NCBI RefSeq assembly: GCF_015265475.1
Contig: NZ_CP054493.1
Span: forward strand, 2,356,001-2,420,000
DNA: 64,000 nt
Reading direction: 5' to 3'
Origin: Candidatus Sulfurimonas marisnigri
Lineage (GTDB): Bacteria > Campylobacterota > Campylobacteria > Campylobacterales > Sulfurimonadaceae
Positions 1 to 64,000 of this stretch are shown here, piece by piece. The first letter of the stretch is position 1. Every line of letters begins with the position of its first letter. Under the pieces are notes generated by a model. It did no database searches, was not told where the DNA came from, and worked only from the letters and a program-made list of their open reading frames with translations. The position numbers and the translations under genes were made by a program.

Positions 1-78
1 AGCATGAGGAAAGGTGCCGTTGTAAGCGAATATACCATAAGAAGTCTGAATTTTGGGATTTCTAAAAAGAAGCTATAG
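1..78 (+). CDS. C-terminal end of an unidentified protein (5' part outside the window)
   Basis: Frame 1 is open from the first base to a TAG at 76-78 and encodes 25 residues ending in FGISKKKL. There is no start codon with a ribosome-binding site inside the window, so this is read as the tail of a gene entering from the left. Its stop overlaps the stop of the convergent fliT-like gene by six bases through a shared CTATAG. The fragment is too short to assign to a family, and it could be a chance open frame. Confidence 0.4.
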   Translation, partial: SMRKGAVVSEYTIRSLNFGISKKKL

Positions 79-327
79 TTTAATATCTAACTTTTTTGAA
101 GTGGGTATATCAGTTGAGCGTAAAAATTGTAAATTTTTTTTAATAAGTTTCATAGAAGCAGACGTCTCATCTTTTAATGTGTAGATCAACTCTGAAGCTT
201 CCCGCAATAGGTATATAGCCTCTTCTATCTCTCTTTTTTCTTCAAGCTTTGGAAGCTCCTCCATCAACTCGTTTAATTTATCTATATTCTTTTCAATAAT
301 AGCTATTTTAAACCTAGTGAGCCACAT
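73..327 (-). CDS. FliT-like small flagellar protein (putative export chaperone)
   Basis: An 84-residue, strongly helical and charged protein with heptad-like Leu/Ile spacing. It sits directly downstream of fliS, the position fliT holds in many flagellar loci. FliT-type proteins chaperone the filament cap FliD; that role is inferred here from position, size and helical character, because FliT sequences diverge strongly. The start at 327 is preferred over two upstream in-frame ATGs (348, 369) because GGAGAG lies about nine bases before it. It overlaps the fliS 3' end by 14 bases, which suggests translational coupling. It converges with an unidentified gene on its 3' side. Confidence 0.55.
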   Translation of the reverse strand: MWLTRFKIAIIEKNIDKLNELMEELPKLEEKREIEEAIYLLREASELIYTLKDETSASMKLIKKNLQFLRSTDIPTSKKLDIKL

Positions 328-688
328 TGTTCGTTTCTCTCCATGCATCCGAGAGACCTTTAAAAACATTACTTACTTCATCTATTTTTGATATGTCATT
401 ATCCATGTTAGCTTCCGCTAAAAGTTGAATTTCATAATTATAAAGTCCATTTAAATATTCAGACACCCCACCCTGATTAAGGTCTAGAATAGAGACGAGC
501 TCTACAATAATAGATGTAGAACGATTTATCCAATAGACTCTTTTTTCGATATCCCCATCTTTTATGGCCTTTTTCGCCTGTGCGTTAAACCGAAGAACAC
601 CCTCATAAAGCATCTCTATGAGCTTAGCTGGAGACTCCACTTCTACATTATTCTGTGCATAAATATTATGAGCTGCGCTACCATACAT
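314..688 (-). CDS. fliS: Flagellar export chaperone FliS
   Basis: A 124-residue FliS-family protein, the cytoplasmic chaperone that binds the C-terminal end of flagellin before export through the type III apparatus. The N-terminus has the usual FliS layout: Tyr-rich start (MYGSAAHNIYAQNN), then SPAKLIEMLYEGVLRF, then a long helical body with INRSTSIIVELVSILD. An in-frame ATG 39 bases upstream exists. The start at 688 is chosen because FliS proteins begin at this Met-Tyr and AAGGA lies just before it. It lies between fliD and the fliT-like gene on the same strand, about 90 bases downstream of fliD, and is probably transcribed with it. Confidence 0.92.
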   Translation of the reverse strand: MYGSAAHNIYAQNNVEVESPAKLIEMLYEGVLRFNAQAKKAIKDGDIEKRVYWINRSTSIIVELVSILDLNQGGVSEYLNGLYNYEIQLLAEANMDNDISKIDEVSNVFKGLSDAWRETNNVAH

Positions 689-780
689 ATTAGATCCTTT
701 TTTACCAACTTTACTAGTTTCTTTCATGATAATATATCGGCTAACTCAGCATTTTATTTAGCTCTTTTAAAACAACTTTA

Positions 781-2151
781 CTAATTTGAAGCAGCTGACT
801 GAGCTTCTGCCATTTGAGTAAACATTGATGAAGCCGAATTGAATCTACTAATCATTAAATCGTAGGCGATAAACTGTTTTTTAAGAATCGCATATTTATC
901 ATCAAGCTGTTCTGTGACAGAAATCTTTCTTTCCTCCAGCGTTGAAATAGATTCTGTAATAGAAGTTTTAAACTGGTCAAGAGTTGCATTATATTTTGTA
1001 TACCCTTCTATGATAGTTGACATATCAACAAATGCACCATCAACCACCGTTGTAGTTAAATCTGCATTAGTGTAAGTACCCCCAGCAAAAAATGCTTCTA
1101 CATTTGTTGAGTTATCATCTAGTGCTTTATTCAAAGTATCTTTATTCAAAGTCATAACTCCATCTTTATCGACATTGAACCCATAATCAAATAAAGAACC
1201 AACACCACCACCAACACCGCTAATCATATCTTCAATACTGCTTTTCATACCCTTAATAGTACTTTCTGAAGAAAATATACCCCTTTCCCCTGATTCTGTA
1301 CTTGGCTTTGTCATATTGTTTAGTTCAGTAATTGCTGCATTGTAATGCTCTACAAAACTATCAAATTTCTCCATTATAGTATCACGATTTTGAGCCACAC
1401 TTACAGAAGAGGTTCCAACTTCTTTGAGAGTAATATCTAAGCCAGTCACCAAATCACTTACATTATTGCTAGTACGAGTGATAGCTTGTCCATTAAATGT
1501 AAAGTTTGCATCAACGCCTGACTGTAATGCTGTTAATCCTATAGTTAAACGAGTGTCCTTTAGAGCTGCACTATTATCTGTCATTGTAATATTTTGTGTT
1601 GTTCCAGTATCAGCAGAACTAACAAACAAACGAAACTCACCGCTGTTTATCTGAACAACAGTAGCATCAACCTTTTCTCCAGCGACACTGTTAATAGCAT
1701 TTTTAAAATCATTTAAAGTTGTTGTTGCGTCATAATCAATTGTAAAGTCTACCCCATCAATATTTAAGTTCATGCTACCAGCCGCATTGGCGATCGTCTC
1801 TGTGCTAGCCGTAAAGGCACCAGATTCTTCTATCTGCTTTGTAGCTAAGTTACCAACTGTTAATGTGAAGTCTTGAATATCACTGTTAGCTGCTGCGACA
1901 ACTTCTACCGCGGTACCTGTTACATCAGAAGATCGCTCACCAAAAAGTGCATGACTTTTTAGTTCATTAATCGCATCTGTAAGGTTAGTCATATTAGCAT
2001 CAATAATTTCTAGTGCATCTTTTTTGTCACCCTCGTTTGCTAGATTTAAATCTATAGGCGTAATCCGACTTGATTCATCAGCAGCCCTCAATTGATCCAT
2101 AACGTCTTGTGTTAATATACCTGAGCCAACGCCCACTGAACTAATAGACAT
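781..2151 (-). CDS. fliD: Flagellar hook-associated protein 2 / filament cap FliD
   Basis: A 456-residue FliD. It forms the cap at the filament tip that folds incoming flagellin subunits, and it is exported by the flagellar type III system. The N-terminal part begins MSISSVGVGSGI and carries the conserved helix after it. The C-terminal third contains the FliD_C pattern (GIFSSESTIKGMKSSIEDMI, then a KDGVMTLNKDTLNKAL stretch) and ends in a coiled coil with FIAYDLMISRFNSASSMF. The length is typical. AGGA precedes the ATG. A sigma-28-type promoter lies about 50 bases upstream, and fliS and the fliT-like gene follow. Confidence 0.93.
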   Translation of the reverse strand: MSISSVGVGSGILTQDVMDQLRAADESSRITPIDLNLANEGDKKDALEIIDANMTNLTDAINELKSHALFGERSSDVTGTAVEVVAAANSDIQDFTLTVGNLATKQIEESGAFTASTETIANAAGSMNLNIDGVDFTIDYDATTTLNDFKNAINSVAGEKVDATVVQINSGEFRLFVSSADTGTTQNITMTDNSAALKDTRLTIGLTALQSGVDANFTFNGQAITRTSNNVSDLVTGLDITLKEVGTSSVSVAQNRDTIMEKFDSFVEHYNAAITELNNMTKPSTESGERGIFSSESTIKGMKSSIEDMISGVGGGVGSLFDYGFNVDKDGVMTLNKDTLNKALDDNSTNVEAFFAGGTYTNADLTTTVVDGAFVDMSTIIEGYTKYNATLDQFKTSITESISTLEERKISVTEQLDDKYAILKKQFIAYDLMISRFNSASSMFTQMAEAQSAASN

Positions 2152-2197
2152 AATATATCCTTTCCATCATAATATTGTAATACAGTTTATAGATGTA

Positions 2198-2224
2198 GTA
2201 TCGGCAAAATGTATTTTTTTTTTA
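2198..2224 (-). promoter_or_regulatory. Sigma-28 (FliA)-type promoter of fliD-fliS-fliT-like
   Basis: On the minus strand TAAAAAAA (2224-2217) is followed after exactly 11 bases by GCCGATAC (2205-2198). This matches the FliA consensus TAAA-N15-GCCGATAA closely, and it sits about 50 bases before the fliD ATG. Late flagellar genes are commonly FliA-dependent. Confidence 0.72.
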
Positions 2225-2226
2225 GC

Positions 2227-2232
2227 TATAAT
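2227..2232 (+). promoter_or_regulatory. Sigma-70 -10 box of the flagellin-modification operon
   Basis: A perfect TATAAT lies 36 bases before the TTG start of the CBS-methyltransferase gene and follows a T-rich run, the usual form of a vegetative promoter in Campylobacterota. It almost abuts the divergent sigma-28-type promoter of fliD. Confidence 0.55.
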
Positions 2233-2267
2233 AACATAAGTTTATATATTAAAAAAGGGTTTAAAAG

Positions 2268-3257
2268 TTGAGTTTACAAAACATACCTAAAGTGTCTAGT
2301 ATTATGCAAAGTCAAATATTAAACGTAATAAAATCAGAGGAAATCCACTCTTTACAAGACAACATTTTAAGTAAGTTTATTGAAGGAACTCTTTTCATAA
2401 TAAATGAAGACTTATCGCTGCATGGAATTATTACCGATGGTGATGTAAGAAAATGTTTTTCTAATAACTTATGCCATAATATAGAAGACAATATATCTTT
2501 AAATCCAAAAAAAATATTATCCTCACAAAGCGCATCCGATGCACTACTTGTTTTAAGAGAAAACCAAATAAATATCTTAGCCGTTGTTGATGAAAATAAT
2601 AAACTAATTGGCTACATAACGCTACATATGCTTTTGGATAGTTTCTCACCAGAGAGATTATATATAAGCGATGATGAATCTACAAATGACTCAAATGAGC
2701 AAAGACATTTGGCTAGATATAAATTTGCTACAAACTTTTTAGCTCAAAGTTCAGAGACTCTTGACTGTGCATGCGGTTCTGGATATGGCAGTAAAATGTT
2801 GTCATTATATTCAAATAGTGTATTGGGAGTTGACCTTTCAAATGATGCTATAACTTTTGCTAAACAAAATAACTTTTCAAGCAATATCAACTTTAAACAA
2901 AGCGACCTTTCAATGCTAGACTTTGATGCTTCTTCATTTGACAGCATCGTATCAATAGAGACATTAGAACATATTCCGCACGATACATTTTTGAACTTTT
3001 TAACAAATATATCTACTTGGATTAAAAGTGGCGGGGTATTTATTGGTTCATCTCCTATGCTCAGATATAAAGACAATAAGCCATACGTCACAAATCCATA
3101 CCACATAAACGAAATGCCAAAACAAGAGTTTATTAATGCAATAAAAACAAGACTAATAAACTTTGAAATACACTTTTACTATCAAGATCAAGACAGGTTT
3201 TTACCACTTTGTGATGAGCATACTGGTTTTTGTATAGTAGTAGCAAGGAAACGTTAA
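2268..3257 (+). CDS. CBS-domain / class I SAM methyltransferase fusion
   Basis: 329 residues. Residues ~20-125 form a tandem CBS pair, with GIITDGDVRK near 53-62 and GYITLHMLL near 115-123. CBS pairs usually bind adenosine ligands and are also found attached to sugar nucleotidyltransferases of flagellar glycan loci. Residues ~143-329 are a class I methyltransferase with glycine loop LDCACGSGYGS (165-175), an acidic strand end GVDLS and the ETLEHIPH motif. The start is TTG with AGGG upstream; no nearer ATG fits. It is the first gene of a six-gene operon, and the next ATG directly follows its stop. The substrate is unknown; by context it is a precursor of the flagellin modification. Confidence 0.75.
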   Translation: MSLQNIPKVSSIMQSQILNVIKSEEIHSLQDNILSKFIEGTLFIINEDLSLHGIITDGDVRKCFSNNLCHNIEDNISLNPKKILSSQSASDALLVLRENQINILAVVDENNKLIGYITLHMLLDSFSPERLYISDDESTNDSNEQRHLARYKFATNFLAQSSETLDCACGSGYGSKMLSLYSNSVLGVDLSNDAITFAKQNNFSSNINFKQSDLSMLDFDASSFDSIVSIETLEHIPHDTFLNFLTNISTWIKSGGVFIGSSPMLRYKDNKPYVTNPYHINEMPKQEFINAIKTRLINFEIHFYYQDQDRFLPLCDEHTGFCIVVARKR

Positions 3258-4124
3258 ATGGACTATAAACAGACCTTACAAAATAGTATAAATAGAATTG
3301 AAGAACTAGTTAGTAAAGATATTCATTTAAGTAATGAAGGATTTCCTTTGCCAAGCTGGATAGAGCTAAGTCCAATAGATGTCTGTAATAGAGCCTGTGT
3401 ATTTTGCCCAAAAAGTGATGATAGCATAGCGCCTAATCAAAACCAAAAAATGCTTCCAAAACTTTATGAAAAAATTGCAACAGAATTAAAAAATATAAAC
3501 TTTTCAGGGACTATAATGCTAGCAGGCTATGGTGAGCCGCTATTAAATAAAGATATTATAAACATGTGCAAAACTTTTAGTACATTTTGTAATGTGGAAA
3601 TAACTACAAACGGCGACCCATTAAATTTACAATATATTCAAGACTTATATAACGCTGGTCTTAATAAAATCATAGTAAGCATGTACGATGGTGAACACCA
3701 AATAGAAGAGTTTAAAAAACTATTTTTGGATGCCGATATATCAGAAGATAAATACATACTTCGGGATAGATGGTATACACAAGATGATAATTATGGAGTT
3801 AAACTTACAAATAGAGCTGGTGTATTAATAAATGAAAATAAAATAGATACGCATAAGCAGTGCTTTTACCCGTCATACTCTATGATGGTAGATTGGAATG
3901 GCGATGTCTTCTTGTGCACCCAAGATTGGAATAGACGTATAAAAACAGGAAACTTAATGATAAGTACAGTTATTGAAGTTTGGACATCACAAATACTTAA
4001 AAAATACAGAACACACCTTTCGAATGCTTCAAGGGACCTACCGCCGTGTAATAGATGTGATGCTAATGGAACACTGCATGGAGAAGAGCATGCAAAATTA
4101 TGGACTCAATATTATGAAAAATAA
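3258..4124 (+). CDS. Radical SAM protein with SPASM-like C-terminus
   Basis: 288 residues. The radical SAM CxxxCxxC is at residues 43-50 (CNRACVFC) and binds the 4Fe-4S cluster that cleaves S-adenosylmethionine. It is followed by the glycine motif GYGEPLL. The C-terminal part has several Cys (CFYPSYSMMVDWNG, FLCTQDW, PPCNRCDANG), like the auxiliary-cluster SPASM domain of enzymes acting on peptides, sugars or alcohols. It starts immediately after the stop of the CBS-methyltransferase gene and overlaps the aminotransferase start by 11 bases, so coupled translation is likely. The reaction is unknown; oxidation of a hydroxyl to a carbonyl for the next aminotransferase would fit the gene order, but this is inference. 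Confidence 0.8.
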   Translation: MDYKQTLQNSINRIEELVSKDIHLSNEGFPLPSWIELSPIDVCNRACVFCPKSDDSIAPNQNQKMLPKLYEKIATELKNINFSGTIMLAGYGEPLLNKDIINMCKTFSTFCNVEITTNGDPLNLQYIQDLYNAGLNKIIVSMYDGEHQIEEFKKLFLDADISEDKYILRDRWYTQDDNYGVKLTNRAGVLINENKIDTHKQCFYPSYSMMVDWNGDVFLCTQDWNRRIKTGNLMISTVIEVWTSQILKKYRTHLSNASRDLPPCNRCDANGTLHGEEHAKLWTQYYEK

Positions 4125-5391
4125 ATCTTTAGTTTTAAATGAAGGTTATGCTCCAGATGACAATAAATTATATATCAAAGAGTCTTATGATTGCTATATT
4201 AAAGATGTAAAAAATAATATTTATATTGATACAGCTATGGGTGGTGGAAGCTTTGTGCTTGGACACGCTCAAAAATTCATCCAAAATGAAATAATTAAGC
4301 AGCTTAAAAAAGGCTCATTATATACACTGCCTAATGAAAAAACGCATGAACTCGCATCATTACTAAATCAAGCAATTCCAAACTTTAATAGATTCGTATT
4401 TTGTTCAACTGGATCAGAAGCCACAATGCGTGCCATAAGAATTGCTAGAGCATATACAAACAAGAAGAAGATTGCAATTTTTAGTGGTAGCTGGCACGGA
4501 AGTCATGATTTACTTATGGTTGACGACACGTACGTAGGTAATGAGCAAGTTCCAAAAAAGATTTTGAAGTCAAACGGAATGCTTCATGATATACTTAAAA
4601 ACATCATTCTTCTTCCGTACAATCAAGAAAAAGCATTTGAAATCATCACAAAGAATAAAAATGACTTAGCTATGGTACTTATTGAGCCTGCACAGGGCTC
4701 AAATCCAAGAGATGATATTAAGGGCTTTTTGCAAAACTTACGAAAAACTACACAAGAGCACGATATTCTCTTAGGATTCGATGAAATAATAACAGGGTTT
4801 AGAGTTGCTCTTGGTGGAGCACAAGAATATTATGGGATAAAAGCTGATATAGCCACTTATGGCAAAGCAGTTGGAGGTGGTCTTCCATTAGCTGTAGTAG
4901 CAGGCACACAAAAAGTTATGCAAACCATAAAAGTAGGCACTAAAGAAAATCCACAGTCTATTTTTATGGGTGGAACTTTCTCTGCAAATCCTCTAAGTAT
5001 CACAGCATCTTATACTATGCTAAAGCATCTCATAAAAAATAAAAATAAAATCTATCCTAAACTCGAAAAAAAATCTAAGTACTTTAGAGATTCTATCAAT
5101 AAAATATGTCAGATAAATGAAGTATCCGCACATATGATAGGTATAAATTCAATGTTAAGATTTATCTTCACATCATTCCCAGTAACATCAAGACACTCCA
5201 GAGATCAACATGAAAAGAGCATAGAGATACAAAGCCTTTTTTATAAAAACATGCTAGAAAATCACAAAATTCATATAGCTTCCAATAGAATCAATTTTTT
5301 ATCAATAAAACATAAGAAAAAAGATATAGATAAAATTATAAAAGCTTATGAAATTGAAATCAAAAGATTTAAAGAAATGGGATATCTATAA
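4114..5391 (+). CDS. Class III PLP aminotransferase (glutamate-1-semialdehyde aminomutase-like)
   Basis: 425 residues, the usual length of the family. Visible motifs are the cofactor-phosphate region FCSTGSEATMRAIR, the PLP-contacting LGFDEIITGFR, and the Schiff-base lysine in TYGKAVGGGLP. The true haem-pathway hemL would not be expected in such a locus; members of this family in sugar clusters aminate keto-sugars or small carbonyl compounds. An ATG at 4114 overlapping the radical SAM gene is chosen. A longer frame from 3973 would lie wholly within the upstream gene and shows no family similarity. It probably adds an amino group to a product of its neighbours (inference). Confidence 0.82.
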   Translation: MKNKSLVLNEGYAPDDNKLYIKESYDCYIKDVKNNIYIDTAMGGGSFVLGHAQKFIQNEIIKQLKKGSLYTLPNEKTHELASLLNQAIPNFNRFVFCSTGSEATMRAIRIARAYTNKKKIAIFSGSWHGSHDLLMVDDTYVGNEQVPKKILKSNGMLHDILKNIILLPYNQEKAFEIITKNKNDLAMVLIEPAQGSNPRDDIKGFLQNLRKTTQEHDILLGFDEIITGFRVALGGAQEYYGIKADIATYGKAVGGGLPLAVVAGTQKVMQTIKVGTKENPQSIFMGGTFSANPLSITASYTMLKHLIKNKNKIYPKLEKKSKYFRDSINKICQINEVSAHMIGINSMLRFIFTSFPVTSRHSRDQHEKSIEIQSLFYKNMLENHKIHIASNRINFLSIKHKKKDIDKIIKAYEIEIKRFKEMGYL

Positions 5392-5393
5392 AC

Positions 5394-6044
5394 ATGTCAA
5401 AAGAATTTATTTTTAAAAAAGATGGTGATACAATTGAGTTTGTCGGTGATTTTAATGGTTTATATAAAAGTGAACAAAATCCTTGGGAGCAATCGAATGA
5501 TGAAGACTCTATATTGTCTAAATACTATAAATCTTCAAGACAAACTTTATATGAGAGCATTAAAGATATAAAAAATATAAAAAATGGATGCGAGGTTGGA
5601 TGTGGTCTTGGTTATGTTACGACAAGCCTAAATGAAATAGTTAAGTTTGATGGTATTGATATCAGTGATGTAGCCGTCAGCAAAGCATCAAAAAAATTCA
5701 AAAACATAGAATTCTTTGCAAATGACATTGGATCTAATATCTTTATTCATCCAAAGACTTATGATGTAGTAGTATTAAACCAAATACTGTGGTATATATT
5801 AAAAGACATGGATAATGTTGTAAAAAATATTGATACTATTTTAAATAAAAATGGATTTTTAATTATTTCTACACTATTTTTAAAAAATCAAAAATACGGC
5901 AATGAGATTATTGGCAGCTTTGATGATTTATTAAGATATTGGATTGAGACTGATAAATACAGAACAATAAAAGCAAATATAGACTATGGTGATGATAAAG
6001 AAGAGTATCAAGACAGCATACTAATTCTTCAAAGAAAAGATTAA
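5394..6044 (+). CDS. Class I SAM-dependent methyltransferase
   Basis: 216 residues. The glycine loop is GCEVGCGLGYVTTS (~65-78), followed by the acidic FDGIDIS and a post-motif I region DVVVLNQILWYIL. It resembles the methyltransferases found in surface-polysaccharide and nonulosonic acid clusters. The N-terminal ~50 residues contain NPWEQS, seen in small methyltransferases of the NodS/TPMT type. It follows the aminotransferase by two bases and abuts the first Maf gene, so it belongs to the same operon. The substrate cannot be read from sequence; methylation of a flagellar glycan precursor is the contextual guess. Confidence 0.75.
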   Translation: MSKEFIFKKDGDTIEFVGDFNGLYKSEQNPWEQSNDEDSILSKYYKSSRQTLYESIKDIKNIKNGCEVGCGLGYVTTSLNEIVKFDGIDISDVAVSKASKKFKNIEFFANDIGSNIFIHPKTYDVVVLNQILWYILKDMDNVVKNIDTILNKNGFLIISTLFLKNQKYGNEIIGSFDDLLRYWIETDKYRTIKANIDYGDDKEEYQDSILILQRKD

Positions 6045-8021
6045 ATGCACTCCAGCTTAGAACAATGTGCAACAATTACATTTCAGCAAAACATAGATTA
6101 TTTTAAAACTAAACACCCTCAAGTATTCGAAAAGTTATCTGCCCTAGAATCTGCTACAGATATTGGGTACTACCAAAATAAGTATGAGCTAGTTATTGAA
6201 AATGATAACTTTGATGTACTAGAGCTTTCATCAAGCATATATTTGTATAATAGAGAAATAAAAAAACACGCTGAGCTAGCTGCCAAAAGTGTTAATTATA
6301 AAAAAGACGAAAATTCTTTTGAGAGTTTTTCAAGAGAGAATTTTTCTATTGATGAACTAAATATATTTCAAAAGAAAAATAAATTTGAACATCACTTTAG
6401 CGCTTATGCCCCGATTATAAATTATACACAACAAAACACTAAAGAATATTCAGAACTCGAACGTATAGACAAGTTTATATTTTTTGGTGTAGGACTTGGT
6501 CTTCATATGTCAAGCACCGATGAAAAGATAAATGCAAAAGTATATTTTATTGTTGAAGATGATTTGGAACTATTTAAATTATCATTGTTTACAGTTAATT
6601 ACTCTGATTTAGCACAAAGTGCCAAACTTATATTTTCTATTTTTGAAGACAATTCTGAATATTCTAATTCCTCGCAAAAATTTTTAGAAACAGACTATCA
6701 ACTTGGTCACTATATTAAATATTTTCATCTTTTAAGTCATAATGAAGACAAAATATCACTATTTCATAAAGAGGTTTCTTCTCAACCTCACCTTGGCTTT
6801 TTCTATAACTCTTTACTTATACAATATTTAAAACCTTTGGAATATATATCTTCATCATCTAAATTTATAACTAAAAAGCTATCTTTGAATGACGACACTT
6901 TAAATAAAGAAAACTTTTTACTATTGGCTGCTGGTCCATCATTGCAAAAGAATATATCTTGGCTTAAGAAGTATCATACCTCCTTTATAGTTGTAGCTGT
7001 TACAGCAACACTGCCTTTTCTTGAAAAGAATAATATATCTCCAGATATAATTATAAATCTAGATGCATTTGATGGAATGAACAAGCAATTTGATCAAATA
7101 AAATCAACATCCTTTTTTAAAGATGCCATCTGTATATTTTCGGCTAGAACTCAAGAGAATATCAGTAAACATTTTAAAGATGAGCAAAAATTCTTTTTTG
7201 AGAGTGGAACAAAATATAAAACTTCGACATTAAAACCTATAGCACCATGTGTTGGCTCATTAACATATCAACTTCTTCTTCTTCTGCAGGCAAAAAACAT
7301 TTATATCCTTGGTCTTGATTTGGCAATAGACAAAAAAACTGGTAGAACACATTTAGACCTACATACAGATGCTAAAACATTAAATTTAAGCACTACAGAC
7401 TCATTCACTTTAAATTACCATGACAACCTAATTCAGCTTGATGGTAACTTCGAAGAAAAAGTTTTATCTACTTTTTATTTTAACGATTCTAGAATAATAA
7501 TTAATCATGCCACGAAAAATTTTAAATCAAACAACTCCAATATTTATAATCTTAGCGATGGGGTTAAATTTGATGAAATTCCAGCAAAAGAAACTGCAAG
7601 CCTAGATTTAGATAAAAAAAATCAAAATGCACGTGAGCATATACTAAATTTATGCACTAGCACATCTTCAAAACTTTTAAGTAAAGATGAATCAAAAACT
7701 CTAAAAAAGAAATTACAACATGCGCAAGAATTAAAGAAAATACTATCACACTACAAGACAATTGACGACATTGAAAAATATAATGAAATATTAAATATTA
7801 AAGATTTAAAGTCAAATGAGTTCGAGCTAAACAAAGTTATAAAAACATATATGAGGTATATATTAAGTTATATATTTGATTTTTTCAACAATCAAGACCT
7901 AAATAAAAGACAAGAGCATATAAATATATTGCATGATATATTTATATCTAACCTATCTGATATTATAGATATTTATATAAATAAATTACGGGAGAAACTA
8001 AATGAAAAATATAGAAGATGA
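6045..8021 (+). CDS. Motility accessory factor (Maf), DUF115 family, copy 1
   Basis: 658 residues. An N-terminal region ends with FGVGLGLHMS (~147) and a VEDDLELFKLSLF block. The central DUF115 domain begins at ~292 with LLAAGPSLQKN and continues with IINLDAF and YILGLDLAIDK. The C-terminus is helical. Maf proteins are cytoplasmic transferases in Campylobacter, Helicobacter and Aeromonas that attach nonulosonic acids to flagellin before export. It is a paralogue of the next gene, overlapping it by 20 bases, and it begins right after the methyltransferase stop. Its position between modification enzymes and flagellin genes supports flagellin as its target. Confidence 0.87.
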   Translation: MHSSLEQCATITFQQNIDYFKTKHPQVFEKLSALESATDIGYYQNKYELVIENDNFDVLELSSSIYLYNREIKKHAELAAKSVNYKKDENSFESFSRENFSIDELNIFQKKNKFEHHFSAYAPIINYTQQNTKEYSELERIDKFIFFGVGLGLHMSSTDEKINAKVYFIVEDDLELFKLSLFTVNYSDLAQSAKLIFSIFEDNSEYSNSSQKFLETDYQLGHYIKYFHLLSHNEDKISLFHKEVSSQPHLGFFYNSLLIQYLKPLEYISSSSKFITKKLSLNDDTLNKENFLLLAAGPSLQKNISWLKKYHTSFIVVAVTATLPFLEKNNISPDIIINLDAFDGMNKQFDQIKSTSFFKDAICIFSARTQENISKHFKDEQKFFFESGTKYKTSTLKPIAPCVGSLTYQLLLLLQAKNIYILGLDLAIDKKTGRTHLDLHTDAKTLNLSTTDSFTLNYHDNLIQLDGNFEEKVLSTFYFNDSRIIINHATKNFKSNNSNIYNLSDGVKFDEIPAKETASLDLDKKNQNAREHILNLCTSTSSKLLSKDESKTLKKKLQHAQELKKILSHYKTIDDIEKYNEILNIKDLKSNEFELNKVIKTYMRYILSYIFDFFNNQDLNKRQEHINILHDIFISNLSDIIDIYINKLREKLNEKYRR

Positions 8022-9999
8022 GGCAATAAATACATATCAGCAAAATATTAAATATTTACAAGAATCTCATCCAAAACTACATCAAGATTTACAAAACTTT
8101 GAATTAGCTATACAAAACAAACATTACGAACAACAATTTGACTTAGAATATATAGATAATAACTTTGATATAAAAGAAATTTCTACTCAAAAGTATATGT
8201 ATGGAAAAAAAACGAATGAAATTTCAGAATCTATTACTAAAAATATAAATTTTTTTAAAGCAGATCATACAATCGAATCCTTTGCGATGTTTCGAACATC
8301 TGAAGAATTTTTCAAAACAACTCAAGAACACTATCGTAGAGCAAGACAACATATATATCCAATAATGAATTACTATCTAGAGAATCAAACAAACAACCCT
8401 GAGATGAAAAAAATTGTTAAATTTATTTTTTTAGGTGTTGGTTTAGGCTTACATTTATCTACCATAGATGCCAAGATTCAAGCTTCAAACTATTTAATAA
8501 TAGAAGATGATATAGAAATTTTTAAACTTTCACTATTTACATGTAAGTATTACGAACTAGCAAAAAATGCAGAACTTACATTTTCAGTTTTAGAAGATAT
8601 TAATGCTTTTACAAATACATTTACCAACTTCCTTCGTAATGCTTATATATTTAATTATAAAATAAAATATTTTCATCTAAAAACTCATTCTAATGTTAAA
8701 TTAAAGCATATTCTCAGCATATTATCTAGCCAAGGATTTTCTTTTTTCCCTTATCAGCTTCAACTTGACAATTCAATCTCTGCTCTACCATACATAAAGA
8801 AAAAATATAGGTTTTTAAATGTATATAAGCCATTTAGTATACCTGTTCTTCAAGCTAAGCCTATCCTAATGCTTGCTGCAGGTCCATCATTAAGCAATAA
8901 TATAAAGTGGCTAAAATTGAACCATAACAAGTTTATTATTATAGCAGTAAGTGCAACTTTACAATTTTTACATAAATACAACATTGTGCCTGATATCGTA
9001 ACTCACGTTGATGGATCTGATTCTGTAATTGAATTATTTGAAGGATTTGATGCTAAAGAGTTTTTAAAAGACTCATTACTTCTTTTTTCTACTCAAACGA
9101 AGCATAATATAGTCTCAAAATTTGATAAAAATAATATATTTATGTTTGAAACATCCGCTAGTTATTTTTCAATTAAATTTAATTATTCATCCTCTTGTGT
9201 TGGTTCTTTTACTTACCTATTTTCTTTAAATTTAAATGCTAAAAGCACCTACATACTTGGCTTAGATTTATCTATAGACCAAGACACAGGAGACGATCAT
9301 TTATCTGATCATGTTGATCATCAAAGCATAGATATTCAAGATAAAACGAAGCTAGAAACAAATGTAAACGTTAGTAGTACTCTTATTCCTATAGAAGGAA
9401 ATTTTCAAGAGACTATATACACTACGCCTATTTTTCAAACTTCTATATCTACAATCTCTAGCTTCGCTTCAAAAATCGCAAATAATAATAATATTTATAA
9501 TATTAGTCATGGTGCTAAAATACAAAACGCAAATCCAATGAACATATCTGATATTGCTATTGATGAGATTTCAGACATTAACAAACAAGAAGTACGTAGA
9601 TCAATAAAAGAGTGTTTTTCCAAACAAAGCTTAGATAAGCTAAGTGATAATGATTTAAAGAAGATTAAAGATAGGCATGATTTTATAACAAGAATAAAAG
9701 TCTATTTAGATGAATACGCTAATAATATCTCATATTCAAACTACGATATATACCAAAAAAACTTTTTAGAATTGAGTAATAAAATATTAAGTTCTAACAA
9801 TGAAGATATATCTGATTTAAACAAAATATACCACTCATACTTTAAATATGCCCTTGCAGTTATTGAAGACTTTTTCAATACTAAAAATATCAAAAACACA
9901 AAAAGACATATTAAAAAGTTTGACAAAATGTTTCAAGAAGGACTACATAGTATATCTTCTCAACTCAATGATGCCTTTAATGGCTTACAAAATCAATAA
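8002..9999 (+). CDS. Motility accessory factor (Maf), DUF115 family, copy 2
   Basis: 665 residues with the same architecture as the upstream copy: LGVGLGLHLS near 145, an EDDIEIFKLSLF block, then DUF115 from ~290 with LAAGPSLSNNIKW, THVDGSD and YILGLDLSIDQD. The ATG at 8002 has a strong GGGAGA site and lies inside the end of the first copy. The two paralogues are clearly divergent, so they may use different sugars or different flagellin positions. The stop at 9997-9999 directly touches the stop of the convergent flagellin at 10000; no intergenic base is left. Confidence 0.87.
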   Translation: MKNIEDEAINTYQQNIKYLQESHPKLHQDLQNFELAIQNKHYEQQFDLEYIDNNFDIKEISTQKYMYGKKTNEISESITKNINFFKADHTIESFAMFRTSEEFFKTTQEHYRRARQHIYPIMNYYLENQTNNPEMKKIVKFIFLGVGLGLHLSTIDAKIQASNYLIIEDDIEIFKLSLFTCKYYELAKNAELTFSVLEDINAFTNTFTNFLRNAYIFNYKIKYFHLKTHSNVKLKHILSILSSQGFSFFPYQLQLDNSISALPYIKKKYRFLNVYKPFSIPVLQAKPILMLAAGPSLSNNIKWLKLNHNKFIIIAVSATLQFLHKYNIVPDIVTHVDGSDSVIELFEGFDAKEFLKDSLLLFSTQTKHNIVSKFDKNNIFMFETSASYFSIKFNYSSSCVGSFTYLFSLNLNAKSTYILGLDLSIDQDTGDDHLSDHVDHQSIDIQDKTKLETNVNVSSTLIPIEGNFQETIYTTPIFQTSISTISSFASKIANNNNIYNISHGAKIQNANPMNISDIAIDEISDINKQEVRRSIKECFSKQSLDKLSDNDLKKIKDRHDFITRIKVYLDEYANNISYSNYDIYQKNFLELSNKILSSNNEDISDLNKIYHSYFKYALAVIEDFFNTKNIKNTKRHIKKFDKMFQEGLHSISSQLNDAFNGLQNQ

Positions 10000-10800
10000 C
10001 TATTGAAGTAGTTTTAATACATTTTGTTGAACAGCATTAGCTTGACTCATAGCATACGAACCAGATTGAGCTAAAATGTTGTGTTTTGCAAATGTTGCAC
10101 TCTCTTGAGCAAAGTCAACATCACGGATATTTGATTCCGCAGCCGATACATTAACCTGTGTTGTAGAAATATTTCTAACAACTGACTCTAATGAGTTTTG
10201 TACAGCACCAAGAGTTGATCTACCAGTATTTAATACCCCAATAAGAGTATCCATAGTGGTAATCGCTGCAGTTGACAAAACAGCAGTAGATACATTAGGT
10301 GCAACTAATGCCGCAATATTTGGCATAGTAACAGATTTCGTATCAGCAGCTCGATGTCCAATATGAAAAGCAAGTGTTGAACCACCTAAAAGCACTTTAT
10401 CATTAAATGTTGTACTTGTAGATATTTGATTATATTCTGCTGTAAGCTCTGTCACTTCATTTGTAATAAATGCACGAGAAGCAGTATCTTGTGTATCATT
10501 GGCTGATTGAACGGCAAGAACTCTAATTCTTTTTGAAATGTTTAATTGCTCTTCCATTGCGCCATCTGCTGTTTGAATAAGAGCAACAGCATCATTTGAA
10601 TTTTTAACCGCTTGTCCCAAACCTTGAGACTGTGCTGAAAGTTTATTTGCAATTGCCAAACCAGATGCATCATCTGCAGCACGATTGATTCTAAGACCTG
10701 AACTTAGTGAATTAAGACTTTTATCAAGTCCAACATTATTCATTGAAGCGTTTCTGTGTGCGTTCATAGCACCTATGTTCGTGTTAATTCTAAAGCCCAT
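10000..10800 (-). CDS. Flagellin, copy 1 (sigma-54-type promoter, FlaB-like)
   Basis: A 266-residue flagellin with only the D0/D1 ends (MGFRINTNIGAMNAHRNA... and ...SQANAVQQNVLKLLQ) and a short middle, so D2/D3 are missing. The ends match the three sister copies almost residue for residue. Differences concentrate at about residues 140-185; copy 1 also has E instead of D in GAMEEQLN, V in GLGQAVK and K in VLKLLQ. It is the only copy behind a sigma-54-type promoter, the same division seen between flaB and flaA in Campylobacter and Helicobacter. Ser/Thr-rich central residues are plausible Maf glycosylation sites (inference). Confidence 0.93.
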   Translation of the reverse strand: MGFRINTNIGAMNAHRNASMNNVGLDKSLNSLSSGLRINRAADDASGLAIANKLSAQSQGLGQAVKNSNDAVALIQTADGAMEEQLNISKRIRVLAVQSANDTQDTASRAFITNEVTELTAEYNQISTSTTFNDKVLLGGSTLAFHIGHRAADTKSVTMPNIAALVAPNVSTAVLSTAAITTMDTLIGVLNTGRSTLGAVQNSLESVVRNISTTQVNVSAAESNIRDVDFAQESATFAKHNILAQSGSYAMSQANAVQQNVLKLLQ

Positions 10801-10834
10801 AATAAATCCTTTTTTATGGATAATTTATCATTAT

Positions 10835-10852
10835 AAGCAAAACTAGTTCCAA
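10835..10852 (-). promoter_or_regulatory. Sigma-54 (RpoN) promoter of flagellin copy 1
   Basis: The minus strand reads TTGGAACTAGTTTTGCTT, with the invariant GG and GC exactly ten bases apart. This fits the -24/-12 consensus TGGCAC-N5-TTGCW, and it lies about 35 bases before the flagellin ATG. Confidence 0.8.
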
Positions 10853-10921
10853 ATTTAATTTATTAAAGGGGAAGGATAAAAATTGCGCAGGGGCTTGCGC
10901 CCTTAACTCATCTACTGAAGC

Positions 10922-10962
10922 AGTAGGCGAAGCACATTTTCTAAAGAAACGTGTTCGCTACT
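10922..10962 (-). terminator. Long hairpin after flagellin copy 2
   Basis: The arms AGTAG-CGAA-CAC and GTG-TTCG-CTACT pair with single-base bulges and close on an inner TTTCT/AGAAA helix. It lies in the transcribed 3' region of copy 2. There is no run of T after it, so it may be an mRNA-stabilising hairpin rather than a terminator. Part of it (AGCACATTTTCTAAAGAAA) also occurs after copy 3. Confidence 0.45.
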
Positions 10963-10983
10963 TTGTAGCTCTAATGATTGTTA

Positions 10984-11784
10984 CTATTGTAACAATCTCA
11001 ACACGTTTTGCTGAACAGCATTAGCTTGGCTCATAGCATAAGAACCAGATTGAGCTAAAATATTGTGTTTTGCAAAGTTTGCACTCTCTTGCGCAAAGTC
11101 AACATCACGGATATTTGATTCCGCAGCTGTTACATTCACCTGTGTTGTAGAAATATTTCTAACAACTGACTCTAATGAGTTTTGTGTAGCACCAAGATTT
11201 GATCTACCAGTATTTAATGTACCGATTAGAGTATCCATAGTAGTAATCGCTGTAGCTGCTGTTCCCGCTGTAGTTACATCAGTTGAACCTAATACTGCAA
11301 CAAGTGGCATAGTAACAGCTTTTAAGTCTGTTGCTTTATGTCCAATATGAAAACTAAGTGCTGAACCACCTAAAAGCACTCTATCATTAAATGTTGTACT
11401 TGTAGATATTTGGTTGTATTCTGTAGTAAGCTCTGTAACTTCATTTGTAATAAATGCACGAGAAGCAGTATCTTGTGTATCATTGGCTGATTGAACTGCA
11501 AGAACTCTAATTCTTTTTGCAATATTGATTTGCTCATCCATTGCACCATCTGCTGTTTGAATAAGAGAAATAGCATCATTTGAATTTTTAATCGCTTGTC
11601 CTAAACCTTGAGACTGTGCTGAAAGTTTATTTGCAATTGCCAAACCAGATGCATCATCTGCAGCACGATTGATTCTAAGACCTGAACTTAGTGAATTAAG
11701 ACTTTTATCAAGTCCAACATTGTTCATTGAAGCATTTCTGTGTGCGTTCATAGCACCTATGTTTGTGTTTATTCTAAATCCCAT
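10984..11784 (-). CDS. Flagellin, copy 2
   Basis: A 266-residue flagellin, same D0/D1-only architecture as its neighbours. The first ~100 residues are nearly identical to copies 3 and 4 and the last ~80 differ at only a few positions. The variable stretch is about residues 140-185 (ALSFHIGHKATDLKAV and an ALG-STDVTTAG segment). It has a sigma-28-type promoter with an intact GTCGATCT element, a leader hairpin and AAGGA before the ATG. It forms its own transcription unit between the terminator of copy 3 and the hairpin at 10922-10962. It is exported and polymerised into the filament. Confidence 0.93.
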   Translation of the reverse strand: MGFRINTNIGAMNAHRNASMNNVGLDKSLNSLSSGLRINRAADDASGLAIANKLSAQSQGLGQAIKNSNDAISLIQTADGAMDEQINIAKRIRVLAVQSANDTQDTASRAFITNEVTELTTEYNQISTSTTFNDRVLLGGSALSFHIGHKATDLKAVTMPLVAVLGSTDVTTAGTAATAITTMDTLIGTLNTGRSNLGATQNSLESVVRNISTTQVNVTAAESNIRDVDFAQESANFAKHNILAQSGSYAMSQANAVQQNVLRLLQ

Positions 11785-11860
11785 AATAAATCCTTTTTGG
11801 GTAAGAGCCTTTCGCTCCAGTTAATTTTTCAGCATCCTTGCTGGGTGTTACATGTAGAGT

Positions 11861-11887
11861 AGATCGACGCTAAAGATAATAGCTTTA
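11861..11887 (-). promoter_or_regulatory. Sigma-28 promoter of flagellin copy 2
   Basis: On the minus strand TAAAGCTA (11887-11880), 11 bases, then GTCGATCT (11868-11861). The CGAT core is kept. It lies about 75 bases upstream of the ATG. Confidence 0.68.
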
Positions 11888-11897
11888 ATATTTAATT

Positions 11898-11930
11898 AAA
11901 AAAAGCCAAAGAGAAAAACTCTTTGGCTTT
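11898..11930 (-). terminator. Rho-independent terminator of flagellin copy 3
   Basis: A perfect 12-bp stem AAAGCCAAAGAG / CTCTTTGGCTTT around a five-base loop. On the minus strand it is followed by a T-run. It separates copy 3 from the promoter of copy 2. Confidence 0.85.
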
Positions 11931-11942
11931 AACTTTCTATAC

Positions 11943-11967
11943 TATTGTAATAATCTAAGCACATTTT
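11943..11967 (-). repeat. Remnant copy of a flagellin 3' coding end
   Basis: 25 bases identical to positions 12945-12969, the last codons of flagellin copy 4 (…VLRLLQ and stop). Here they are non-coding, about 20 bases downstream of the true stop of copy 3. This looks like a scar of duplication or unequal recombination in the array. Confidence 0.7.
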
Positions 11968-11986
11968 CTAAAGAAAGAGCCCTAGA

Positions 11987-12787
11987 TTACTGAAGTAATC
12001 TAAGAACGTTTTGTTGAACAGCATTAGCTTGACTCATAGCATAAGAACCAGATTGAGCTAAAATATTGTGTTTTGCAAAGTTTGCACTCTCTTGCGCAAA
12101 GTCAACATCACGGATATTTGATTCCGCAGCTGTTACATTCACCTGTGTTGTAGAAATATTTCTAATAACTGACTCTAATGAGTTTTGTGTAGCACCAAGA
12201 TTTGATCTACCAGTATTTAATGTACCGATTAGAGTATCCATAGTAGTAATCGCTGTTGCTGCTAAAGTTGCTGTTGTTACATCAGTAACAGCCAGTGTTG
12301 CAACAGTTGGCATAGTAACAGCTTTTAAGTCTGTTGCTTTATGTCCAATATGAAAACTAAGAGCTGAACCAGCTAAAAGCACTCTATCATTAAATGTTGT
12401 ACTTGTAGATATTTGGTTGTATTCTGTAGTAAGCTCTGTAACTTCATTTGTAATAAATGCACGAGAAGCAGCATCTTGAGTATCATTAGCTGATTGAACT
12501 GCAAGAACTCTAATTCTTTTAGCAATATTGATTTGCTCATCCATTGCACCATCTGCTGTTTGAATAAGAGCAACAGCATCATTTGAATTTTTAATCGCTT
12601 GTCCTAAACCTTGAGACTGTGCTGAAAGTTTATTTGCAATTGCCAAACCAGATGCATCATCTGCAGCACGATTGATTCTAAGACCTGAACTTAGTGAATT
12701 AAGACTTTTATCAAGTCCAACATTGTTCATTGAAGCGTTTCTGTGTGCGTTCATAGCACCGATGTTTGTGTTTATTCTAAATCCCAT
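11987..12787 (-). CDS. Flagellin, copy 3
   Basis: A 266-residue flagellin, closest to copy 2, with which it shares the ALSFHIGHKATDLKAV stretch; the two differ mainly around residues 157-175. The leader, hairpin and ribosome-binding site are nearly identical to those of copies 2 and 4. Unlike them, its sigma-28 -10 element is altered (see 12864-12890), so it may be weakly expressed although the reading frame is intact. A terminator and a remnant of a flagellin 3' end follow the gene. Ends with the standard flagellin C-terminal helix SQANAVQQNVLRLLQ, the part FliS binds. Confidence 0.93.
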   Translation of the reverse strand: MGFRINTNIGAMNAHRNASMNNVGLDKSLNSLSSGLRINRAADDASGLAIANKLSAQSQGLGQAIKNSNDAVALIQTADGAMDEQINIAKRIRVLAVQSANDTQDAASRAFITNEVTELTTEYNQISTSTTFNDRVLLAGSALSFHIGHKATDLKAVTMPTVATLAVTDVTTATLAATAITTMDTLIGTLNTGRSNLGATQNSLESVIRNISTTQVNVTAAESNIRDVDFAQESANFAKHNILAQSGSYAMSQANAVQQNVLRLLQ

Positions 12788-12863
12788 AATAAATCCTTTT
12801 TGGGTAAGAGCCTTTCGCTCCGGTTAATTTTTCAGCATCCTTGCTGAGGGTTACATGTAGAGT

Positions 12864-12890
12864 ACTTCAACGCTAAAGATAATAACTTTA
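12864..12890 (-). promoter_or_regulatory. Degenerate sigma-28 promoter of flagellin copy 3
   Basis: The -35 TAAAGTTA and the 11-base spacer are kept, the spacer identical to that of copy 2. The -10 reads GTTGAAGT in place of GTCGATCT, so the CGAT core is lost. It probably has reduced activity. Confidence 0.5.
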
Positions 12891-12900
12891 ATCTTTAACT

Positions 12901-12932
12901 AAAAAAGCCAAAGAGAAAAACTCCTTGGCTTT
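12901..12932 (-). terminator. Rho-independent terminator of flagellin copy 4
   Basis: Stem of 12904-12915 with 12921-12932 (AAAGCCAAAGAG / CTCCTTGGCTTT, one mismatch or wobble), five-base loop, then six T on the minus strand. It is a diverged duplicate of the terminator after copy 3. Confidence 0.75.
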
Positions 12933-12943
12933 AACTTCTTAGA

Positions 12944-13744
12944 TTATTGTAATAATCTAAGCACATTTTGCTGAACAGCATTAGCTTGACTCATAGCATA
13001 AGAACCAGATTGAGCTAAAATATTGTGTTTTGCAAAGTTTGCACTTTCTGCTGCAAAGTCAACATCACGGATATTTGATTCCGCAGCTGTTACATTTACT
13101 TGTGTTGTAGAAATATTTCTAACAACTGACTCTAATGAGTTTTGTGTAGCACCAAGATTTGATCTACCAGTATTTAATGTACCGATTAGAGTATCCATAG
13201 TAGTAATCGCTGCAGCTGCAGTTGCCGCTGTATTCACAACAGGTGCAACTAATGCTGCAACATTTGGCATAATAACAGCTTTCGTATCACCAGCTTTATG
13301 TCCGATATGAAAAGCAAGTGTTGAACCAGCTAAAAGCACTTTATCATTAAATGTTGTACTTGTAGATATTTGGTTGTATTCTGTAGTAAGCTCTGTAACT
13401 TCATTTGTAATAAATGCACGAGAAGCAGTATCTTGTGTATCATTGGCTGATTGAACTGCAAGAACTCTAATTCTTTTAGCAATATTAACCTGCTCATCCA
13501 TTGCACCATCTGCTGTTTGAATAAGAGAAATAGCATCATTTGAATTTTTAATCGCTTGTCCTAAACCTTGAGACTGTGCTGAAAGTTTATTTGCAATTGC
13601 CAAACCAGATGCATCATCTGCAGCACGATTGATTCTAAGACCTGAACTTAGTGAATTAAGACTTTTATCAAGTCCAACATTGTTCATTGAAGCGTTTCTG
13701 TGTGCGTTCATAGCACCTATGTTTGTGTTTATTCTAAATCCCAT
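12944..13744 (-). CDS. Flagellin, copy 4 (distal gene of the array, FlaA-like)
   Basis: A 266-residue flagellin with the D0/D1 ends of its sisters. Its centre (ALAFHIGHKAGDTKAV, then an ALVAP segment) resembles copy 1 more than copies 2 and 3, which suggests mosaic exchange. It carries DVDFAAESANFAKH where copies 2 and 3 have DVDFAQESANFAKH. It has the best sigma-28-type promoter of the array, making it the likely major filament subunit (inference). The gene and stop coincide with a short palindrome (GATTATTGTAATAATC). Divergent from topA, with ~200 bases between them. Confidence 0.93.
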   Translation of the reverse strand: MGFRINTNIGAMNAHRNASMNNVGLDKSLNSLSSGLRINRAADDASGLAIANKLSAQSQGLGQAIKNSNDAISLIQTADGAMDEQVNIAKRIRVLAVQSANDTQDTASRAFITNEVTELTTEYNQISTSTTFNDKVLLAGSTLAFHIGHKAGDTKAVIMPNVAALVAPVVNTAATAAAAITTMDTLIGTLNTGRSNLGATQNSLESVVRNISTTQVNVTAAESNIRDVDFAAESANFAKHNILAQSGSYAMSQANAVQQNVLRLLQ

Positions 13745-13763
13745 AATAAATCCTTTTTGGGTA

Positions 13764-13778
13764 AGAGCCTTTCGCTCT
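13764..13778 (-). other. Flagellin leader hairpin
   Basis: In the mRNA, AGAGC-GAAAG-GCTCT forms a small stem about 20 bases before the ATG of copy 4. A version of it occurs in the leaders of copies 2 (around 11804-11816) and 3 (around 12807-12819), but not in copy 1. It could affect mRNA stability or translation. Confidence 0.45.
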
Positions 13779-13823
13779 GGTTGATTTTCAGCATCCTTGC
13801 CGATTTTTTATCTTACAGTCTAC

Positions 13824-13850
13824 ATATCGACACTAAAAAAAATAACTTTA
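13824..13850 (-). promoter_or_regulatory. Sigma-28 promoter of flagellin copy 4
   Basis: TAAAGTTA (13850-13843), exactly 11 bases, then GTCGATAT (13831-13824). This is close to the FliA consensus and to the CGATAT form seen in Campylobacterota. Confidence 0.75.
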
Positions 13851-13921
13851 GTAAATTTGTAAACTTTTTATCATTTTACTTATTTAATCTTTTTTCGATA
13901 CACTTTCGAAATTAAAACAAC

Positions 13922-13927
13922 TATACT
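13922..13927 (+). promoter_or_regulatory. Possible -10 box of topA
   Basis: TATACT about 18 bases before the TTG start of topA, giving a very short leader. It is a plausible vegetative -10 but has no clear -35. Confidence 0.3.
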
Positions 13928-13944
13928 ATATATAGGAAAACTAT

Positions 13945-16185
13945 TTGAACTTAATTATCGTCGAATCACCAGCTAAAGCTAAAACTATCAAAAACTTCCT
14001 TGGCAAGGAGTATGAGGTTATCGCATCCAAAGGACATATACGAGATTTACCTAAGTCTCGCTTTGGAATAACCGTAGAAGAAGAGACTCAACATCTTGTA
14101 CCGGCCTACAGTGTTGCAAAAGAGAACTCTGCCATTGTAAAAGAGATTAAAGCGCTTGCAAAGAAAGCTGATACGATATATATCGCGACCGATGAGGATC
14201 GTGAGGGTGAGGCTATAGGATGGCATATTGCCCATGCTATAAAAAAAGATCCTGAGGAACTTCCTCGTATAGTTTTTCATGAAATTACAGAGACTGCGAT
14301 AAAACATGCACTTGAAAATGCTCGTAAGATAGATATGGATATGGTAAATGCACAACAAGCTCGTCGTATGCTTGACCGTGTTGTTGGTTATAAACTATCG
14401 CCTCTACTAGCTTCAAAAATTCAAAAAGGTCTTTCAGGTGGTCGTGTTCAATCTTCAACCCTTAAACTTGTAGTTGACCGTGAAAGGGAGATAAAAGCAT
14501 TTATCCCAGTTGAATACTGGACTATAGATACGCTGTTTAAAAAAGACATTGAAGCAACTCTTACAACACATATGGGTGTTAAATTATCAAAAATGTCTAT
14601 AGAGGACAAAGATGATGCAGAGGCTATAGAGAAAAGTGTTAAAGCAGATAGTTTTACAATCTCTAAAATAGAGACTAAAACAAGAAATAGCAAAACCCCA
14701 CCACCATTTATGACTTCAACTCTACAACAAACTGCTTCATCTAAATTAGGATTTACTCCTAAAAAGACTATGATGGTAGCACAGGCACTTTACGAGGGTG
14801 TAAAAACTCCTAGTGGAACTTCTGGTGTTATTACATATATGAGAACAGACTCATTAAACCTTGCCCATGAAGCTGTAACTGGTGTTCGTGGTGTAATAGA
14901 GAGTAGATTTGGTGCAAAATACCTGCCAAAAGAGCCAAAGGTTTATAACAAAAAATCTAAAGGTGCTCAAGAGGCTCACGAAGCTATCCGTCCGACAATG
15001 CTACAGTTTACTCCAGAGGTTGCGTCATCATTTTTAAAAGCTGATGAGATTAAACTTTACCGTCTAATTTATGAGAGATTTATGTCTTGCCAAATGGAAG
15101 ATGCTGTATTTGAGCAACAAAGTATAATTTTTACTGGTAAAGAGAGTGAATATAGAGCAAGTGGTAGAAAACTTACTTTTGATGGCTTTTATGCACTAAC
15201 TGGAGCTGAAGATAAAGATAAACTTCTTCCAACATTAGTAGAGGGTGATAAAGCTGATATACAAAGTATCAAGCCTGAGCAACATTTCACTGAGCCACCG
15301 GCAAGGTATTCTGAGGCTGCACTAATTAAAAAACTAGAGAGTGAAGGTGTAGGACGTCCTTCTACCTATGCTCCAACTATTGCGACACTTAGTGGTCGTA
15401 CTTATGTAACTATTGAGAAAAAACAAATTATTCCAACTGAGATTGCATTTACTGTAACTGATATGCTGGAGAAAAACTTTGCTAACATAGTTGACATCTC
15501 TTTTACAGCCAACATGGAGGAGAAACTTGATGAAGTTGCAGAGGGAAATAGCAACTGGCAAGAACTTTTAAGTGAATTTTACTTTCCTTTTATGGAACAG
15601 GTGGCTGAAGGTAAAGAGAAGATTGTTTCTTTAAAACTTGCTAAGCCTCTTGGCAGAGCTTGTCCTAAATGTGGCGAAGAGTTACTTCTTCGATCTGGTA
15701 GATTCGGAAATTTTGTTGCATGTAGCGGCTTTCCTGCATGTAAATACACGGAGCAAGTTGATGCAGATGGAAATAAAGTAGAAGTAGTAGTTGAGACTAG
15801 TGATGTAAAGTGTGAAAAATGTGGCAAAGATATGATTGTGAAAAATGGTAGAAATGGCCAATTTTTAGCATGTAGTGATTATCCTGATTGTAAAAATACT
15901 AAGAGTATAAGTGTTGAAGAAAAAACTTCTGAAACTCCTTGCCCTGACTGTGGTGGTAAAATAAGTCTTAAAAATTCTCGTCGTGGTCCTTTTTGGGGAT
16001 GTGAGAATTATCCTGATTGTAAATTTATATCCAAATTCGAACCAACAAAAATAAAATGTGAAGAAAAAGGGTGTAATGGTCTCTTAGCTGAAAGAACTTA
16101 TAGAAAAAAAGAAGTTTATGAGTGTGTTAAATGTAAAGCTAGAACACCAAGAGAAGAAGAAACGAAAGAAGAGAGTAAAGAATAG
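13945..16185 (+). CDS. topA: DNA topoisomerase I
   Basis: 746 residues. The enzyme relaxes negative supercoils. The TOPRIM domain is at 1-~115, with ESPAKAKTI (Glu7) and the DEDREGE acidic motif (83-89). The type IA core has GLSGGRVQSSTLKLV (162-176) and the active-site Tyr298 in VITYMRTDS. The C-terminus has four Cys zinc-ribbon units: CPKCGEELLL, CEKCGKDMIV, CPDCGGKISL, and a last CEEKGCNG...CVKC. The start is TTG with AGGA ten bases upstream, giving the conserved MNLIIVESPAKAKTI N-terminus. The first gene of topA-yfcE-bioB. Confidence 0.96.
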   Translation: MNLIIVESPAKAKTIKNFLGKEYEVIASKGHIRDLPKSRFGITVEEETQHLVPAYSVAKENSAIVKEIKALAKKADTIYIATDEDREGEAIGWHIAHAIKKDPEELPRIVFHEITETAIKHALENARKIDMDMVNAQQARRMLDRVVGYKLSPLLASKIQKGLSGGRVQSSTLKLVVDREREIKAFIPVEYWTIDTLFKKDIEATLTTHMGVKLSKMSIEDKDDAEAIEKSVKADSFTISKIETKTRNSKTPPPFMTSTLQQTASSKLGFTPKKTMMVAQALYEGVKTPSGTSGVITYMRTDSLNLAHEAVTGVRGVIESRFGAKYLPKEPKVYNKKSKGAQEAHEAIRPTMLQFTPEVASSFLKADEIKLYRLIYERFMSCQMEDAVFEQQSIIFTGKESEYRASGRKLTFDGFYALTGAEDKDKLLPTLVEGDKADIQSIKPEQHFTEPPARYSEAALIKKLESEGVGRPSTYAPTIATLSGRTYVTIEKKQIIPTEIAFTVTDMLEKNFANIVDISFTANMEEKLDEVAEGNSNWQELLSEFYFPFMEQVAEGKEKIVSLKLAKPLGRACPKCGEELLLRSGRFGNFVACSGFPACKYTEQVDADGNKVEVVVETSDVKCEKCGKDMIVKNGRNGQFLACSDYPDCKNTKSISVEEKTSETPCPDCGGKISLKNSRRGPFWGCENYPDCKFISKFEPTKIKCEEKGCNGLLAERTYRKKEVYECVKCKARTPREEETKEESKE

Positions 16186-16188
16186 ATT

Positions 16189-16713
16189 ATGAAAATAGGT
16201 ATCATTTCAGACACTCACTCTAAAGTTAAGAAGGCCGAGAAGGCTCTTAACATTTTAGTGAGGGATGGTGCTGAGTTTATTGTTCATGCAGGTGATATAG
16301 TGGAACTTGAAACTCTTGAACTTCTTCGTGATTGTGGTCTGAAATATGTAGCAGTTTACGGAAACAATGATGCACATTTAGCACAGTACCATGGTGACTT
16401 CAATCTTGTTCAAGAGCCTTATTTCTTCAAAATCGCAAATACGAAATTTAAACTAATGCACCTGCCTTTTTACATGTCACCGGATGCTGATGTTGTAATA
16501 TTTGGCCACACACATACATTTGATAGCGATTTCAAAGGTAATACTCTATTTTTAAATTCAGGTGAAGTGTGTGCAAGAAGCAAATCTATATCTGAATGGG
16601 CGATGCTTGAAGTGAGTAAAAGAGAATTTTTTGTCACTCATTACACAAAAGCAAACAATAGTGACAATATTAATCAAAAGCAATTTAAATATAAACGAGA
16701 ACACAATGAATAA
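16189..16713 (+). CDS. YfcE/MJ0936-type metallophosphoesterase
   Basis: A 174-residue calcineurin-like phosphodiesterase with the full metal-binding set: ISDTHS (Asp8, His10), HAGDIVE, VYGNNDAH, a short MHLPFY region and IFGHTHTF. Proteins of this family hydrolyse model phosphodiesters in vitro; the natural substrate is unknown. It begins three bases after topA and overlaps bioB by eight bases, so the three genes form one operon. The C-terminal ~25 residues are polar and Asn/Lys-rich and lie beyond the fold. Confidence 0.85.
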   Translation: MKIGIISDTHSKVKKAEKALNILVRDGAEFIVHAGDIVELETLELLRDCGLKYVAVYGNNDAHLAQYHGDFNLVQEPYFFKIANTKFKLMHLPFYMSPDADVVIFGHTHTFDSDFKGNTLFLNSGEVCARSKSISEWAMLEVSKREFFVTHYTKANNSDNINQKQFKYKREHNE

Positions 16714-17551
16714 CGAGATATTTTTATGCTCTATTTGCAATATAAATAGTGGCACATGTAACGAAGATTGCAAGTTTTGCTCTCAAAGCGTACGATATAA
16801 AGCAGATATTGATAGATACAAACAAAAAAATATAGAAGATATTTTAAAAGAGGCTAAAAATGCCAGAGATGGCGGAGCCTTAGGTTTTTGTTTGGTTACA
16901 GCAGATAAAGGTCTAAATAATAAAACTCTTGATTTTGTCTGCTCTATTGCCAAAATCCTGACAGAAGAGGTTCCTGAACTAAGGCTAATTGCATGTAACG
17001 GCACAGCAAGCGTAGAGCAACTTTTAACCCTTAAAGCATCTGGAATTAAAGCATACAACCATAATCTTGAAACATCAAAAGAGTTTTATCCACAAATATG
17101 TACAACTCATTCATGGGATGAGAGGTACTCTACATGTAAAAATGTAAATGAGGCTGGTTTAGTTCTTATTACTGGTGGTATTTATGGTCTTGGTGAAACA
17201 GAGGAAGATAGAGTGTCAATGCTAGAGTCACTAAATTCTCTAAATCCAACTTCTGTCCCTATAAACTTTTACCACCATAATGAAGCTCTGGAGCTACAAC
17301 CAAACTCTCTAACTGCTGATGAAGCATTAAACCTTATAAAACTAACACGTGAGGCAATTCCAAATGCCCAGCGAATAATGGTTGCAGGTGGCAGGGAACT
17401 TATGTTTGGCGATAGACAAGAGGAAATTTTTAACTATGGTGCGAACTCAATTGTTATAGGAAACTATCTTACGACAAGCGGAAGAGTAGTAAGCAAAGAT
17501 TTAGATATGCTAGAATACCTAAGGTTAAAAGTTGCAAAATCAGTAAAATAA
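16706..17551 (+). CDS. bioB: Biotin synthase
   Basis: A 281-residue radical SAM enzyme that inserts sulfur into dethiobiotin. CNEDCKFCSQS (Cys18, 22, 25) binds the 4Fe-4S cluster. YNHNLETS, the GIYGLGET segment and a PINFYHH segment are BioB signatures. This short form is typical of Campylobacterota. The ATG at 16706, overlapping yfcE, is chosen because the protein then starts near the conserved region; an upstream in-frame ATG (16631) lies deep inside yfcE. Last gene of the topA operon, unless transcription reads through the folded leader into the antiporter. Confidence 0.93.
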   Translation: MNNEIFLCSICNINSGTCNEDCKFCSQSVRYKADIDRYKQKNIEDILKEAKNARDGGALGFCLVTADKGLNNKTLDFVCSIAKILTEEVPELRLIACNGTASVEQLLTLKASGIKAYNHNLETSKEFYPQICTTHSWDERYSTCKNVNEAGLVLITGGIYGLGETEEDRVSMLESLNSLNPTSVPINFYHHNEALELQPNSLTADEALNLIKLTREAIPNAQRIMVAGGRELMFGDRQEEIFNYGANSIVIGNYLTTSGRVVSKDLDMLEYLRLKVAKSVK

Positions 17552-17564
17552 AAAATAAAAAGAG

Positions 17565-17647
17565 ACTAGTGTCGTGGGTTCTCTGCCGAAGAGAACCAAG
17601 CGCTAGCGTAGGTAGCAGGATTGCTTCCAATACCGTAAGGAATATGT
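17565..17647 (+). promoter_or_regulatory. Structured RNA leader of the cation/proton antiporter (candidate riboswitch)
   Basis: CTAGTG (17565-17570) pairs with CGCTAG (17600-17605). It encloses a perfect 8-bp helix GGTTCTCT/AGAGAACC (17576-17583, 17589-17596) with loop GCCGA. The internal loop is TCGTG on one side and AAG on the other. A second, weaker hairpin (AGCA/TGCT around 17612-17623) lies before the AAGGA site. There is no T-run, so this does not look like a bioB terminator. Position and fold suggest a cis-regulatory RNA of the antiporter. I cannot assign it to a known class. Confidence 0.5.
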
Positions 17648-18802
17648 ATGTCTGATAATGTTGTACTAATAGTAACTATCTCAATTATTATTATATTCTC
17701 TCCATTCTTTGCTAGACTTCTAAAACTTCCCACCACACCTATAGAGATTATCTTAGGTTCTATTTTTGGCTATATTGGTTTTTTACATAATGAACATCTT
17801 TTTGAGATAGTTGCGGAGCTAGGATTTTTATACCTGATGTTTATAGCTGGAACAGAGATTAATCTAAAAAATACTTTAAAAACACCGGCAAGTATAATGA
17901 AAAAGGTCACTCTTTACCTTATAATTTTATATACTTTTTCTATATCTATATCTCTATACTTAGATTTAGGGAAAATTTTCATGGTACTTCTACCGCTAAT
18001 ATCAGTTGGATTAGTGGCAACCCTTTCAAAAGAGTACGGAAAAACGCCTTGGCTTACTCTCTCAATGACTGCCGGTGGTATAGGTGAAGTTGTAAGTATT
18101 GGTCTTTTAACGCTCACCTCAGCCGCACTGCAGTCTGGCTTTAGCTTGGGACTTATTAAAACAATTTTTGCTCTTTTAATATTTTTACTTTTTATGTTTT
18201 TACTATTTCGAGCAATGGAACTACTTTTTTGGTGGTTTCCAGAGGTCTCCACCTCTTTGATGCCACTTAACGACAATAAAGAGCAAGATATAAGGCTCTC
18301 CATGGGAATATTTTTCCTTCTTGTTGGTGCTATGCTATATTTGAACCTTGAACTTGCCTTTGGAGCATTTTTGGCTGGAATATTTATTCCCACATTCTTT
18401 GAACATAAACATGAACTACCTGAAAAGCTTGCCTCATATGGTTTTGGATTTTTAATTCCTATATTTTTTATCCATATTGGAAGTTCTTTTCATCTTGATG
18501 CTTTAATTATTGAAGGTCTCATTTCAAAAGCTGTTATTATAGCTTTGGCTATGATTGTTATGAGAGTTATAGCTTCTCTTGTTTTTATAAAAGAGTTAGG
18601 ACTTGCTGATTCTGTACTTACTGGACTGTCACACTCTATGCCACTTACTCTTCTTATTGCAATGGCGACCCTTGCGTATAATGCAAACAGTATAGATGAG
18701 CTTCACTACTATGCTTTTATTTTAGCTTCTCTTTTTCAGGTAATTGCTGTTATGATTGTTATTAAACTTGTCAATAACTATAAACTTGCGAAGGGGTTGT
18801 GA
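17648..18802 (+). CDS. Cation/proton antiporter, CPA2 (KefB/NapA-like) membrane domain
   Basis: 384 residues with about 11-12 hydrophobic segments and no cytoplasmic nucleotide-binding (TrkA-N) domain. LYLMFIAGTEINL resembles the FxxGLE-type motif of the CPA2 family, and GGIGEVVSIG corresponds to the unwound ion-binding helix; the usual Asp pair is not obvious, so the ion cannot be named. It exchanges a monovalent cation or other solute for protons across the inner membrane. AAGGA lies six bases before the ATG. The gene is preceded by a folded leader, and its stop overlaps the AMMECR1-like gene (TGATG). Confidence 0.82.
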   Translation: MSDNVVLIVTISIIIIFSPFFARLLKLPTTPIEIILGSIFGYIGFLHNEHLFEIVAELGFLYLMFIAGTEINLKNTLKTPASIMKKVTLYLIILYTFSISISLYLDLGKIFMVLLPLISVGLVATLSKEYGKTPWLTLSMTAGGIGEVVSIGLLTLTSAALQSGFSLGLIKTIFALLIFLLFMFLLFRAMELLFWWFPEVSTSLMPLNDNKEQDIRLSMGIFFLLVGAMLYLNLELAFGAFLAGIFIPTFFEHKHELPEKLASYGFGFLIPIFFIHIGSSFHLDALIIEGLISKAVIIALAMIVMRVIASLVFIKELGLADSVLTGLSHSMPLTLLIAMATLAYNANSIDELHYYAFILASLFQVIAVMIVIKLVNNYKLAKGL

Positions 18803-19182
18803 TGTCACGTTCTATTTTACTGCAACTTGCTCGTGACTCTATACAAGAGGTACTTGAAGCAAAAAGAACAATAAACAAAGCAGCTCTTTTACGTAAACAC
18901 CCACTTTTAGACCAGATGGTAGCCACCACAGTAAATATCTACCTTGACAACAAACTTAGAGGAAGCTCACAAACAAAGATTCCATCTTTCACACTTCTTG
19001 AAGATATAATAAGAAATGCAAAAATATCTGCATTTGAAGATAAAAGTTTTTCTCCAATTTCAACTTCTGAGTATTTAAATTGTGAGTTAGAAATACTGCT
19101 CACAACTCCAGAGGGGGTTATAAGCGAAAAAGACCCGTCTATCCTTAAAACAACCTCCTATTCGCTTGGAAAAGATATTTAA
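18802..19182 (+). CDS. Truncated AMMECR1-domain protein
   Basis: 126 residues. LARDSIQEVL at the start, then NKLRGSSQT, then LLEDIIRNAKISAFEDKSFSP and LEILLTTPEGVIS follow the order of the AMMECR1 (AmmeMemoRadiSam protein A) domain. Family members are usually 180-200 residues; the C-terminal third is missing here, and the conserved Cys of LRGCIG is replaced by Ser. Biochemical function of the family is poorly known. The ATG overlaps the antiporter stop by one base with AAGGGG upstream, so the two are coupled. An in-frame GTG three bases earlier is less likely. Confidence 0.6.
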   Translation: MSRSILLQLARDSIQEVLEAKRTINKAALLRKHPLLDQMVATTVNIYLDNKLRGSSQTKIPSFTLLEDIIRNAKISAFEDKSFSPISTSEYLNCELEILLTTPEGVISEKDPSILKTTSYSLGKDI

Positions 19183-19190
19183 TTATCAGG

Positions 19191-19715
19191 TTAAAAATAA
19201 GCTTTTATTGCAAGGTCAACCTGATCTCTTGCGCACATAAAGACCATACACGGCATATCAATACCAAAGTCGCTAACAAGTATCATTGCTTAAGCGTTTA
19301 TAACTAAGCTACCATTTTCAACTATTATCTCTGCGTTTGCACTTAGTAGTTTCTCTTGGCCGTGAAAGCTTAGTGTTCCATTTATAGTGTAAGAATCTTT
19401 TGCCTCTTTTTTTGTGATTTCTGAAATAGTGTAGGTAGCATCTTTGAACTTGTCGGCTTAAATTTCTTTATACATACTCTCATCTCTATCTGTTTTACTA
19501 CTAATAAAACCAATCATATCAACCCAGAACTTTCCCTTTATGGTTGTAATATCACTGTTTTGTATGCTTAACTCAGCTTTTAAAGAGTTATTAGTCGGAT
19601 TAATCTCACTATCCATCAGCATCTCTGTATGTGCTACAACAGAACCCTCTTTTAGTTTTAAATCCATTGCGAGCAGAGGCAAACTTAGCAGCAACACTAT
19701 TAGTAAATTTTTCAT
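19191..19715 (-). pseudogene. YceI-family periplasmic protein, broken by two in-frame stops
   Basis: The minus strand starts with a signal peptide (MKNLLIVLLLSLPLLAMDL) and the YceI pattern VVAHTEMLMDS. After 85 residues TAA occurs at 19460-19458, yet the same frame continues with KFKDATYTISEIT and GTLSFHGQEKLLSANAEI. A second TAA follows at 19292-19290, then AMILVSDFGIDMPCMVF, ending at TAA 19193-19191. No frameshift is needed. The total of about 174 codons is close to a full YceI (~190). YceI proteins are periplasmic lipocalin-like isoprenoid binders. It lies ten bases after the membrane protein gene at 19725 and is the last gene of that operon. Confidence 0.8.
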
Positions 19716-19724
19716 TATTAATCC

Positions 19725-20633
19725 TTAATATAAAAGTCTAAAAAGCGCTAACGATAAACCCAAACCAGAGGCTATCCAGCCAACAAACACCATAATAAAA
19801 GCAAGTTTAGGGAGACTCATCTCTTTGCTTAATGCTCTAAAAACTGTAACATTATAGTACGAAATTGTAAAAGGGTAAAGCATGGCAAGCATAAGAGGCA
19901 TCTTTAAATAAAAGAGAGAATAACTTCCAAAAAACAGCACAGCAATAATAATATGCTGTTTTTTCTTTGTAACAGTTATAAGGTATGCAGCCAATAAGCC
20001 AACTACATGAAATATTCCAATCATAAGTGTATGGTTAGACCAAATATCCAACTCATTATGCCTAGAGAGAGTCTCAAACAAAGTAGAATCTAAAAGTATC
20101 CATAATATCAAAGGAGCGTAAGAAACAAACGACAAGGAGAGAAGCTTTGCGTCTGTATCAACTTTGTAATTTTTAAGCAAAATTGCACTAATAAGAGCAA
20201 CAAAAGAGAAAATAATTGCCAACAACAGTCTACCGTCTACATCGGATGTATAAAAGTACGTACCGGAAATGTAAGCTATAGCCAGAGCAAGAAGAAGTTG
20301 GTTGCTCTGCTTTACTTTAAACAGATAAATTCCCAAAGGAGCCATAAGCCCAACAGCCAGTCCTAGTAGACCAAGAGTAAAGATATTATATTCTGGATAG
20401 GTGAGCGAAAGCAGTAGCTGAAGCGCTAAAGCAATCATAATTTTGTATATTGGATTGTCTATTTTACCCCAAGACCTGCCACTAAGGATTGTCCCAAAAA
20501 TTCCACCAACAAACATAGGAAACAGTATGATCAAATCAGAGTTATAATACGCTACTACCCCTGTTTGAACAATTAAAAGATAGTAACTAAGTTCAAACCC
20601 CAGAAGAAGAGAGAGTGCTAATGAAGTAATCAT
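19725..20633 (-). CDS. Polytopic membrane protein, unknown
   Basis: 302 residues with about nine to ten hydrophobic helices. There are repeated glycine-rich turns (FVGGIFGTILSG, GLLGLAVGLMAPLG) reminiscent of major-facilitator or permease folds, but no diagnostic motif. The start overlaps the end of the 86-residue membrane protein by four bases (ATGA) and has GGAG upstream. It sits in an operon with an FtsX-type ABC permease, its ATPase and a YceI pseudogene, suggesting it serves the same envelope process. I do not recognise the family. Confidence 0.7.
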   Translation of the reverse strand: MITSLALSLLLGFELSYYLLIVQTGVVAYYNSDLIILFPMFVGGIFGTILSGRSWGKIDNPIYKIMIALALQLLLSLTYPEYNIFTLGLLGLAVGLMAPLGIYLFKVKQSNQLLLALAIAYISGTYFYTSDVDGRLLLAIIFSFVALISAILLKNYKVDTDAKLLSLSFVSYAPLILWILLDSTLFETLSRHNELDIWSNHTLMIGIFHVVGLLAAYLITVTKKKQHIIIAVLFFGSYSLFYLKMPLMLAMLYPFTISYYNVTVFRALSKEMSLPKLAFIMVFVGWIASGLGLSLALFRLLY

Positions 20634-20890
20634 AAGCGACTCCTAAACAGTAGATAAATTAGGGCAAATGAGACATCATAAAAACCTACTAAGAGACCAA
20701 GAATAATTGGACCGTAAAGCATTAGTGTTATATGAAGTGAACGAGTTGTTGCAGCATTAAGAAGAGTGTCATCAAGCAGACTAAATCCTACAATCTGAGC
20801 AGCATATATAGCTCCAACTAAGACAGAAGCTAAAAATATAAAAGCCCACACCGGAACAACGGAGTGAATTAATTTATTGAAGTTTTCCAT
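20630..20890 (-). CDS. Small membrane protein with two to three helices
   Basis: 86 residues: a cytoplasmic start, hydrophobic VPVWAFIFLASVLVGAIYAA, a loop, then RSLHITLMLYGPIILGLLVGFYD and a third hydrophobic stretch. The LH-x-TLMLYG pattern recalls the second helix of haem-copper oxidases and nitric oxide reductase, where the His binds haem, but the rest of that protein is absent. It overlaps the ABC ATPase gene by 17 bases and the next gene by four, so it is clearly part of the operon. The function is unknown. Confidence 0.65.
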   Translation of the reverse strand: MENFNKLIHSVVPVWAFIFLASVLVGAIYAAQIVGFSLLDDTLLNAATTRSLHITLMLYGPIILGLLVGFYDVSFALIYLLFRSRL

Positions 20891-21497
20891 CTACCATCCT
20901 TAATGTTTTAGTTGCATACTCCCCAACTCGCATGTCATGAGAAGCTACAACGACTGTTGTCCCATTTTTTACACACTTTGCTAAAAGTTCATACACAATT
21001 GTACTATTTTTGGAGTCCAAACTCCCTGTAGGCTCATCTGCAAAGATTATTTTTGGCTCATTTATAAGTGCGCGAGCCAAAGCAACCCTCTGTCTTTGCC
21101 CACCTGAAATCTCATTTGGATAACGTTTTGCCAACTCCAAAATTCCGAGCTGTTCTAGTAACATGCTAATGTTTTTCTTTTTCTCATCCATGGCTGCTAG
21201 TGCAATATTCTCATAAACACTAAGATAGTTTATAAGGTAGTGAAATTGAAAAACAAAACCTATCTTATTTTGACGAAACTTGTCTATATTTGAAATCTCC
21301 TCCATATGAAAGTTATCTATTAAAAACTCACCACTTGATGGCTTTAATAAGGTTGAGAGGATAGAGAGTAGAGTTGATTTTCCGCTTCCACTGTCTCCAC
21401 TTAAAAAGACAAACTCACCATCTTTTATATCAAATGAGATATCATAGAGTACTTGCTCTTTTCCATAAAAATGTGAAATATTAGATGTTTTTATCAT
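20874..21497 (-). CDS. ABC transporter ATP-binding protein, LolD/MacB type
   Basis: 207 residues with a complete nucleotide-binding domain: Walker [11 protein letters not shown]-loop FVFQFHYL, signature [15 protein letters not shown], Walker [14 protein letters not shown] and the H-loop His in VVASHDM. The DEPTGSLDS form is typical of the LolD/MacB/FtsE group that powers FtsX-fold permeases. The ATG at 21497 overlaps the permease stop (ATGA) with AGGGG upstream; a GTG six bases earlier is possible. It pairs with the permease encoded just before it. Confidence 0.9.
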
Positions 21498-22567
21498 GAG
21501 CACCCCTGATTTATCAGAAGTATTGGGTCTGTTTTAGAAGCTATCCACGCTGGAATCAGTGAACCAATAAGAGCCATAAATAGTGTTGAGACCAATACAT
21601 ACAATGCGGTTGAAATTGAAAGTGACCCATTCACATAGCCTTGAAGCATCTCTATATGTGGAATAATCTCTAAAATAATCAAACTAAAAATAAGAGCAAA
21701 TATATAAGCTGACATACTCATGATAATTGTCTCAAAAAAGAGATTTTTGATTATAAAAAGTCTACTTTTTCCAATAGCACGCATAATTCCAAACTCCTCT
21801 TTGCGGGAGTTTACTATCATACTCATAACAGATGCAATACCCATCAAACCCATAGTAAAGGCAAGAGTAGATATAACAAAAGATGAGTTTTCTATAATTT
21901 TGAATTGATTATACTCTTTGATAAAACTTTTTGTTGTTTTAACCTCTACATCACTATCTAATACAGAGACACTCTTTAAAATTTCATCTATTTTGTCAGG
22001 AGAGGAGGAGGAGACTATAAGGTATGAGGCTGAGCGGTTAAAAAGCTCACCCGCGTCCTCTATATTCATGACTAATCCGCCCTCTTCAAAACCAACATCA
22101 CTATTGTATGTACCAGAAACTATAAAGCGCTTATTTCCAATTTTGACACTCGGAGTGGTGAACTGTTTAGCTATGTTTCCGCCTAACATAACCTCTCCAC
22201 TCTGCGGATATTTACCTTTGGAGAGTTTGTAGTGCCCAAAATGATTTTTCGTTGTCCCATATATTCCAGCTATTGGAATATGCCCAACGGGAGAGGCTCC
22301 AACAATCATCGCATAGCTTGACTTAACACTCTGCCTTTTGTTTATTTTATCCAGAAGTGTAATATTTACATTGGAGAAGAAAGTATCAGAGATGCCTTTT
22401 TGAGTAATTATAATATCACCATCTGTTTTAATCATGGTAGAGAACATTCCGATTATCCCCTGAGAGACAGAAGTGATTAAAAAAATTGCCATTACCGCTA
22501 TGGTAATAGATGAAAATATAAGTAAACTTTTAAAGCGGTTTTTGCTTAAAGCTTTTAATGAAATCAC
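21494..22567 (-). CDS. ABC transporter permease, FtsX/MacB fold
   Basis: 357 residues: an N-terminal membrane helix (LLIFSSITIAVMAIFLITSVSQGI), a large periplasmic domain (~45-230), then three C-terminal helices. The segment MGIASVMSMIVNSRKEEFGIMRAIG is the coupling region typical of FtsX-domain permeases. Such transporters act by mechanotransmission on periplasmic lipids, lipoproteins or proteins rather than by moving small solutes through the membrane. It overlaps the upstream gene by four bases and the ATPase by four. The substrate is unknown. Confidence 0.85.
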   Translation of the reverse strand: MISLKALSKNRFKSLLIFSSITIAVMAIFLITSVSQGIIGMFSTMIKTDGDIIITQKGISDTFFSNVNITLLDKINKRQSVKSSYAMIVGASPVGHIPIAGIYGTTKNHFGHYKLSKGKYPQSGEVMLGGNIAKQFTTPSVKIGNKRFIVSGTYNSDVGFEEGGLVMNIEDAGELFNRSASYLIVSSSSPDKIDEILKSVSVLDSDVEVKTTKSFIKEYNQFKIIENSSFVISTLAFTMGLMGIASVMSMIVNSRKEEFGIMRAIGKSRLFIIKNLFFETIIMSMSAYIFALIFSLIILEIIPHIEMLQGYVNGSLSISTALYVLVSTLFMALIGSLIPAWIASKTDPILLINQGCS

Positions 22568-23034
22568 TGCTCAATAGCCGATTTCAGTTCTTCTTTTGTG
22601 GAGATATAAGAGATGTTTTTGATTTTTCCATCTTCTATTCTTAGTAGTGTTATTTTTGCTTCTTTGTTTGGAACAGCAGTTCCAAGTTTATCATTATAGT
22701 GCAGATATATAAGGTGTTTGTATTTTCTAAGCTTTGGCAGAGCAAACATATTTGTAATTAATGTCGGCATTTTATTTATATCGGCTATAAAGATAGAGCG
22801 ATTCATTTGCAGATAAAATGCATCTTGAGTATCTAGGTACTCGTTTACCAGAGCTCCTGTATCTTTTTCAAAAGCGACAATAACAAGCTTTGGTTTTTTA
22901 GGAACTCTTATTTCGCGTCCTTGCGGAGTTTCATATTTAAAACCATTAAGTTCACCAAGAGCAGAACCAACTTCAATTGGACTTGCAGCTAAAATAGTTG
23001 CAATAATGCTTAATATTAATAAAAATTTATTCAT
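22564..23034 (-). CDS. Secreted protein of unknown function, first gene of the ABC operon
   Basis: 156 residues with a signal peptide (MNKFLLILSIIATILAASPI). The mature part, with KPKLVIVAFEKDTGALVNEYL, then FIADINKMPTLITNMF and LLRIEDGKI, has the strand-helix rhythm of a thioredoxin-like fold but no CxxC, so redox activity is unlikely. It is probably periplasmic. It overlaps the FtsX permease gene by four bases, which makes it a candidate periplasmic partner of that transporter (inference). Confidence 0.65.
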   Translation of the reverse strand: MNKFLLILSIIATILAASPIEVGSALGELNGFKYETPQGREIRVPKKPKLVIVAFEKDTGALVNEYLDTQDAFYLQMNRSIFIADINKMPTLITNMFALPKLRKYKHLIYLHYNDKLGTAVPNKEAKITLLRIEDGKIKNISYISTKEELKSAIEQ

Positions 23035-23075
23035 ATTTTTTCCTTGATTTAGTGAAGAATTATACTCTTTAAATA

Positions 23076-23822
23076 CTAATTGATTGTAAAAACAGGAATC
23101 TCACTTGGAACTCTGTATCTAACCTTTGGGCCCCAATATTCCAACCCTCTTGTAACATACAAAAGTGTTTTATTTCTGCTATACAAGCCTGAAAAATATG
23201 GCTGAAAGTATTTCACGATAATATTAAATGGGTAAATCTGCTCTCCATGTGTATGTCCGCTTAACTGAATATCTATGCGGAACTTATCTACATGTAGAAT
23301 ATCTTTTGGTTGGTGTGCAAGGAGTATTGTTGAGATATTTGGGTCAATTTTTGTAAAAAGCTCTTTAATTGGTCGCTTTATTCCTCGTGCAAAGCTATAT
23401 CTGTCACTCAAACCAACAAGTTGTAGAGGTGCCCCTTTTATAGTAAGTGTTTCAATTTTGTTATCTAAACATATAACTCCATTATCAAAAAACATATCTC
23501 TTAAAGGCTTAGGACCATAAACAATATCATGATTCCCTGTTACATAATATGCCGGTGCCGCTAGTACTTTAAAAGCTCTAAAATGCTTATGAAGTTTAGT
23601 CGCTGAAGTTTGAAGAATATCACCTGTAATAACCACAAAATCTGGATTTAAGCCATTGATTTTAGCAACTAATGTTTCGAGATAGTTAATATCAATATCT
23701 TTTATGAGGTGAAGGTCTGAGAGCTGAACAATGCGAAGACCCTTAAGGGAATAAGAGAAATTTTGTGGTGCTAAGCTAATCTCTTCAAAAGGAAAATGGT
23801 TCCACCCAGTTTGCAAAGACAT
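23076..23822 (-). CDS. Calcineurin-like phosphoesterase, YkuE/LpxG-like
   Basis: 248 residues with the metallophosphoesterase motifs in order: VQLSDLHL, VITGDILQT, YVTGNHDIVYG, LLAHQP and LSGHTHGEQ. The GHTHGEQ ending and overall size place it with YkuE-type enzymes, some of which cleave UDP-diacylglucosamine in lipid A synthesis; that role is possible but not shown by sequence. No signal peptide is evident. It follows the lipoprotein gene by three bases on the same strand. Confidence 0.82.
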   Translation of the reverse strand: MSLQTGWNHFPFEEISLAPQNFSYSLKGLRIVQLSDLHLIKDIDINYLETLVAKINGLNPDFVVITGDILQTSATKLHKHFRAFKVLAAPAYYVTGNHDIVYGPKPLRDMFFDNGVICLDNKIETLTIKGAPLQLVGLSDRYSFARGIKRPIKELFTKIDPNISTILLAHQPKDILHVDKFRIDIQLSGHTHGEQIYPFNIIVKYFQPYFSGLYSRNKTLLYVTRGLEYWGPKVRYRVPSEIPVFTIN

Positions 23823-23825
23823 AAT

Positions 23826-24464
23826 TTAGTATCTGTTCAGGTCTTCTCTTACTTGTACGAACCAGCTATCTATTGCTTGTTTGATATCATTAAACTCTAA
23901 ACTATTGTTCTTAATAATAATCTTCTCACCCTCTTGTATTTTTCTGATACTGCGTAAAACTTCACCATTCTTAGAATCTACAAGACGACTCTCACCCAAT
24001 ATCCGCACATCTTCATCCATGTATACATTATAAGAAACTACATTTACCCCCATTGCTATAGGAGTGAAATCATCCCATTTGTTATCATCAAAATGTACTT
24101 CAACGGCAGAAACAGCACTCTCTAGCTTTAGCGTATCTACTGATTTTATCTCTGTCAATTTGAATTTTTTACTATTTTCAATCTCTTTTTTATATGCTGA
24201 TGTTAAATACTCAGAAATCTCTTTATATAATTTTTTTTGCGAGATAGTTTGCTTATCTTCAGAAATAGAAGATATAACCAAAACAGGAGCTACAATAATA
24301 TTTTTGTATTTTGATAAATCGGCTTTATTTGACTTAGCATTATCTAGTTTTGTGTAGTCTTCGAAAAAACCGCTATTTTTTACCTGTACAGTTCTACTTG
24401 AACACCCACTCATGAAAAATACAACACCAATGATTATGCTTATTGCTGAAGTTTGTAATCTCAA
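23826..24464 (-). CDS. Lipoprotein, DUF3313-like
   Basis: 212 residues with a signal sequence and lipobox (IIGVVFFMSGC, Cys21), so it is lipid-anchored, probably at the outer membrane. The mature part begins with GFFEDYTKL and continues KYKNIIVAPVLVISS, DVRILGESRLVDSKNGEVL, a pattern like DUF3313/DUF799-type lipoproteins. The function of the family is unknown. It is transcribed with the downstream phosphoesterase (three-base gap) and divergently from the SYLF gene. Confidence 0.7.
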   Translation of the reverse strand: MRLQTSAISIIIGVVFFMSGCSSRTVQVKNSGFFEDYTKLDNAKSNKADLSKYKNIIVAPVLVISSISEDKQTISQKKLYKEISEYLTSAYKKEIENSKKFKLTEIKSVDTLKLESAVSAVEVHFDDNKWDDFTPIAMGVNVVSYNVYMDEDVRILGESRLVDSKNGEVLRSIRKIQEGEKIIIKNNSLEFNDIKQAIDSWFVQVREDLNRY

Positions 24465-24586
24465 ATTTAATCCTTCATATTTTAGAATAATAACATTTTA
24501 TACTAAAACCACTCTACCCTAGTTAATTCAAATAGATAATTTAATATATTATGCTATCATTAATGATATTAATATTAGGCATTATA

Positions 24587-25171
24587 ATGAAACATTTAAA
24601 AATACTTATTAGTTTATTGCTCGCTGCATTTATTCTCTCAGGTTTTTGGTCAGGTAAAAGCGATAAAGAGATAAAAGAGGATAACAGGCAGGAGAGAATA
24701 GAGCGCCATAAAGTAAACAATGAAACGCTTCAACTACTTTATAAGTATGCACCTGAAGCTAGAAATATGATTTTAAGATCTTACGGATACGCTACATTTA
24801 CAAATGTTGGGGTAAATATAATTTTATTTTCCGTAGAGGGCGGAAAAGGAATGGCGCGTAACAACAGAACCGGATGGACAACATATATGAATATGGCTTC
24901 TGGAGGAGTTGGACTCGGACTTGGAGTTAAAGATTTTAGAGCTGTATTTTTATTTGAAAACAAAAAAGCCTTTGATTCATTTGTAAACTCAGGCTGGGAA
25001 GCTAACGCGCAAGCCGATGCAGCCGCTAAAGTTGGAAAAGAGGGGGGAGCTGTAAATGCTGCAATCACAGTTGCTCCAGGAGTTAGGCTATACAAGTTAA
25101 CTCAAAACGGTCTTGCTATTCAAGCAACAGTACAAGGTACAAAATATTGGAAAGACGCAGATCTTAACTAA
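24587..25171 (+). CDS. SYLF/YSC84-domain lipid-binding protein
   Basis: 194 residues. A signal peptide (MKHLKILISLLLAAFILSGF) is followed by a charged segment and the SYLF domain. Signature parts are YATFTNVGVNIILFSVEGGKGMA, with the glycine-rich GGVGLGLGVKDFRAVFLFEN and KVGKEGGAVNAAITVAPGV regions. SYLF domains bind phosphoinositides in eukaryotes; bacterial members are secreted or envelope proteins of unclear role. The ATG at 24587 is preferred over 24551 because it gives a clean signal peptide. Monocistronic as far as can be seen. Confidence 0.8.
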   Translation: MKHLKILISLLLAAFILSGFWSGKSDKEIKEDNRQERIERHKVNNETLQLLYKYAPEARNMILRSYGYATFTNVGVNIILFSVEGGKGMARNNRTGWTTYMNMASGGVGLGLGVKDFRAVFLFENKKAFDSFVNSGWEANAQADAAAKVGKEGGAVNAAITVAPGVRLYKLTQNGLAIQATVQGTKYWKDADLN

Positions 25172-25242
25172 ATAAATAGAGCATTATCAAGCAGTTATAT
25201 TTTACTAAATATATTATTATAATTTGTTTTATAGTGATTTAT

Positions 25243-25248
25243 TATAAT
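25243..25248 (+). promoter_or_regulatory. -10 box of the DUF3015 gene
   Basis: TATAAT about 58 bases before the ATG, in a very AT-rich stretch. A second TATAAT lies at about 25217-25222. Confidence 0.4.
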
Positions 25249-25305
25249 TTTTTTTTAAGCCAATAAACTCTACAATGCTTCAATCTAAATTTTAAGGAAT
25301 GTTAA

Positions 25306-25752
25306 ATGAAAAAAATATTAGTAAGTATAGCGGCAGTGATAGCTTTAAGTTCATCAGCAATGGCTGGTGTTAATTCTCAAACAGGTTGTGGTCTTGGTTC
25401 AATGATAATCAAAGATGACTCTACAGCAATTTTGTTGGCACTTCAAGCTACAACAAACGGAACTTCTGGTAATCAAACTTTTGGTATCACTTCAGGTACT
25501 CTCGGTTGTGAAAAAACTCAATTCGTTATGAATGAGCAAGCTGAGCAGTTTGTTGCTTCAAATATGGATCAACTTGCAAAAGAGATAGCTATGGGTCATG
25601 GTGAGTCTATTGACACTTTAGCTGAACTTTTAAATATTTCAGATAAAGCGACTTTCTCTGCTTCACTTCAAAAAAATTATAGTAGCATTTATACTAGTAA
25701 AAATGCTAAAATGGCTGATGTACTAGACAACATCTCTACTGCTTCTTTATAG
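25306..25752 (+). CDS. DUF3015-family exported protein
   Basis: 148 residues. The signal peptide ends in SSSAMA; the mature part has TGCGLGSMIIKDDSTAILLALQATTNGT and a second Cys in GTLGCEKTQF, so one disulfide is likely. The pattern matches DUF3015, small periplasmic proteins of unknown function common in Gammaproteobacteria and Campylobacterota. AAGGA lies nine bases before the ATG. It often sits next to DUF4105 proteins, as here, although a strong hairpin separates the two. Confidence 0.8.
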   Translation: MKKILVSIAAVIALSSSAMAGVNSQTGCGLGSMIIKDDSTAILLALQATTNGTSGNQTFGITSGTLGCEKTQFVMNEQAEQFVASNMDQLAKEIAMGHGESIDTLAELLNISDKATFSASLQKNYSSIYTSKNAKMADVLDNISTASL

Positions 25753-25758
25753 TAGTAA

Positions 25759-25788
25759 TTAACTAAGCGAGCAGGCTCGTTTAGTTAA
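25759..25788 (+). terminator. 14-bp hairpin between the DUF3015 and DUF4105 genes
   Basis: TTAACTAAGCGAGC pairs with GCTCGTTTAGTTAA, one G-T pair, two-base loop. There is no T-run after it, so it may attenuate rather than end transcription into the DUF4105 gene. Confidence 0.55.
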
Positions 25789-25821
25789 CCTCTAAGCTCT
25801 TACACCAAATCAGGAATTTTC

Positions 25822-27648
25822 ATCTTATATAGACTTACTTTAATTCTTATTTTTTCCATTAGTTTTTTAAATGCCTCAGCACTTGAGTACAAACAAAAAG
25901 CAGATAATCTTAATTTGTCAGAATCTAGATATTGGAATTTACTACTTCATAATGTAGATGGACGAAGTGAAATAGATGATGCTAATTTTTTCTTTGCTCA
26001 AGATGGTAAAACTAATGCAAAAAGTGAACTTCATGCAACAATAGATGCACTCCTAAATGAAACAAAATTTGATGATAACTCTAGTGCATGTAAATTTCCA
26101 GCAAGAAAAGCTTGGATTAGTGAGCAACTTAGCATTTCAGAGTTTGCACATGTGGAGTGCACAGAGTATAAAAATATACTCAACAGATTAAATCCAAAGT
26201 CAGCAACACTTGTCTTTCCATCAGCGCATATAAACTCACCTGCATCCATGTTTGGTCATACATTTTTACGTATAAACTCTGCTTACAACTCTAAACTACT
26301 CTCATATGCTGTAAACTATGCAGCAAATGCAAATCCAGATAAAGAAAATGCTGCTATCTTTGCTATCAAAGGTTTATTTGGAGGCTACTACGGAAAGTAT
26401 TCTCTACTTCCATACTATGATAAACTAAAAGAGTATAGAGACAGTGAGCAAAGGGATATTTGGGAGTATGATTTAAATCTAAAGGAAGATGAAGTTATTA
26501 ATATGGTTAGACATATTTGGGAACTAAACGGAACGCACTCAAACTATTATTTTTTTACCGAAAATTGCTCCTACAATATGCTATGGTTCTTAGAAGTAGC
26601 TAGGCCAACTTTACATTTAAAAGAGTATTTTAACTATCAGGTCACCCCTCTTGAAACTGTGCATGCTTGTAAAGCTGAGGGTATTATCGAGGATAATTTT
26701 TATAGACCTTCTAAAAGAACTACCTTGTTAAAGTATGAAGAGTTACTTAATGAAGAGTACGTAAAGACACCGCTTGAATTGGTTAATACCAATATTAATC
26801 AACAGGATATTATAGATAATACAGATATAGATATTCAACAAAAAAGATATATATTAGAGGCTGCTATTGAACTACTTGAATACAGACGAAGTAAAAATAA
26901 AATCACAAAAGAGAAATACTTAACTCTATTTCATGATATTTCAAAAGCAAGGTCAACATTGGGACAAGGGGAAAATCTATATATACAAACTCCTCCAAAT
27001 CCTATAGATAGCCATAGAGCGATAAGAACATCTATCGGCTTTGGTTATAGAGAAGGAGAATCTATAAGCTTTTTAGGGCTTCGTCCCTCATATCACAGTT
27101 TGCAAGATAGTAATTATGGCTTTTTACGAGGCACACAGATAGAGTTTATGAACTTTGAACTTTCATATTCAGATAAACAAATAGAAGTAGAAGATGCGAC
27201 GATACTCTCTATTGTTTCGCTTGCTCAAAGATCTGATTTTTTTGAAAATTTATCATGGAGAACAAAGTTTGGTTGGGATAAAAATTCTCTTGATGAAACA
27301 GCAAATTTTATAGGTACAGTTGGCGTTGGCTTTAGTTGGGGAAATGAGTTTGCTTTCATTTACGCAATGACAGATCCTCTCTTTTATCTTGATGGTGAAT
27401 TTAAATCTGCAATTGGTGCCAGTCTTGGTGCTGTAATTGATGGAGAGAGTTATATGAGTACAAATATGGAGATTACAAGAAGATGGTACGATACAGGAGA
27501 TGAGCAACTATTAATAGGGGTATATCAAAGTTTTAGACTATCTCAAAACACACAACTAATGTTTAGCTATGACTACAAAGAGAGATTAAACTTTGATTTA
27601 AAGAGGCAAGAGGGCACTATAAAGTTTAATATAAATTACTATTTCTAG
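25822..27648 (+). CDS. DUF4105-family outer-envelope protein with probable ATC start
   Basis: 608 codons if read from ATC at 25822. The DUF4105 domain spans ~80-300, with FPSAHINSPASMFGHTFLR, a LLSYAVNYAAN stretch, WEYDLNLKEDE and FFTENCSYNMLWFLE. The C-terminal ~220 residues alternate hydrophobic and polar residues and end in INYYF, as in an outer-membrane barrel. From ATC the frame encodes a proper signal peptide (LYRLTLILIFSISFLNASA), and AGGA lies six bases upstream. The first ordinary start (TTG, 25915) would remove that peptide and has no ribosome-binding site. The function is unknown. Confidence 0.75.
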   Translation: MLYRLTLILIFSISFLNASALEYKQKADNLNLSESRYWNLLLHNVDGRSEIDDANFFFAQDGKTNAKSELHATIDALLNETKFDDNSSACKFPARKAWISEQLSISEFAHVECTEYKNILNRLNPKSATLVFPSAHINSPASMFGHTFLRINSAYNSKLLSYAVNYAANANPDKENAAIFAIKGLFGGYYGKYSLLPYYDKLKEYRDSEQRDIWEYDLNLKEDEVINMVRHIWELNGTHSNYYFFTENCSYNMLWFLEVARPTLHLKEYFNYQVTPLETVHACKAEGIIEDNFYRPSKRTTLLKYEELLNEEYVKTPLELVNTNINQQDIIDNTDIDIQQKRYILEAAIELLEYRRSKNKITKEKYLTLFHDISKARSTLGQGENLYIQTPPNPIDSHRAIRTSIGFGYREGESISFLGLRPSYHSLQDSNYGFLRGTQIEFMNFELSYSDKQIEVEDATILSIVSLAQRSDFFENLSWRTKFGWDKNSLDETANFIGTVGVGFSWGNEFAFIYAMTDPLFYLDGEFKSAIGASLGAVIDGESYMSTNMEITRRWYDTGDEQLLIGVYQSFRLSQNTQLMFSYDYKERLNFDLKRQEGTIKFNINYYF

Positions 27649-27650
27649 CT

Positions 27651-28301
27651 TTATATAAGTTTTAACATATATCCATCAGAAGTTTTGTCGAGTTTGTATC
27701 TGTAAAGTCCATCTAGTTCTATAACCGCTCTATAGTATCCGTCGTGATTTCCAATTCTAATCTTATTAAAAATATTTTTAGGATTACTTTTCATATAACT
27801 TTTCATACTGCTATCTCTTTTAAAATCTAACACTACTCTGTGTGGATCAACAAGTAAAAAGTTTCTTATCATACTGTCTGAAGTTATAATCTTTAAATTT
27901 TTGCCAGAAGAGTAGAATTTTAAATATGCAGTTGATGCAATTTGTTTATACTCTATACTTTTCTTTACAGATTCCTTTTTGCTCATTACGATTGGTTCAG
28001 ATGTTGGTGATGAACCATAGTCCTGCGATACAAAAATAGGCAAATGCCAGTCAACGGAGTTGTCCAGTTCTATGCTTTTAGTCTCTAGTGAACCATCTAA
28101 GTTTTTATACTCGATTGTTACTTTTTGAAGAATTCTAGCTTGTGCAGGTAGAGTGATTGTTGCTCTCTTAAGAGGGTCTTTATCTATGTTTTCATTAGAT
28201 GTAAAAGGGATATCTTTTTCGCCATTAGATGGGAAAAAAGGATTTTCGCGAGCATATAAAGTTATAAGTAAAAAAATAGATATAAACAAAACTTTAATCA
28301 A
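27651..28301 (-). CDS. AMIN-domain periplasmic protein
   Basis: 216 residues with a signal peptide (MIKVLFISIFLLITLYA). The C-terminal AMIN domain (~120-216) shows LKFYSSGKNLKII, FLLVDPHRVVLDFKR and IRIGNHDGYYRAVIELD. AMIN domains target amidases and secretins to peptidoglycan or the septum. No amidase domain is attached, so this is a stand-alone binding module. It is the last gene of the recA-eno-ftsB-like operon and ends two bases from the convergent DUF4105 stop. Confidence 0.8.
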   Translation of the reverse strand: MIKVLFISIFLLITLYARENPFFPSNGEKDIPFTSNENIDKDPLKRATITLPAQARILQKVTIEYKNLDGSLETKSIELDNSVDWHLPIFVSQDYGSSPTSEPIVMSKKESVKKSIEYKQIASTAYLKFYSSGKNLKIITSDSMIRNFLLVDPHRVVLDFKRDSSMKSYMKSNPKNIFNKIRIGNHDGYYRAVIELDGLYRYKLDKTSDGYMLKLI

Positions 28302-28351
28302 AACTACCCCTAATTTTTCAAGTATTATAACAAGTTAATTATAATTTTGTG

Positions 28352-28630
28352 CTATTGAGCAGAAATCTCTTTTAGTTCAAAATATTCTCTTTGAAGCTCT
28401 GCATTTTCATCTTTTAGTCTATATATTTCACCTTGAAGATACTCTTCATAATCTTGAAGTCCGAAAAGAACTTCTAGTGAATTTGTACCATAAAGCAATA
28501 TACCAAGATATATTCCAATTGAAAGTACTATAAGTACTAATATCAAAAACTTTGCTACCGATAACCCGAGATACTTTTGAGTTATACTCTGAGTATCATC
28601 TATGCCATCATAAAGTTCTTCATCATTCAT
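28352..28630 (-). CDS. FtsB/DivIC-like septum-formation protein
   Basis: 92 residues: short cytoplasmic N-terminus, one transmembrane helix (VAKFLILVLIVLSIGIYLGILLYG, written here in part), then a coiled coil (EYLQGEIYRLKDENAELQRE). This is the layout of FtsB/DivIC, which bridges FtsQ and FtsL in the divisome. The N- and C-terminal tails are short, as in FtsB. It sits 25 bases after eno, a linkage also known for ftsB in other proteobacteria. Confidence 0.75.
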   Translation of the reverse strand: MNDEELYDGIDDTQSITQKYLGLSVAKFLILVLIVLSIGIYLGILLYGTNSLEVLFGLQDYEEYLQGEIYRLKDENAELQREYFELKEISAQ

Positions 28631-28655
28631 ATAAGCACCTATAAGATTATTGGTC

Positions 28656-29921
28656 TTAATTAAAAATTGCTGAGCCTAAGTATTCACCATATACTATTTC
28701 ATTTTCTATTTCTAAAAGACGGTTATACTTAGCAGTTCTCTCGCCTCTTGCAGTAGAACCTGTTTTTATCTGACCACAGTTAAGTGCTACAGCGAAATCG
28801 GCAATAAAAGCATCTTCACTCTCACCAGAACGATGACTCATAACACAAGTATAGCCGTTTCTTTGGGCAAGACGAACTGTTAACATTGTTTCTGAAACTG
28901 AACCAATTTGATTTGGTTTAATTAATATTGAATTTGCAATACCTTTTTGTATACCCTCGTTTAAAATATTTACATTAGTAACAAAAAGGTCATCACCAAC
29001 AATCTGAATTTTATCACCAAGCTTTTCAGTCATTAATTTAAATCCGTCCCAGTCATCTTCACTTAGTCCATCTTCAATAGACACAATTGGATATTTAGAA
29101 CATAGGTCAGCATAATATTCAACTAATTCTGCTGAAGTTACTGTGCGGTTTTCAGACTCCAATCTATAACCACCATCAACAACAAGCTCAGATGCTGCAA
29201 CATCCATAGCTATTCCCATATGCTCTCCAGCTTTGTATCCGGCTTTCTCAATAGCTTCCATAATAATTTGGATTGGCTCTTCATTTGATCCTAAATCAGG
29301 TGCGAAGCCACCTTCATCGCCAAGTGCAGTATTGTGCTTTTTAGCTTTTAAAATAGCTTTTAAATTGTGATAAACTTCAGCAGATGCTCTTAAGCCTTCA
29401 GTAAAATCTTCAAATCCCATAGGAACAATCATATACTCTTGAAAATCAACTGAGTTATCAGCGTGTGAACCGCCATTGATAATATTTAACATTGGAGTTG
29501 GTAAAACCATAGCGTTTGCGCCACCAAGATAACGATATAGTGGAATGCCTAAGCTTTTAGCAGCAGCGCGTGCAACAGCCATAGAAACTCCTAGAACTGC
29601 ATTAGCACCTAGATTGCCATAGTTTTCAGTTCCATCAAGCTGTTTCATTTCAGCATCAATTACAGCTTGGTTAAATGGTGAAAGACCAATTAGTACATCA
29701 GATATTTGACTGTTAACATTTTCAACTGCCTTAAGGACACCTTTACCCATATATCTGTCGCCGCCATCACGTAGCTCTAGAGCTTCACGCTTGCCAGTAC
29801 TTGCACCTGAAGGTACGATTGCACTCTCAACTGTTCCATCACTTAACGTTACAGTTGCTTTAACTGTTGGATTTCCACGAGAATCCATTACTTCAATTGC
29901 ACTTACGCTATCTATAAACAT
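28656..29921 (-). CDS. eno: Enolase
   Basis: 421 residues. Converts 2-phosphoglycerate to phosphoenolpyruvate. Conserved parts are [31 protein letters not shown], the [19 protein letters not shown] stretch, [25 protein letters not shown], the Mg-binding VGDDLFVTN, and [14 protein letters not shown] with CVMSHRSGE. The length is typical of bacterial enolase. It lies 42 bases behind recA and ahead of the ftsB-like gene in one operon. Confidence 0.97.
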
Positions 29922-29963
29922 TATGTATCCGCCTCTTTATTTTAATTTTATCTTATAAGCAAA

Positions 29964-31001
29964 TTATTGATCTGCTTCTTCTATTTCTGATGTATCCATA
30001 GTCATTAGATTACTAATGCCCATTGCTACTTTTATTTTTTCTTCTATTTCGCGAGCTAATTCAGGCTCATCTTTAAACTTGGCTTTAACATTTTCACGCC
30101 CTTGACCAAGTTTTGTCTCTTCATAAGAAAACCAAGCACCAGATTTATCTATTATGTCTAATTTAACACCATAGTCAACAAGCTCACCCTCTTTAGAGAT
30201 ACCTTCGCCGAACATTATATCAAATTCAGCCTGACGAAATGGTGGTGCCACTTTGTTTTTTATTACTTTTGCCTTAACTCGGTTACCAATCTGACTCTCT
30301 CCCTGCTTTAATGATGCTATTCTTCTAACATCTATCCTTACAGAAGCGTAAAACTTCAGTGCATTACCACCTGTTGTAGTCTCTGGAGAACCGTAGCCCA
30401 TCATTCCTATTTTCATACGAATTTGATTAATAAATATAACCGTACAATTCATTTTATGCAATACACCTGTTAATTTTCGAAGTGCTTTTGACATAAGCCT
30501 TGCCTGAACACCAACGTTTTGGTCAGACATTTCACCTTCTATCTCAGACTTTGGTGTTAATGCCGCAACCGAGTCGATTACAATTAAGTCAATTGCACCA
30601 CTTCTAGCAATTGTTTCTACAATATCCAATGCTTGCTCACCATAATCTGGCTGAGAAACAAGTAGGTTATCTACATCAACACCTAAGTTCTTAGCATAGC
30701 CAACGTCTAAAGCATGTTCTGCATCAATAAATGCACAAACACCACCAGCTTTTTGACACTCAGCTGTTATTTGAAGTGCCAAAGTTGTTTTACCAGAACT
30801 CTCTGGTCCATAAATCTCAACAACACGCCCCTGAGGAACACCACCAATACCTAATGCCAAATCGAGACCAAGAGAACCTGTACTAATAGCTTCAATAGGC
30901 ATAATCTCTTTATCACCCAATCTCATTAAAGCACCTTTACCAAATGCTTTATCTATTTGCTTCATTGCTAAGTCTAATGATTTTTGTTTGTTTGCGTCCA
31001 T
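29964..31001 (-). CDS. recA: Recombinase RecA
   Basis: 345 residues. Core recombination and repair ATPase. The Walker [44 protein letters not shown] and [12 protein letters not shown] segments are all present. A TTG 42 bases upstream would extend the frame, but a TATAAT box overlaps that extension; the ATG at 31001 gives the standard RecA N-terminus ([21 protein letters not shown]). No LexA-like box is evident, in line with the usual lack of a LexA system in this phylum. First gene of recA-eno-ftsB-like-AMIN. Confidence 0.97.
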
Positions 31002-31031
31002 CTTGGGCTCACTTATATTAAATTTAGACTT

Positions 31032-31037
31032 ATTATA
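31032..31037 (-). promoter_or_regulatory. -10 box of the recA operon
   Basis: TATAAT on the minus strand, 30 bases before the recA ATG, preceded by a long AT-rich run. Its position argues against the upstream TTG start. Confidence 0.55.
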
Positions 31038-31196
31038 TGTCAATTTTATATTTTTATTTTAAAATATTGCAAATTGACATATTTATTCATTCATCTCTTT
31101 TATACAGAAGTTTATGTATAAATTAGTGAGATTTTATCCATATTTGGTTAAAATTTAGTTTATATTTTTAATCTCTTTAATTTACGGACAGATAAC

Positions 31197-32060
31197 TTGA
31201 AAAAAACACTAATTGCACACTCACCTGACGCCGACGATATATTTATGTACTATGCCATTAAATTTGGCTGGGTAGATATGAAAGATACTAAATTTGACAA
31301 CATCGCGGAAGATATTCAAACCCTAAATGAAAAAGCACTAAGAGGCGAATATGAGATTGTTGCAATTAGTTTTGCACTTTACCCTCACATAAAAGAAGAT
31401 TATGCCCCACTTCGTACTGCGGTAAGTTTTGGCGAAGGGTATGGACCTAAAGTCATCAAGAAAAAAGGTGTTAAACTAAAAAGAAATTTTAAAGTTGCAC
31501 TTAGTGGAGAACACACTACAAATGCTATGCTTTTTCGTATAGCTTACCCTGATTCCAGAGTTACTTATATGAACTTTTTAGAGATAGAACAAGCAGTTCT
31601 TGATGGCAATGTTGATGCTGGTGTTTTGATACATGAAAGTATTTTAACTTATGATAACAACTTGGAAGTTGAAAAAGAGATGTGGGATATATGGCAAGAA
31701 TTAGCTGGTAAAGAACTTCCTCTTCCTCTTGGAGGAATGGCAATTAGTCGCTCTATTCCGTTAAATAAAGCCATAGAGTATGAGGCTACATTAACAAAGG
31801 CTGTTCAGGTGGCACGTGACCATAAATCTAAACTTTCTCAAATGCTTTTAGAGAGAGATTTGGTTCGTATTGATGCAGCAACTCTTGATAAGTATCTTGA
31901 ACTATATGCAAATGATGAGTCAATAACTTTAAGCCAACTCCAATACAAAGCGATAGATAAACTCTTTGAGATAGGCTACAAACATGGTTTTTATGACTCA
32001 TTGGTAAAAGTTGAAGACTTTATGATACCTGCTGAGTATAAAGAGATTAGGAACTCTTAG
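31197..32060 (+). CDS. mqnD: 1,4-dihydroxy-6-naphthoate synthase (futalosine menaquinone pathway)
   Basis: 287 residues. MqnD converts cyclic dehypoxanthine futalosine to dihydroxynaphthoate in the futalosine route to menaquinone, used by Campylobacterota. It has the periplasmic-binding-protein-like fold with AHSPDADDIFMYYAI at the start, SFGEGYGPKVI, and LEIEQAVLDGNVDAGVLIHE and a PLPLGGMAISRSI segment. The start is TTG with CGGA upstream. It is the first gene of an operon with fliQ and murB; fliQ begins three bases after its stop. Confidence 0.88.
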   Translation: MKKTLIAHSPDADDIFMYYAIKFGWVDMKDTKFDNIAEDIQTLNEKALRGEYEIVAISFALYPHIKEDYAPLRTAVSFGEGYGPKVIKKKGVKLKRNFKVALSGEHTTNAMLFRIAYPDSRVTYMNFLEIEQAVLDGNVDAGVLIHESILTYDNNLEVEKEMWDIWQELAGKELPLPLGGMAISRSIPLNKAIEYEATLTKAVQVARDHKSKLSQMLLERDLVRIDAATLDKYLELYANDESITLSQLQYKAIDKLFEIGYKHGFYDSLVKVEDFMIPAEYKEIRNS

Positions 32061-32063
32061 ATT

Positions 32064-32330
32064 ATGGAAGCAAAACTCATATCATTAGGCGTTGAAACTT
32101 TTAAAATGGCTCTAATGCTAGCCCTTCCAGGTCTTTTGACTGGTATGTTTCTTGGTTTAGCTGTCAGTATTTTTCAGGCTACGACGCAGATTAATGAGAT
32201 GACACTGAGTTTTATCCCTAAAATTTTAGGTGTTGTAATAGTTATTATCTTAACAATGCCATGGATGCTAAACTCAATGACTGATTATTCAACTCAGGTA
32301 TTTAACATGATTCCTACATTTGTAGAGTGA
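32064..32330 (+). CDS. fliQ: Flagellar export gate protein FliQ
   Basis: 88 residues, two transmembrane helices. FliQ is a subunit of the FliPQR export gate of the flagellar type III secretion system. The conserved LPGLLTGMFLGLAVSIFQATTQINE (partial) and the TLSFIPKILGV loop are present, and the length is exact for the family. Located away from the rest of the flagellar genes, between mqnD and murB; its stop overlaps the murB start (TGATG). Confidence 0.93.
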   Translation: MEAKLISLGVETFKMALMLALPGLLTGMFLGLAVSIFQATTQINEMTLSFIPKILGVVIVIILTMPWMLNSMTDYSTQVFNMIPTFVE

Positions 32331-33184
32331 TGAAAACAAAAAGTATCAACTTCGCTAAATTTTCCTCTTTTAAAATAGGAGCTACTATTGATGTAGCTTT
32401 GTTAGATAGTTGCGAAACACCAACTAATGATTATTACATTATTGGTTCTTGCAATAACATTTTAATAGGCGTACAGCCTCCGCCTCTAATGAAGTTAGAT
32501 AAAAAATATGACTATATTAAGATAGAAAATAACACTCTAAAAATTGGTGGAGCAACTCCCTCTGGAAAAATTGCCTCATTTTGCAAAAAACACAATATTG
32601 CAAACTTCGAGTTTGTTTCCCATCTTCCAGGGACACTTGGTGGACTTGTCTTTATGAATGCAGGTCTTAAAGAGTTTGAGATATTTAATAATCTTATTTC
32701 TATCTCTACATGCACTGTAAGGAACGAGGAAACGCACTTTGGGCGTAAAGTCATCTTTAAGCAAGATATTAGTTTTGGGTACAGGTATACAGATATTAGT
32801 AGCCCGATTTTGGAAGCAACATTTTCTTTAACTTATGGTTTTGATGAAAAAAAAGTAGATGTATTTAAAAAAATGCGCTCGAACCAACCATCAATGCCAA
32901 GTGCAGGAAGCTGTTTTAAGAACCCTAAGGGTGACTATGCAGGACGACTCATAGAAGAGGTTGGGCTAAAAGGTTTTAAAGCAGGGGATATGGAATTTAG
33001 TCCCGAACATGCAAATTTTTTAGTAAATAACAACAATGGAACTTTTGATGATGCGATATTTTTAATACAAGAGGCTCAAAGAAAGGTTTATGAAAAATTT
33101 GGAATTTGGTTAGAGTGTGAAATTGGAGTTTTGGATATTAGGTATATGGGCAAGGATTCAAAACTTTTGAACCCTTACATGTAA
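32330..33184 (+). CDS. murB: UDP-N-acetylenolpyruvoylglucosamine reductase
   Basis: 284 residues. NADPH/FAD enzyme making UDP-MurNAc for peptidoglycan. It has FSSFKIG near the start, SHLPGTLGGLVFMNAG for FAD binding, the active-site Tyr in FGYRYTDIS and the catalytic Ser194 in SAGSCFKNP. The N-terminal FAD domain is shortened and the usual GxGSN motif reads GSCNNIL, as in other Campylobacterota. The ATG at 32330 overlaps the fliQ stop by one base; a GTG three bases earlier is a less likely alternative. It converges with nifU with three bases between the stops. Confidence 0.92.
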   Translation: MKTKSINFAKFSSFKIGATIDVALLDSCETPTNDYYIIGSCNNILIGVQPPPLMKLDKKYDYIKIENNTLKIGGATPSGKIASFCKKHNIANFEFVSHLPGTLGGLVFMNAGLKEFEIFNNLISISTCTVRNEETHFGRKVIFKQDISFGYRYTDISSPILEATFSLTYGFDEKKVDVFKKMRSNQPSMPSAGSCFKNPKGDYAGRLIEEVGLKGFKAGDMEFSPEHANFLVNNNNGTFDDAIFLIQEAQRKVYEKFGIWLECEIGVLDIRYMGKDSKLLNPYM

Positions 33185-33187
33185 AAA

Positions 33188-34162
33188 TTATATTGGCAGA
33201 ACTCTAATTTTTTTAGATAGTTTCTCTTTTAAAGTTGATTCAATTGCGTACAGAGTACCTGTTGACGAAGAAGCACAACCGTTACAAGCACCTAAGTATC
33301 TAATATAAACATCAATATACTCATCACTTGACTTAATGTCTATAACTTCCATATCTCCACCATCCATAATTAAGAACTGACGGATACTATCATCAATTTC
33401 AGAATCGATTGCTTTAATTTGCTGAACAAGAGTCATTGATTCAAAGTCGCCTTTTCCACCAGCATCAGCCGCTGCTTTCATCTTCTCTTCGTCCATTTCA
33501 CGACGAGTATCTTCTAGGATATCTGTAAGGTAGTATTCTCTTGCTTCATGTCCACCTGGCTTAATACAACTCTTACAAAAACCACCAGCTTTAGTATAAT
33601 CTGTAATCTGCTCAACAGTTTTCAAGTCATTAAGCTTGATAACCTCTTGAAGTGTTCCCAAACTAACACGAGCACACTCACAAACAATAATTTCACTCTC
33701 AAAACTCTCTGCCTCAACACCCATATAAAGACCAGCTGCTTTTTTAATAACATCGTAAGCCATAACTGAACAGTGCATTTTTTGAGGTGGGACTGCTGGA
33801 GTCTCTGGGTCATCACGAAGTGCCAGTTCAACATCTATGTTTGTTATTTTAACAGCTTCTTGAACTGTTTTACCAATACATAGTTCAGTCATTACATCAG
33901 AAGAAGCGATAGCTGTACCACAACCAAAACTTTTAAATTTAGAGTTTACAATTTTGTCATCTTTTGGATCTATCTCCCAGTAAAGACGAACAGCGTCTCC
34001 ACAGCTCTCAGCACCAAAATCAGCAACAATTAACTTGTTACCATGAGACTCTGCTTCTTCTTCGGTAATCTCGCCTTGGTGTTGTGGGTTATTCATTAAT
34101 GTTGTTACTTTATTTGAGTAAGCATCCCAAAGAGATGCTCCTAATATATCATTTTTTGCCAT
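33188..34162 (-). CDS. nifU: NifU-type Fe-S scaffold protein
   Basis: 324 residues with three domains: an IscU-like scaffold (Cys54, Cys81, Cys131), a central BFD-like 2Fe-2S domain (Cys161, 163, 196, 199) and a C-terminal Nfu domain with CNGC at 293-296. It assembles Fe-S clusters with sulfur from NifS. In Campylobacterota this pair is the general, not nitrogenase-specific, Fe-S machinery; no nitrogenase gene is in the window. It follows nifS by 33 bases on the same strand. Confidence 0.93.
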   Translation of the reverse strand: MAKNDILGASLWDAYSNKVTTLMNNPQHQGEITEEEAESHGNKLIVADFGAESCGDAVRLYWEIDPKDDKIVNSKFKSFGCGTAIASSDVMTELCIGKTVQEAVKITNIDVELALRDDPETPAVPPQKMHCSVMAYDVIKKAAGLYMGVEAESFESEIIVCECARVSLGTLQEVIKLNDLKTVEQITDYTKAGGFCKSCIKPGGHEAREYYLTDILEDTRREMDEEKMKAAADAGGKGDFESMTLVQQIKAIDSEIDDSIRQFLIMDGGDMEVIDIKSSDEYIDVYIRYLGACNGCASSSTGTLYAIESTLKEKLSKKIRVLPI

Positions 34163-34195
34163 AATATTTTTCCTTTATTAAAATCATTTAGTTAT

Positions 34196-35434
<1,239 letters not shown>

Positions 35435-35440
35435 CTAATT

Positions 35441-35457
35441 AAGACAAAAATTGTCTT
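35441..35457. promoter_or_regulatory. Candidate operator in front of nifS
   Basis: Perfect inverted repeat AAGACAA-AAA-TTGTCTT, 31 bases upstream of the nifS start. The spacing and symmetry suit a dimeric repressor such as an Rrf2/IscR or Fur-family protein. The palindrome does not read as a terminator because it lies before, not after, a gene. Confidence 0.5.
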
Positions 35458-35532
35458 GTTTCGTATTGACATGATAATAGGTTTGAGATTATGATAAGCT
35501 TAAGCGAAACTGTACTTATAAATAATTTAAGG

Positions 35533-35538
35533 TATAAT
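35533..35538 (+). promoter_or_regulatory. -10 box of the hypothetical gene at 35571
   Basis: TATAAT 33 bases before the ATG, in the divergent region next to nifS. Confidence 0.5.
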
Positions 35539-35570
35539 TATACTTAATAATAAAATACTAGGAATCATAC

Positions 35571-36074
35571 ATGTGCAATTTCAATAAGCAAAACGAAGAG
35601 ACTAAAACACTAATACATATATTGATGGCAAAATGTGCAGATGCTGTTGGTGGAGCAAATTTCCTTCTTGGCTTGCTTGAAGCGATGAAAGAAAAAAAAC
35701 CAAATGCGCTAATGTTTAAAGGGTGCCATATAGATTCTAAAGAGGCTAGCATTAAATGGAATAAAATTGTTTTCAAAGATAAGCTAGATATTTTAGAAGA
35801 TGTTATTCGTTCTCATAAGAGTTCAGAAGATATAGATTTCAATATACTTGAGGACGACAGCGATAAAAAAAAGAAGAAAATTTTAAACATGGTTAAAACG
35901 CTAGCACCAATTAAGTTTACTGTAATTCCTAAAGAGTCTGAAAATGGCTCAGGATTTAATTTTAAAATTTTTGATAAAATTGAAGATACATGTGTAACAA
36001 TAAACCCTATCTTCGCAGCAATGTTTTTCTGCTCAGCTGAATATATGAAAAAATCTTTGAAGTATGAAATTTAA
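35571..36074 (+). CDS. Hypothetical protein
   Basis: 167 residues, soluble, no signal peptide. N-terminal part is helical (ETKTLIHILMAKCADAVGGANFLLGLLEAM), followed by an acidic and lysine-rich linker (EDDSDKKKKKIL) and a C-terminal part with VTINPIFAAMFFCSAEYM. I do not recognise a family. It has its own TATAAT box and AGGA site, and codon use like its neighbours, so it is likely real. Divergent from nifS; downstream lies a long non-coding stretch with gene remnants. Confidence 0.6.
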   Translation: MCNFNKQNEETKTLIHILMAKCADAVGGANFLLGLLEAMKEKKPNALMFKGCHIDSKEASIKWNKIVFKDKLDILEDVIRSHKSSEDIDFNILEDDSDKKKKKILNMVKTLAPIKFTVIPKESENGSGFNFKIFDKIEDTCVTINPIFAAMFFCSAEYMKKSLKYEI

Positions 36075-36175
36075 TTAGAAAAAAGCATAAAATCACCTAG
36101 TTCTGAATACTACAAACGGAACTACATTAATTATGAAACTATTTATCTCACTTTTTAAAAAATTTATTCAGGTAT

Positions 36176-36632
36176 TTAAATACTCATAATGCCTGTTAAG
36201 TCACCAACTTTGTATTCACAACCAATAGAATAATTTTTTTTAATTATCTCTAAAGTTTGTTTTTATCCCCATAGCAGCTTAAGCATCTTTGCTTTACATG
36301 TAGAGGTAAAGCATATTGATAAAAATATTCACTACTCTTAACATTCTCACTAAAGCATACCAACGCTTTGAGCTCCTCTTTATCAGCCATATATTCAGAG
36401 TTTCTTGGATGACTAGAGACATTTTTTTATCTATTTTCGAAATGTCTTATAAAAATTTATTTTGGCAAACTTCTCTTATCAATAGAGCGTAAACTTTTAC
36501 TGCTCACGCTTCTTTTTTATATAGTTTATCGTTTAGTGTTATGGTTCTTATACTATACATTGGAGTATAAAAATCCAAATAAATATAGATAGCAAGATTA
36601 AAATTACTGTCATAAAAGTTATTATTTTTGTA
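36176..36632 (-). pseudogene. Remnant of a membrane-anchored sensor with a Tll0287-like (DUF3365) domain
   Basis: On the minus strand a hydrophobic helix (TVILILLSIFIWIFIL, 36632-36560) is followed, in other frames and past stops, by HPRNSEYMADKEEL, ALPLHVKQRCLSCYGDKN and, after a frameshift, YSIGCEYKVGDLTGIMSI. The order Pro-Arg-Asn...Pro-Leu...Cys-Leu-x-Cys-x-Gly-Asp...Tyr-Lys-x-Gly-Asp-Leu-x-Gly is that of Tll0287-like sensor domains of histidine kinases and GGDEF proteins. Several stops and at least two frameshifts make it non-functional, and the output domain is gone. The assignment is by pattern only. Confidence 0.5.
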
Positions 36633-36675
36633 TTTTGTAGTTTTCTTTAAATTAACTAGCTTGTTATAGCTCATA

Positions 36676-36792
36676 TTAATTTTTTAACCTCTTTAAATTA
36701 ATAAGCTGATAAATATATAACTCACCGCTTGCAACTTTGGCAAATATTTTACTTGTAGATATCCCTAAAAACTTTTGAAATACGGCATTAGG
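36676..36792 (-). pseudogene. Possible remnant of an excisionase-type helix-turn-helix protein
   Basis: A minus-strand frame without a start codon encodes FLGISTSKIFAKVASGELY followed by IYQLINLKRL. This fits the small winged-helix proteins in which LGISKSKVY...GELPAYKIG is typical. Only about 37 codons remain between two stops. The match is short, so this is tentative. Confidence 0.35.
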
Positions 36793-36894
36793 TTAAATAA
36801 TATACTTTTTATTTGTATTAAATCGTCATTATTACCTCATACTTATTTTAATTTTCCTAAATTTATAAATATCCTAACTTTAAAACATAAATGG

Positions 36895-36900
36895 TATAAT
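36895..36900 (+). promoter_or_regulatory. -10 box of leuC
   Basis: TATAAT 33 bases before the leuC ATG, with AAAGG near 36923 as ribosome-binding site. Confidence 0.55.
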
Positions 36901-36933
36901 CGCAAAATTATTACATATTTATAAAGGTTCATT

Positions 36934-38193
36934 ATGGCTCAAACTATAACTGAAAAAATATTTTCCGAGCACGTTGGCAAAGAAGTTTTTGCTGGAGAAA
37001 TTATCCGCTCAAACATCGACATGGTTATCGGAAATGACATTACAACTCCTATTTCAATTAGTGCATTCAACCTAAGCGGTGCGCAGAAACTTGCTAATCC
37101 AGATGGATTTTCTCTAGTTCTTGACCACTTTATTCCAGCAAAAGATATTGCATCTGCAAACCAGGCTAGAATCAGCCGTGATTTTGCAAAAAAACACAAT
37201 CTGAAAAACTTTTTTGATGAAAAAGACATGGGAATCGAGCATGCTCTTTTACCTGAAAAAGGTCTTGTAGTCCCTGGTGATGTTATTATCGGTGCAGACT
37301 CACACACTTGTACTCATGGTGCACTTGGAGCATTCTCTACAGGTATGGGCTCAACTGACTTAGCTTTTGCTATGATAACTGGTGGTAACTGGTTTAAAGT
37401 TCCTGAATCTATAAAAGTAAATTTAAGTGGAAAACCTGGACTTCATACAACTGGTAAAGATATTATCTTAGAAATTATTCGCTTAATAGGTGTTGATGGA
37501 GCGCTATACAGAACTTTAGAGTTTACGGGTAGTACAATAGCGCACTTAACAATAGACGATAGATTTTCTATGTGCAATATGGCTATAGAAGCTGGTGCGA
37601 AGAGTGGAATTGTTGCATATGATGATGTCACTAAAGAGTTTTTGGCAGACAAAAATTTAGCACGTGAACCTAGAATTCACTACTCTGATGAAGATGCTAA
37701 TTATGTGCAAATTTTAGAGATAGATGTAGGAAACCTTGAGCCTGTTATTGCCTATCCTTTCTTGCCGTCAAATGGGCACTCTATAACACAAGCAGTTAAT
37801 GATAAGATTAAAATAGACCAGGCTTTTATCGGAAGCTGCACAAATGGTCGCCTAAGCGACTTAAAAACTGCTGCTGAAATTTTAAAAGGTAAAAAAGTTC
37901 ACGAAGATGTTCGCCTTATTGTAACTCCAGGGACTCAAAAAATCCTAAAAGAAGCTTATAGACTTGGTTATATGGACATTATCATAGACGCTGGCGGTGT
38001 AGTTTCAAACCCTACATGTGGAGCTTGTCTTGGTGGGTACATGGGAATACTTGGAGACAATGAAGTTGCAGTTTCAACAACCAACCGTAACTTTATTGGA
38101 CGAATGGGTTCACGCTCATCTAAAGTTTATTTAGCTAACTCTGCAGTTGCTGCAATATCAGCTATTACTGGTTATATTTCAGACCCTAGATAA
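36934..38193 (+). CDS. leuC: 3-isopropylmalate dehydratase large subunit
   Basis: 419 residues, the short archaeal/HacA-type form. It isomerises isopropylmalate in leucine synthesis with a small LeuD subunit. GADSHTCTHGALGAFSTGMGSTD, the 4Fe-4S Cys302 in FIGSCTNGR and Cys362/Cys365 in PTCGACLGG are visible. leuD is not adjacent, so it must lie elsewhere. A clear TATAAT and AAGG precede the ATG. Confusion with homoaconitase is possible because the two share this form, but leucine synthesis is the general role in this phylum. Confidence 0.88.
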   Translation: MAQTITEKIFSEHVGKEVFAGEIIRSNIDMVIGNDITTPISISAFNLSGAQKLANPDGFSLVLDHFIPAKDIASANQARISRDFAKKHNLKNFFDEKDMGIEHALLPEKGLVVPGDVIIGADSHTCTHGALGAFSTGMGSTDLAFAMITGGNWFKVPESIKVNLSGKPGLHTTGKDIILEIIRLIGVDGALYRTLEFTGSTIAHLTIDDRFSMCNMAIEAGAKSGIVAYDDVTKEFLADKNLAREPRIHYSDEDANYVQILEIDVGNLEPVIAYPFLPSNGHSITQAVNDKIKIDQAFIGSCTNGRLSDLKTAAEILKGKKVHEDVRLIVTPGTQKILKEAYRLGYMDIIIDAGGVVSNPTCGACLGGYMGILGDNEVAVSTTNRNFIGRMGSRSSKVYLANSAVAAISAITGYISDPR

Positions 38194-38202
38194 ATTTTAA
38201 TT

Positions 38203-38220
38203 GTATATGTTAACATATAC
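38203..38220. promoter_or_regulatory. 18-bp perfect palindrome between leuC and the ompA-like gene
   Basis: GTATATGTT/AACATATAC, ten bases after the leuC stop and about 30 bases before the promoter of the next gene. It could be an operator or part of transcript ending; it has no T-run. Confidence 0.4.
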
Positions 38221-38252
38221 ATATATGATTTATTTAAGACATATGCAGATAT

Positions 38253-38258
38253 TATACT
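38253..38258 (+). promoter_or_regulatory. -10 box of the OmpA-family gene
   Basis: TATACT 31 bases before the ATG; a second AT box TATAAA follows at 38262-38267. AAGGA lies before the ATG at 38284. Confidence 0.4.
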
Positions 38259-38283
38259 TAGTATAAAATTATCAAGGAACAAC

Positions 38284-39570
38284 ATGACAAAACTATTAAT
38301 AATACCAGCTCTTATGCTTGGCTCAGCTGCAATAGCACAAGACTATCAGTATGAGATTACTCCACTTATTGGTTACAATATTGCCGAAGGCAACCTCGAT
38401 TTAGAGAATCAAACTCTTATTGGGGCAGAAGTACAATACAATTCAGATTCAGTTCTAAAACCAGAACTTAGTGTTTTATATACTGATGCTGATTATGAAA
38501 ATTCCAACATCAGCACCGATATATACCGTATAGCTATTAATGGTGTTCATGAATATGACTCTATTGGCTTCATGTCTCCTTTAACAAAAATAGGTGTTGG
38601 TTACGAGACTATAGATACTCGCTTATCAGACAATAGAGACAGCCTATTTTTTGACGCAGGTGTTGGTGCTAAAATTCCACTTAATGATGCTATCGCTTTA
38701 AAACTAGAAGCCGTATATATGTTAAAAAACAATAGCAACAGATGGGATAGCAACTTAGCTGTTTTAGCTGGTATAAACTTTGCATTTGGTCCAAAAGCTC
38801 AAGAAGTAACTCCTCAACCAGAGCCAATGGCTGAACCAGTTCCAGTCATTGATGGAGATGATGACAAAGATGGTGTTTTAAACTCTATTGACAAATGTCC
38901 AACCACTCCAGCCGGAAAACCTGTAAACTCTGATGGTTGTTTTATTGATGGAGATGACGACAAAGATGGCGTTTTAAACTCTGTTGACAAATGCCCAACT
39001 ACTCCAGCTGGTAAACCAGTAAACTCTGATGGTTGTTTTATTGATGGAGATGACGACAAAGATGGCGTTTTAAACTCTGTTGACAAATGCCCAACTACTC
39101 CAGCTGGTAAACCAGTAAACTCTGATGGTTGTTTTGTTGATGGAGATGACGATAAAGATGGTGTTTTAAACTCTATTGACGAATGTCCTACAACTCCTGC
39201 TGGAAATGTTGTAACTGAAGATGGATGTACAAAAGAAATCAACTTGCATATACTTTTTAAAAATAACTCTTTTGAGGTTGATGAAGAATCTAAAAAAAGA
39301 GTAGAAAAGTTTGCTAACTTCTTAAAAGATCGTCCTAACTACACTACTCAAATCATTGGTCACACAAATAATATTGGTCGTGAATCAAATAACAAAAAAT
39401 TATCGGAAAATAGAGCTAATTCCGTTAGAGACTTAATAATTGAATTTGGTATTGACAGCAATAGAGTTACTGCAATAGGCCGTGGTGAGAGTGACCCAGT
39501 TGCATCAAACAATACTCCAGAAGGTCTTGAGCAAAACAGAAGAATTGAAGCAACATTAAATAGAAATTAG
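38284..39570 (+). CDS. OmpA-family outer-membrane protein with thrombospondin type 3 repeats
   Basis: 428 residues. A signal peptide (ends SAAIAQ) is followed by an N-terminal eight-strand-type beta-barrel (~20-170), then a PEPMAEPVPV linker. Four 32-residue calcium-binding type 3 repeats (DGDDDKDGVLNSxDKCPTTPAG) come next, each with two Cys. The C-terminal OmpA peptidoglycan-binding domain (~320-428) has IIGHTNNIG, LSENRANSVRDLI and GRGESDP. It links the outer membrane to the cell wall. Repeats 2 and 3 are identical at DNA level. mobA starts right after its stop. Confidence 0.92.
   Translation: MTKLLIIPALMLGSAAIAQDYQYEITPLIGYNIAEGNLDLENQTLIGAEVQYNSDSVLKPELSVLYTDADYENSNISTDIYRIAINGVHEYDSIGFMSPLTKIGVGYETIDTRLSDNRDSLFFDAGVGAKIPLNDAIALKLEAVYMLKNNSNRWDSNLAVLAGINFAFGPKAQEVTPQPEPMAEPVPVIDGDDDKDGVLNSIDKCPTTPAGKPVNSDGCFIDGDDDKDGVLNSVDKCPTTPAGKPVNSDGCFIDGDDDKDGVLNSVDKCPTTPAGKPVNSDGCFVDGDDDKDGVLNSIDECPTTPAGNVVTEDGCTKEINLHILFKNNSFEVDEESKKRVEKFANFLKDRPNYTTQIIGHTNNIGRESNNKKLSENRANSVRDLIIEFGIDSNRVTAIGRGESDPVASNNTPEGLEQNRRIEATLNRN
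38848..39231 (+). repeat. Four tandem 96-bp units in the OmpA-family gene
   Basis: Units begin at 38848, 38944, 39040 and 39136. Units 2 and 3 are identical over all 96 bases; 1 and 4 differ mostly at third codon positions, and 4 is diverged at its end. The unit is a multiple of three, so changes in copy number would keep the frame. Confidence 0.9.
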
Positions 39571-40143
39571 ATGACAAATATACCATGTGTCATCTTTGCA
39601 GGTGGTAAAAGCTCTAGAATGGGAGAAGATAAATCTCTTCTCCCATTTGGAGGCTTTGACACCATGACCCAATTTCAACTCTCCCGCTTAAGTAAAATAT
39701 TTCAAACAGTTTATATTTCATGTAAAGACAAAAGTAAATTTAATTTTGATGCAAACTTTATAGAAGATGTTCAAAACGATAAGATTTTTGCACCAACTAC
39801 TGGTTTTATTGCTGTATATGAAAAGCTACATGTAGAGAAGTTTTTTACTATAAGTGTCGATGCACCTTTTATAAGTGAAAAAGAGATTTTAAAAATAGTA
39901 GAAGCTGATACAATAACTTCAGATGCTACTATTGCAAAAACCTCATTTGGAATACAGCCAATGTGTGGTATTTACCATCGTTCTCTTGAATCTGAATTTA
40001 TCGAGATGTTAAAAGATGATAATCATAAATTGGGCTTCTTATTAAAATCTTCAAATACAACTTATGTAGATTTTGAAGATGAAAAACCATTTTTAAATCT
40101 TAATCATCCTCATGAATACAAAGAAGCCCTATCACTTATTTAA
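39571..40143 (+). CDS. mobA: Molybdenum cofactor guanylyltransferase
   Basis: 190 residues. MobA joins GMP to molybdopterin. The N-terminal nucleotide-binding signature [20 protein letters not shown] is complete, and SVDAPFIS carries the metal-binding Asp. [11 protein letters not shown] and LNHPHEY match the C-terminal pattern. The length is typical of the short form. The ATG directly follows the stop of the OmpA-family gene, so mobA may be transcribed from that promoter. moaC follows 62 bases later with a separate -10 box. Confidence 0.9.
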
Positions 40144-40154
40144 CTACACTTTGC

Positions 40155-40160
40155 TATAAT
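40155..40160 (+). promoter_or_regulatory. -10 box of moaC
   Basis: TATAAT about 46 bases before the moaC ATG, twelve bases after the mobA stop. Confidence 0.5.
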
Positions 40161-40205
40161 AAAAAAGTAAAAACGATATGAATAATTACATAAAAAAGAG
40201 AATCT

Positions 40206-40676
40206 ATGAATCTAACTCATCTAGATGAGAACCAAAGACCAAAGATGGTTGATGTATCTGATAAAAATCAAACAACTAGAGTAGCAGTAGCAAGCGGGAT
40301 AATAGAGATGAGCCAAAACGCTTATGATGCAATAGTCACAGAGAAAACAAAAAAGGGTCCTGTTCTTCAAACTGCAGTTATAGCAGCAATAATGGGTGTT
40401 AAAAAAACTAGTGATTTAATTCCAATGTGCCATCCGTTAAACTTAAGTGGAATCAATTGCGATGTAGAGGAGTTAGCTGAATTGCCAGGATTTAAACTAA
40501 CTGTCACAGCTAAGCTCACTGGGCAAACCGGTGTTGAGATGGAAGCGTTAACGGGGACAAGTATAGGGCTTTTAACGATTTATGACATGGTAAAAGCGAT
40601 TGACAAAGGGATGGTAATTCGCCATGTACAGCTAGAAACAAAATCAGGAGGCAAAAGTGGAGATTATAAACGCTAG
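40206..40676 (+). CDS. moaC: Cyclic pyranopterin monophosphate synthase
   Basis: 156 residues. MoaC acts with MoaA in the first step of molybdopterin synthesis. [35 protein letters not shown], the [23 protein letters not shown] stretch (partial) and [15 protein letters not shown] are near-consensus. The length is typical. Its 3' end overlaps the DUF493 gene by 20 bases and carries that gene's AGGAGG site. Confidence 0.95.
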
Positions 40677-40926
40677 AGAAGAAAAACTGGACCTTACCTA
40701 CCCTTGTTCTTGGTGCTATAAGCTTATAGCTGGTGAAAAAGAGGCTTTACAAAAGGCTATACATGATGTGATAGAATCTAGAGAGCACAAATTAACACAC
40801 TCGAACAACTCTAAAAGCGGTAAGTATGTCAGCATGAATTTGGATATGCTAGTACATAATGAGGATGATAGAAATTTCATCTATGAAGCACTAAAACAAC
40901 ACCAGAATATAAAGATGGTACTTTAA
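40657..40926 (+). CDS. DUF493 (YbeD/UPF0250) protein
   Basis: 89 residues. The DUF493 family are small ACT-like regulatory proteins; in E. coli YbeD is linked to lipoate metabolism. Here [20 protein letters not shown] and the [17 protein letters not shown] segment match the family pattern. The start is GTG, decided by a full AGGAGG at 40646-40651; the gene begins inside moaC. It precedes an uncharacterised helical protein by 13 bases. Confidence 0.8.
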
Positions 40927-40939
40927 AAAAGGATTTATT

Positions 40940-41998
40940 ATGAACTTAGAAGAACTAGCAAACAGTTTTAAAAACCTCTATAACAAGAAGTTCAAAAGCT
41001 TGGATAAGAGAGTAGCTTCCGCTATAAACTCTGCTAAAGATGAGAAAGATATAGATATCAACAAGCTTAATCTTAATGAGATAAAAGTAGTTACGACAAC
41101 TATACTCGATATTGAAACACAAAAGCTTCATAGTGAGCTTGAAGAACTTCTTGCAAAAAAAGAGCAAATAGAAAGAGGCTTAGAGAGAAAATCTCATGAA
41201 CTTCAAGAAGCAAAATACAGTGTATTTAATGCTATAGAAACTCTTGTAGATAAAGAGGATGTTCAAACTTTAGCAAAACTTCACCAAGTAAAACTCCAAA
41301 CTATTGATCTTTTCGATCTACTTAGTGAAACAGTTGAATCAGCAATTATCACTGCTTTAGAAAAATCAAAAGACAGTGAGGCAAATGAAACAATTAAAGA
41401 GCTTATAAAAGAGCTTACATACCAGACAATAAAAGAGGGAACACTCAATACTATAAGAGTTAGAAAAATCCTCTCAACCATACTCCACTCTGCTATTGAT
41501 ATAGCAGAGGCTACACCAAATATTTCAGAAGACATTCTAGAAGCAACACTTAGAGGGATGAGGGCAGGTCTTCTTCACTCTATTGATAGATTTAAAGAGA
41601 GATTGGCATTTATACCTTTAGAGGCTAAGCATATACTTATTGAAGATTATGACACGATAATGGAAGACTTGAATCAGACTGATACTCTGTTTTTACAAGT
41701 TGTTCAAACTCAAGCAAATGAGAGTAGTCCGAGTATTAGAAAGATACTTATAGAACTTAACCAAAAAATGCACTATGACCTTGAAGAGTTAGTTCATATA
41801 TCAAAAGAGGCCGCGCAGGTAATGAAAGAAAGATTCTCTGTCTTGGCAAAAACAGCGGCAAGTAAGGCAGATACGGCACTTAATTCCGATACAGCAAAAG
41901 AGGCAAAAAGAATGGGAATTCAAGCTTGGGGTGTTGCAAAATCTGCACTTGGAAGTGCAATAAAATCCGCAAAAAGTGCAATGGAGCCAAAAGAGTAA
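40940..41998 (+). CDS. Long helical protein of unknown function
   Basis: 352 residues, predicted almost all alpha-helical. A coiled-coil region at ~55-100 (HSELEELLAKKEQIERGLERK) is followed by a domain with repeated EAT.RG.R..LL-type helices. The C-terminal 60 residues have an Ala/Lys/Ser pattern (AKTAASKADTALNSDTAKEAK) as in stress or envelope-associated amphipathic helices. No signal peptide. I do not recognise the family. AAAGGA precedes the ATG, and it is probably in the moaC operon. It converges with aroC around a short hairpin. Confidence 0.6.
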   Translation: MNLEELANSFKNLYNKKFKSLDKRVASAINSAKDEKDIDINKLNLNEIKVVTTTILDIETQKLHSELEELLAKKEQIERGLERKSHELQEAKYSVFNAIETLVDKEDVQTLAKLHQVKLQTIDLFDLLSETVESAIITALEKSKDSEANETIKELIKELTYQTIKEGTLNTIRVRKILSTILHSAIDIAEATPNISEDILEATLRGMRAGLLHSIDRFKERLAFIPLEAKHILIEDYDTIMEDLNQTDTLFLQVVQTQANESSPSIRKILIELNQKMHYDLEELVHISKEAAQVMKERFSVLAKTAASKADTALNSDTAKEAKRMGIQAWGVAKSALGSAIKSAKSAMEPKE

Positions 41999-42007
41999 AA
42001 CTCTTTT
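41989..42007. terminator. Hairpin between the helical protein gene and aroC
   Basis: AAAAGAG-TAAAA-CTCTTTT, seven-bp stem over the stop codon of the plus-strand gene, then TAGTTTCT. It could serve both convergent transcripts. Confidence 0.5.
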
Positions 42008-42012
42008 AGTTT

Positions 42013-43086
42013 CTATTTATAATATTTAGTAACTCTCTCCATCTGTGAGCCCATATTTAATAGTAGCATGTCAGCTATCACTAAAGCTGCCATTGCTTCA
42101 CAAACTACAGTTCCTCTAATCGCCACACATGGGTCATGTCTCCCTTTTAATGAAAAATCTACCTCTTCATTCTCAATTGTAACAGTGTGTTGTTCCTTAA
42201 AGATTGATGGCGTTGGCTTGAAGTATACGTTCAAAACTATATCTTCACCATTGCTTATTCCACCCAAAATACCGCCTGAATGATTACTTTCAAACCCATC
42301 TGCTCTTATTGCATCATTGTTCTTTGAGCCAAGAGTTGAAGCACTCAAAATTCCATCACCAATCTCAACAGCCTTAACAGCATTGATACCCATCATAGCA
42401 TCTGCCAAAACACCATCAAGCTTGTAATAAAGTGGTTGTCCCAAGCCTTTTGGAGTACCTTTTATGAGAACTCTTGAAACTCCACCAACTGAATCATGGT
42501 CATTTTTTGCTTTTAAAACAGCATTCTTTTGATCTTGCTCTTTTGCTGTATCAAGTGCATAGATTAAGCTTGTTTTAGCTTTTTCATAATCAAAAATTTC
42601 TGATTTTATTCCGTCAATTTCGCTTATTCCACTCAACACTTCAATCTCTAACTCTGCAAGCACTAACTTTGCAATAGCTCCAGCTGCAACTCTTGCGGCT
42701 GTCTCTCTTGCAGAAGATCTTCCACCACCACGATAATCTCTTATTCCATATTTGTGAAAGTAGGTAAAATCAGCATGCCCTGGTCTGAAAACATCTTTAA
42801 TATTAGTATAATCTTTTGATTTCTGATTTGTATTATAAATAATCATAGCAATTGGAGTGCCTGTGCTAACTCCTTCAAAAACACCACTCAGTATCTCTAC
42901 TTTGTCATCCTCTTTCCTTGCTGTTTCAAACTCACTTTTTCCAGGCTTTCTTCTATCTAGTTCACTCTGAATAAACTTTTCATCTATCTTCAAACCTGCA
43001 GGAACTCCATCTAGTAGACAGCCTATTGCTATTCCATGAGACTCTCCAAATGTACTAAATTTAAATTTTATACCAAAACTATTCAC
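42013..43086 (-). CDS. aroC: Chorismate synthase
   Basis: 357 residues. FMN-dependent last step of the shikimate pathway. Signatures are FGESHGIAIGCLLDGVPAG, RPGHADFTYFHKYGIRDYRGGGRSSARETAARVAAG (partial) and RHDPCVAIRGTVVCEAM. The start is GTG overlapping the rnc stop by one base (TAGTG), with AAGGA upstream. Genes rnhA, rnc and aroC form a coupled run on the minus strand. No shikimate gene is adjacent. Confidence 0.96.
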   Translation of the reverse strand: MNSFGIKFKFSTFGESHGIAIGCLLDGVPAGLKIDEKFIQSELDRRKPGKSEFETARKEDDKVEILSGVFEGVSTGTPIAMIIYNTNQKSKDYTNIKDVFRPGHADFTYFHKYGIRDYRGGGRSSARETAARVAAGAIAKLVLAELEIEVLSGISEIDGIKSEIFDYEKAKTSLIYALDTAKEQDQKNAVLKAKNDHDSVGGVSRVLIKGTPKGLGQPLYYKLDGVLADAMMGINAVKAVEIGDGILSASTLGSKNNDAIRADGFESNHSGGILGGISNGEDIVLNVYFKPTPSIFKEQHTVTIENEEVDFSLKGRHDPCVAIRGTVVCEAMAALVIADMLLLNMGSQMERVTKYYK

Positions 43087-43763
43087 TATTTTTCCTTTAA
43101 CATCTCTACTGCCATTTTAGCAGCCTCTTGCTGAGCAATCTTTTTACTTTTCCCCATGGCTCTTGCATACTCTTTTTCTTCTATGATTACAGCTACTTCA
43201 AACTCTTTTTTGTGGTCAGGTCCGCGACTGGCTATAACCTGATAATCAGGTATTTGCCCAAATCTTGCCTGTGTCAACTCCTGAAGAGTAGTTTTAAAAT
43301 CTTTAAAAAGTGAGTCCAATGATATATCTTTATGATTTTTTTCTATAATAGATATAGCAATTTTTTCAACTACTTTCAGCCCAGCTTCAAGATAAATTGC
43401 ACCAATAATAGCTTCAAAAGCATTTGATAATAGAGATGCCTTTTCTCTTCCCCCATTATTCTCTTCAGCATTTGACAGGTAAATATACTCTCCAAGATTA
43501 ATGGAGCGCGCAAGCATATCAAATCCGCTCTCATTCACCAAAGACGCTCTAATCTTTGAGAGTTTTCCTTCATCTGATTGTGGGAATTTATTAAACAAAT
43601 ACTCTCCAACAATCAAATCCAAAACTGCATCACCCAAAAACTCTAGTCGCTCATTATCGTAGGGCTGTTTATAACTTTTATGTGTCAGCGCTTCGATAAT
43701 GAGCTTTTCTTTTTTAAACTTGTATCCTAAAGTTTTCTCTAGAATATCTATATTTTTATTCAT
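43086..43763 (-). CDS. rnc: Ribonuclease III
   Basis: 225 residues. Cuts double-stranded RNA, including rRNA precursors. The catalytic domain has [20 protein letters not shown] and a second acidic cluster [15 protein letters not shown]. The C-terminal double-stranded-RNA-binding domain (~155-225) ends in [16 protein letters not shown]. Overlaps rnhA by four bases on its 5' side and aroC by one base on its 3' side, so the three are probably co-translated. Confidence 0.95.
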
Positions 43764-44191
43764 ATTAGTGACTCTTTCATTTTTTCTGCCTCATCTCGCG
43801 CAAGCTTATCACACCTTTCATTTTCCTCGTGCCCATCATGACCTCTCACCCATATTGCATTTACTTTATGAATCCTTGAAACTTCAATATATTCTCTCCA
43901 TAAATCTGGATTTTTTACCTTTTTAAAATCTCTTTTAATCCAAGCTACCAACCACTCATTTATACCTTTTACAACATATGATGAATCAGAAACTAAATCA
44001 ACTTCACATGGCTCTTTAAGGGCTCTTAAACCCTCTATTGCACCAAGGAGTTCCATTCTATTGTTTGTAGTATGAGCTTCTCCTCCAGATATCTCTTTCT
44101 CTTTACCTGCAAATCTGAGTATTACCCCATAGCCTCCAGGTCCTGGATTCCCTAAAGCACTTCCATCACTGAAAAGAGCTATTTTCTTCAC
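43760..44191 (-). CDS. rnhA: Ribonuclease HI
   Basis: 143 residues. Removes RNA from RNA-DNA hybrids. Catalytic residues are visible as [16 protein letters not shown] (Asp), [13 protein letters not shown] (Glu), [12 protein letters not shown] (Asp) and the C-terminal [11 protein letters not shown] (Asp). [12 protein letters not shown] holds the active-site loop His. The start is GTG with AAGGA eight bases upstream, inside the 3' end of the LapB-like gene (26-base overlap). Couples to rnc by a four-base overlap. Confidence 0.94.
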
Positions 44192-45212
44192 TGAAATCCT
44201 TATAATAGTTTTTTGCTAAACTAAGTTCGACACGTGATGTCTCCAGTGTATGACAACTGCTGCAACGATTAAATGCAAATGGGTAAACCTGCTTGCAGTT
44301 ATCACAAATATACTCGAAGCTAAGAGTAGCATTGACCTTTGAGTCAAGATTTATTAGTACATTAAACTCAAAAATAGAACTCTTTGAACTCTCTTTAATA
44401 TACCCTTTTGCGCTGTAAAGCTCTTTTAAGTAACTATTTTGCATTATTATATCTAAGTTCAAATCTTTTTTATCAATACCCCATAAGATATCAACAAGCA
44501 ATTCAGCTTTTGAGTAATCAAAATTTTCCCAAGCCAGCTTAGGGTTAACTCTGAATATATATTCAAATATAAGATAGGTAAGCTGATTGGACTTTTTATG
44601 TATTGTTAATAATTCTTGCACCTTATCCTCTGTTGAGAGTTCTGGATTATTTAAAATCATCAGAGAGTTTAAATAAGCGCTGTCGCCGCTAATATCTTTT
44701 TTTAACTCTTCAAGTGGTTCTAGGACTTCTAGCGCAGATTTATAATCTTGCATGTGCTCATACACCAAGAGTAAATAGTTTAGTGCCTGAGGTGTTCTCG
44801 GATTATTTTTCAGAATCTCCAAGAAAATTTGTCTTGCCCTTTCTAAGAACCCTGCTTTAAAATATGTCTGGCCAAGTAAGAACATAGTGTCTCTGTAGTT
44901 TGCCTTGTCACCCACTTTTAATAGTTCTCTATATATTTCTATACTCTTTTCAAAATTACCATTTTTTGTATAGGAGTGGGCAAGAAGTAGCCAAGATTTT
45001 TCAGACAACTCACCTCCAGTAATCAAAACTTTCAGCTCATTTTGAGAAGGAAGAGTGTTGAACTGTTTTAAAAATTTATCAAGATGTTTGTGGTCTTCTC
45101 TTTTTTTAAATCTTGCTAGCCAATATGAAACAAATGTTATGACAAAAATGAGAACGAAAAATATTATTATCCCAAAAAGAGGATCACGGAATTCTAAAAA
45201 AAATATATTCAT
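44166..45212 (-). CDS. LapB (YciM)-like TPR protein
   Basis: 348 residues. An N-terminal transmembrane helix (~12-35) is followed by a run of tetratricopeptide-like helices (~60-260), for example AHSYTKNGNFEKSIEIYREL and MFLLGQTYFKAGFLERARQI. The C-terminal rubredoxin-like zinc ribbon has CDNCKQVYPF and CSSCHTLE. This order is that of LapB, which in E. coli regulates LpxC and lipopolysaccharide assembly. The role here is inferred from architecture only. It overlaps rnhA by 26 bases and the upstream gene by one. Confidence 0.7.
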   Translation of the reverse strand: MNIFFLEFRDPLFGIIIFFVLIFVITFVSYWLARFKKREDHKHLDKFLKQFNTLPSQNELKVLITGGELSEKSWLLLAHSYTKNGNFEKSIEIYRELLKVGDKANYRDTMFLLGQTYFKAGFLERARQIFLEILKNNPRTPQALNYLLLVYEHMQDYKSALEVLEPLEELKKDISGDSAYLNSLMILNNPELSTEDKVQELLTIHKKSNQLTYLIFEYIFRVNPKLAWENFDYSKAELLVDILWGIDKKDLNLDIIMQNSYLKELYSAKGYIKESSKSSIFEFNVLINLDSKVNATLSFEYICDNCKQVYPFAFNRCSSCHTLETSRVELSLAKNYYKDFSEENSSFQ

Positions 45213-45679
45213 TATTCGTAAACCACTATCCCGTAATCATTTTTTAGATTGTAAAATGTGCACTCTGCACTAAAGTCCAAATCTTTAATTTTTCCAAGCT
45301 GAACAATAGAGTTTTTACTAACTTTTATTCCAAACTCAGTAAAAAACTTTTTTATATTTACAAACTTCACGTCTTCTACAAATTTATATTCAAACTCTTT
45401 ATTTAGTCTCATTTTGTCATATGAAAATATATGCTCATTCACATGTAATCTATCCGAAGCATACTTAATTGGTAAATAGCCAGACAAATCCGTTAGTATT
45501 TTCTCTACATGTTCATGTTTTGGGGGAAGAGTGTTTTTTTGTATAAAAAGGTACTTATTGTTTAATTTTAGACTAGCTGTATTTTTCCAATATTTATATG
45601 CTGGATTTGATATACCTAGTTTTGAAGAGACTTCTCTCCAAAGCCAAAAAGAGTTAAGCGTGTTTGGCAAGTGCGACAT
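45212..45679 (-). CDS. Hypothetical protein
   Basis: 155 residues, soluble, no signal peptide or membrane helix. Starts MSHLPNTLNSFWLWREV and contains YLPIKYASDRLHVNEHIFSY. I do not recognise a family. The one-base overlap with the LapB-like gene supports coupled expression and makes it a true gene. A role in the same envelope or RNA-processing operon cannot be decided. Confidence 0.55.
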   Translation of the reverse strand: MSHLPNTLNSFWLWREVSSKLGISNPAYKYWKNTASLKLNNKYLFIQKNTLPPKHEHVEKILTDLSGYLPIKYASDRLHVNEHIFSYDKMRLNKEFEYKFVEDVKFVNIKKFFTEFGIKVSKNSIVQLGKIKDLDFSAECTFYNLKNDYGIVVYE

Positions 45680-45740
45680 CTTTTTGACTCCTATAACAGA
45701 TTTATTGCTCTATTATATAGTTTTTTTTTATATAGTTAGA

Positions 45741-46805
45741 TTAAAATGTAGCCATAACCCATTTTGTCACTACAAAACCACCGACCACCAACCAAATAAA
45801 TAGTAATCCTGCTGTATAGACAGGTGCTAAACCAAGCCCTTTAAATTTTGCAAATCTTGTACCCATACCGAGTGCTGTCATTGCCATTGTAAGCAAAAAA
45901 GTATCTATCTCATTAATAACATCAACTATGTTTTGCGGAACCAATTGCAGTGAATTAAATCCTGCCATCCCTACAAAGTAAACAGCGAACCAAGGGATAA
46001 CTAACTTTACAGGTCCAGATACAGCCCCTGTTTTTTTAGAACTGTAAGATAGGTAAATACCTAAAATTATAAGCATAGGAGCAATCATAATAACTCTTGT
46101 CATCTTAACAATAACAGCAGAATTTGCCATATCAGCAGGTGCTCCAGCAACCGAAGCCGGGACTGCTACAACTTGGGCAACTTCATGAATAGTTCCACCA
46201 ACATATATACCAAACTCTTTAGGGCTCATGTGAAAAAAGCCAGTAGCTGGCTCAATTATTGCAGTGTATAAAACAGGGTATAAAAACATTGAAATTGTTC
46301 CAAAAAGAACGACCATAGAGACTGCTATTGCAGTTTTATGCTCCTCAGCCTTTAAGACTGGTTCTGTTGCCAAAACTGCTGCTGCACCGCATACTGAAGC
46401 ACCTGATGATATTAACATTGAAGTATCTTTTTCCATTCCAAACAACTTAAATCCAGCCCAACTTCCGAGTATAAATGTAGTTGAGAGCATAACAAGAGAG
46501 ACCATAAATCCCTCCATTCCAACCTCAGCAATCTGCTGAAACGTTATACGAAATCCATAAAAGACTATTGCAAAACGTAAAATCTTTTTACCAGAAAAAG
46601 TTATTCCGCCACTCCACTCTGCCGGTGTATTATTGTGAAGAGTATTTGCATAAAATATCCCCATCACGATACCGATAACCAGAGGTGAAATCCCTAAAGA
46701 ACGGATGAATTCCACATCTGAAATCATAGTAGCTGCTGCTGCAAAAATAGCCACAAAAACAATCCCGTTAATAGTACCCTTTCTGTTTGTCGCTGAAAAT
46801 GGCAT
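45741..46805 (-). CDS. YeiH-family (UPF0324) putative sulfate exporter
   Basis: 354 residues with about ten membrane helices. Family features are LGISPLVIGIVMGI near the start, FRITFQQIAEVG, SGASVCGAAAVLATEPVLKA, GGTIHEVAQVVAVPA and TALGMGTRFAKFKGLG. Members are named putative sulfate exporters from related sulfur-oxidising and taurine loci; the substrate is not certain. An exporter of sulfate would suit a sulfur-oxidising Sulfurimonas-like organism. It lies in a same-strand run between the DUF748 gene and the hypothetical gene at 45212. Confidence 0.85.
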   Translation of the reverse strand: MPFSATNRKGTINGIVFVAIFAAAATMISDVEFIRSLGISPLVIGIVMGIFYANTLHNNTPAEWSGGITFSGKKILRFAIVFYGFRITFQQIAEVGMEGFMVSLVMLSTTFILGSWAGFKLFGMEKDTSMLISSGASVCGAAAVLATEPVLKAEEHKTAIAVSMVVLFGTISMFLYPVLYTAIIEPATGFFHMSPKEFGIYVGGTIHEVAQVVAVPASVAGAPADMANSAVIVKMTRVIMIAPMLIILGIYLSYSSKKTGAVSGPVKLVIPWFAVYFVGMAGFNSLQLVPQNIVDVINEIDTFLLTMAMTALGMGTRFAKFKGLGLAPVYTAGLLFIWLVVGGFVVTKWVMATF

Positions 46806-46854
46806 AAAAATCCTTATTAATTGATAAGCGAATTATATCAAAATATATTCTCTT

Positions 46855-49740
46855 CTATTGAACCTCTATTTTAAGCGGTGCTTGAATCCATTTCTCATCT
46901 CTCTCCTGCGCCTCTTTAACTTCTTTTATCAAAACTCTTAGCGGGTCTATGCTTTTACTCTGAACCAAATACTCCTTAATGCTCAGGGCTCTCTTCTTAG
47001 CTAAATCTTTCAACTCAATTAGAGATACTATCTGCAACTCTATACATCTAGCTGCTAACGCTTTTTGATACTCAACATCAAATATATCCTCTTTTTGATA
47101 GCTCTTTTTTAGTTCACTTTTAAAGCCTATGAAAACTTCTTTACCTGCTGATTCTATATAGATATCTTCTAATATTTTAAGTGTCACAATAGTGTTAGTA
47201 TCTTTTTTATCACCTCTTTTTGCAACCTCATCTCTCAATTTTTTAGCTTGAATCTCTTTTTTATCTTTTTCTTTGCTGTAGCTTCCATAAATTCCCAATA
47301 ATAATTTAGGCTTCTTTATCAGTATTTTAGCAATATTATCCAGTTTTTCTTTCTCAGGAGGCAATATAACAAAATTAGCAACTTCAAATTCAACATATTT
47401 TAAATCATCACCATTAAGTCCCATAGCTGCACCTAAAAAATTAAATGGAGACGCTACTGCTTTAATTATGAGGTTACCTAGAGTTTTTAAAACAAGGGCT
47501 CCATATTTAAAATCTGGCGCATCCATATTACCATCCACCGGCATATCTATATCTATAGTACCATCACTGTCTTCAAGCAGTGCTATTGCAAAACTAAGTG
47601 GCAGCTTTGTAATATTTTCATCCTCAATTGCATCCCCTAGCTCGATGCTTTTTATAATTACTCTATTTTTACCAAGCAGTTGTGAATCAGATATTTTGTA
47701 CCCTAAGTCAAGAAATAATTTACCTTTTTCAATCTTATACCCAGCAAACTGAGCACTGTAACCACTAAAAGAGTCAAGACTCAAGTTTCTAAAATTAAAA
47801 TCTATATCTGTAAAAGATCTTGTATTTGATGGCTCTAAACTCCCTTTTAGTTTTGTTGAGCCATACTTATCAACTTCCCCATCAATATCTATATAACTTA
47901 TTTCTCCCTTACTGTTAGAGATTCCATAAATATACCCATTAAGGTCATGAATTGATGTCTGAAACTTTATTGGAAGAGAAAAATCAGAAAAATTAGCTTT
48001 CCCATTTGATACATTTAGTTTCATGATTTTAATTGGAAATTTGTTTTCAACTTCAGCAGTGGAACTGTTTGTATCCCTTACATTTGTAAATTTTTCATCC
48101 TTTTTTGGTTTTGATAGTTTTGCAAAATTTAATACTTTTCTTTCATCTATTTTCGCATCAACATAAAAAGAATCAAGATTTACCTCATCGATATATAGCT
48201 TATTTGGAAACAGATTCAGAGTAAAAGATTTTAGTTGTGTTTTATCAAAAGTCACCAGAGTGTCACCGCTTCTGCTATCGGAGAGTTTAAACGTTTCAAT
48301 TTTTAATCCTCCATCAACAAGAAGTTCTCCATCTTTACTTTGCGGCGAGTATGACACATTGCTCTGCAAACTCAAATAGCCATCATCAATTTTAGCAAAA
48401 ACAGACTCCTGCAGATAAGGCGTGAACTCTTTTAAAGAGAGTTTTTTGATTGAGAAATTTCCATTTTGCGTAAGAGGGGTATGTGTTACACTCCCTTTTG
48501 ATGAAATTGACCCAGCGCTGTTTACTCTTAATGAAGCGTCGTATTGAAGCTGGCTATTCTCTTTTGAATTTATATTAAAAACATTTATATTTATACTGTT
48601 TAGGTTTATACTTGTTCTATTTTCTAGGCTTTTGTCTATAAAATTTACCGCAGACTTTGTTAACGATACACTATCCAATCTAACACTCCATGGAACTGCC
48701 TCAGCAATAGGTCTATCTATCTTATCTTTTTCAGACTTAGCCTCTTTATTTTTAAACAACTCTGCCCAGTCGATAGTGCCATTTTCATCTCTTTTTACCT
48801 TTACATGTAAAGAATCAAACACTATTTTTTCTACATGTACCTTTTGAGCCATTGGCTTTATTGTAGCGCCCTCTACATGTAGAGATTTTAAATTTAGAAC
48901 ATCTTCTGGTTTATCCTTTGGTTTAACTCTTAGATTTTGTAAGTTCATACTAAAATCATTTATGCTCGTAGAGTTTAAATCATCAATATTCACAAAATAT
49001 TTACCAGAAAAAGAGAGCTTGCCATCTGCTACTTCTATCCCTGTTTTATCTTGTATATATCTCCATTGGGTGTAAAGTTTACTGGCTTCAAAATTCACAT
49101 TTCCTTCAAGCTTAAGTGGTTTGAGAGCTGTAATCTTAGTTTTAATATTAACACTACCACCATCACCTAAGGTTGAATGAAACCTTACTAAAGCCCTGCT
49201 TGACTCTGACTCATCTGTATCTATATTCTCAATATTTAGGCCTATATCATATAAAGATAACTCAAACTTTTTTGCTATTGTGTAGTCTTCATAGTCTAAA
49301 CTGCCACCCTCAATAGAGACTCTATCGACTATTATTCTAGGTAATTGTATTTTCTCGTTTTTTGTTTCTTGTGTACTAGCTGGTTTAATTATTTTAGAGA
49401 GGTTAAATGTTTTATCTTTATAGTAAGCAAATGAAACCTTTGGATTTTCGAGTACTATATGCTTTACATGTAGCGCTAACTTAAACAAAGAGTGTGGTTC
49501 TAAATCTATCTCTAATAACTCAAAAGAGAGAAGATGTTTGTCATCCAAACTTTTTAGTTCTACACCGTTAAGTGCTATCTTAAATAAAAAAGGATTTAAG
49601 TAAACACTCTCTATGGATAGTTTAGAATTTGTCTCTTGCCCGATAAGTCGTACAATTTTAGGCTTTAAAAAGTACGGCAGAACTAAAAAACCAAGCAATG
49701 AATAAACAACTAAAATAGAGAGTATGATTTTCTTTAACAT
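46855..49740 (-). CDS. AsmA-like DUF748 protein
   Basis: 961 residues. An N-terminal helix (LKKIILSILVVYSLLGFLVLP) anchors it in the inner membrane; the rest is periplasmic, made of long beta-rich repeats of AsmA/DUF748 type (for example IKIMKLNVSNGKANFSDFSLPI). The C-terminal ~130 residues (KKPKLLLGIYGSYSKEKD, RALSIKEYLVQSKSIDPLRV) resemble the OmpA-like end of such proteins. AsmA-like proteins bridge the membranes and are linked to phospholipid transport. Three TACATGTA copies cluster within 80 bases of this gene. Confidence 0.82.
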   Translation of the reverse strand: MLKKIILSILVVYSLLGFLVLPYFLKPKIVRLIGQETNSKLSIESVYLNPFLFKIALNGVELKSLDDKHLLSFELLEIDLEPHSLFKLALHVKHIVLENPKVSFAYYKDKTFNLSKIIKPASTQETKNEKIQLPRIIVDRVSIEGGSLDYEDYTIAKKFELSLYDIGLNIENIDTDESESSRALVRFHSTLGDGGSVNIKTKITALKPLKLEGNVNFEASKLYTQWRYIQDKTGIEVADGKLSFSGKYFVNIDDLNSTSINDFSMNLQNLRVKPKDKPEDVLNLKSLHVEGATIKPMAQKVHVEKIVFDSLHVKVKRDENGTIDWAELFKNKEAKSEKDKIDRPIAEAVPWSVRLDSVSLTKSAVNFIDKSLENRTSINLNSININVFNINSKENSQLQYDASLRVNSAGSISSKGSVTHTPLTQNGNFSIKKLSLKEFTPYLQESVFAKIDDGYLSLQSNVSYSPQSKDGELLVDGGLKIETFKLSDSRSGDTLVTFDKTQLKSFTLNLFPNKLYIDEVNLDSFYVDAKIDERKVLNFAKLSKPKKDEKFTNVRDTNSSTAEVENKFPIKIMKLNVSNGKANFSDFSLPIKFQTSIHDLNGYIYGISNSKGEISYIDIDGEVDKYGSTKLKGSLEPSNTRSFTDIDFNFRNLSLDSFSGYSAQFAGYKIEKGKLFLDLGYKISDSQLLGKNRVIIKSIELGDAIEDENITKLPLSFAIALLEDSDGTIDIDMPVDGNMDAPDFKYGALVLKTLGNLIIKAVASPFNFLGAAMGLNGDDLKYVEFEVANFVILPPEKEKLDNIAKILIKKPKLLLGIYGSYSKEKDKKEIQAKKLRDEVAKRGDKKDTNTIVTLKILEDIYIESAGKEVFIGFKSELKKSYQKEDIFDVEYQKALAARCIELQIVSLIELKDLAKKRALSIKEYLVQSKSIDPLRVLIKEVKEAQERDEKWIQAPLKIEVQ
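48802..48881. repeat. Cluster of three TACATGTA palindromes
   Basis: Copies at 48802-48809, 48832-48839 and 48874-48881 inside the DUF748 gene; the last is the full decamer CTACATGTAG. Thirteen more copies are spread over the window (see findings). Confidence 0.75.
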
Positions 49741-49798
49741 AGATAGACCTCTGAAAAATTATATTTTTAAGTCTACCCTATTATGTTTTAAACTGGTG

Positions 49799-51220
49799 TT
49801 ATTTAGCACTCTTAATTATATCTGCTCTTGGATATGTAAAAGTTGATGGTTTTAATATAACTATCTCATCCTCATGACCAATGGCAAAGGCGCGAATTGT
49901 AATTGGTATAACAGTATCATGTCTGCCATCACCGCTCAAAACATCATAGGTTCTTAGAAGAACTATTTTCTTTTTCCTAACATTTGGAACCACAGTGAAC
50001 TCTTCTTTAGGTCTTACTATCTCCAGTTTACCTTTTATACCCTCTGGCAAAATTACATCAAAATAGAACTTCATATCTTTAGAGTTAGTATTTTGTATCA
50101 AGAACTCATAAGCGTTGTCAACTCTGACTTTTCCATCAGCCATCTTTTCAACTGAGTAAAGACGGTTTTCCTTGTTTACATTTAGGAGCATATGCTCTTT
50201 TTTGCTCCCCATAACACCCATAACAATTGTAATTACGATTAAAAGTACTATATAGGCTAAAATCTTAGGACGGAAATATTTAGTCTTACCTTTTTTGTTT
50301 GTAATTTCATAGTCACTTGACCAAGTCACCAACGATGGCTTACCAAGTTTTCCCATTACTGTTGTACAAGCATCAACACATTCTAAGCAGTTAATGCACT
50401 CGAGTTGAAGACCTTTTCTTATGTCTATGTGTGTAGGACAAACTGTTACACAACTCTCACATGCAGTACACTCAGCATGTGGCTCATTTAATTGAAGTTC
50501 TTCTTGCTTAGTAAATTGTTTAACTTTTTGTTCATCATAAATATGCCCTCCTCTGTGAGTGTCATACAGAGCCATAACAGTATTTTCATCATATAAAACT
50601 GACTGAATTCTTGAGTATGGGCACACATAAACACAGTAGTCTTCCTGTAAAAATATCACATCATATACAAGAAAAAGAGTTGAAAATAAAACTGTACCAA
50701 ATAAAATAGTGTGGTCCATTGGATTTTGTAAATAAGTAAAAAAGTCTTCTGGTGGAACAAAAAACCAAAGGAAGTTAGAGCTTGCCACAAGTGCAAGTAT
50801 AGTCCAAATTAGTACGGCAAAAGCTTTTTTTACCTTGTTCTGAGGTTTACTCATGTCAGGCTCGTACTGCTTATTTTTTATACGTTTTCTTAGACCTAAA
50901 AGCTTTGTTTCAATCAAGTCACGATAGATAACACGAAAAATAGTTTGAGGGCATATCCACCCACAAAAAACACGACCACCCATAACAGTCATACCAAAAA
51001 CACCCAAAAAGAGTAACATTAATAAAAATGGCATTAAATAAAGTTCTTGCATGTCAAACTGAATAAATGCAAGATGAAGATTAAGTTTGTCAAAACTCAG
51101 TAGGAAGAAGTGTGCTTCATTTATCTGTATCCAAGGCAATATTAGAGATATTACAGTTAAAAAAGCAAAGAAATAATATCTATATATTCTCCACGCTGTT
51201 GTTTTTTTAAACTCACTCAT
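49799..51220 (-). CDS. ccoG: Cytochrome c oxidase accessory protein CcoG
   Basis: 473 residues. A membrane Fe-S protein needed for copper delivery to cbb3 oxidase (also called RdxA/FixG). Transmembrane helices occur at ~15-35, 60-85, 135-155, 170-190 and ~315-340. GRVFCGWICPQTIFR and YVCPYSRIQ precede two 4Fe-4S motifs (CTACESCVTVCP, CINCLECVDAC). The C-terminal immunoglobulin-like domain is present. The ATG at 51220 with GGGG upstream is preferred over a GTG six bases earlier. No cco structural gene is adjacent. Confidence 0.93.
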   Translation of the reverse strand: MSEFKKTTAWRIYRYYFFAFLTVISLILPWIQINEAHFFLLSFDKLNLHLAFIQFDMQELYLMPFLLMLLFLGVFGMTVMGGRVFCGWICPQTIFRVIYRDLIETKLLGLRKRIKNKQYEPDMSKPQNKVKKAFAVLIWTILALVASSNFLWFFVPPEDFFTYLQNPMDHTILFGTVLFSTLFLVYDVIFLQEDYCVYVCPYSRIQSVLYDENTVMALYDTHRGGHIYDEQKVKQFTKQEELQLNEPHAECTACESCVTVCPTHIDIRKGLQLECINCLECVDACTTVMGKLGKPSLVTWSSDYEITNKKGKTKYFRPKILAYIVLLIVITIVMGVMGSKKEHMLLNVNKENRLYSVEKMADGKVRVDNAYEFLIQNTNSKDMKFYFDVILPEGIKGKLEIVRPKEEFTVVPNVRKKKIVLLRTYDVLSGDGRHDTVIPITIRAFAIGHEDEIVILKPSTFTYPRADIIKSAK

Positions 51221-51436
51221 CACCACCCCTATGACACTTTTATGACAGAATTATAACAAAAATAATATTTACTTATTATTATAGTTTATCAGACCCTTTG
51301 AACATATATACTTGCTTTTTACTATAAATATACTATATAAAAAATCCTGTTTTATACAGCTGAAAATATTTCAAAAGCCTATTTTATGCTCAAGTTTGAT
51401 AGAATTAACCAACTAATAATTTACAAAGAATTTTAA

Positions 51437-54400
51437 ATGACAACACGCGAATACATATTAAATACTATTAAAAAAAGACCACTTATTATAGATGGTGCAC
51501 TAGGTACTCAACTTCAACAAAGAGATGAGCAAATTACAAAAGAGGCTTGGGAAGGAAATGAGGGGTGTAATGAGATTTTAAATGTTACTGCCCCTGAAAT
51601 TTTAAGAGAAATTGCACACGCATATTTAACCTCTGGCGCTGACTTTGTTACTACAAATACTTTTGGTTCTTTCTCTTGGGTTCTAGATGAATATCAAATA
51701 GGAAACAGAGCTTATGAGCTAACAAAAGCTGGAGCTGAGATAGTAAAAAAAGAGTGTGAAAACTTTAGCACACCTGAGCATCCACGTTTTGTACTAGGTT
51801 CTGTTGGTCCTGGGACTAAACTTCCATCTCTTGGTCATATAGCTTACGATGAGATGTATGAAGGTTATACAGAGTTTTGTTTAGCTCTTATAGATGGAGG
51901 GGTGGATGTTTTCTTACTCGAGACTTGTCAAGACCCGCTTCAAATCAAAGCGGCTCTGCACGCTTGCCAAGAAGCATCTAATCAAAGAGGCGTTGATATT
52001 CCTATAATGGTTTCTGTTACCATAGAATTAAGTGGAACAATGCTTATAGGTACAGATGCAGGGACAATTGCTACAATTTTAGAGCCTTTTGATATTCTCT
52101 CACTTGGTTTTAACTGTGGAACTGGGCCGGAACAGGTACTAAAGCATGTAAAAGCTCTAAGTGAACTTTGGGGCAAGCCAATTTCTGTTCATGCAAACGC
52201 AGGACTTCCACAAAACCGTGGAGGCTACACACACTACCCAATGGGGCCTGACGAGTTCACAGACAAGCAAGAAGAGTTTTTAAAACATGACGGTGTAAGC
52301 TTTTTAGGTGGCTGTTGTGGAACTACACCTCAACATATTCGTGCTCTTGTAAACAGAGTTACAAATATAGTACCAAAAGAAGCAAGCGGAAAACAAGAGA
52401 ACTCTCTAGCTTCTCTCTTCTCAAGTGTACCTCTTATGCAAGAACCTGCTCCTTTGCTTATTGGTGAGCGCTCAAATGCGACAGGCTCAAAAGCTTTTAA
52501 AGATCTTCTTTTAGCGGAAGATTATGAGGGAACCCTAAGCGTTGGGCAGCAACAAGTTCGTGCAGGAGCGCATCTGGTTGATGTTAGTGTCGGTTTTGCA
52601 GGTCGTGATGAGACAAAAGATATGCAAAAAGTTATGAGCATCTATGCTCAAAAAATTGCTCTTCCTCTTATGCCAGACTCTACTCAAACAGTGGCACTGG
52701 AAACTGCCCTAAAGTGCATAGGCGGAAAACCAATTATAAACTCCGTAAACCTTGAAGACGGTATAGAGAAGTTTGATGAAGTTTGTTCATTGGCAAAGAA
52801 ATTTGGTGCTGCTTTAGTTTGTCTAACAATTGATGAAATCGGAATGGCTAAAACAGTTGAGAGAAAACTTGAAATTGCCGAACGAATATACGAACTTGCA
52901 ACCAAGAAACATGGCATCAAACCAGAAGATTTAGTGTTTGACCTTCTGACATTCACTCTCGGAAGTGGTGATACTGAGTACCTTGATGCCGGTATAAATA
53001 CCATAGAAGCTATACGAGAACTTCGAATAAGACATCCAGAAGTAGGGACAACGCTAGGACTATCAAATATCTCTTTTGGGCTAGACAAAGATGCCAGACC
53101 ATATCTGAACTCTATGTTCCTACACTACTGTATAGAAGCTGGTTTGACCTCTGTTATTATAAATGTTAAACACATTATTCCCATAAATAAAATAAGCGAG
53201 CAAGACCAGGAGATTTGTAATAATCTAATTTTCAACAAAAAACCAGAAGCGGCATCACTATTTGAATTTATAGAACACTTTAGTACAAAAGAGGCAATTG
53301 ATACAGGTGCAGAAGATGAAGCTTATTTAGCGATGAGTGATGAGGAGAAGATTGCAAAACTTCTTATGGACGGGGACAAAGATAGAATGATTCCTCTAGT
53401 TGAAGAGGCTCGTCATAAAATAAAGCCAGAGAAGATTGTAAACGAGATTCTTATTGATGCTATGAAGGTTGTAGGTGAGCTTTTTGGTTCAGGACAGATG
53501 CAGCTGCCGTTTGTACTACAAAGTGCCGAGACTATGAAAAAGACGGTTGACTATCTTAACCCATATCTGCCTAAAATTGACAAAGAGGTAGATATAACTC
53601 TAGCTCTTGGAACAGTTAAGGGTGATGTGCATGATGTTGGTAAGAACCTTGTTGATATTATCCTCTCAAATAACGGTTATAAAGTTATAAACCTAGGGAT
53701 AAAGGTAGATATTGATTCTTTTATAAATGCCTTAAAAGAGTCAAATGCCACAGCTATGGGGATGAGTGGGCTTTTAGTAAAATCTACTCAGGTTATGAAA
53801 GAAAACTTAGAGACATTAAAATCTCAGGGTATCAATGTTCCGATTCTTCTTGGAGGAGCAGCCCTTACTCGTACTTTTATAGATGATTTTTGTCGTCCGC
53901 TATATGATGGTCCTATATTTTACTGTAAAGATGCTTTTGATGGTGTAACTGCCATGAGTCGCATTGAAGCTGGAAATTTTGACACTGATTTACACCCAAA
54001 AGACTCCCAAGAGAAGCTACATGCAGAAAAAAAAGAGGTTATTATTCCACCTTTTTCTCAACTGAAAATGCCATCTCGCGATGTTAAAGTTCCTACTCCT
54101 CCATTTTGGGGCAGACGTGAACTTAAACTTACAGAGCAGCAGATAGAAATGGCTTTTGAGTGGATAAATCACAAGATACTTTTCAAATCTCGCTGGGGGT
54201 ATAGTTCAAAAGGAATGACCAAAGAGGCTTACCAAAAACAACTAGACGAAGTGGTGTGGCCTGCGTACGAGAGATTAAAAGCGCAGTTTATAGATGAAAA
54301 ACTTTTTGAGCCGACAATTATTTATGGATATTGGCCGTGCAGAAGTGATGACAATACACTTTTGATTTTTGATGAGAGTGAAGGGTATAACTCGGCAGAT

Positions 54401-54928
54401 GAAATTAACCGTGAACATCTAGATAAAGTTATGGGCAGAGCAAAAGAAAAATTTGACTTTCCAAGACAATCAAAACAGCCACATCGTGCTTTAAGTGACT
54501 TCTTTCATAGCGATAGACATGATGTTATAGCACTTACATGTGTAAGTGCCGGAGCTAAACTTAGTGAAGCTGAGAGAGAAATATATGACAAGAACAACTA
54601 TACAGAGTATTATCAGTTTCATGGTCTAGGAGTTGAGCTAGCTGAAGCACTTGCCGAGATAGTACATAAACAGATAAGACTTGATTTGAATATATCAGAG
54701 GGAGAGGGAAGCAAACTAAGTGATGTACAGATGAATAAATATCAAGGCTCACGTTACTCATTTGGCTACGCAGCTTGTCCAGACCTAGAGCTTAATCGTC
54801 CTCTATTTAATTTATTAAAACCTGAAGAGTTTGGAATAGAACTTAGTGAGACTTTTCAAATTCACCCTGAACAATCAACTTCTGCTTTGGTTGTCTATCA
54901 CCCAAATGCAACTTATTACAATGTGTAA
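51437..54928 (+). CDS. metH: Cobalamin-dependent methionine synthase
   Basis: 1163 residues with all four modules: homocysteine-binding with zinc ligands Cys227 (GFNCGTG) and Cys293/Cys294 (GGCCGTTP); pterin-binding at ~335-600 (LIGERSNATGSKAFKDLL); cobalamin-binding with axial His732 in GDVHDVGKNLVD; and the C-terminal SAM-dependent reactivation domain at ~880-1163 (PYxACP-like YAACPDLELN). It transfers methyl groups from methyltetrahydrofolate to homocysteine. Monocistronic, divergent from ccoG, ending in a strong bidirectional terminator. Confidence 0.97.
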   Translation: MTTREYILNTIKKRPLIIDGALGTQLQQRDEQITKEAWEGNEGCNEILNVTAPEILREIAHAYLTSGADFVTTNTFGSFSWVLDEYQIGNRAYELTKAGAEIVKKECENFSTPEHPRFVLGSVGPGTKLPSLGHIAYDEMYEGYTEFCLALIDGGVDVFLLETCQDPLQIKAALHACQEASNQRGVDIPIMVSVTIELSGTMLIGTDAGTIATILEPFDILSLGFNCGTGPEQVLKHVKALSELWGKPISVHANAGLPQNRGGYTHYPMGPDEFTDKQEEFLKHDGVSFLGGCCGTTPQHIRALVNRVTNIVPKEASGKQENSLASLFSSVPLMQEPAPLLIGERSNATGSKAFKDLLLAEDYEGTLSVGQQQVRAGAHLVDVSVGFAGRDETKDMQKVMSIYAQKIALPLMPDSTQTVALETALKCIGGKPIINSVNLEDGIEKFDEVCSLAKKFGAALVCLTIDEIGMAKTVERKLEIAERIYELATKKHGIKPEDLVFDLLTFTLGSGDTEYLDAGINTIEAIRELRIRHPEVGTTLGLSNISFGLDKDARPYLNSMFLHYCIEAGLTSVIINVKHIIPINKISEQDQEICNNLIFNKKPEAASLFEFIEHFSTKEAIDTGAEDEAYLAMSDEEKIAKLLMDGDKDRMIPLVEEARHKIKPEKIVNEILIDAMKVVGELFGSGQMQLPFVLQSAETMKKTVDYLNPYLPKIDKEVDITLALGTVKGDVHDVGKNLVDIILSNNGYKVINLGIKVDIDSFINALKESNATAMGMSGLLVKSTQVMKENLETLKSQGINVPILLGGAALTRTFIDDFCRPLYDGPIFYCKDAFDGVTAMSRIEAGNFDTDLHPKDSQEKLHAEKKEVIIPPFSQLKMPSRDVKVPTPPFWGRRELKLTEQQIEMAFEWINHKILFKSRWGYSSKGMTKEAYQKQLDEVVWPAYERLKAQFIDEKLFEPTIIYGYWPCRSDDNTLLIFDESEGYNSADEINREHLDKVMGRAKEKFDFPRQSKQPHRALSDFFHSDRHDVIALTCVSAGAKLSEAEREIYDKNNYTEYYQFHGLGVELAEALAEIVHKQIRLDLNISEGEGSKLSDVQMNKYQGSRYSFGYAACPDLELNRPLFNLLKPEEFGIELSETFQIHPEQSTSALVVYHPNATYYNV

Positions 54929-54937
54929 GTGAAGTGC

Positions 54938-54978
54938 AAAAAGTTTCTACATGCAATCTTTACATGTAGAAACTTTTT
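54938..54978. terminator. Bidirectional terminator between metH and comM
   Basis: A perfect 16-bp inverted repeat AAAAAGTTTCTACATG / CATGTAGAAACTTTTT with a nine-base loop. The outer A and T runs give a U-tract on either strand. The comM stop codon overlaps its right arm. The inner part is a TACATGTA copy (54961-54968). Confidence 0.85.
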
Positions 54979-56485
54979 ATCTTCTCCTGTAACTCAAAGC
55001 CTCAAGAATATGTCTTTTCTCAATAGTGTCACTTCCATCTAAGTCAGCTATTGTTCTTGAGACCTTTTGAATCTTTTTTATTGCTCTAAATGTAAGCGTA
55101 AATCTATAAACTGCCATATCTAAAACTTCTTTTGCTTCACTACTTAGAACACAATACTTCTCTATATCTGAGTCACTAAGCTTTGCCGTAAATGTTGTTT
55201 GCCCTCTTTGTCTTACTCTTTTATGGACTTCTATAACCTGTTTGTGCATCTCTCTAGAACTTATAGTTGCCTCATCATTAGGATTTACATTTTGCATAAC
55301 AACACTCAAATCTATCCTGTCAATGAAAGGATCAGAGAGTTTGTTTTTGTATCTACTAATTTCTAGCTCGCTGCATCTGCACTCAATATGTTGATTTAAA
55401 AGATTCCCGCATGGACAAGGGTTCATCGCACTGACAAACAGAAAATCTGCAGGATACTCAACCTTCGCATTAACCCTTGATATTCTTATTTTATTATCCT
55501 GCAAAGGCTCTCTAAGCGCTTCTAATACTCCCTTTGAGAAGTGTGGTAACTCATCAAAAAACAGTATCCCTCTGTGCGCTAAACCAACTTCTCCTATTTT
55601 TGCCTTGAAACTGCCACCGCCGAAAACACTCGCACTTGTGGATGAGTGGTGAGGTGCTCTGTAACTGCGAAGTGGTTTAAATTCTGGTTCTTTTGCCTGG
55701 AGTGCGTCCAGCTTTGCTATATCTAAAATATCATCACTGCTTAGTGGTGGTAAAATATATCTAAGCCTCTGTGCTATCATACTTTTGCCACACCCTGGAC
55801 TTCCTTCAAGCAGTATATTGTGAAATCCGGCCGCACTTATTAGAGCTGATCTTTTAGCAACTTCCTGCCCTTTTACATCTAAAAAGTCTTCATCATATTT
55901 TTCATCATAATAGTAAGTTTCATCGTTTGAGGTATAGCTAGGGTAATCTATCTCACTCTGCTCCATGCTGGGGGAGACTGTCTCCTGATTTTTCAATAAC
56001 TCTATAGCTTCATTAAGTGTTTTTACCCCATAAAATTCTACATTTGGTATTCTTGAGAGTTTTTTTAGACTAACATATGGAACAATAGCCTTATGAATTA
56101 TTTTTTGATTGGCAAGAGATAGAATAAGTGGGTAGAGTTGTAAGTTCTCTTTTATAGCTCCATCAAGACCTAGTTCACCAAAAACAAACCATTCGCTAAA
56201 ATCGTCTTGTAGATAATCAAGCGCAATCATAAGCGCTATACTCAAGTCAAACTGACTCCCCTCTTTTTTAACATCACTAGGTGCAAGATTTATGGTAATT
56301 CTTTTTGGAGGGAAGGAGAACTCATTGCTTAAAAGTGCAGACTTTACACGCTCTTTAGATTCATTAATAGATGCACTAGCCATTCCAACAACACTAAATG
56401 AGGGGAGGCCCTTTGTAAGTGTAGACTCTACATGTACAACTTTTGCATCTATGCCCTCATATGTTGCACAACTAACCATTTTCAT
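54977..56485 (-). CDS. comM: ComM/YifB family Mg-chelatase-like ATPase
   Basis: 502 residues. The N-terminal domain (~1-170) begins VSCATYEGIDAKVVHVES and has the Lon-protease-like fold with PSDVKKEGSQFDLSIAL. The AAA+ module has Walker A EGSPGCGKSM, Walker B GILFFDELPHF and the ALREPLQDN region. PCPCGN and ECRCS bind zinc. ComM is a branch-migration helicase helping integration of transforming DNA; the family is widespread also outside competent bacteria. Starts near 56485; an ATG six bases later is possible. Confidence 0.9.
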   Translation of the reverse strand: MKMVSCATYEGIDAKVVHVESTLTKGLPSFSVVGMASASINESKERVKSALLSNEFSFPPKRITINLAPSDVKKEGSQFDLSIALMIALDYLQDDFSEWFVFGELGLDGAIKENLQLYPLILSLANQKIIHKAIVPYVSLKKLSRIPNVEFYGVKTLNEAIELLKNQETVSPSMEQSEIDYPSYTSNDETYYYDEKYDEDFLDVKGQEVAKRSALISAAGFHNILLEGSPGCGKSMIAQRLRYILPPLSSDDILDIAKLDALQAKEPEFKPLRSYRAPHHSSTSASVFGGGSFKAKIGEVGLAHRGILFFDELPHFSKGVLEALREPLQDNKIRISRVNAKVEYPADFLFVSAMNPCPCGNLLNQHIECRCSELEISRYKNKLSDPFIDRIDLSVVMQNVNPNDEATISSREMHKQVIEVHKRVRQRGQTTFTAKLSDSDIEKYCVLSSEAKEVLDMAVYRFTLTFRAIKKIQKVSRTIADLDGSDTIEKRHILEALSYRRR

Positions 56486-56576
56486 AATATCAACCTAATT
56501 TTAAGTTGCTATTATTTTACAATTATGATTTTTACATGTGGGTAAATATGACATTTTGTCATATAAAGAGCTAGAT

Positions 56577-57098
56577 TTAAGAGTTATTTTTCTCTTTTTG
56601 TACTCTCTTGTACTCTTTTTCAAACTTTTTTCTGCGGGAGTATGAAAGTTTATCTATAAACAAAACTCCATTTAGATGATCATACTCATGCTGTATAGCA
56701 ATACTAAGCAGTCCATCAGCTTCTAGTGATTTTGTATTGCCATGTCTATCTTGGTAATTAACAGTTATATATTCAAATCTATTAATATCTTCGTAAAAAG
56801 AAGGAACACTCAAACAACCCTCTTGATAAGTAGTCTCTCCGCTTTTATGTGTAATTACCGGATTAATAATCTCTATTAGATTATCAATTGGTTGCTCATC
56901 TTCTTCAGTAGGGAGATTAATGATTAGAATCTGCTTCGCATGTGCAACTTGAATTGCAGCCAGGCCGATCCCTCTTGACTCAATCATAACATGATACATA
57001 GCATCTAATAGTTTATGCAGCTGCTGATCAAATTTATCAACGGGCTTAGATTTTTCTTTGAGTTTTTTATTTGGATATTCTACTATATTTAAAATCAT
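56577..57098 (-). CDS. def: Peptide deformylase
   Basis: 173 residues. Removes the formyl group from new proteins. Motifs are GIGLAAIQVAHAKQ (GxGLAAxQ), EGCLSVPSFYEDI (Cys metal ligand) and IAIQHEYDHLNGVLFID (HExDH). The usual N-terminus starts MILNIVEYPNKKLKEKSKPV; the longer frame from 57143 runs into the upstream gene and is rejected. It follows the GGDEF-like gene by 13 bases on the same strand and is probably transcribed with it and clpP-tig. Confidence 0.95.
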   Translation of the reverse strand: MILNIVEYPNKKLKEKSKPVDKFDQQLHKLLDAMYHVMIESRGIGLAAIQVAHAKQILIINLPTEEDEQPIDNLIEIINPVITHKSGETTYQEGCLSVPSFYEDINRFEYITVNYQDRHGNTKSLEADGLLSIAIQHEYDHLNGVLFIDKLSYSRRKKFEKEYKRVQKEKNNS

Positions 57099-57111
57099 AT
57101 TTATTTTACAT

Positions 57112-58173
57112 CTACTCCGAAGGTGTTCTAAGCAAGACGGCAAAATCTAGCTTAGGATTTTGATATGCTTTTTCAATTCCGTCTAAAGAGCTAACAATAA
57201 TCTCTTCAACAGAATGCTCCTCAGTTACATCTGTAATACCTATAGATATTTTAAGCTGTATTTCACGGTCACCTAAAAAGAAATTACTATTTGAGACTAA
57301 TTCAGATAGTCTTTCACTTGCTTTTTTTGCACTTTCTATATCAGTATGTTTGAGGAGCATTGCAAAAACGCCATTTCCATAATGTGCAACTGTGTCGCTT
57401 CTTCTTGATGTCTTAAGTAAAAGTCTAGCCATAGTCTTAGTCATAAGCATCACAGCTTTTTCATTTTTTATACTATCTTTAAGGTCACGAGCAAGTTCTA
57501 TCATAATCAAAGAGCTTCTATGTTTAAACTTACTAATCAGTTCTATCTCTTGTTCAACTTTTGTCATCAAGTTACGTTTATTATAAACGCCATACTGATT
57601 GTCAAATATTGTTTCATTTTCTACATTTTTAATTATTTTCGCAGTATCATCATACATAGTTTTCATATTACTGCTTTGCTTTTTTAGAATTGTATTTAAT
57701 TTTAAAATATCTTCTTCTAAAGATGAAACAATACTAATTGATTGTTTTTCATCTGGACTATCTTTAAGTTCTTGTGCTCTTTTATCAAGTATTTTTGTCA
57801 TTAATGACATGTTTTTATAAAGATTTGCAGTTACGCCAAGTATATTCTTTACAGATGAGAAACCTTGCTTTAAACTCTGCTCAAGTCTAACACTGTTCTC
57901 ATCTTCATTACTCTCTTCAAGTTCTAATATTGAAGATATTTGCTTGTGCGTACTTTGACTTTTATCTTCTAATAATCTATCAAAATATAGTGAAAAATTA
58001 TTGGGGGTTGGTGGCAGACCATCTTTTATTAAGGCATTTAAAACCTCTTTTGAATATGATTCTAAATCACCTTCTGGTTCTGAATCTTGTAAACTGCTTT
58101 GAACACTATCATCTTCAGAAGATTTTGTATCTACAATATTACGACGACTTCTACTTCTTAAAGCTCCGGCCAT
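57112..58173 (-). CDS. Degenerate GGDEF-domain protein
   Basis: 353 residues. The N-terminal 200 are polar and helical with a coiled coil (LEEDILKLNTILKKQSSNMK). The C-terminal ~160 follow a GGDEF-domain layout: FDNQYGVYNKRNLMTKV, RSSLIMIELA, then DTVAHYGNGVFAMLL in place of RxGGDEF, and IQLKISIGITDV. The active-site signature GG(D/E)EF reads YGNGVF, so diguanylate cyclase activity is not expected. A role as GTP or c-di-GMP sensor is possible. It lies between clpP and def. Confidence 0.72.
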   Translation of the reverse strand: MAGALRSRSRRNIVDTKSSEDDSVQSSLQDSEPEGDLESYSKEVLNALIKDGLPPTPNNFSLYFDRLLEDKSQSTHKQISSILELEESNEDENSVRLEQSLKQGFSSVKNILGVTANLYKNMSLMTKILDKRAQELKDSPDEKQSISIVSSLEEDILKLNTILKKQSSNMKTMYDDTAKIIKNVENETIFDNQYGVYNKRNLMTKVEQEIELISKFKHRSSLIMIELARDLKDSIKNEKAVMLMTKTMARLLLKTSRRSDTVAHYGNGVFAMLLKHTDIESAKKASERLSELVSNSNFFLGDREIQLKISIGITDVTEEHSVEEIIVSSLDGIEKAYQNPKLDFAVLLRTPSE

Positions 58174-58190
58174 ATCAACTCCCTATTATA

Positions 58191-58778
58191 CTATTTACTT
58201 TTCTTAATTAAAACTTCGTCAATCATACCATATTCTTCACACTGCTTAGCGCTCATAAAGTTATCTCTGTCAGTATCTTTTTCTATTGTTTTAACATTCT
58301 GACCTGTATTTTTAGCTAATATTTCATTAAGTTCTTTTTTCATACGAAGAATCTCTTCAGCTTGAATTGCTATATCCGTAGCTTGACCTTGGGCTCCACC
58401 TAACGGTTGATGTATCATAATTCTTGCATGTGGAAGAGCATATCTCTTGCCCTTTTCACCACTTGAAAGTAAAAATGCCCCCATAGATGCTGCTTGACCT
58501 ACACATATAGTTGCTACATCTGGGCGGATGTAATTCATTGTATCAAAGATTGCCATACCTGCAGTAACAACTCCACCTGGAGAGTTTATGTAGAAATAGA
58601 TATCCTTTTCCGGATCCTCTGCTTCCAAAAATAACATTTGTGCTACTATAGAAGAGGCAACTGAGTCATTAACCTCTCCGCTGAGCATAATAATTCTATC
58701 TTTTAAAAGACGAGAGTATATGTCATATGAACGCTCACCACGTGCTGTTTTTTCAACTACATAAGGAATATAACTCAT
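58191..58778 (-). CDS. clpP: ATP-dependent Clp protease proteolytic subunit
   Basis: 195 residues. The catalytic triad is visible: Ser98 in GQAASMGAF, His123 in MIHQPLGG and an Asp near 172 (DRDNF). [15 protein letters not shown] forms the handle-side strand and [10 protein letters not shown] is the usual N-terminus. It forms the proteolytic barrel used by ClpX/ClpA. Follows tig by four bases, the conserved tig-clpP pair; clpX is not in the window. Confidence 0.96.
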
Positions 58779-58782
58779 CTAC

Positions 58783-60084
58783 TTACGCTTCTTTCATCTT
58801 TGAGTTAAGAATCTTAGTAAGAACTTTATCCTCAACCATTGACATCTGAATAGCAGGTAAATAGCCAGCACTCTTATACTTATCGTATGCTTCCTTAGGA
58901 TCTTGTCCCATTTGCATCGCTTCATAGTATATAGTTTGCATTACTTCATTCTCTTCGACTTTAACATTCTCAGCAGTAGCTAAAGAGTCAATAATAAATG
59001 TAGCTCTTACACTTTTTTCTGCATTTTCTCTAAAAGTTTCACGAAGTTCTTCTAATTTACTTGCATTTTCGCGAAGCTCTTTTATCTCATCTTCACTCAT
59101 TTCGCCTGCTTTTTTATTTAATGCAATATCAATCTCTTGCTCAACAACAAACTCTGGCAATGCAAACATAAACTTTCCTACAAGACTATCCAAAAGAGCT
59201 GGTTTTAACTCATCATTATAAAGTTTAGCTACGGCTTCATTTTCAAGCTGATTTTTTATTTGAGTTTTTAAGTTCTCTAAAGTAGGGTTATCTTGTCCAG
59301 CCAGAACTTTCTCCGCAAGTGCATCATCAATCTCTACTTTTACTTTTTCTTGAATATTATGCACGTTTACTTTAAACTCCGCATCTTTGCCAGCTAGTTT
59401 GTCTCCTCCATAGTTTTCAGGAAAAGTTACTTTTACAATTTTTTCTTCATCTATTTTCATTCCTATAACTTGGTCTTCAAAACCTGGAATAAATTGATTT
59501 GATCCAAGAACTAAAGCAAACTCTTTAGCTGCTCCACCTTCAAATAACTCTCCATCAATAGAACCTTCAAAATCTAGTATAACACTGTCACCACTTTTAG
59601 CTGCTCTTTTTCTTTTAAGATCAACAAACTTTCCTTGTGAATCAGCTAGCTTCTCTAATTTTTCATTAACTTCTTCATCTCCTATAGTAGGCTTGTCAAA
59701 TTCATCAACCGAATCTGCATAACTAGCAAGATCAATTTCTGGTCTTAATGCGATTTTCACAATTACATCTATTTTGTCATCACTTTTAACAAACTTAGAG
59801 ATATTTGGCTCACCTATTAGCGACTCGTTTGCAATTTTTAATTCATCAAGTCCCATGCTTAAAACTTCACGAAGTGCTTCAGCTTCTGCGTCTTGAACTA
59901 AACGACTACCATACTGTTTTTTGACTACAGATACAGGCACTTTACCCTTACGAAACCCTTGAACAACAGCTGTTTTTGTCAACTCTTTTGCTATTTTTTC
60001 TAAATTTGCATCTATCATTTCTTTTGGAATTACCGCTTCTATTTCAGCATTTGCAGCATCAATTTTATTTGTTTTGATTTTCAT
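58783..60084 (-). CDS. tig: Trigger factor
   Basis: 433 residues. Ribosome-bound chaperone. The N-terminal ribosome-binding domain contains VQGFRKGKVPVSVVKKQYG (the GFRxGKxP signature, near 40-45). A peptidyl-prolyl isomerase domain follows (SGDSVILDFEGSIDGELFEGG, then FIPGFEDQVIGMK). The C-terminal chaperone arms take up ~250-433. The ATG at 60084 with AAGGA is preferred over a TTG three bases upstream. Transcribed with clpP. Confidence 0.96.
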   Translation of the reverse strand: MKIKTNKIDAANAEIEAVIPKEMIDANLEKIAKELTKTAVVQGFRKGKVPVSVVKKQYGSRLVQDAEAEALREVLSMGLDELKIANESLIGEPNISKFVKSDDKIDVIVKIALRPEIDLASYADSVDEFDKPTIGDEEVNEKLEKLADSQGKFVDLKRKRAAKSGDSVILDFEGSIDGELFEGGAAKEFALVLGSNQFIPGFEDQVIGMKIDEEKIVKVTFPENYGGDKLAGKDAEFKVNVHNIQEKVKVEIDDALAEKVLAGQDNPTLENLKTQIKNQLENEAVAKLYNDELKPALLDSLVGKFMFALPEFVVEQEIDIALNKKAGEMSEDEIKELRENASKLEELRETFRENAEKSVRATFIIDSLATAENVKVEENEVMQTIYYEAMQMGQDPKEAYDKYKSAGYLPAIQMSMVEDKVLTKILNSKMKEA

Positions 60085-60175
60085 CAATTTCCTTTATTTA
60101 TGTTTGTTATTTATAGTTTTATAACTATTATTTTTAGCAATATTATCTAAATTCTGCTTTTGTATATCTTTAAGC

Positions 60176-60631
60176 TCAATTTTTGCATGACTTTGGTCTA
60201 AAAGTAAGTATTAATATCCATACAACAGCTACATCAATCATCACATCAGCGAAATTAAACACCGCAAAATCAAACCCACAATGCCAATAGACCATGTCCA
60301 CAACACCCTCATGTATAAATCTGTCATATACATTTGAAAAAGCACCTCCTAGCATTAATCCTGCTGGGAACGCGTAACAAACATCTTTAAGATAAACTAC
60401 ATAAAATAAAATACCAAAAATTAGTACTAATTGAATATATTTTAGCCATTCATCTAAAAAAGCAAACATGGAGAAAGCAACGCCTTTATTGTAAACTAAA
60501 ATCAAATCAATACATTCAGTGTAGTAGCGCCAGCCATCTACAAAAAGTGTTTTTATATTTTGATCAATAATAAAAACACCAACCATTGTAAGAGAGAGTA
60601 TTACTAATAAACGAAGAGTCTTATTATGCAT
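60176..60631 (-). CDS. lspA: Lipoprotein signal peptidase
   Basis: 151 residues with four membrane helices. LspA removes signal peptides of lipoproteins such as the one at 23826. Catalytic Asp residues are in [17 protein letters not shown] and [26 protein letters not shown] corresponds to the NxGxAFSM motif. It overlaps the end of glmM by eight bases and is expected to be co-transcribed. The C-terminal tail is short (RPKSCKN). Confidence 0.95.
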
Positions 60632-61964
60632 TTAAAGCTTTTTGGAAAAAATCAACAATATCATCTACATGTAGATTCATTTTTTTTGCATCCTTGCACT
60701 CAAGTAAAATTCTAAGCTTATTTTCTGTTCCTGAATAACGAATTAGATGACGAATGTTTTTTGCATCCAATTCTGCTAACTTAACTTCCAGTCCGTCAAT
60801 CTCTTTTAATGGTTTTTTATTTTTTATATTTATATTAACTAGCTTTTGAGGATAGAGCGGAAATGGGCGAAGAGCCTCTGAAGCTTTTTGATTTGTTTTT
60901 ATTAAAAGAGCAAGTGTCTGAAGTGCGCTAACTAAGCCATCTCCGGTTTTTGCATAATCACTTATTATTACATGTCCGCTCTGCTCACCGCCAAAGTTAA
61001 TCCCCTCTTTTTTCATAATCTCTAAAACATTTTTATCTCCAACATCAGACCTGAACAGTTTAAGACCCTTTTCCTTCATAAAATCATCCAAGCCTTGATT
61101 GCTCATAACTGTTGAGACGATAGCGCCACCTTTTAAAACACCGTTGTCATTCATGTATGAACCAAGAGCACCCAAAAGCTGGTCACCATCAACTATTTCA
61201 CCTTTCTCATCCACTATAACGAGTCTATCTGCATCACCGTCAAGAGCTATGCCCAAATCTGCTCTATATTTAACAACAGCCTCACACAAATCTTTGGTAT
61301 GAAGTGCGCCACACCCTTCGTTTATGTTAAACCCATCTGGTTTATTATGTAAAACAACAACATCTGCACCCAACTCTTCTAACACAGTAGGCCCAACAAT
61401 ATATCCTGCACCATTAGCTGCGTCTAAAACTATACGCATCCCTTTGAGAGAAATATCTCTTGGAAAAGAGTTTTTTAGCTGAACAATATAGCGGCCCACA
61501 ACATCATCAATTCTTTTAGCCTTGCCTATATTTTTTCCGGTAGTTTGCGCATCATGAAGTTTCTCTTCATTCAAATAAATGTTTTCTATCTCTTGCTCAA
61601 CACTACAAGATAGTTTATCTCCTTGACCGTCAAAAAATTTAATTCCATTATCCTCATAAGAGTTATGCGAAGCACTTATCATAATCCCAGCATCGCAGCG
61701 CATATTTTCGGTAATAAATGCTATCGCAGGAGTTGGCATTGGTCCAATTTGCACTACATCATAACCAATAGCCGTCAATCCGCTGACTATAGCATTCTCT
61801 ATCATATAGCCACTTCTGCGTGTGTCTTTTCCAACCAAAATTCTATTTGTTTTAGCACGAGATTTAAAGTATATACCAGCAGCCATGGCCACTTTCATCG
61901 CTAACTCTGCACTTAAAAAAGTACCAGCCTCACCTCTAACCCCATCTGTTCCGAATAATTTCAT
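60624..61964 (-). CDS. glmM: Phosphoglucosamine mutase
   Basis: 446 residues. Converts glucosamine-6-phosphate to glucosamine-1-phosphate for UDP-GlcNAc. The N-terminus [14 protein letters not shown] is the family start, so the longer frame to 62012 is rejected. The active-site phosphoserine is Ser99 in [13 protein letters not shown]; metal-binding LDGDADRLV and the substrate loop GGEQSGH follow, and [11 protein letters not shown] closes the protein. The operon partner is lspA. Divergent from rpsT. Confidence 0.96.
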
Positions 61965-62071
61965 AGTAATTCCATAATTTTTTAAGTGAAGTATTTTAAC
62001 ATAATTATCCAAATTATCCCCAAATCTTAAAATTCACCTTGTCTTTAACTTAATTTTAATTATATTTAAGC

Positions 62072-62077
62072 TAATAT
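62072..62077 (+). promoter_or_regulatory. Possible -10 box of rpsT
   Basis: TAATAT 34 bases before the rpsT ATG; GAGAAGGA serves as ribosome-binding site. Confidence 0.35.
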
Positions 62078-62110
62078 TCTGCACTAAAATTTAATGAGAA
62101 GGACTCATAC

Positions 62111-62371
62111 ATGGCAAATCACAAGTCATCAATTAAGAGAATTCGCCAAACTATCGTTCGTACAGAGCGTAATCGTTTCTACAGAACTCGTCTTAAAAAC
62201 ATTGTTAAGGATGTTCGTTCTGCAATCGAAGCAGGCAACAAAGAAGAAGCATCGTCAGCAATGACAGTAGCTAACAAACAAATTCAAAAATTTGTAAGCA
62301 AAGGTATCTTAAAAAAAGAAACTGCTGCTAGAAAAATAAGTCGTCTACACAGAGCTGTAAACGCAATATAA
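62111..62371 (+). CDS. rpsT: Ribosomal protein S20
   Basis: 86 residues, Lys/Arg-rich and helical. [21 protein letters not shown] is the typical N-terminus (first 20 residues shown in part) and [13 protein letters not shown] the C-terminus. It binds 16S rRNA early in 30S assembly. AAGGA lies eight bases before the ATG. prfA follows after 13 bases in the same direction, the usual order in Campylobacterota. Confidence 0.96.
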
Positions 62372-62384
62372 GGTTAACAATTAA

Positions 62385-63452
62385 ATGTTAGCCGATAAAC
62401 TAAATCCGTTTATCAATCGATATAATGAACTTGGCGAAATGCTAAGTTCACCTGACATAACTTCAGACATCAAAAGAATGACTCAACTCTCCAAAGAACA
62501 ATCTTCACTTTTACCAATAGTTGAAAAAGCAAAAGAGTACAAATCAGTTATTGCACAAATTACTGAATCTAAAGAGATGTTGAGTGATCCAGAGATGATA
62601 GATATGGCGAAAGAAGAGCTTAAAGAGTTAGAACCTCAACTTCCAATTATTGAAGAAGAGATTAAACTTTTGCTTTTACCAAAAGATCCAAATGATGATA
62701 AAAATATCATTGTTGAGCTTCGTGCTGGAGCTGGTGGAGATGAAGCTGCTATCTTTGTTGGTAATCTTTTCGATGCTTACACGCGCTATGCAGATCTAAA
62801 AGGGTGGAAGATTGAGCTTTTAAGTACATCTCCATCTGATGCTGGCGGATTTAAAGAGATTATAGCACTTATTAAAGGTGATCAGGTTTATAGTAGATTG
62901 AAGTATGAAGGTGGAACTCACCGTGTTCAACGTGTTCCTGCAACAGAGTCACAAGGTCGTGTTCACACTTCAGCAATTACAGTCGCTGTTATGCCTGAAG
63001 TTGATGACGTTGAGATAGAGATAAATGAGAACGATCTAAAAATCGATGTTATGCGCTCATCTGGATGTGGAGGGCAAAGTGTAAATACAACAGATTCCGC
63101 TGTTCGTATAACTCACTTGCCTACTGGTTTAGTTGTTACCAACCAAGACCAAAAATCTCAACACAAAAATAGAGAAAAAGCTATGAAGGTTCTAAAAGCT
63201 AGACTTTATGACTTAGAGATGCGAGAAGCACAAGCTAAAGATAGTGCAACAAGGTCTGTTCAAGTTGGAACCGGAGATAGAAGTGGAAGAATTAGAACAT
63301 ATAATTATCCACAAAATCGCATAAGTGATCATAGAATAACGTTAACGCTTTACAGATTGAATGAGATTATGAGTGGTGGACTTCTCGATGAAGTTATTGA
63401 CAATCTTATAACAGATCATCAAGCTAAAATAGTAGAGGCAGCTGGACTCTAG
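62385..63452 (+). CDS. prfA: Peptide chain release factor 1
   Basis: 355 residues. Recognises UAA and UAG stop codons. The GGQ motif is in [17 protein letters not shown], the codon-recognition loop corresponds to [19 protein letters not shown], and the C-terminus [19 protein letters not shown] is standard. [14 protein letters not shown] marks the class I release factor core. Co-transcribed with rpsT; the end is marked by a short hairpin. Confidence 0.96.
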
Positions 63453-63468
63453 TCTCAAAAGAGACTAG
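63449..63468. terminator. Hairpin between prfA and dapF
   Basis: CTAGTCTC-AAAA-GAGACTAG, perfect eight-bp stem overlapping the prfA stop; a second small stem AGGC/GCCT (63467-63480) follows. No T-run, so termination strength is uncertain. Confidence 0.5.
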
Positions 63469-63478
63469 GCTTTAGTGC

Positions 63479-64000
63479 CTAAATCTCCCAGTCAGTTTCA
63501 AAGACCTTCTTAACCATACCCTTAAAAGTAATAGTTTTATCATTCATACCCAAATAAAGAGTATCGCCGCTTTTTGGATAAACCTCAATGTTGCTACTAA
63601 TTTTTTTCTCTGCTAGTGCCCTATAAAAACAAGCAGCCATTCCCGTCCCACACGCTAAAGTTTCATCCTCAACACCGCGCTCATACGTTCTAACTCTTAA
63701 GTTATTTCCATCAACAAAAGCTATATTTACATTTGCATTATATTTATATCTTAGTTCTCTAGCTTCTAGTATGTTAAACTCTTCTATATTGTCTGTAAAG
63801 CTTACCATATGAGGAACACCTGTATCTAGTTTCCACCAATTTTTTCCGCCAAATATTATATCTTTTTCTAAAATCTTTGGCTGGGTAAGCTCACTAAGGA
63901 CCATTCCACTATTAGCACTATTTGCATCAACCTCAGCCTTTATTACGCCTGCTTCAGTTAAAAAACTCATATTTTTTGGAGCCAATTCATTGTAAAAAGC
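63479..64000 (-). CDS. dapF: Diaminopimelate epimerase, C-terminal part (5' end outside the window)
   Basis: 173 residues of a protein that normally has about 250; the frame is open to the right edge. Converts LL- to meso-diaminopimelate for lysine and peptidoglycan. The second catalytic Cys is in DETLACGTGMAACFY; VPHMVSFTD and YERGVEDETLA match the family. The first catalytic Cys (in the MCGNG-type motif) lies beyond the window. The ends of dapF and prfA face each other with 26 bases between them. Confidence 0.93.
   Translation of the reverse strand, partial: AFYNELAPKNMSFLTEAGVIKAEVDANSANSGMVLSELTQPKILEKDIIFGGKNWWKLDTGVPHMVSFTDNIEEFNILEARELRYKYNANVNIAFVDGNNLRVRTYERGVEDETLACGTGMAACFYRALAEKKISSNIEVYPKSGDTLYLGMNDKTITFKGMVKKVFETDWEI

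Follow-up and report, generated by a model that had tools for sequence, protein, structure and literature searches.

Maf-dependent O-glycosylation of flagellin with pseudaminic or legionaminic acid is described in Campylobacter, Helicobacter and Aeromonas, where a maf gene is beside the flagellin genes and a nonulosonate pathway is present in the genome. We know of no transfer of non-ulosonates by Maf proteins. N-methylated nonulosonates are known on flagella (PMC6003734, in excerpt; PMC13317340) and in Maf-type systems the N-methylated derivatives arise via PtmH (PMC6003734, in excerpt). Among described flagellar loci, a search of the literature found none that encodes a radical SAM enzyme of the BtrN type, a class III aminotransferase, or a CBS-methyltransferase.

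In butirosin biosynthesis, an aminocyclitol is the substrate of BtrN, a radical SAM twitch dehydrogenase, and amination follows the oxidation, with an aminotransferase of another class than the one reported here. In Shewanella, one hydroxyl of an ulosonic acid is oxidised and then aminated on the way to Kdo8N, the amination step being that of KdnA. The oxidation step belongs to KdnB, an alcohol dehydrogenase of the iron-containing family, and concerns the Kdo of LPS (PMC5125639, in excerpt). FlmG of Caulobacter is built of TPR and GT-B parts (PMC7591256, in excerpt).

The locus analysed here lies in a window of 64,000 nucleotides, positions 2356001-2420000 of the one-contig genome sequence of Candidatus Sulfurimonas marisnigri. 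It shares Maf beside flagellins and a nonulosonate pathway in the genome with the Maf-dependent systems. With the butirosin pathway it shares a radical SAM protein of the twitch dehydrogenase type, in which all seven cysteines recur, although the operon has no cyclase and its setting is flagellar. As in the Kdo8N route, oxidation of one ulosonic acid hydroxyl followed by amination is proposed, but with a radical SAM enzyme and a flagellar sugar. A rare set of four genes probably replaces a sugar hydroxyl with a methylated amine, using a radical enzyme.

The operon and its position beside the flagellin genes

Six open reading frames, all on the + strand, make up the operon at 2268-9999 of the window. 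They encode a fusion of a CBS-domain pair, at 2268-2672, and a class I SAM methyltransferase (whole gene 2268..3257, 329 aa, TTG start), a radical SAM/twitch protein homologous to BtrN (3258..4124, 288 aa), a class III PLP aminotransferase (4114..5391, 425 aa), a second class I SAM methyltransferase (5394..6044, 216 aa), and the Maf glycosyltransferases Maf1 (6045..8021, 658 aa) and Maf2 (8002..9999, 665 aa). For the aminotransferase, the ATG at 4114 was chosen as the start, the mechanical open reading frame beginning at 3973. The junctions are, in order, 0, -11, +2, 0, and -20 bases, which bears out the initial annotation of a six-gene operon of these families packed with overlaps or gaps of at most 2 bases. 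Its placement between fliD and four flagellin genes was also right.

The filament cap gene fliD (781..2151, - strand) forms the left border of this glycosylation slot, and topA (13945..16185, + strand) forms the right border and was the anchor of the comparison with other genomes. Between the operon and topA, the four flagellin genes occupy 10000..13744 on the - strand (10000-10800, 10984-11784, 11987-12787, and 12944-13744). Their products, the presumed acceptors, are 266 aa each and 88-96% identical to each other. In NCBIfam, fliD and the flagellin genes match the FliD and flagellin models best, yet with scores below the cut-offs of these models. A promoter pattern search placed a sigma-54-like site ahead of flagellin 1 and sigma-28-like sites ahead of flagellin 4 and fliD; there was no match to the sigma patterns used directly ahead of the operon. 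Sigma-70-like sites in 2000-14000 number 44, fewer than the 62.9 in shuffled sequence.

Both Maf proteins contain Maf_flag10_N and MptE-like domains above the cut-offs, fall far below that of the curated PseD model, and are 35% identical to one another. They are orthologous to a pair adjoining Pse genes in genome G005 (48% identity for Maf1 and 41% for Maf2) and, in G021, to a pair flanked by fliD and flagellin. In the tree, Maf1 groups with one copy from each of these genomes (support 97/99) and Maf2 with their other copies (95/97), which makes the Maf pair an old one.

For the slot survey, a topA match was present in 39 other genomes, of which 20 were taken, picked by kinship and contig room. 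Of the same-genus loci, 17 were read, and in 12 of them flagellin adjoins topA; Maf is next to the flagellin in 11 of these and the contig ends in the twelfth. Beside Maf, a pseudaminic set is found in three of the 11 and a legionaminic set in another three. In G137, from another genus, the order is topA, two flagellins, Maf, PseI ... PseC, fliD. In these relatives, flagellar sugar genes are exchanged at the stretch beside the flagellins and topA. In the window, the place of the sugar genes, ahead of the Maf pair, is occupied by the genes for the CBS-methyltransferase, radical SAM enzyme, aminotransferase, and second methyltransferase. The slot comparison and the settings of the Maf orthologues in G005 and G021 support the assignment of the operon to flagellin modification.

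The radical SAM enzyme and its partners

The radical SAM protein matches the alcohol dehydrogenase BtrN over residues 31-268 with an E-value of 9.6e-22; the protein ranked after it is at 0.0018. The CX3CX2C motif of the SAM cluster (C43, C47, C50) and the twitch auxiliary-cluster cysteines (C202, C220, C264, C267) are conserved in all 11 aligned rows, including that of the window. Counted along the alignment, the latter four correspond to 169, 187, 232, and 235 of the 4m7s chain. R186 aligns with BtrN residue 152, an arginine with a catalytic role; it is conserved in 10 of the 11 rows and replaced by alanine in one viral copy. The auxiliary cluster of BtrN is ligated by four cysteines (PMC9012708, in excerpt). 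The description of this protein as radical SAM/SPASM therefore holds for radical SAM; SPASM is the Pfam name, and the four cysteines match the single auxiliary cluster of BtrN, in a twitch domain. By homology, the protein is classed as a BtrN-type alcohol dehydrogenase homologue, with oxidation of a hydroxyl as its predicted reaction. The AlphaFold model of it, made with two viral-contig relatives, had a mean pLDDT of 52, too low for use.

At a threshold of E 1e-20, cellular homologues are found in nine genomes: this one (G000), G035, G618, G416, G101, G075, G137, G328, and G529. A match in G054 (E 1.4e-16, 26%) is outside these nine. In five of the nine, a PLP aminotransferase gene is at most two genes away from that of the radical SAM enzyme; it is of class III in G000, G035, and G618 and HisC-like in G416 and G101. 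The neighbour is missing in G075, G137, G328, and G529 (33-38% identity), which counts against the pairing. The presence of an unrelated aminotransferase in G416 and G101, together with the homology to BtrN, supports the order already suggested in the initial annotation, in which oxidation of a hydroxyl is followed by amination.

The aminotransferase matches Aminotran_3 with 170.6 bits (cut-off 30.5). Its sequence is HemL-like, but a second glutamate-1-semialdehyde aminomutase was rejected, the score being 304.5 bits against an NCBIfam equivalog cut-off of 527.3. A scan of genome contigs with it found 17 loci in other phyla at 23-35% identity; four of these (L032-L035) were mapped and have no match to the radical SAM enzyme, CBS-methyltransferase, or second methyltransferase. 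Viral-contig scans with the CBS-methyltransferase and with the aminotransferase gave no match.

Among named solved structures, phosphoethanolamine N-methyltransferases come nearest to the methyltransferase part of the CBS fusion; the matches are weak and rank behind an unnamed 'methyltransferase'. The only solved-structure match of the second methyltransferase is NodS, an aminosugar N-methyltransferase, and it is also weak. From these weak structure matches, N-methylation may be the reaction of the operon methyltransferases. The CBS part is similar to the CBS domains of two other proteins of this genome, a KpsF/KdsD-like isomerase and a PtmE-like nucleotidyltransferase, with E-values that mean little because the comparison was among three sequences, and the CBS pairs of many other proteins match it too.

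Nonulosonate genes and recurrence of the four-gene cassette

The initial annotation noted the absence of a pseudaminic or legionaminic synthase gene. This is so for the operon and the whole window, which have no NeuB-family match, but not for the organism. The only NeuB-family match of the genome, at 1848932-1849660, is about 0.5 Mb from the operon, in a cluster of LegB-C-H-I-G, PtmE, and a cytidylyltransferase. The synthase passes the cut-off for NeuB (N-acetylneuraminate synthase) and not that for PseI, so 'legionaminic' rests on LegB/LegC and the gene content. The cluster adjoins a PglB-like gene, whose 636 bits fall short of the 1300 cut-off, and the sugar of the cluster may thus serve another glycan. 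The nonulosonic acid tailored by the operon is probably legionaminic, although the closest Maf proteins adjoin Pse and not Leg genes, so the Mafs here may use another donor. A NeuB-family synthase is present in all six of the other radical SAM homologue genomes tested, which is weak by itself since such synthases are common, with 9 of 14 control genomes having one; in four of the six (G416, G075, G137, and G328) the synthase and radical SAM genes are no more than about 15 kb apart.

All four upstream genes recur in G035 and G618, and two of them, the first half, in G416. An order-wide search with the CBS-methyltransferase gave a match in 1 of 348 genomes, which understates its spread because these three genomes would match and were evidently outside the draw. 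None of the other loci read has the complete order of six genes. Beside the cassette genes of G618 and G416, there was no match to fliD, flagellin, or Maf. The initial annotation had held that the operon occurring mostly away from motility genes would speak against it, and this is partly the case, for four genes in G618 and two in G416. The four genes are therefore not tied to motility; they form a portable cassette, probably for sugar tailoring, that is not strictly flagellar.

G035 belongs to the same genus; its cassette is a few genes from topA, and no Maf was found in the genome. The cassette is beside a TPR protein that recalls FlmG, in a family built of TPR and GT9-like parts; the likeness is one of build only, and the protein is outside this window. 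Five of six aligned C-terminal parts of this family match Glyco_transf_9 (best 2.2e-5, with E <=1 allowed), the exception being the G035 protein itself. A profile of its C-terminal family gave no match among solved structures.

Proposed modification and its alternatives

Our leading reading, to which we give about even weight, is of a flagellin-glycosylation locus in which the sugar genes of the slot have been replaced by a cassette that adds a methylated amine to a nonulosonate, which the Mafs transfer. A CMP-nonulosonate of the legionaminic type would be made at the other locus. The radical SAM enzyme would take two electrons from one hydroxyl of the nonulosonate or a precursor, as BtrN does, the aminotransferase would convert the ketone to an amine, and the methyltransferases would add methyl groups to it. 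In the first of these, the CBS pair may be a sensor of a CMP-ulosonate, and Maf1 and Maf2 would place the amino sugar on Ser/Thr of the four flagellins.

The cassette might instead make a separate small methylated amino compound, an aminocyclitol or amino-alcohol, that caps the flagellar sugar. This seems rather unlikely, although BtrN itself acts on such a substrate and G618 has a second DHQ-synthase-like gene, of the sugar phosphate cyclase family, 4 kb from its cassette. In C. difficile and P. aeruginosa, N-methyl- or N,N-dimethylthreonine also caps the glycans of flagellin (PMC11833859, in excerpt). A cyclase was sought in this genome because of G618, and the single DHQ_synthase match is as expected for AroB. 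By Pfam, the operon has no nucleotidyltransferase or phosphotransferase for attachment of a cap, which the Mafs are not known to transfer either.

Less probable still is a role of the cassette in a cell-surface polysaccharide, its presence in the flagellar operon being due to insertion only and the Mafs transferring an untailored nonulosonic acid. The half-set of G416 clusters with a synthase, cytidylyltransferase, acyltransferase, and ABC exporter, and the G618 set is near other sugar genes, in both cases with no flagellar genes seen beside it. Against this, the cassette genes overlap or abut one another and the Mafs, and in G035 the set is again near topA, beside the GT9-like-family protein. 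It is very improbable that the methyltransferases act on the flagellin protein, in the way that FliB acts on lysine, with the other two enzymes acting on an unrelated metabolite. FliB is a dedicated flagellin methylation enzyme (PMC8598068, in excerpt), but no FliB family is among the matches listed (25 of 34 NCBIfam matches for the CBS-methyltransferase), and both methyltransferases accompany the radical SAM enzyme and aminotransferase in G618, where no flagellin was seen.

A more specific form of the leading reading is offered tentatively, as somewhat short of even. In it, the flagellar sugar would be a legionaminic derivative, the first nonulosonic acid to depend on a radical SAM enzyme, with a ring or side-chain hydroxyl oxidised in the BtrN manner, aminated, and (di)methylated. 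Its cassette would be mobile among sugar loci, flagellar and other, and would function alongside a Maf or an FlmG-like transferase. If true, radical chemistry joins the means by which bacteria diversify flagellar sugars, and the operon provides a set of genes through which a new amino sugar can be tested. It would also suggest that a tailoring cassette can be swapped whole among sugar loci, flagellar or other, and from one to the other of two flagellin glycosyltransferase types. With a methylated sugar that carries a positive charge, phages and antibodies would meet an altered flagellar surface.

The operon and its slot

The six open reading frames of the initial annotation are present where it placed them, all on the + strand, and Pfam supports its enzyme set: a CBS plus methyltransferase protein (2268-3257), radical SAM plus SPASM (3258-4124), a class III aminotransferase (4114-5391), a methyltransferase (5394-6044) and two Maf N-terminal plus MptE-like proteins, Maf1 (6045-8021) and Maf2 (8002-9999). 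The junctions are 0, -11, +2, 0 and -20 bases. The fliD gene is divergent, 116 bases upstream, and the four flagellin genes (266 aa, 88-96% identical) are convergent, the stop codon of the first abutting the last stop codon of the operon. GC content in 1-kb windows is 26-35% in the operon versus 34-39% around it. The host genome, G000, is one contig of 2,488,728 bases, and its only MptE-like matches are these two Mafs, which from their family and place very probably transfer sugar to flagellin. A sigma-54-like site lies ahead of flagellin 1 (10851, -), and sigma-28-like sites lie ahead of flagellin 4 (13850, -) and fliD (2224, -).

In this genus, flagellar glycosylation genes have their slot beside the flagellins and topA. 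A survey anchored on topA, matched in 40 of 41 genomes including G000, covered 20 of the other 39: 17 same-genus loci and three from other families. Its blastp queries were fliD, flagellin, topA, three Maf proteins, and legionaminic (Leg) and pseudaminic (Pse) acid genes; the PseB, PseC and PseI queries exceed curated cut-offs where scanned. Flagellin adjoins topA in 12 of the 17 same-genus loci, and Maf adjoins that flagellin in 11, the contig of the twelfth (G003) ending there. No flagellin is found at topA in G010, G004, G012 and G024, the G015 locus is cut off, and none of the three topA loci from other families has a Maf. Pse-type sets adjoin Maf in G006, G019 and G005, and Leg-type sets do so in G009, G011 and G020. 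The slot is closed by fliD in the first three and in G009; in G011 and G020 the part of the locus that was read holds no fliD. A Maf pair stands alone between fliD and flagellin in G021, and in G016, G007, G014 and G017 Maf has other genes beside it or the contig stops. In another genus of the family (G137) the order is topA, two flagellins, Maf, PseI to PseC, fliD. In a tree of 18 Mafs, Maf1 groups with one copy each from G005 and G021 (97/99) and Maf2 with their other copies (95/97), indicating that the Maf pair is old and the adjoining genes have changed.

A BtrN-like enzyme and its partners

BtrN, the radical SAM alcohol dehydrogenase of butirosin biosynthesis, is by far the best solved-structure match to residues 31-268 of the radical SAM protein (E 9.6e-22); the next protein is another radical SAM enzyme, at E 0.0018. 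All 25 NCBIfam matches are under curated cut-offs, so no named family claims the protein. Counted along the alignment, R186 pairs with BtrN residue 152, an arginine we take to be catalytic, and is conserved in 10 of 11 aligned rows. Seven cysteines, conserved in all 11 rows (window included), pair with BtrN 16, 20, 23 and 169, 187, 232, 235. PMC9012708 gives 16, 20 and 23 as the SAM-cluster cysteines, four cysteines as ligands of an auxiliary cluster, and a two-electron oxidation as the reaction.

At E 1e-20 or better, the radical SAM gene is found in nine cellular genomes (G000, G035, G416, G618, G101, G075, G137, G328, G529). The class III aminotransferase of the operon neighbours it in three (G035 and G618 copies 68% identical), a HisC-like aminotransferase, of a different class, directly adjoins it in G416 and is a gene further off in G101, and the other four have no adjacent aminotransferase. 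Since aminotransferases of two classes neighbour the gene, there is good though not decisive reason to think that a ketone from the radical SAM enzyme is what gets aminated. The aminotransferase of the operon best matches a domain of mycosubtilin synthase and glutamate-semialdehyde aminomutases among solved structures; it is HemL-like, yet far under the HemL equivalog cut-off. On a viral contig (L075, IMGVR_UViG_3300032401_000018), two copies of a BtrN-like radical SAM gene, 31-35% identical to that of the window, lie within about 6 kb together with a gene for a HisC-like aminotransferase (7866-8783, 10492-11388, 12677-13600). A cluster recurring in four genomes (loci L056, L057, L058, L079) has a cytidylyltransferase-like gene, another gene (in L058, the only locus scanned, an FkbM methyltransferase), a BtrN-like radical SAM, and SDR-like and 2-hydroxyacid dehydrogenase-like genes, with a NeuB-family gene nearby.

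The radical SAM enzyme would oxidise a hydroxyl, the aminotransferase would aminate the product and the methyltransferases would then methylate it. The case for oxidation before amination is fairly strong; the site of methylation can be suggested only weakly. The methyltransferase domain of the CBS-methyltransferase has phosphoethanolamine N-methyltransferases as its nearest named structures (E about 1e-9), and the second methyltransferase has NodS (E 7e-5), which hints weakly at N-methylation. In a three-sequence set, to which the E-values apply, the CBS pair aligns with those of a KpsF/KdsD-like isomerase of G000, which exceeds the KpsF subfamily cut-off, and a PtmE-like protein, both belonging to ulosonic-acid pathways. 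The CBS pairs of many proteins also match, including arabinose-5-phosphate isomerase structures 4o9k and 3k2v, presumably CMP-Kdo complexes. These resemblances prompt the mere idea that the pair might sense a CMP-ulosonate.

Probable source of the nonulosonate

The initial annotation found no Pse or Leg synthase gene in the window, which holds but does not extend to the organism: a single NeuB-family synthase lies at 1848932-1849660 of G000. It is within a cluster at 1840801-1852634 (L030) that includes a LegB-like dehydratase (Polysacc_synt_2), a PglD/hexapeptide protein and a NeuC/LegG-like epimerase, and also holds a LegC aminotransferase (562 bits versus a cut-off of 420), a PtmE-like CBS nucleotidyltransferase, a cytidylyltransferase and an SDR. 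A formyltransferase, a PIG-L deacetylase and a carbamoyltransferase are found there too. The synthase scores over the cut-off for NeuB (N-acetylneuraminate synthase) but under that for PseI; because LegB and LegC are present, we read the set as probably legionaminic.

Leg as the flagellar sugar of G000 is favoured by G416, where flagellins and a Maf (29-30% identical to the window Mafs) have as neighbours counterparts of LegB, C and I at 74-81% identity and of LegH at 66%. Against it, the closest Mafs (G005) adjoin Pse genes, and a PglB-like gene is near the Leg-type cluster of G000. A nonulosonate is a moderately likely substrate for the cassette, the first four genes of the operon.

Spread of the cassette and its relatives

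Of 398 genomes of the order, 6 have the radical SAM gene (E <= 1e-20); so do 4 of 228 at family level and 3 of 104 in the family to which G416 belongs, the three genome sets overlapping. The full cassette is present in G000, G035 and G618, while G416 has the CBS-methyltransferase (60%), the radical SAM (73%) and the HisC-like gene. The G416 pair clusters with a NeuB-family synthase (under both curated cut-offs), a cytidylyltransferase, WecE-like and class III aminotransferases, an acyltransferase and an ABC exporter. In G618 (85% complete, 5% contamination) the order is CBS-methyltransferase, methyltransferase, radical SAM, aminotransferase, and beyond it lie SIS, Gfo/Idh and SDR genes together with a second DHQ-synthase-like gene (L078, 8524-9597), which may belong to a cyclitol pathway with the 2-hydroxyacid dehydrogenase and cytidylyltransferase genes also present there. 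Because the stretches read in G416 (L054) and G618 (L078) have no match to fliD, flagellin or Maf, the cassette seems to be portable rather than tied to flagella.

In G035 (85% complete), a pair of small toxin-antitoxin-like genes and the gene of a TPR protein separate topA from the cassette, which runs radical SAM, aminotransferase, methyltransferase and, convergent to these, CBS-methyltransferase. The contig ends at the cassette and has no flagellin match; no Maf was found in the genome, which has two NeuB-family genes, one within a Leg-type cluster. The C-terminal part of the TPR protein has no family match and the profile of its family no solved-structure match; five of six aligned members match Glyco_transf_9 (E up to 1, best 2.2e-5). 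In a genome with no Maf found, this recalls FlmG of Caulobacter and its build of TPR and GT-B parts (PMC7591256). A relative in G016 is inside a PseI/PseB/PseC/cytidylyltransferase cluster adjoining fliD (L094, 7242-8909) and is a candidate FlmG-type flagellin transferase. G016 also has a Maf beside flagellin at another locus.

The open-licence literature yielded no paper joining nonulosonic acids with radical SAM, and flagellin glycosylation and radical SAM appeared together only in a Rickettsia genome paper. A phase-variation survey names a pair of radical SAM genes when listing the phase-variable methyltransferase genes of Campylobacter fetus, its passage on them giving no function (PMC6321876), so such genes have been listed in such regions before. 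Relatives of the operon in logic are known: N-methylation of Leg by PtmH (PMC6003734), Leg5GluNMe7Ac (PMC13317340), an N,N-dimethylthreonine cap (PMC11833859) and the KdnB step toward Kdo8N (PMC5125639). The operon is therefore filed as a variant of Maf-dependent flagellin glycosylation.
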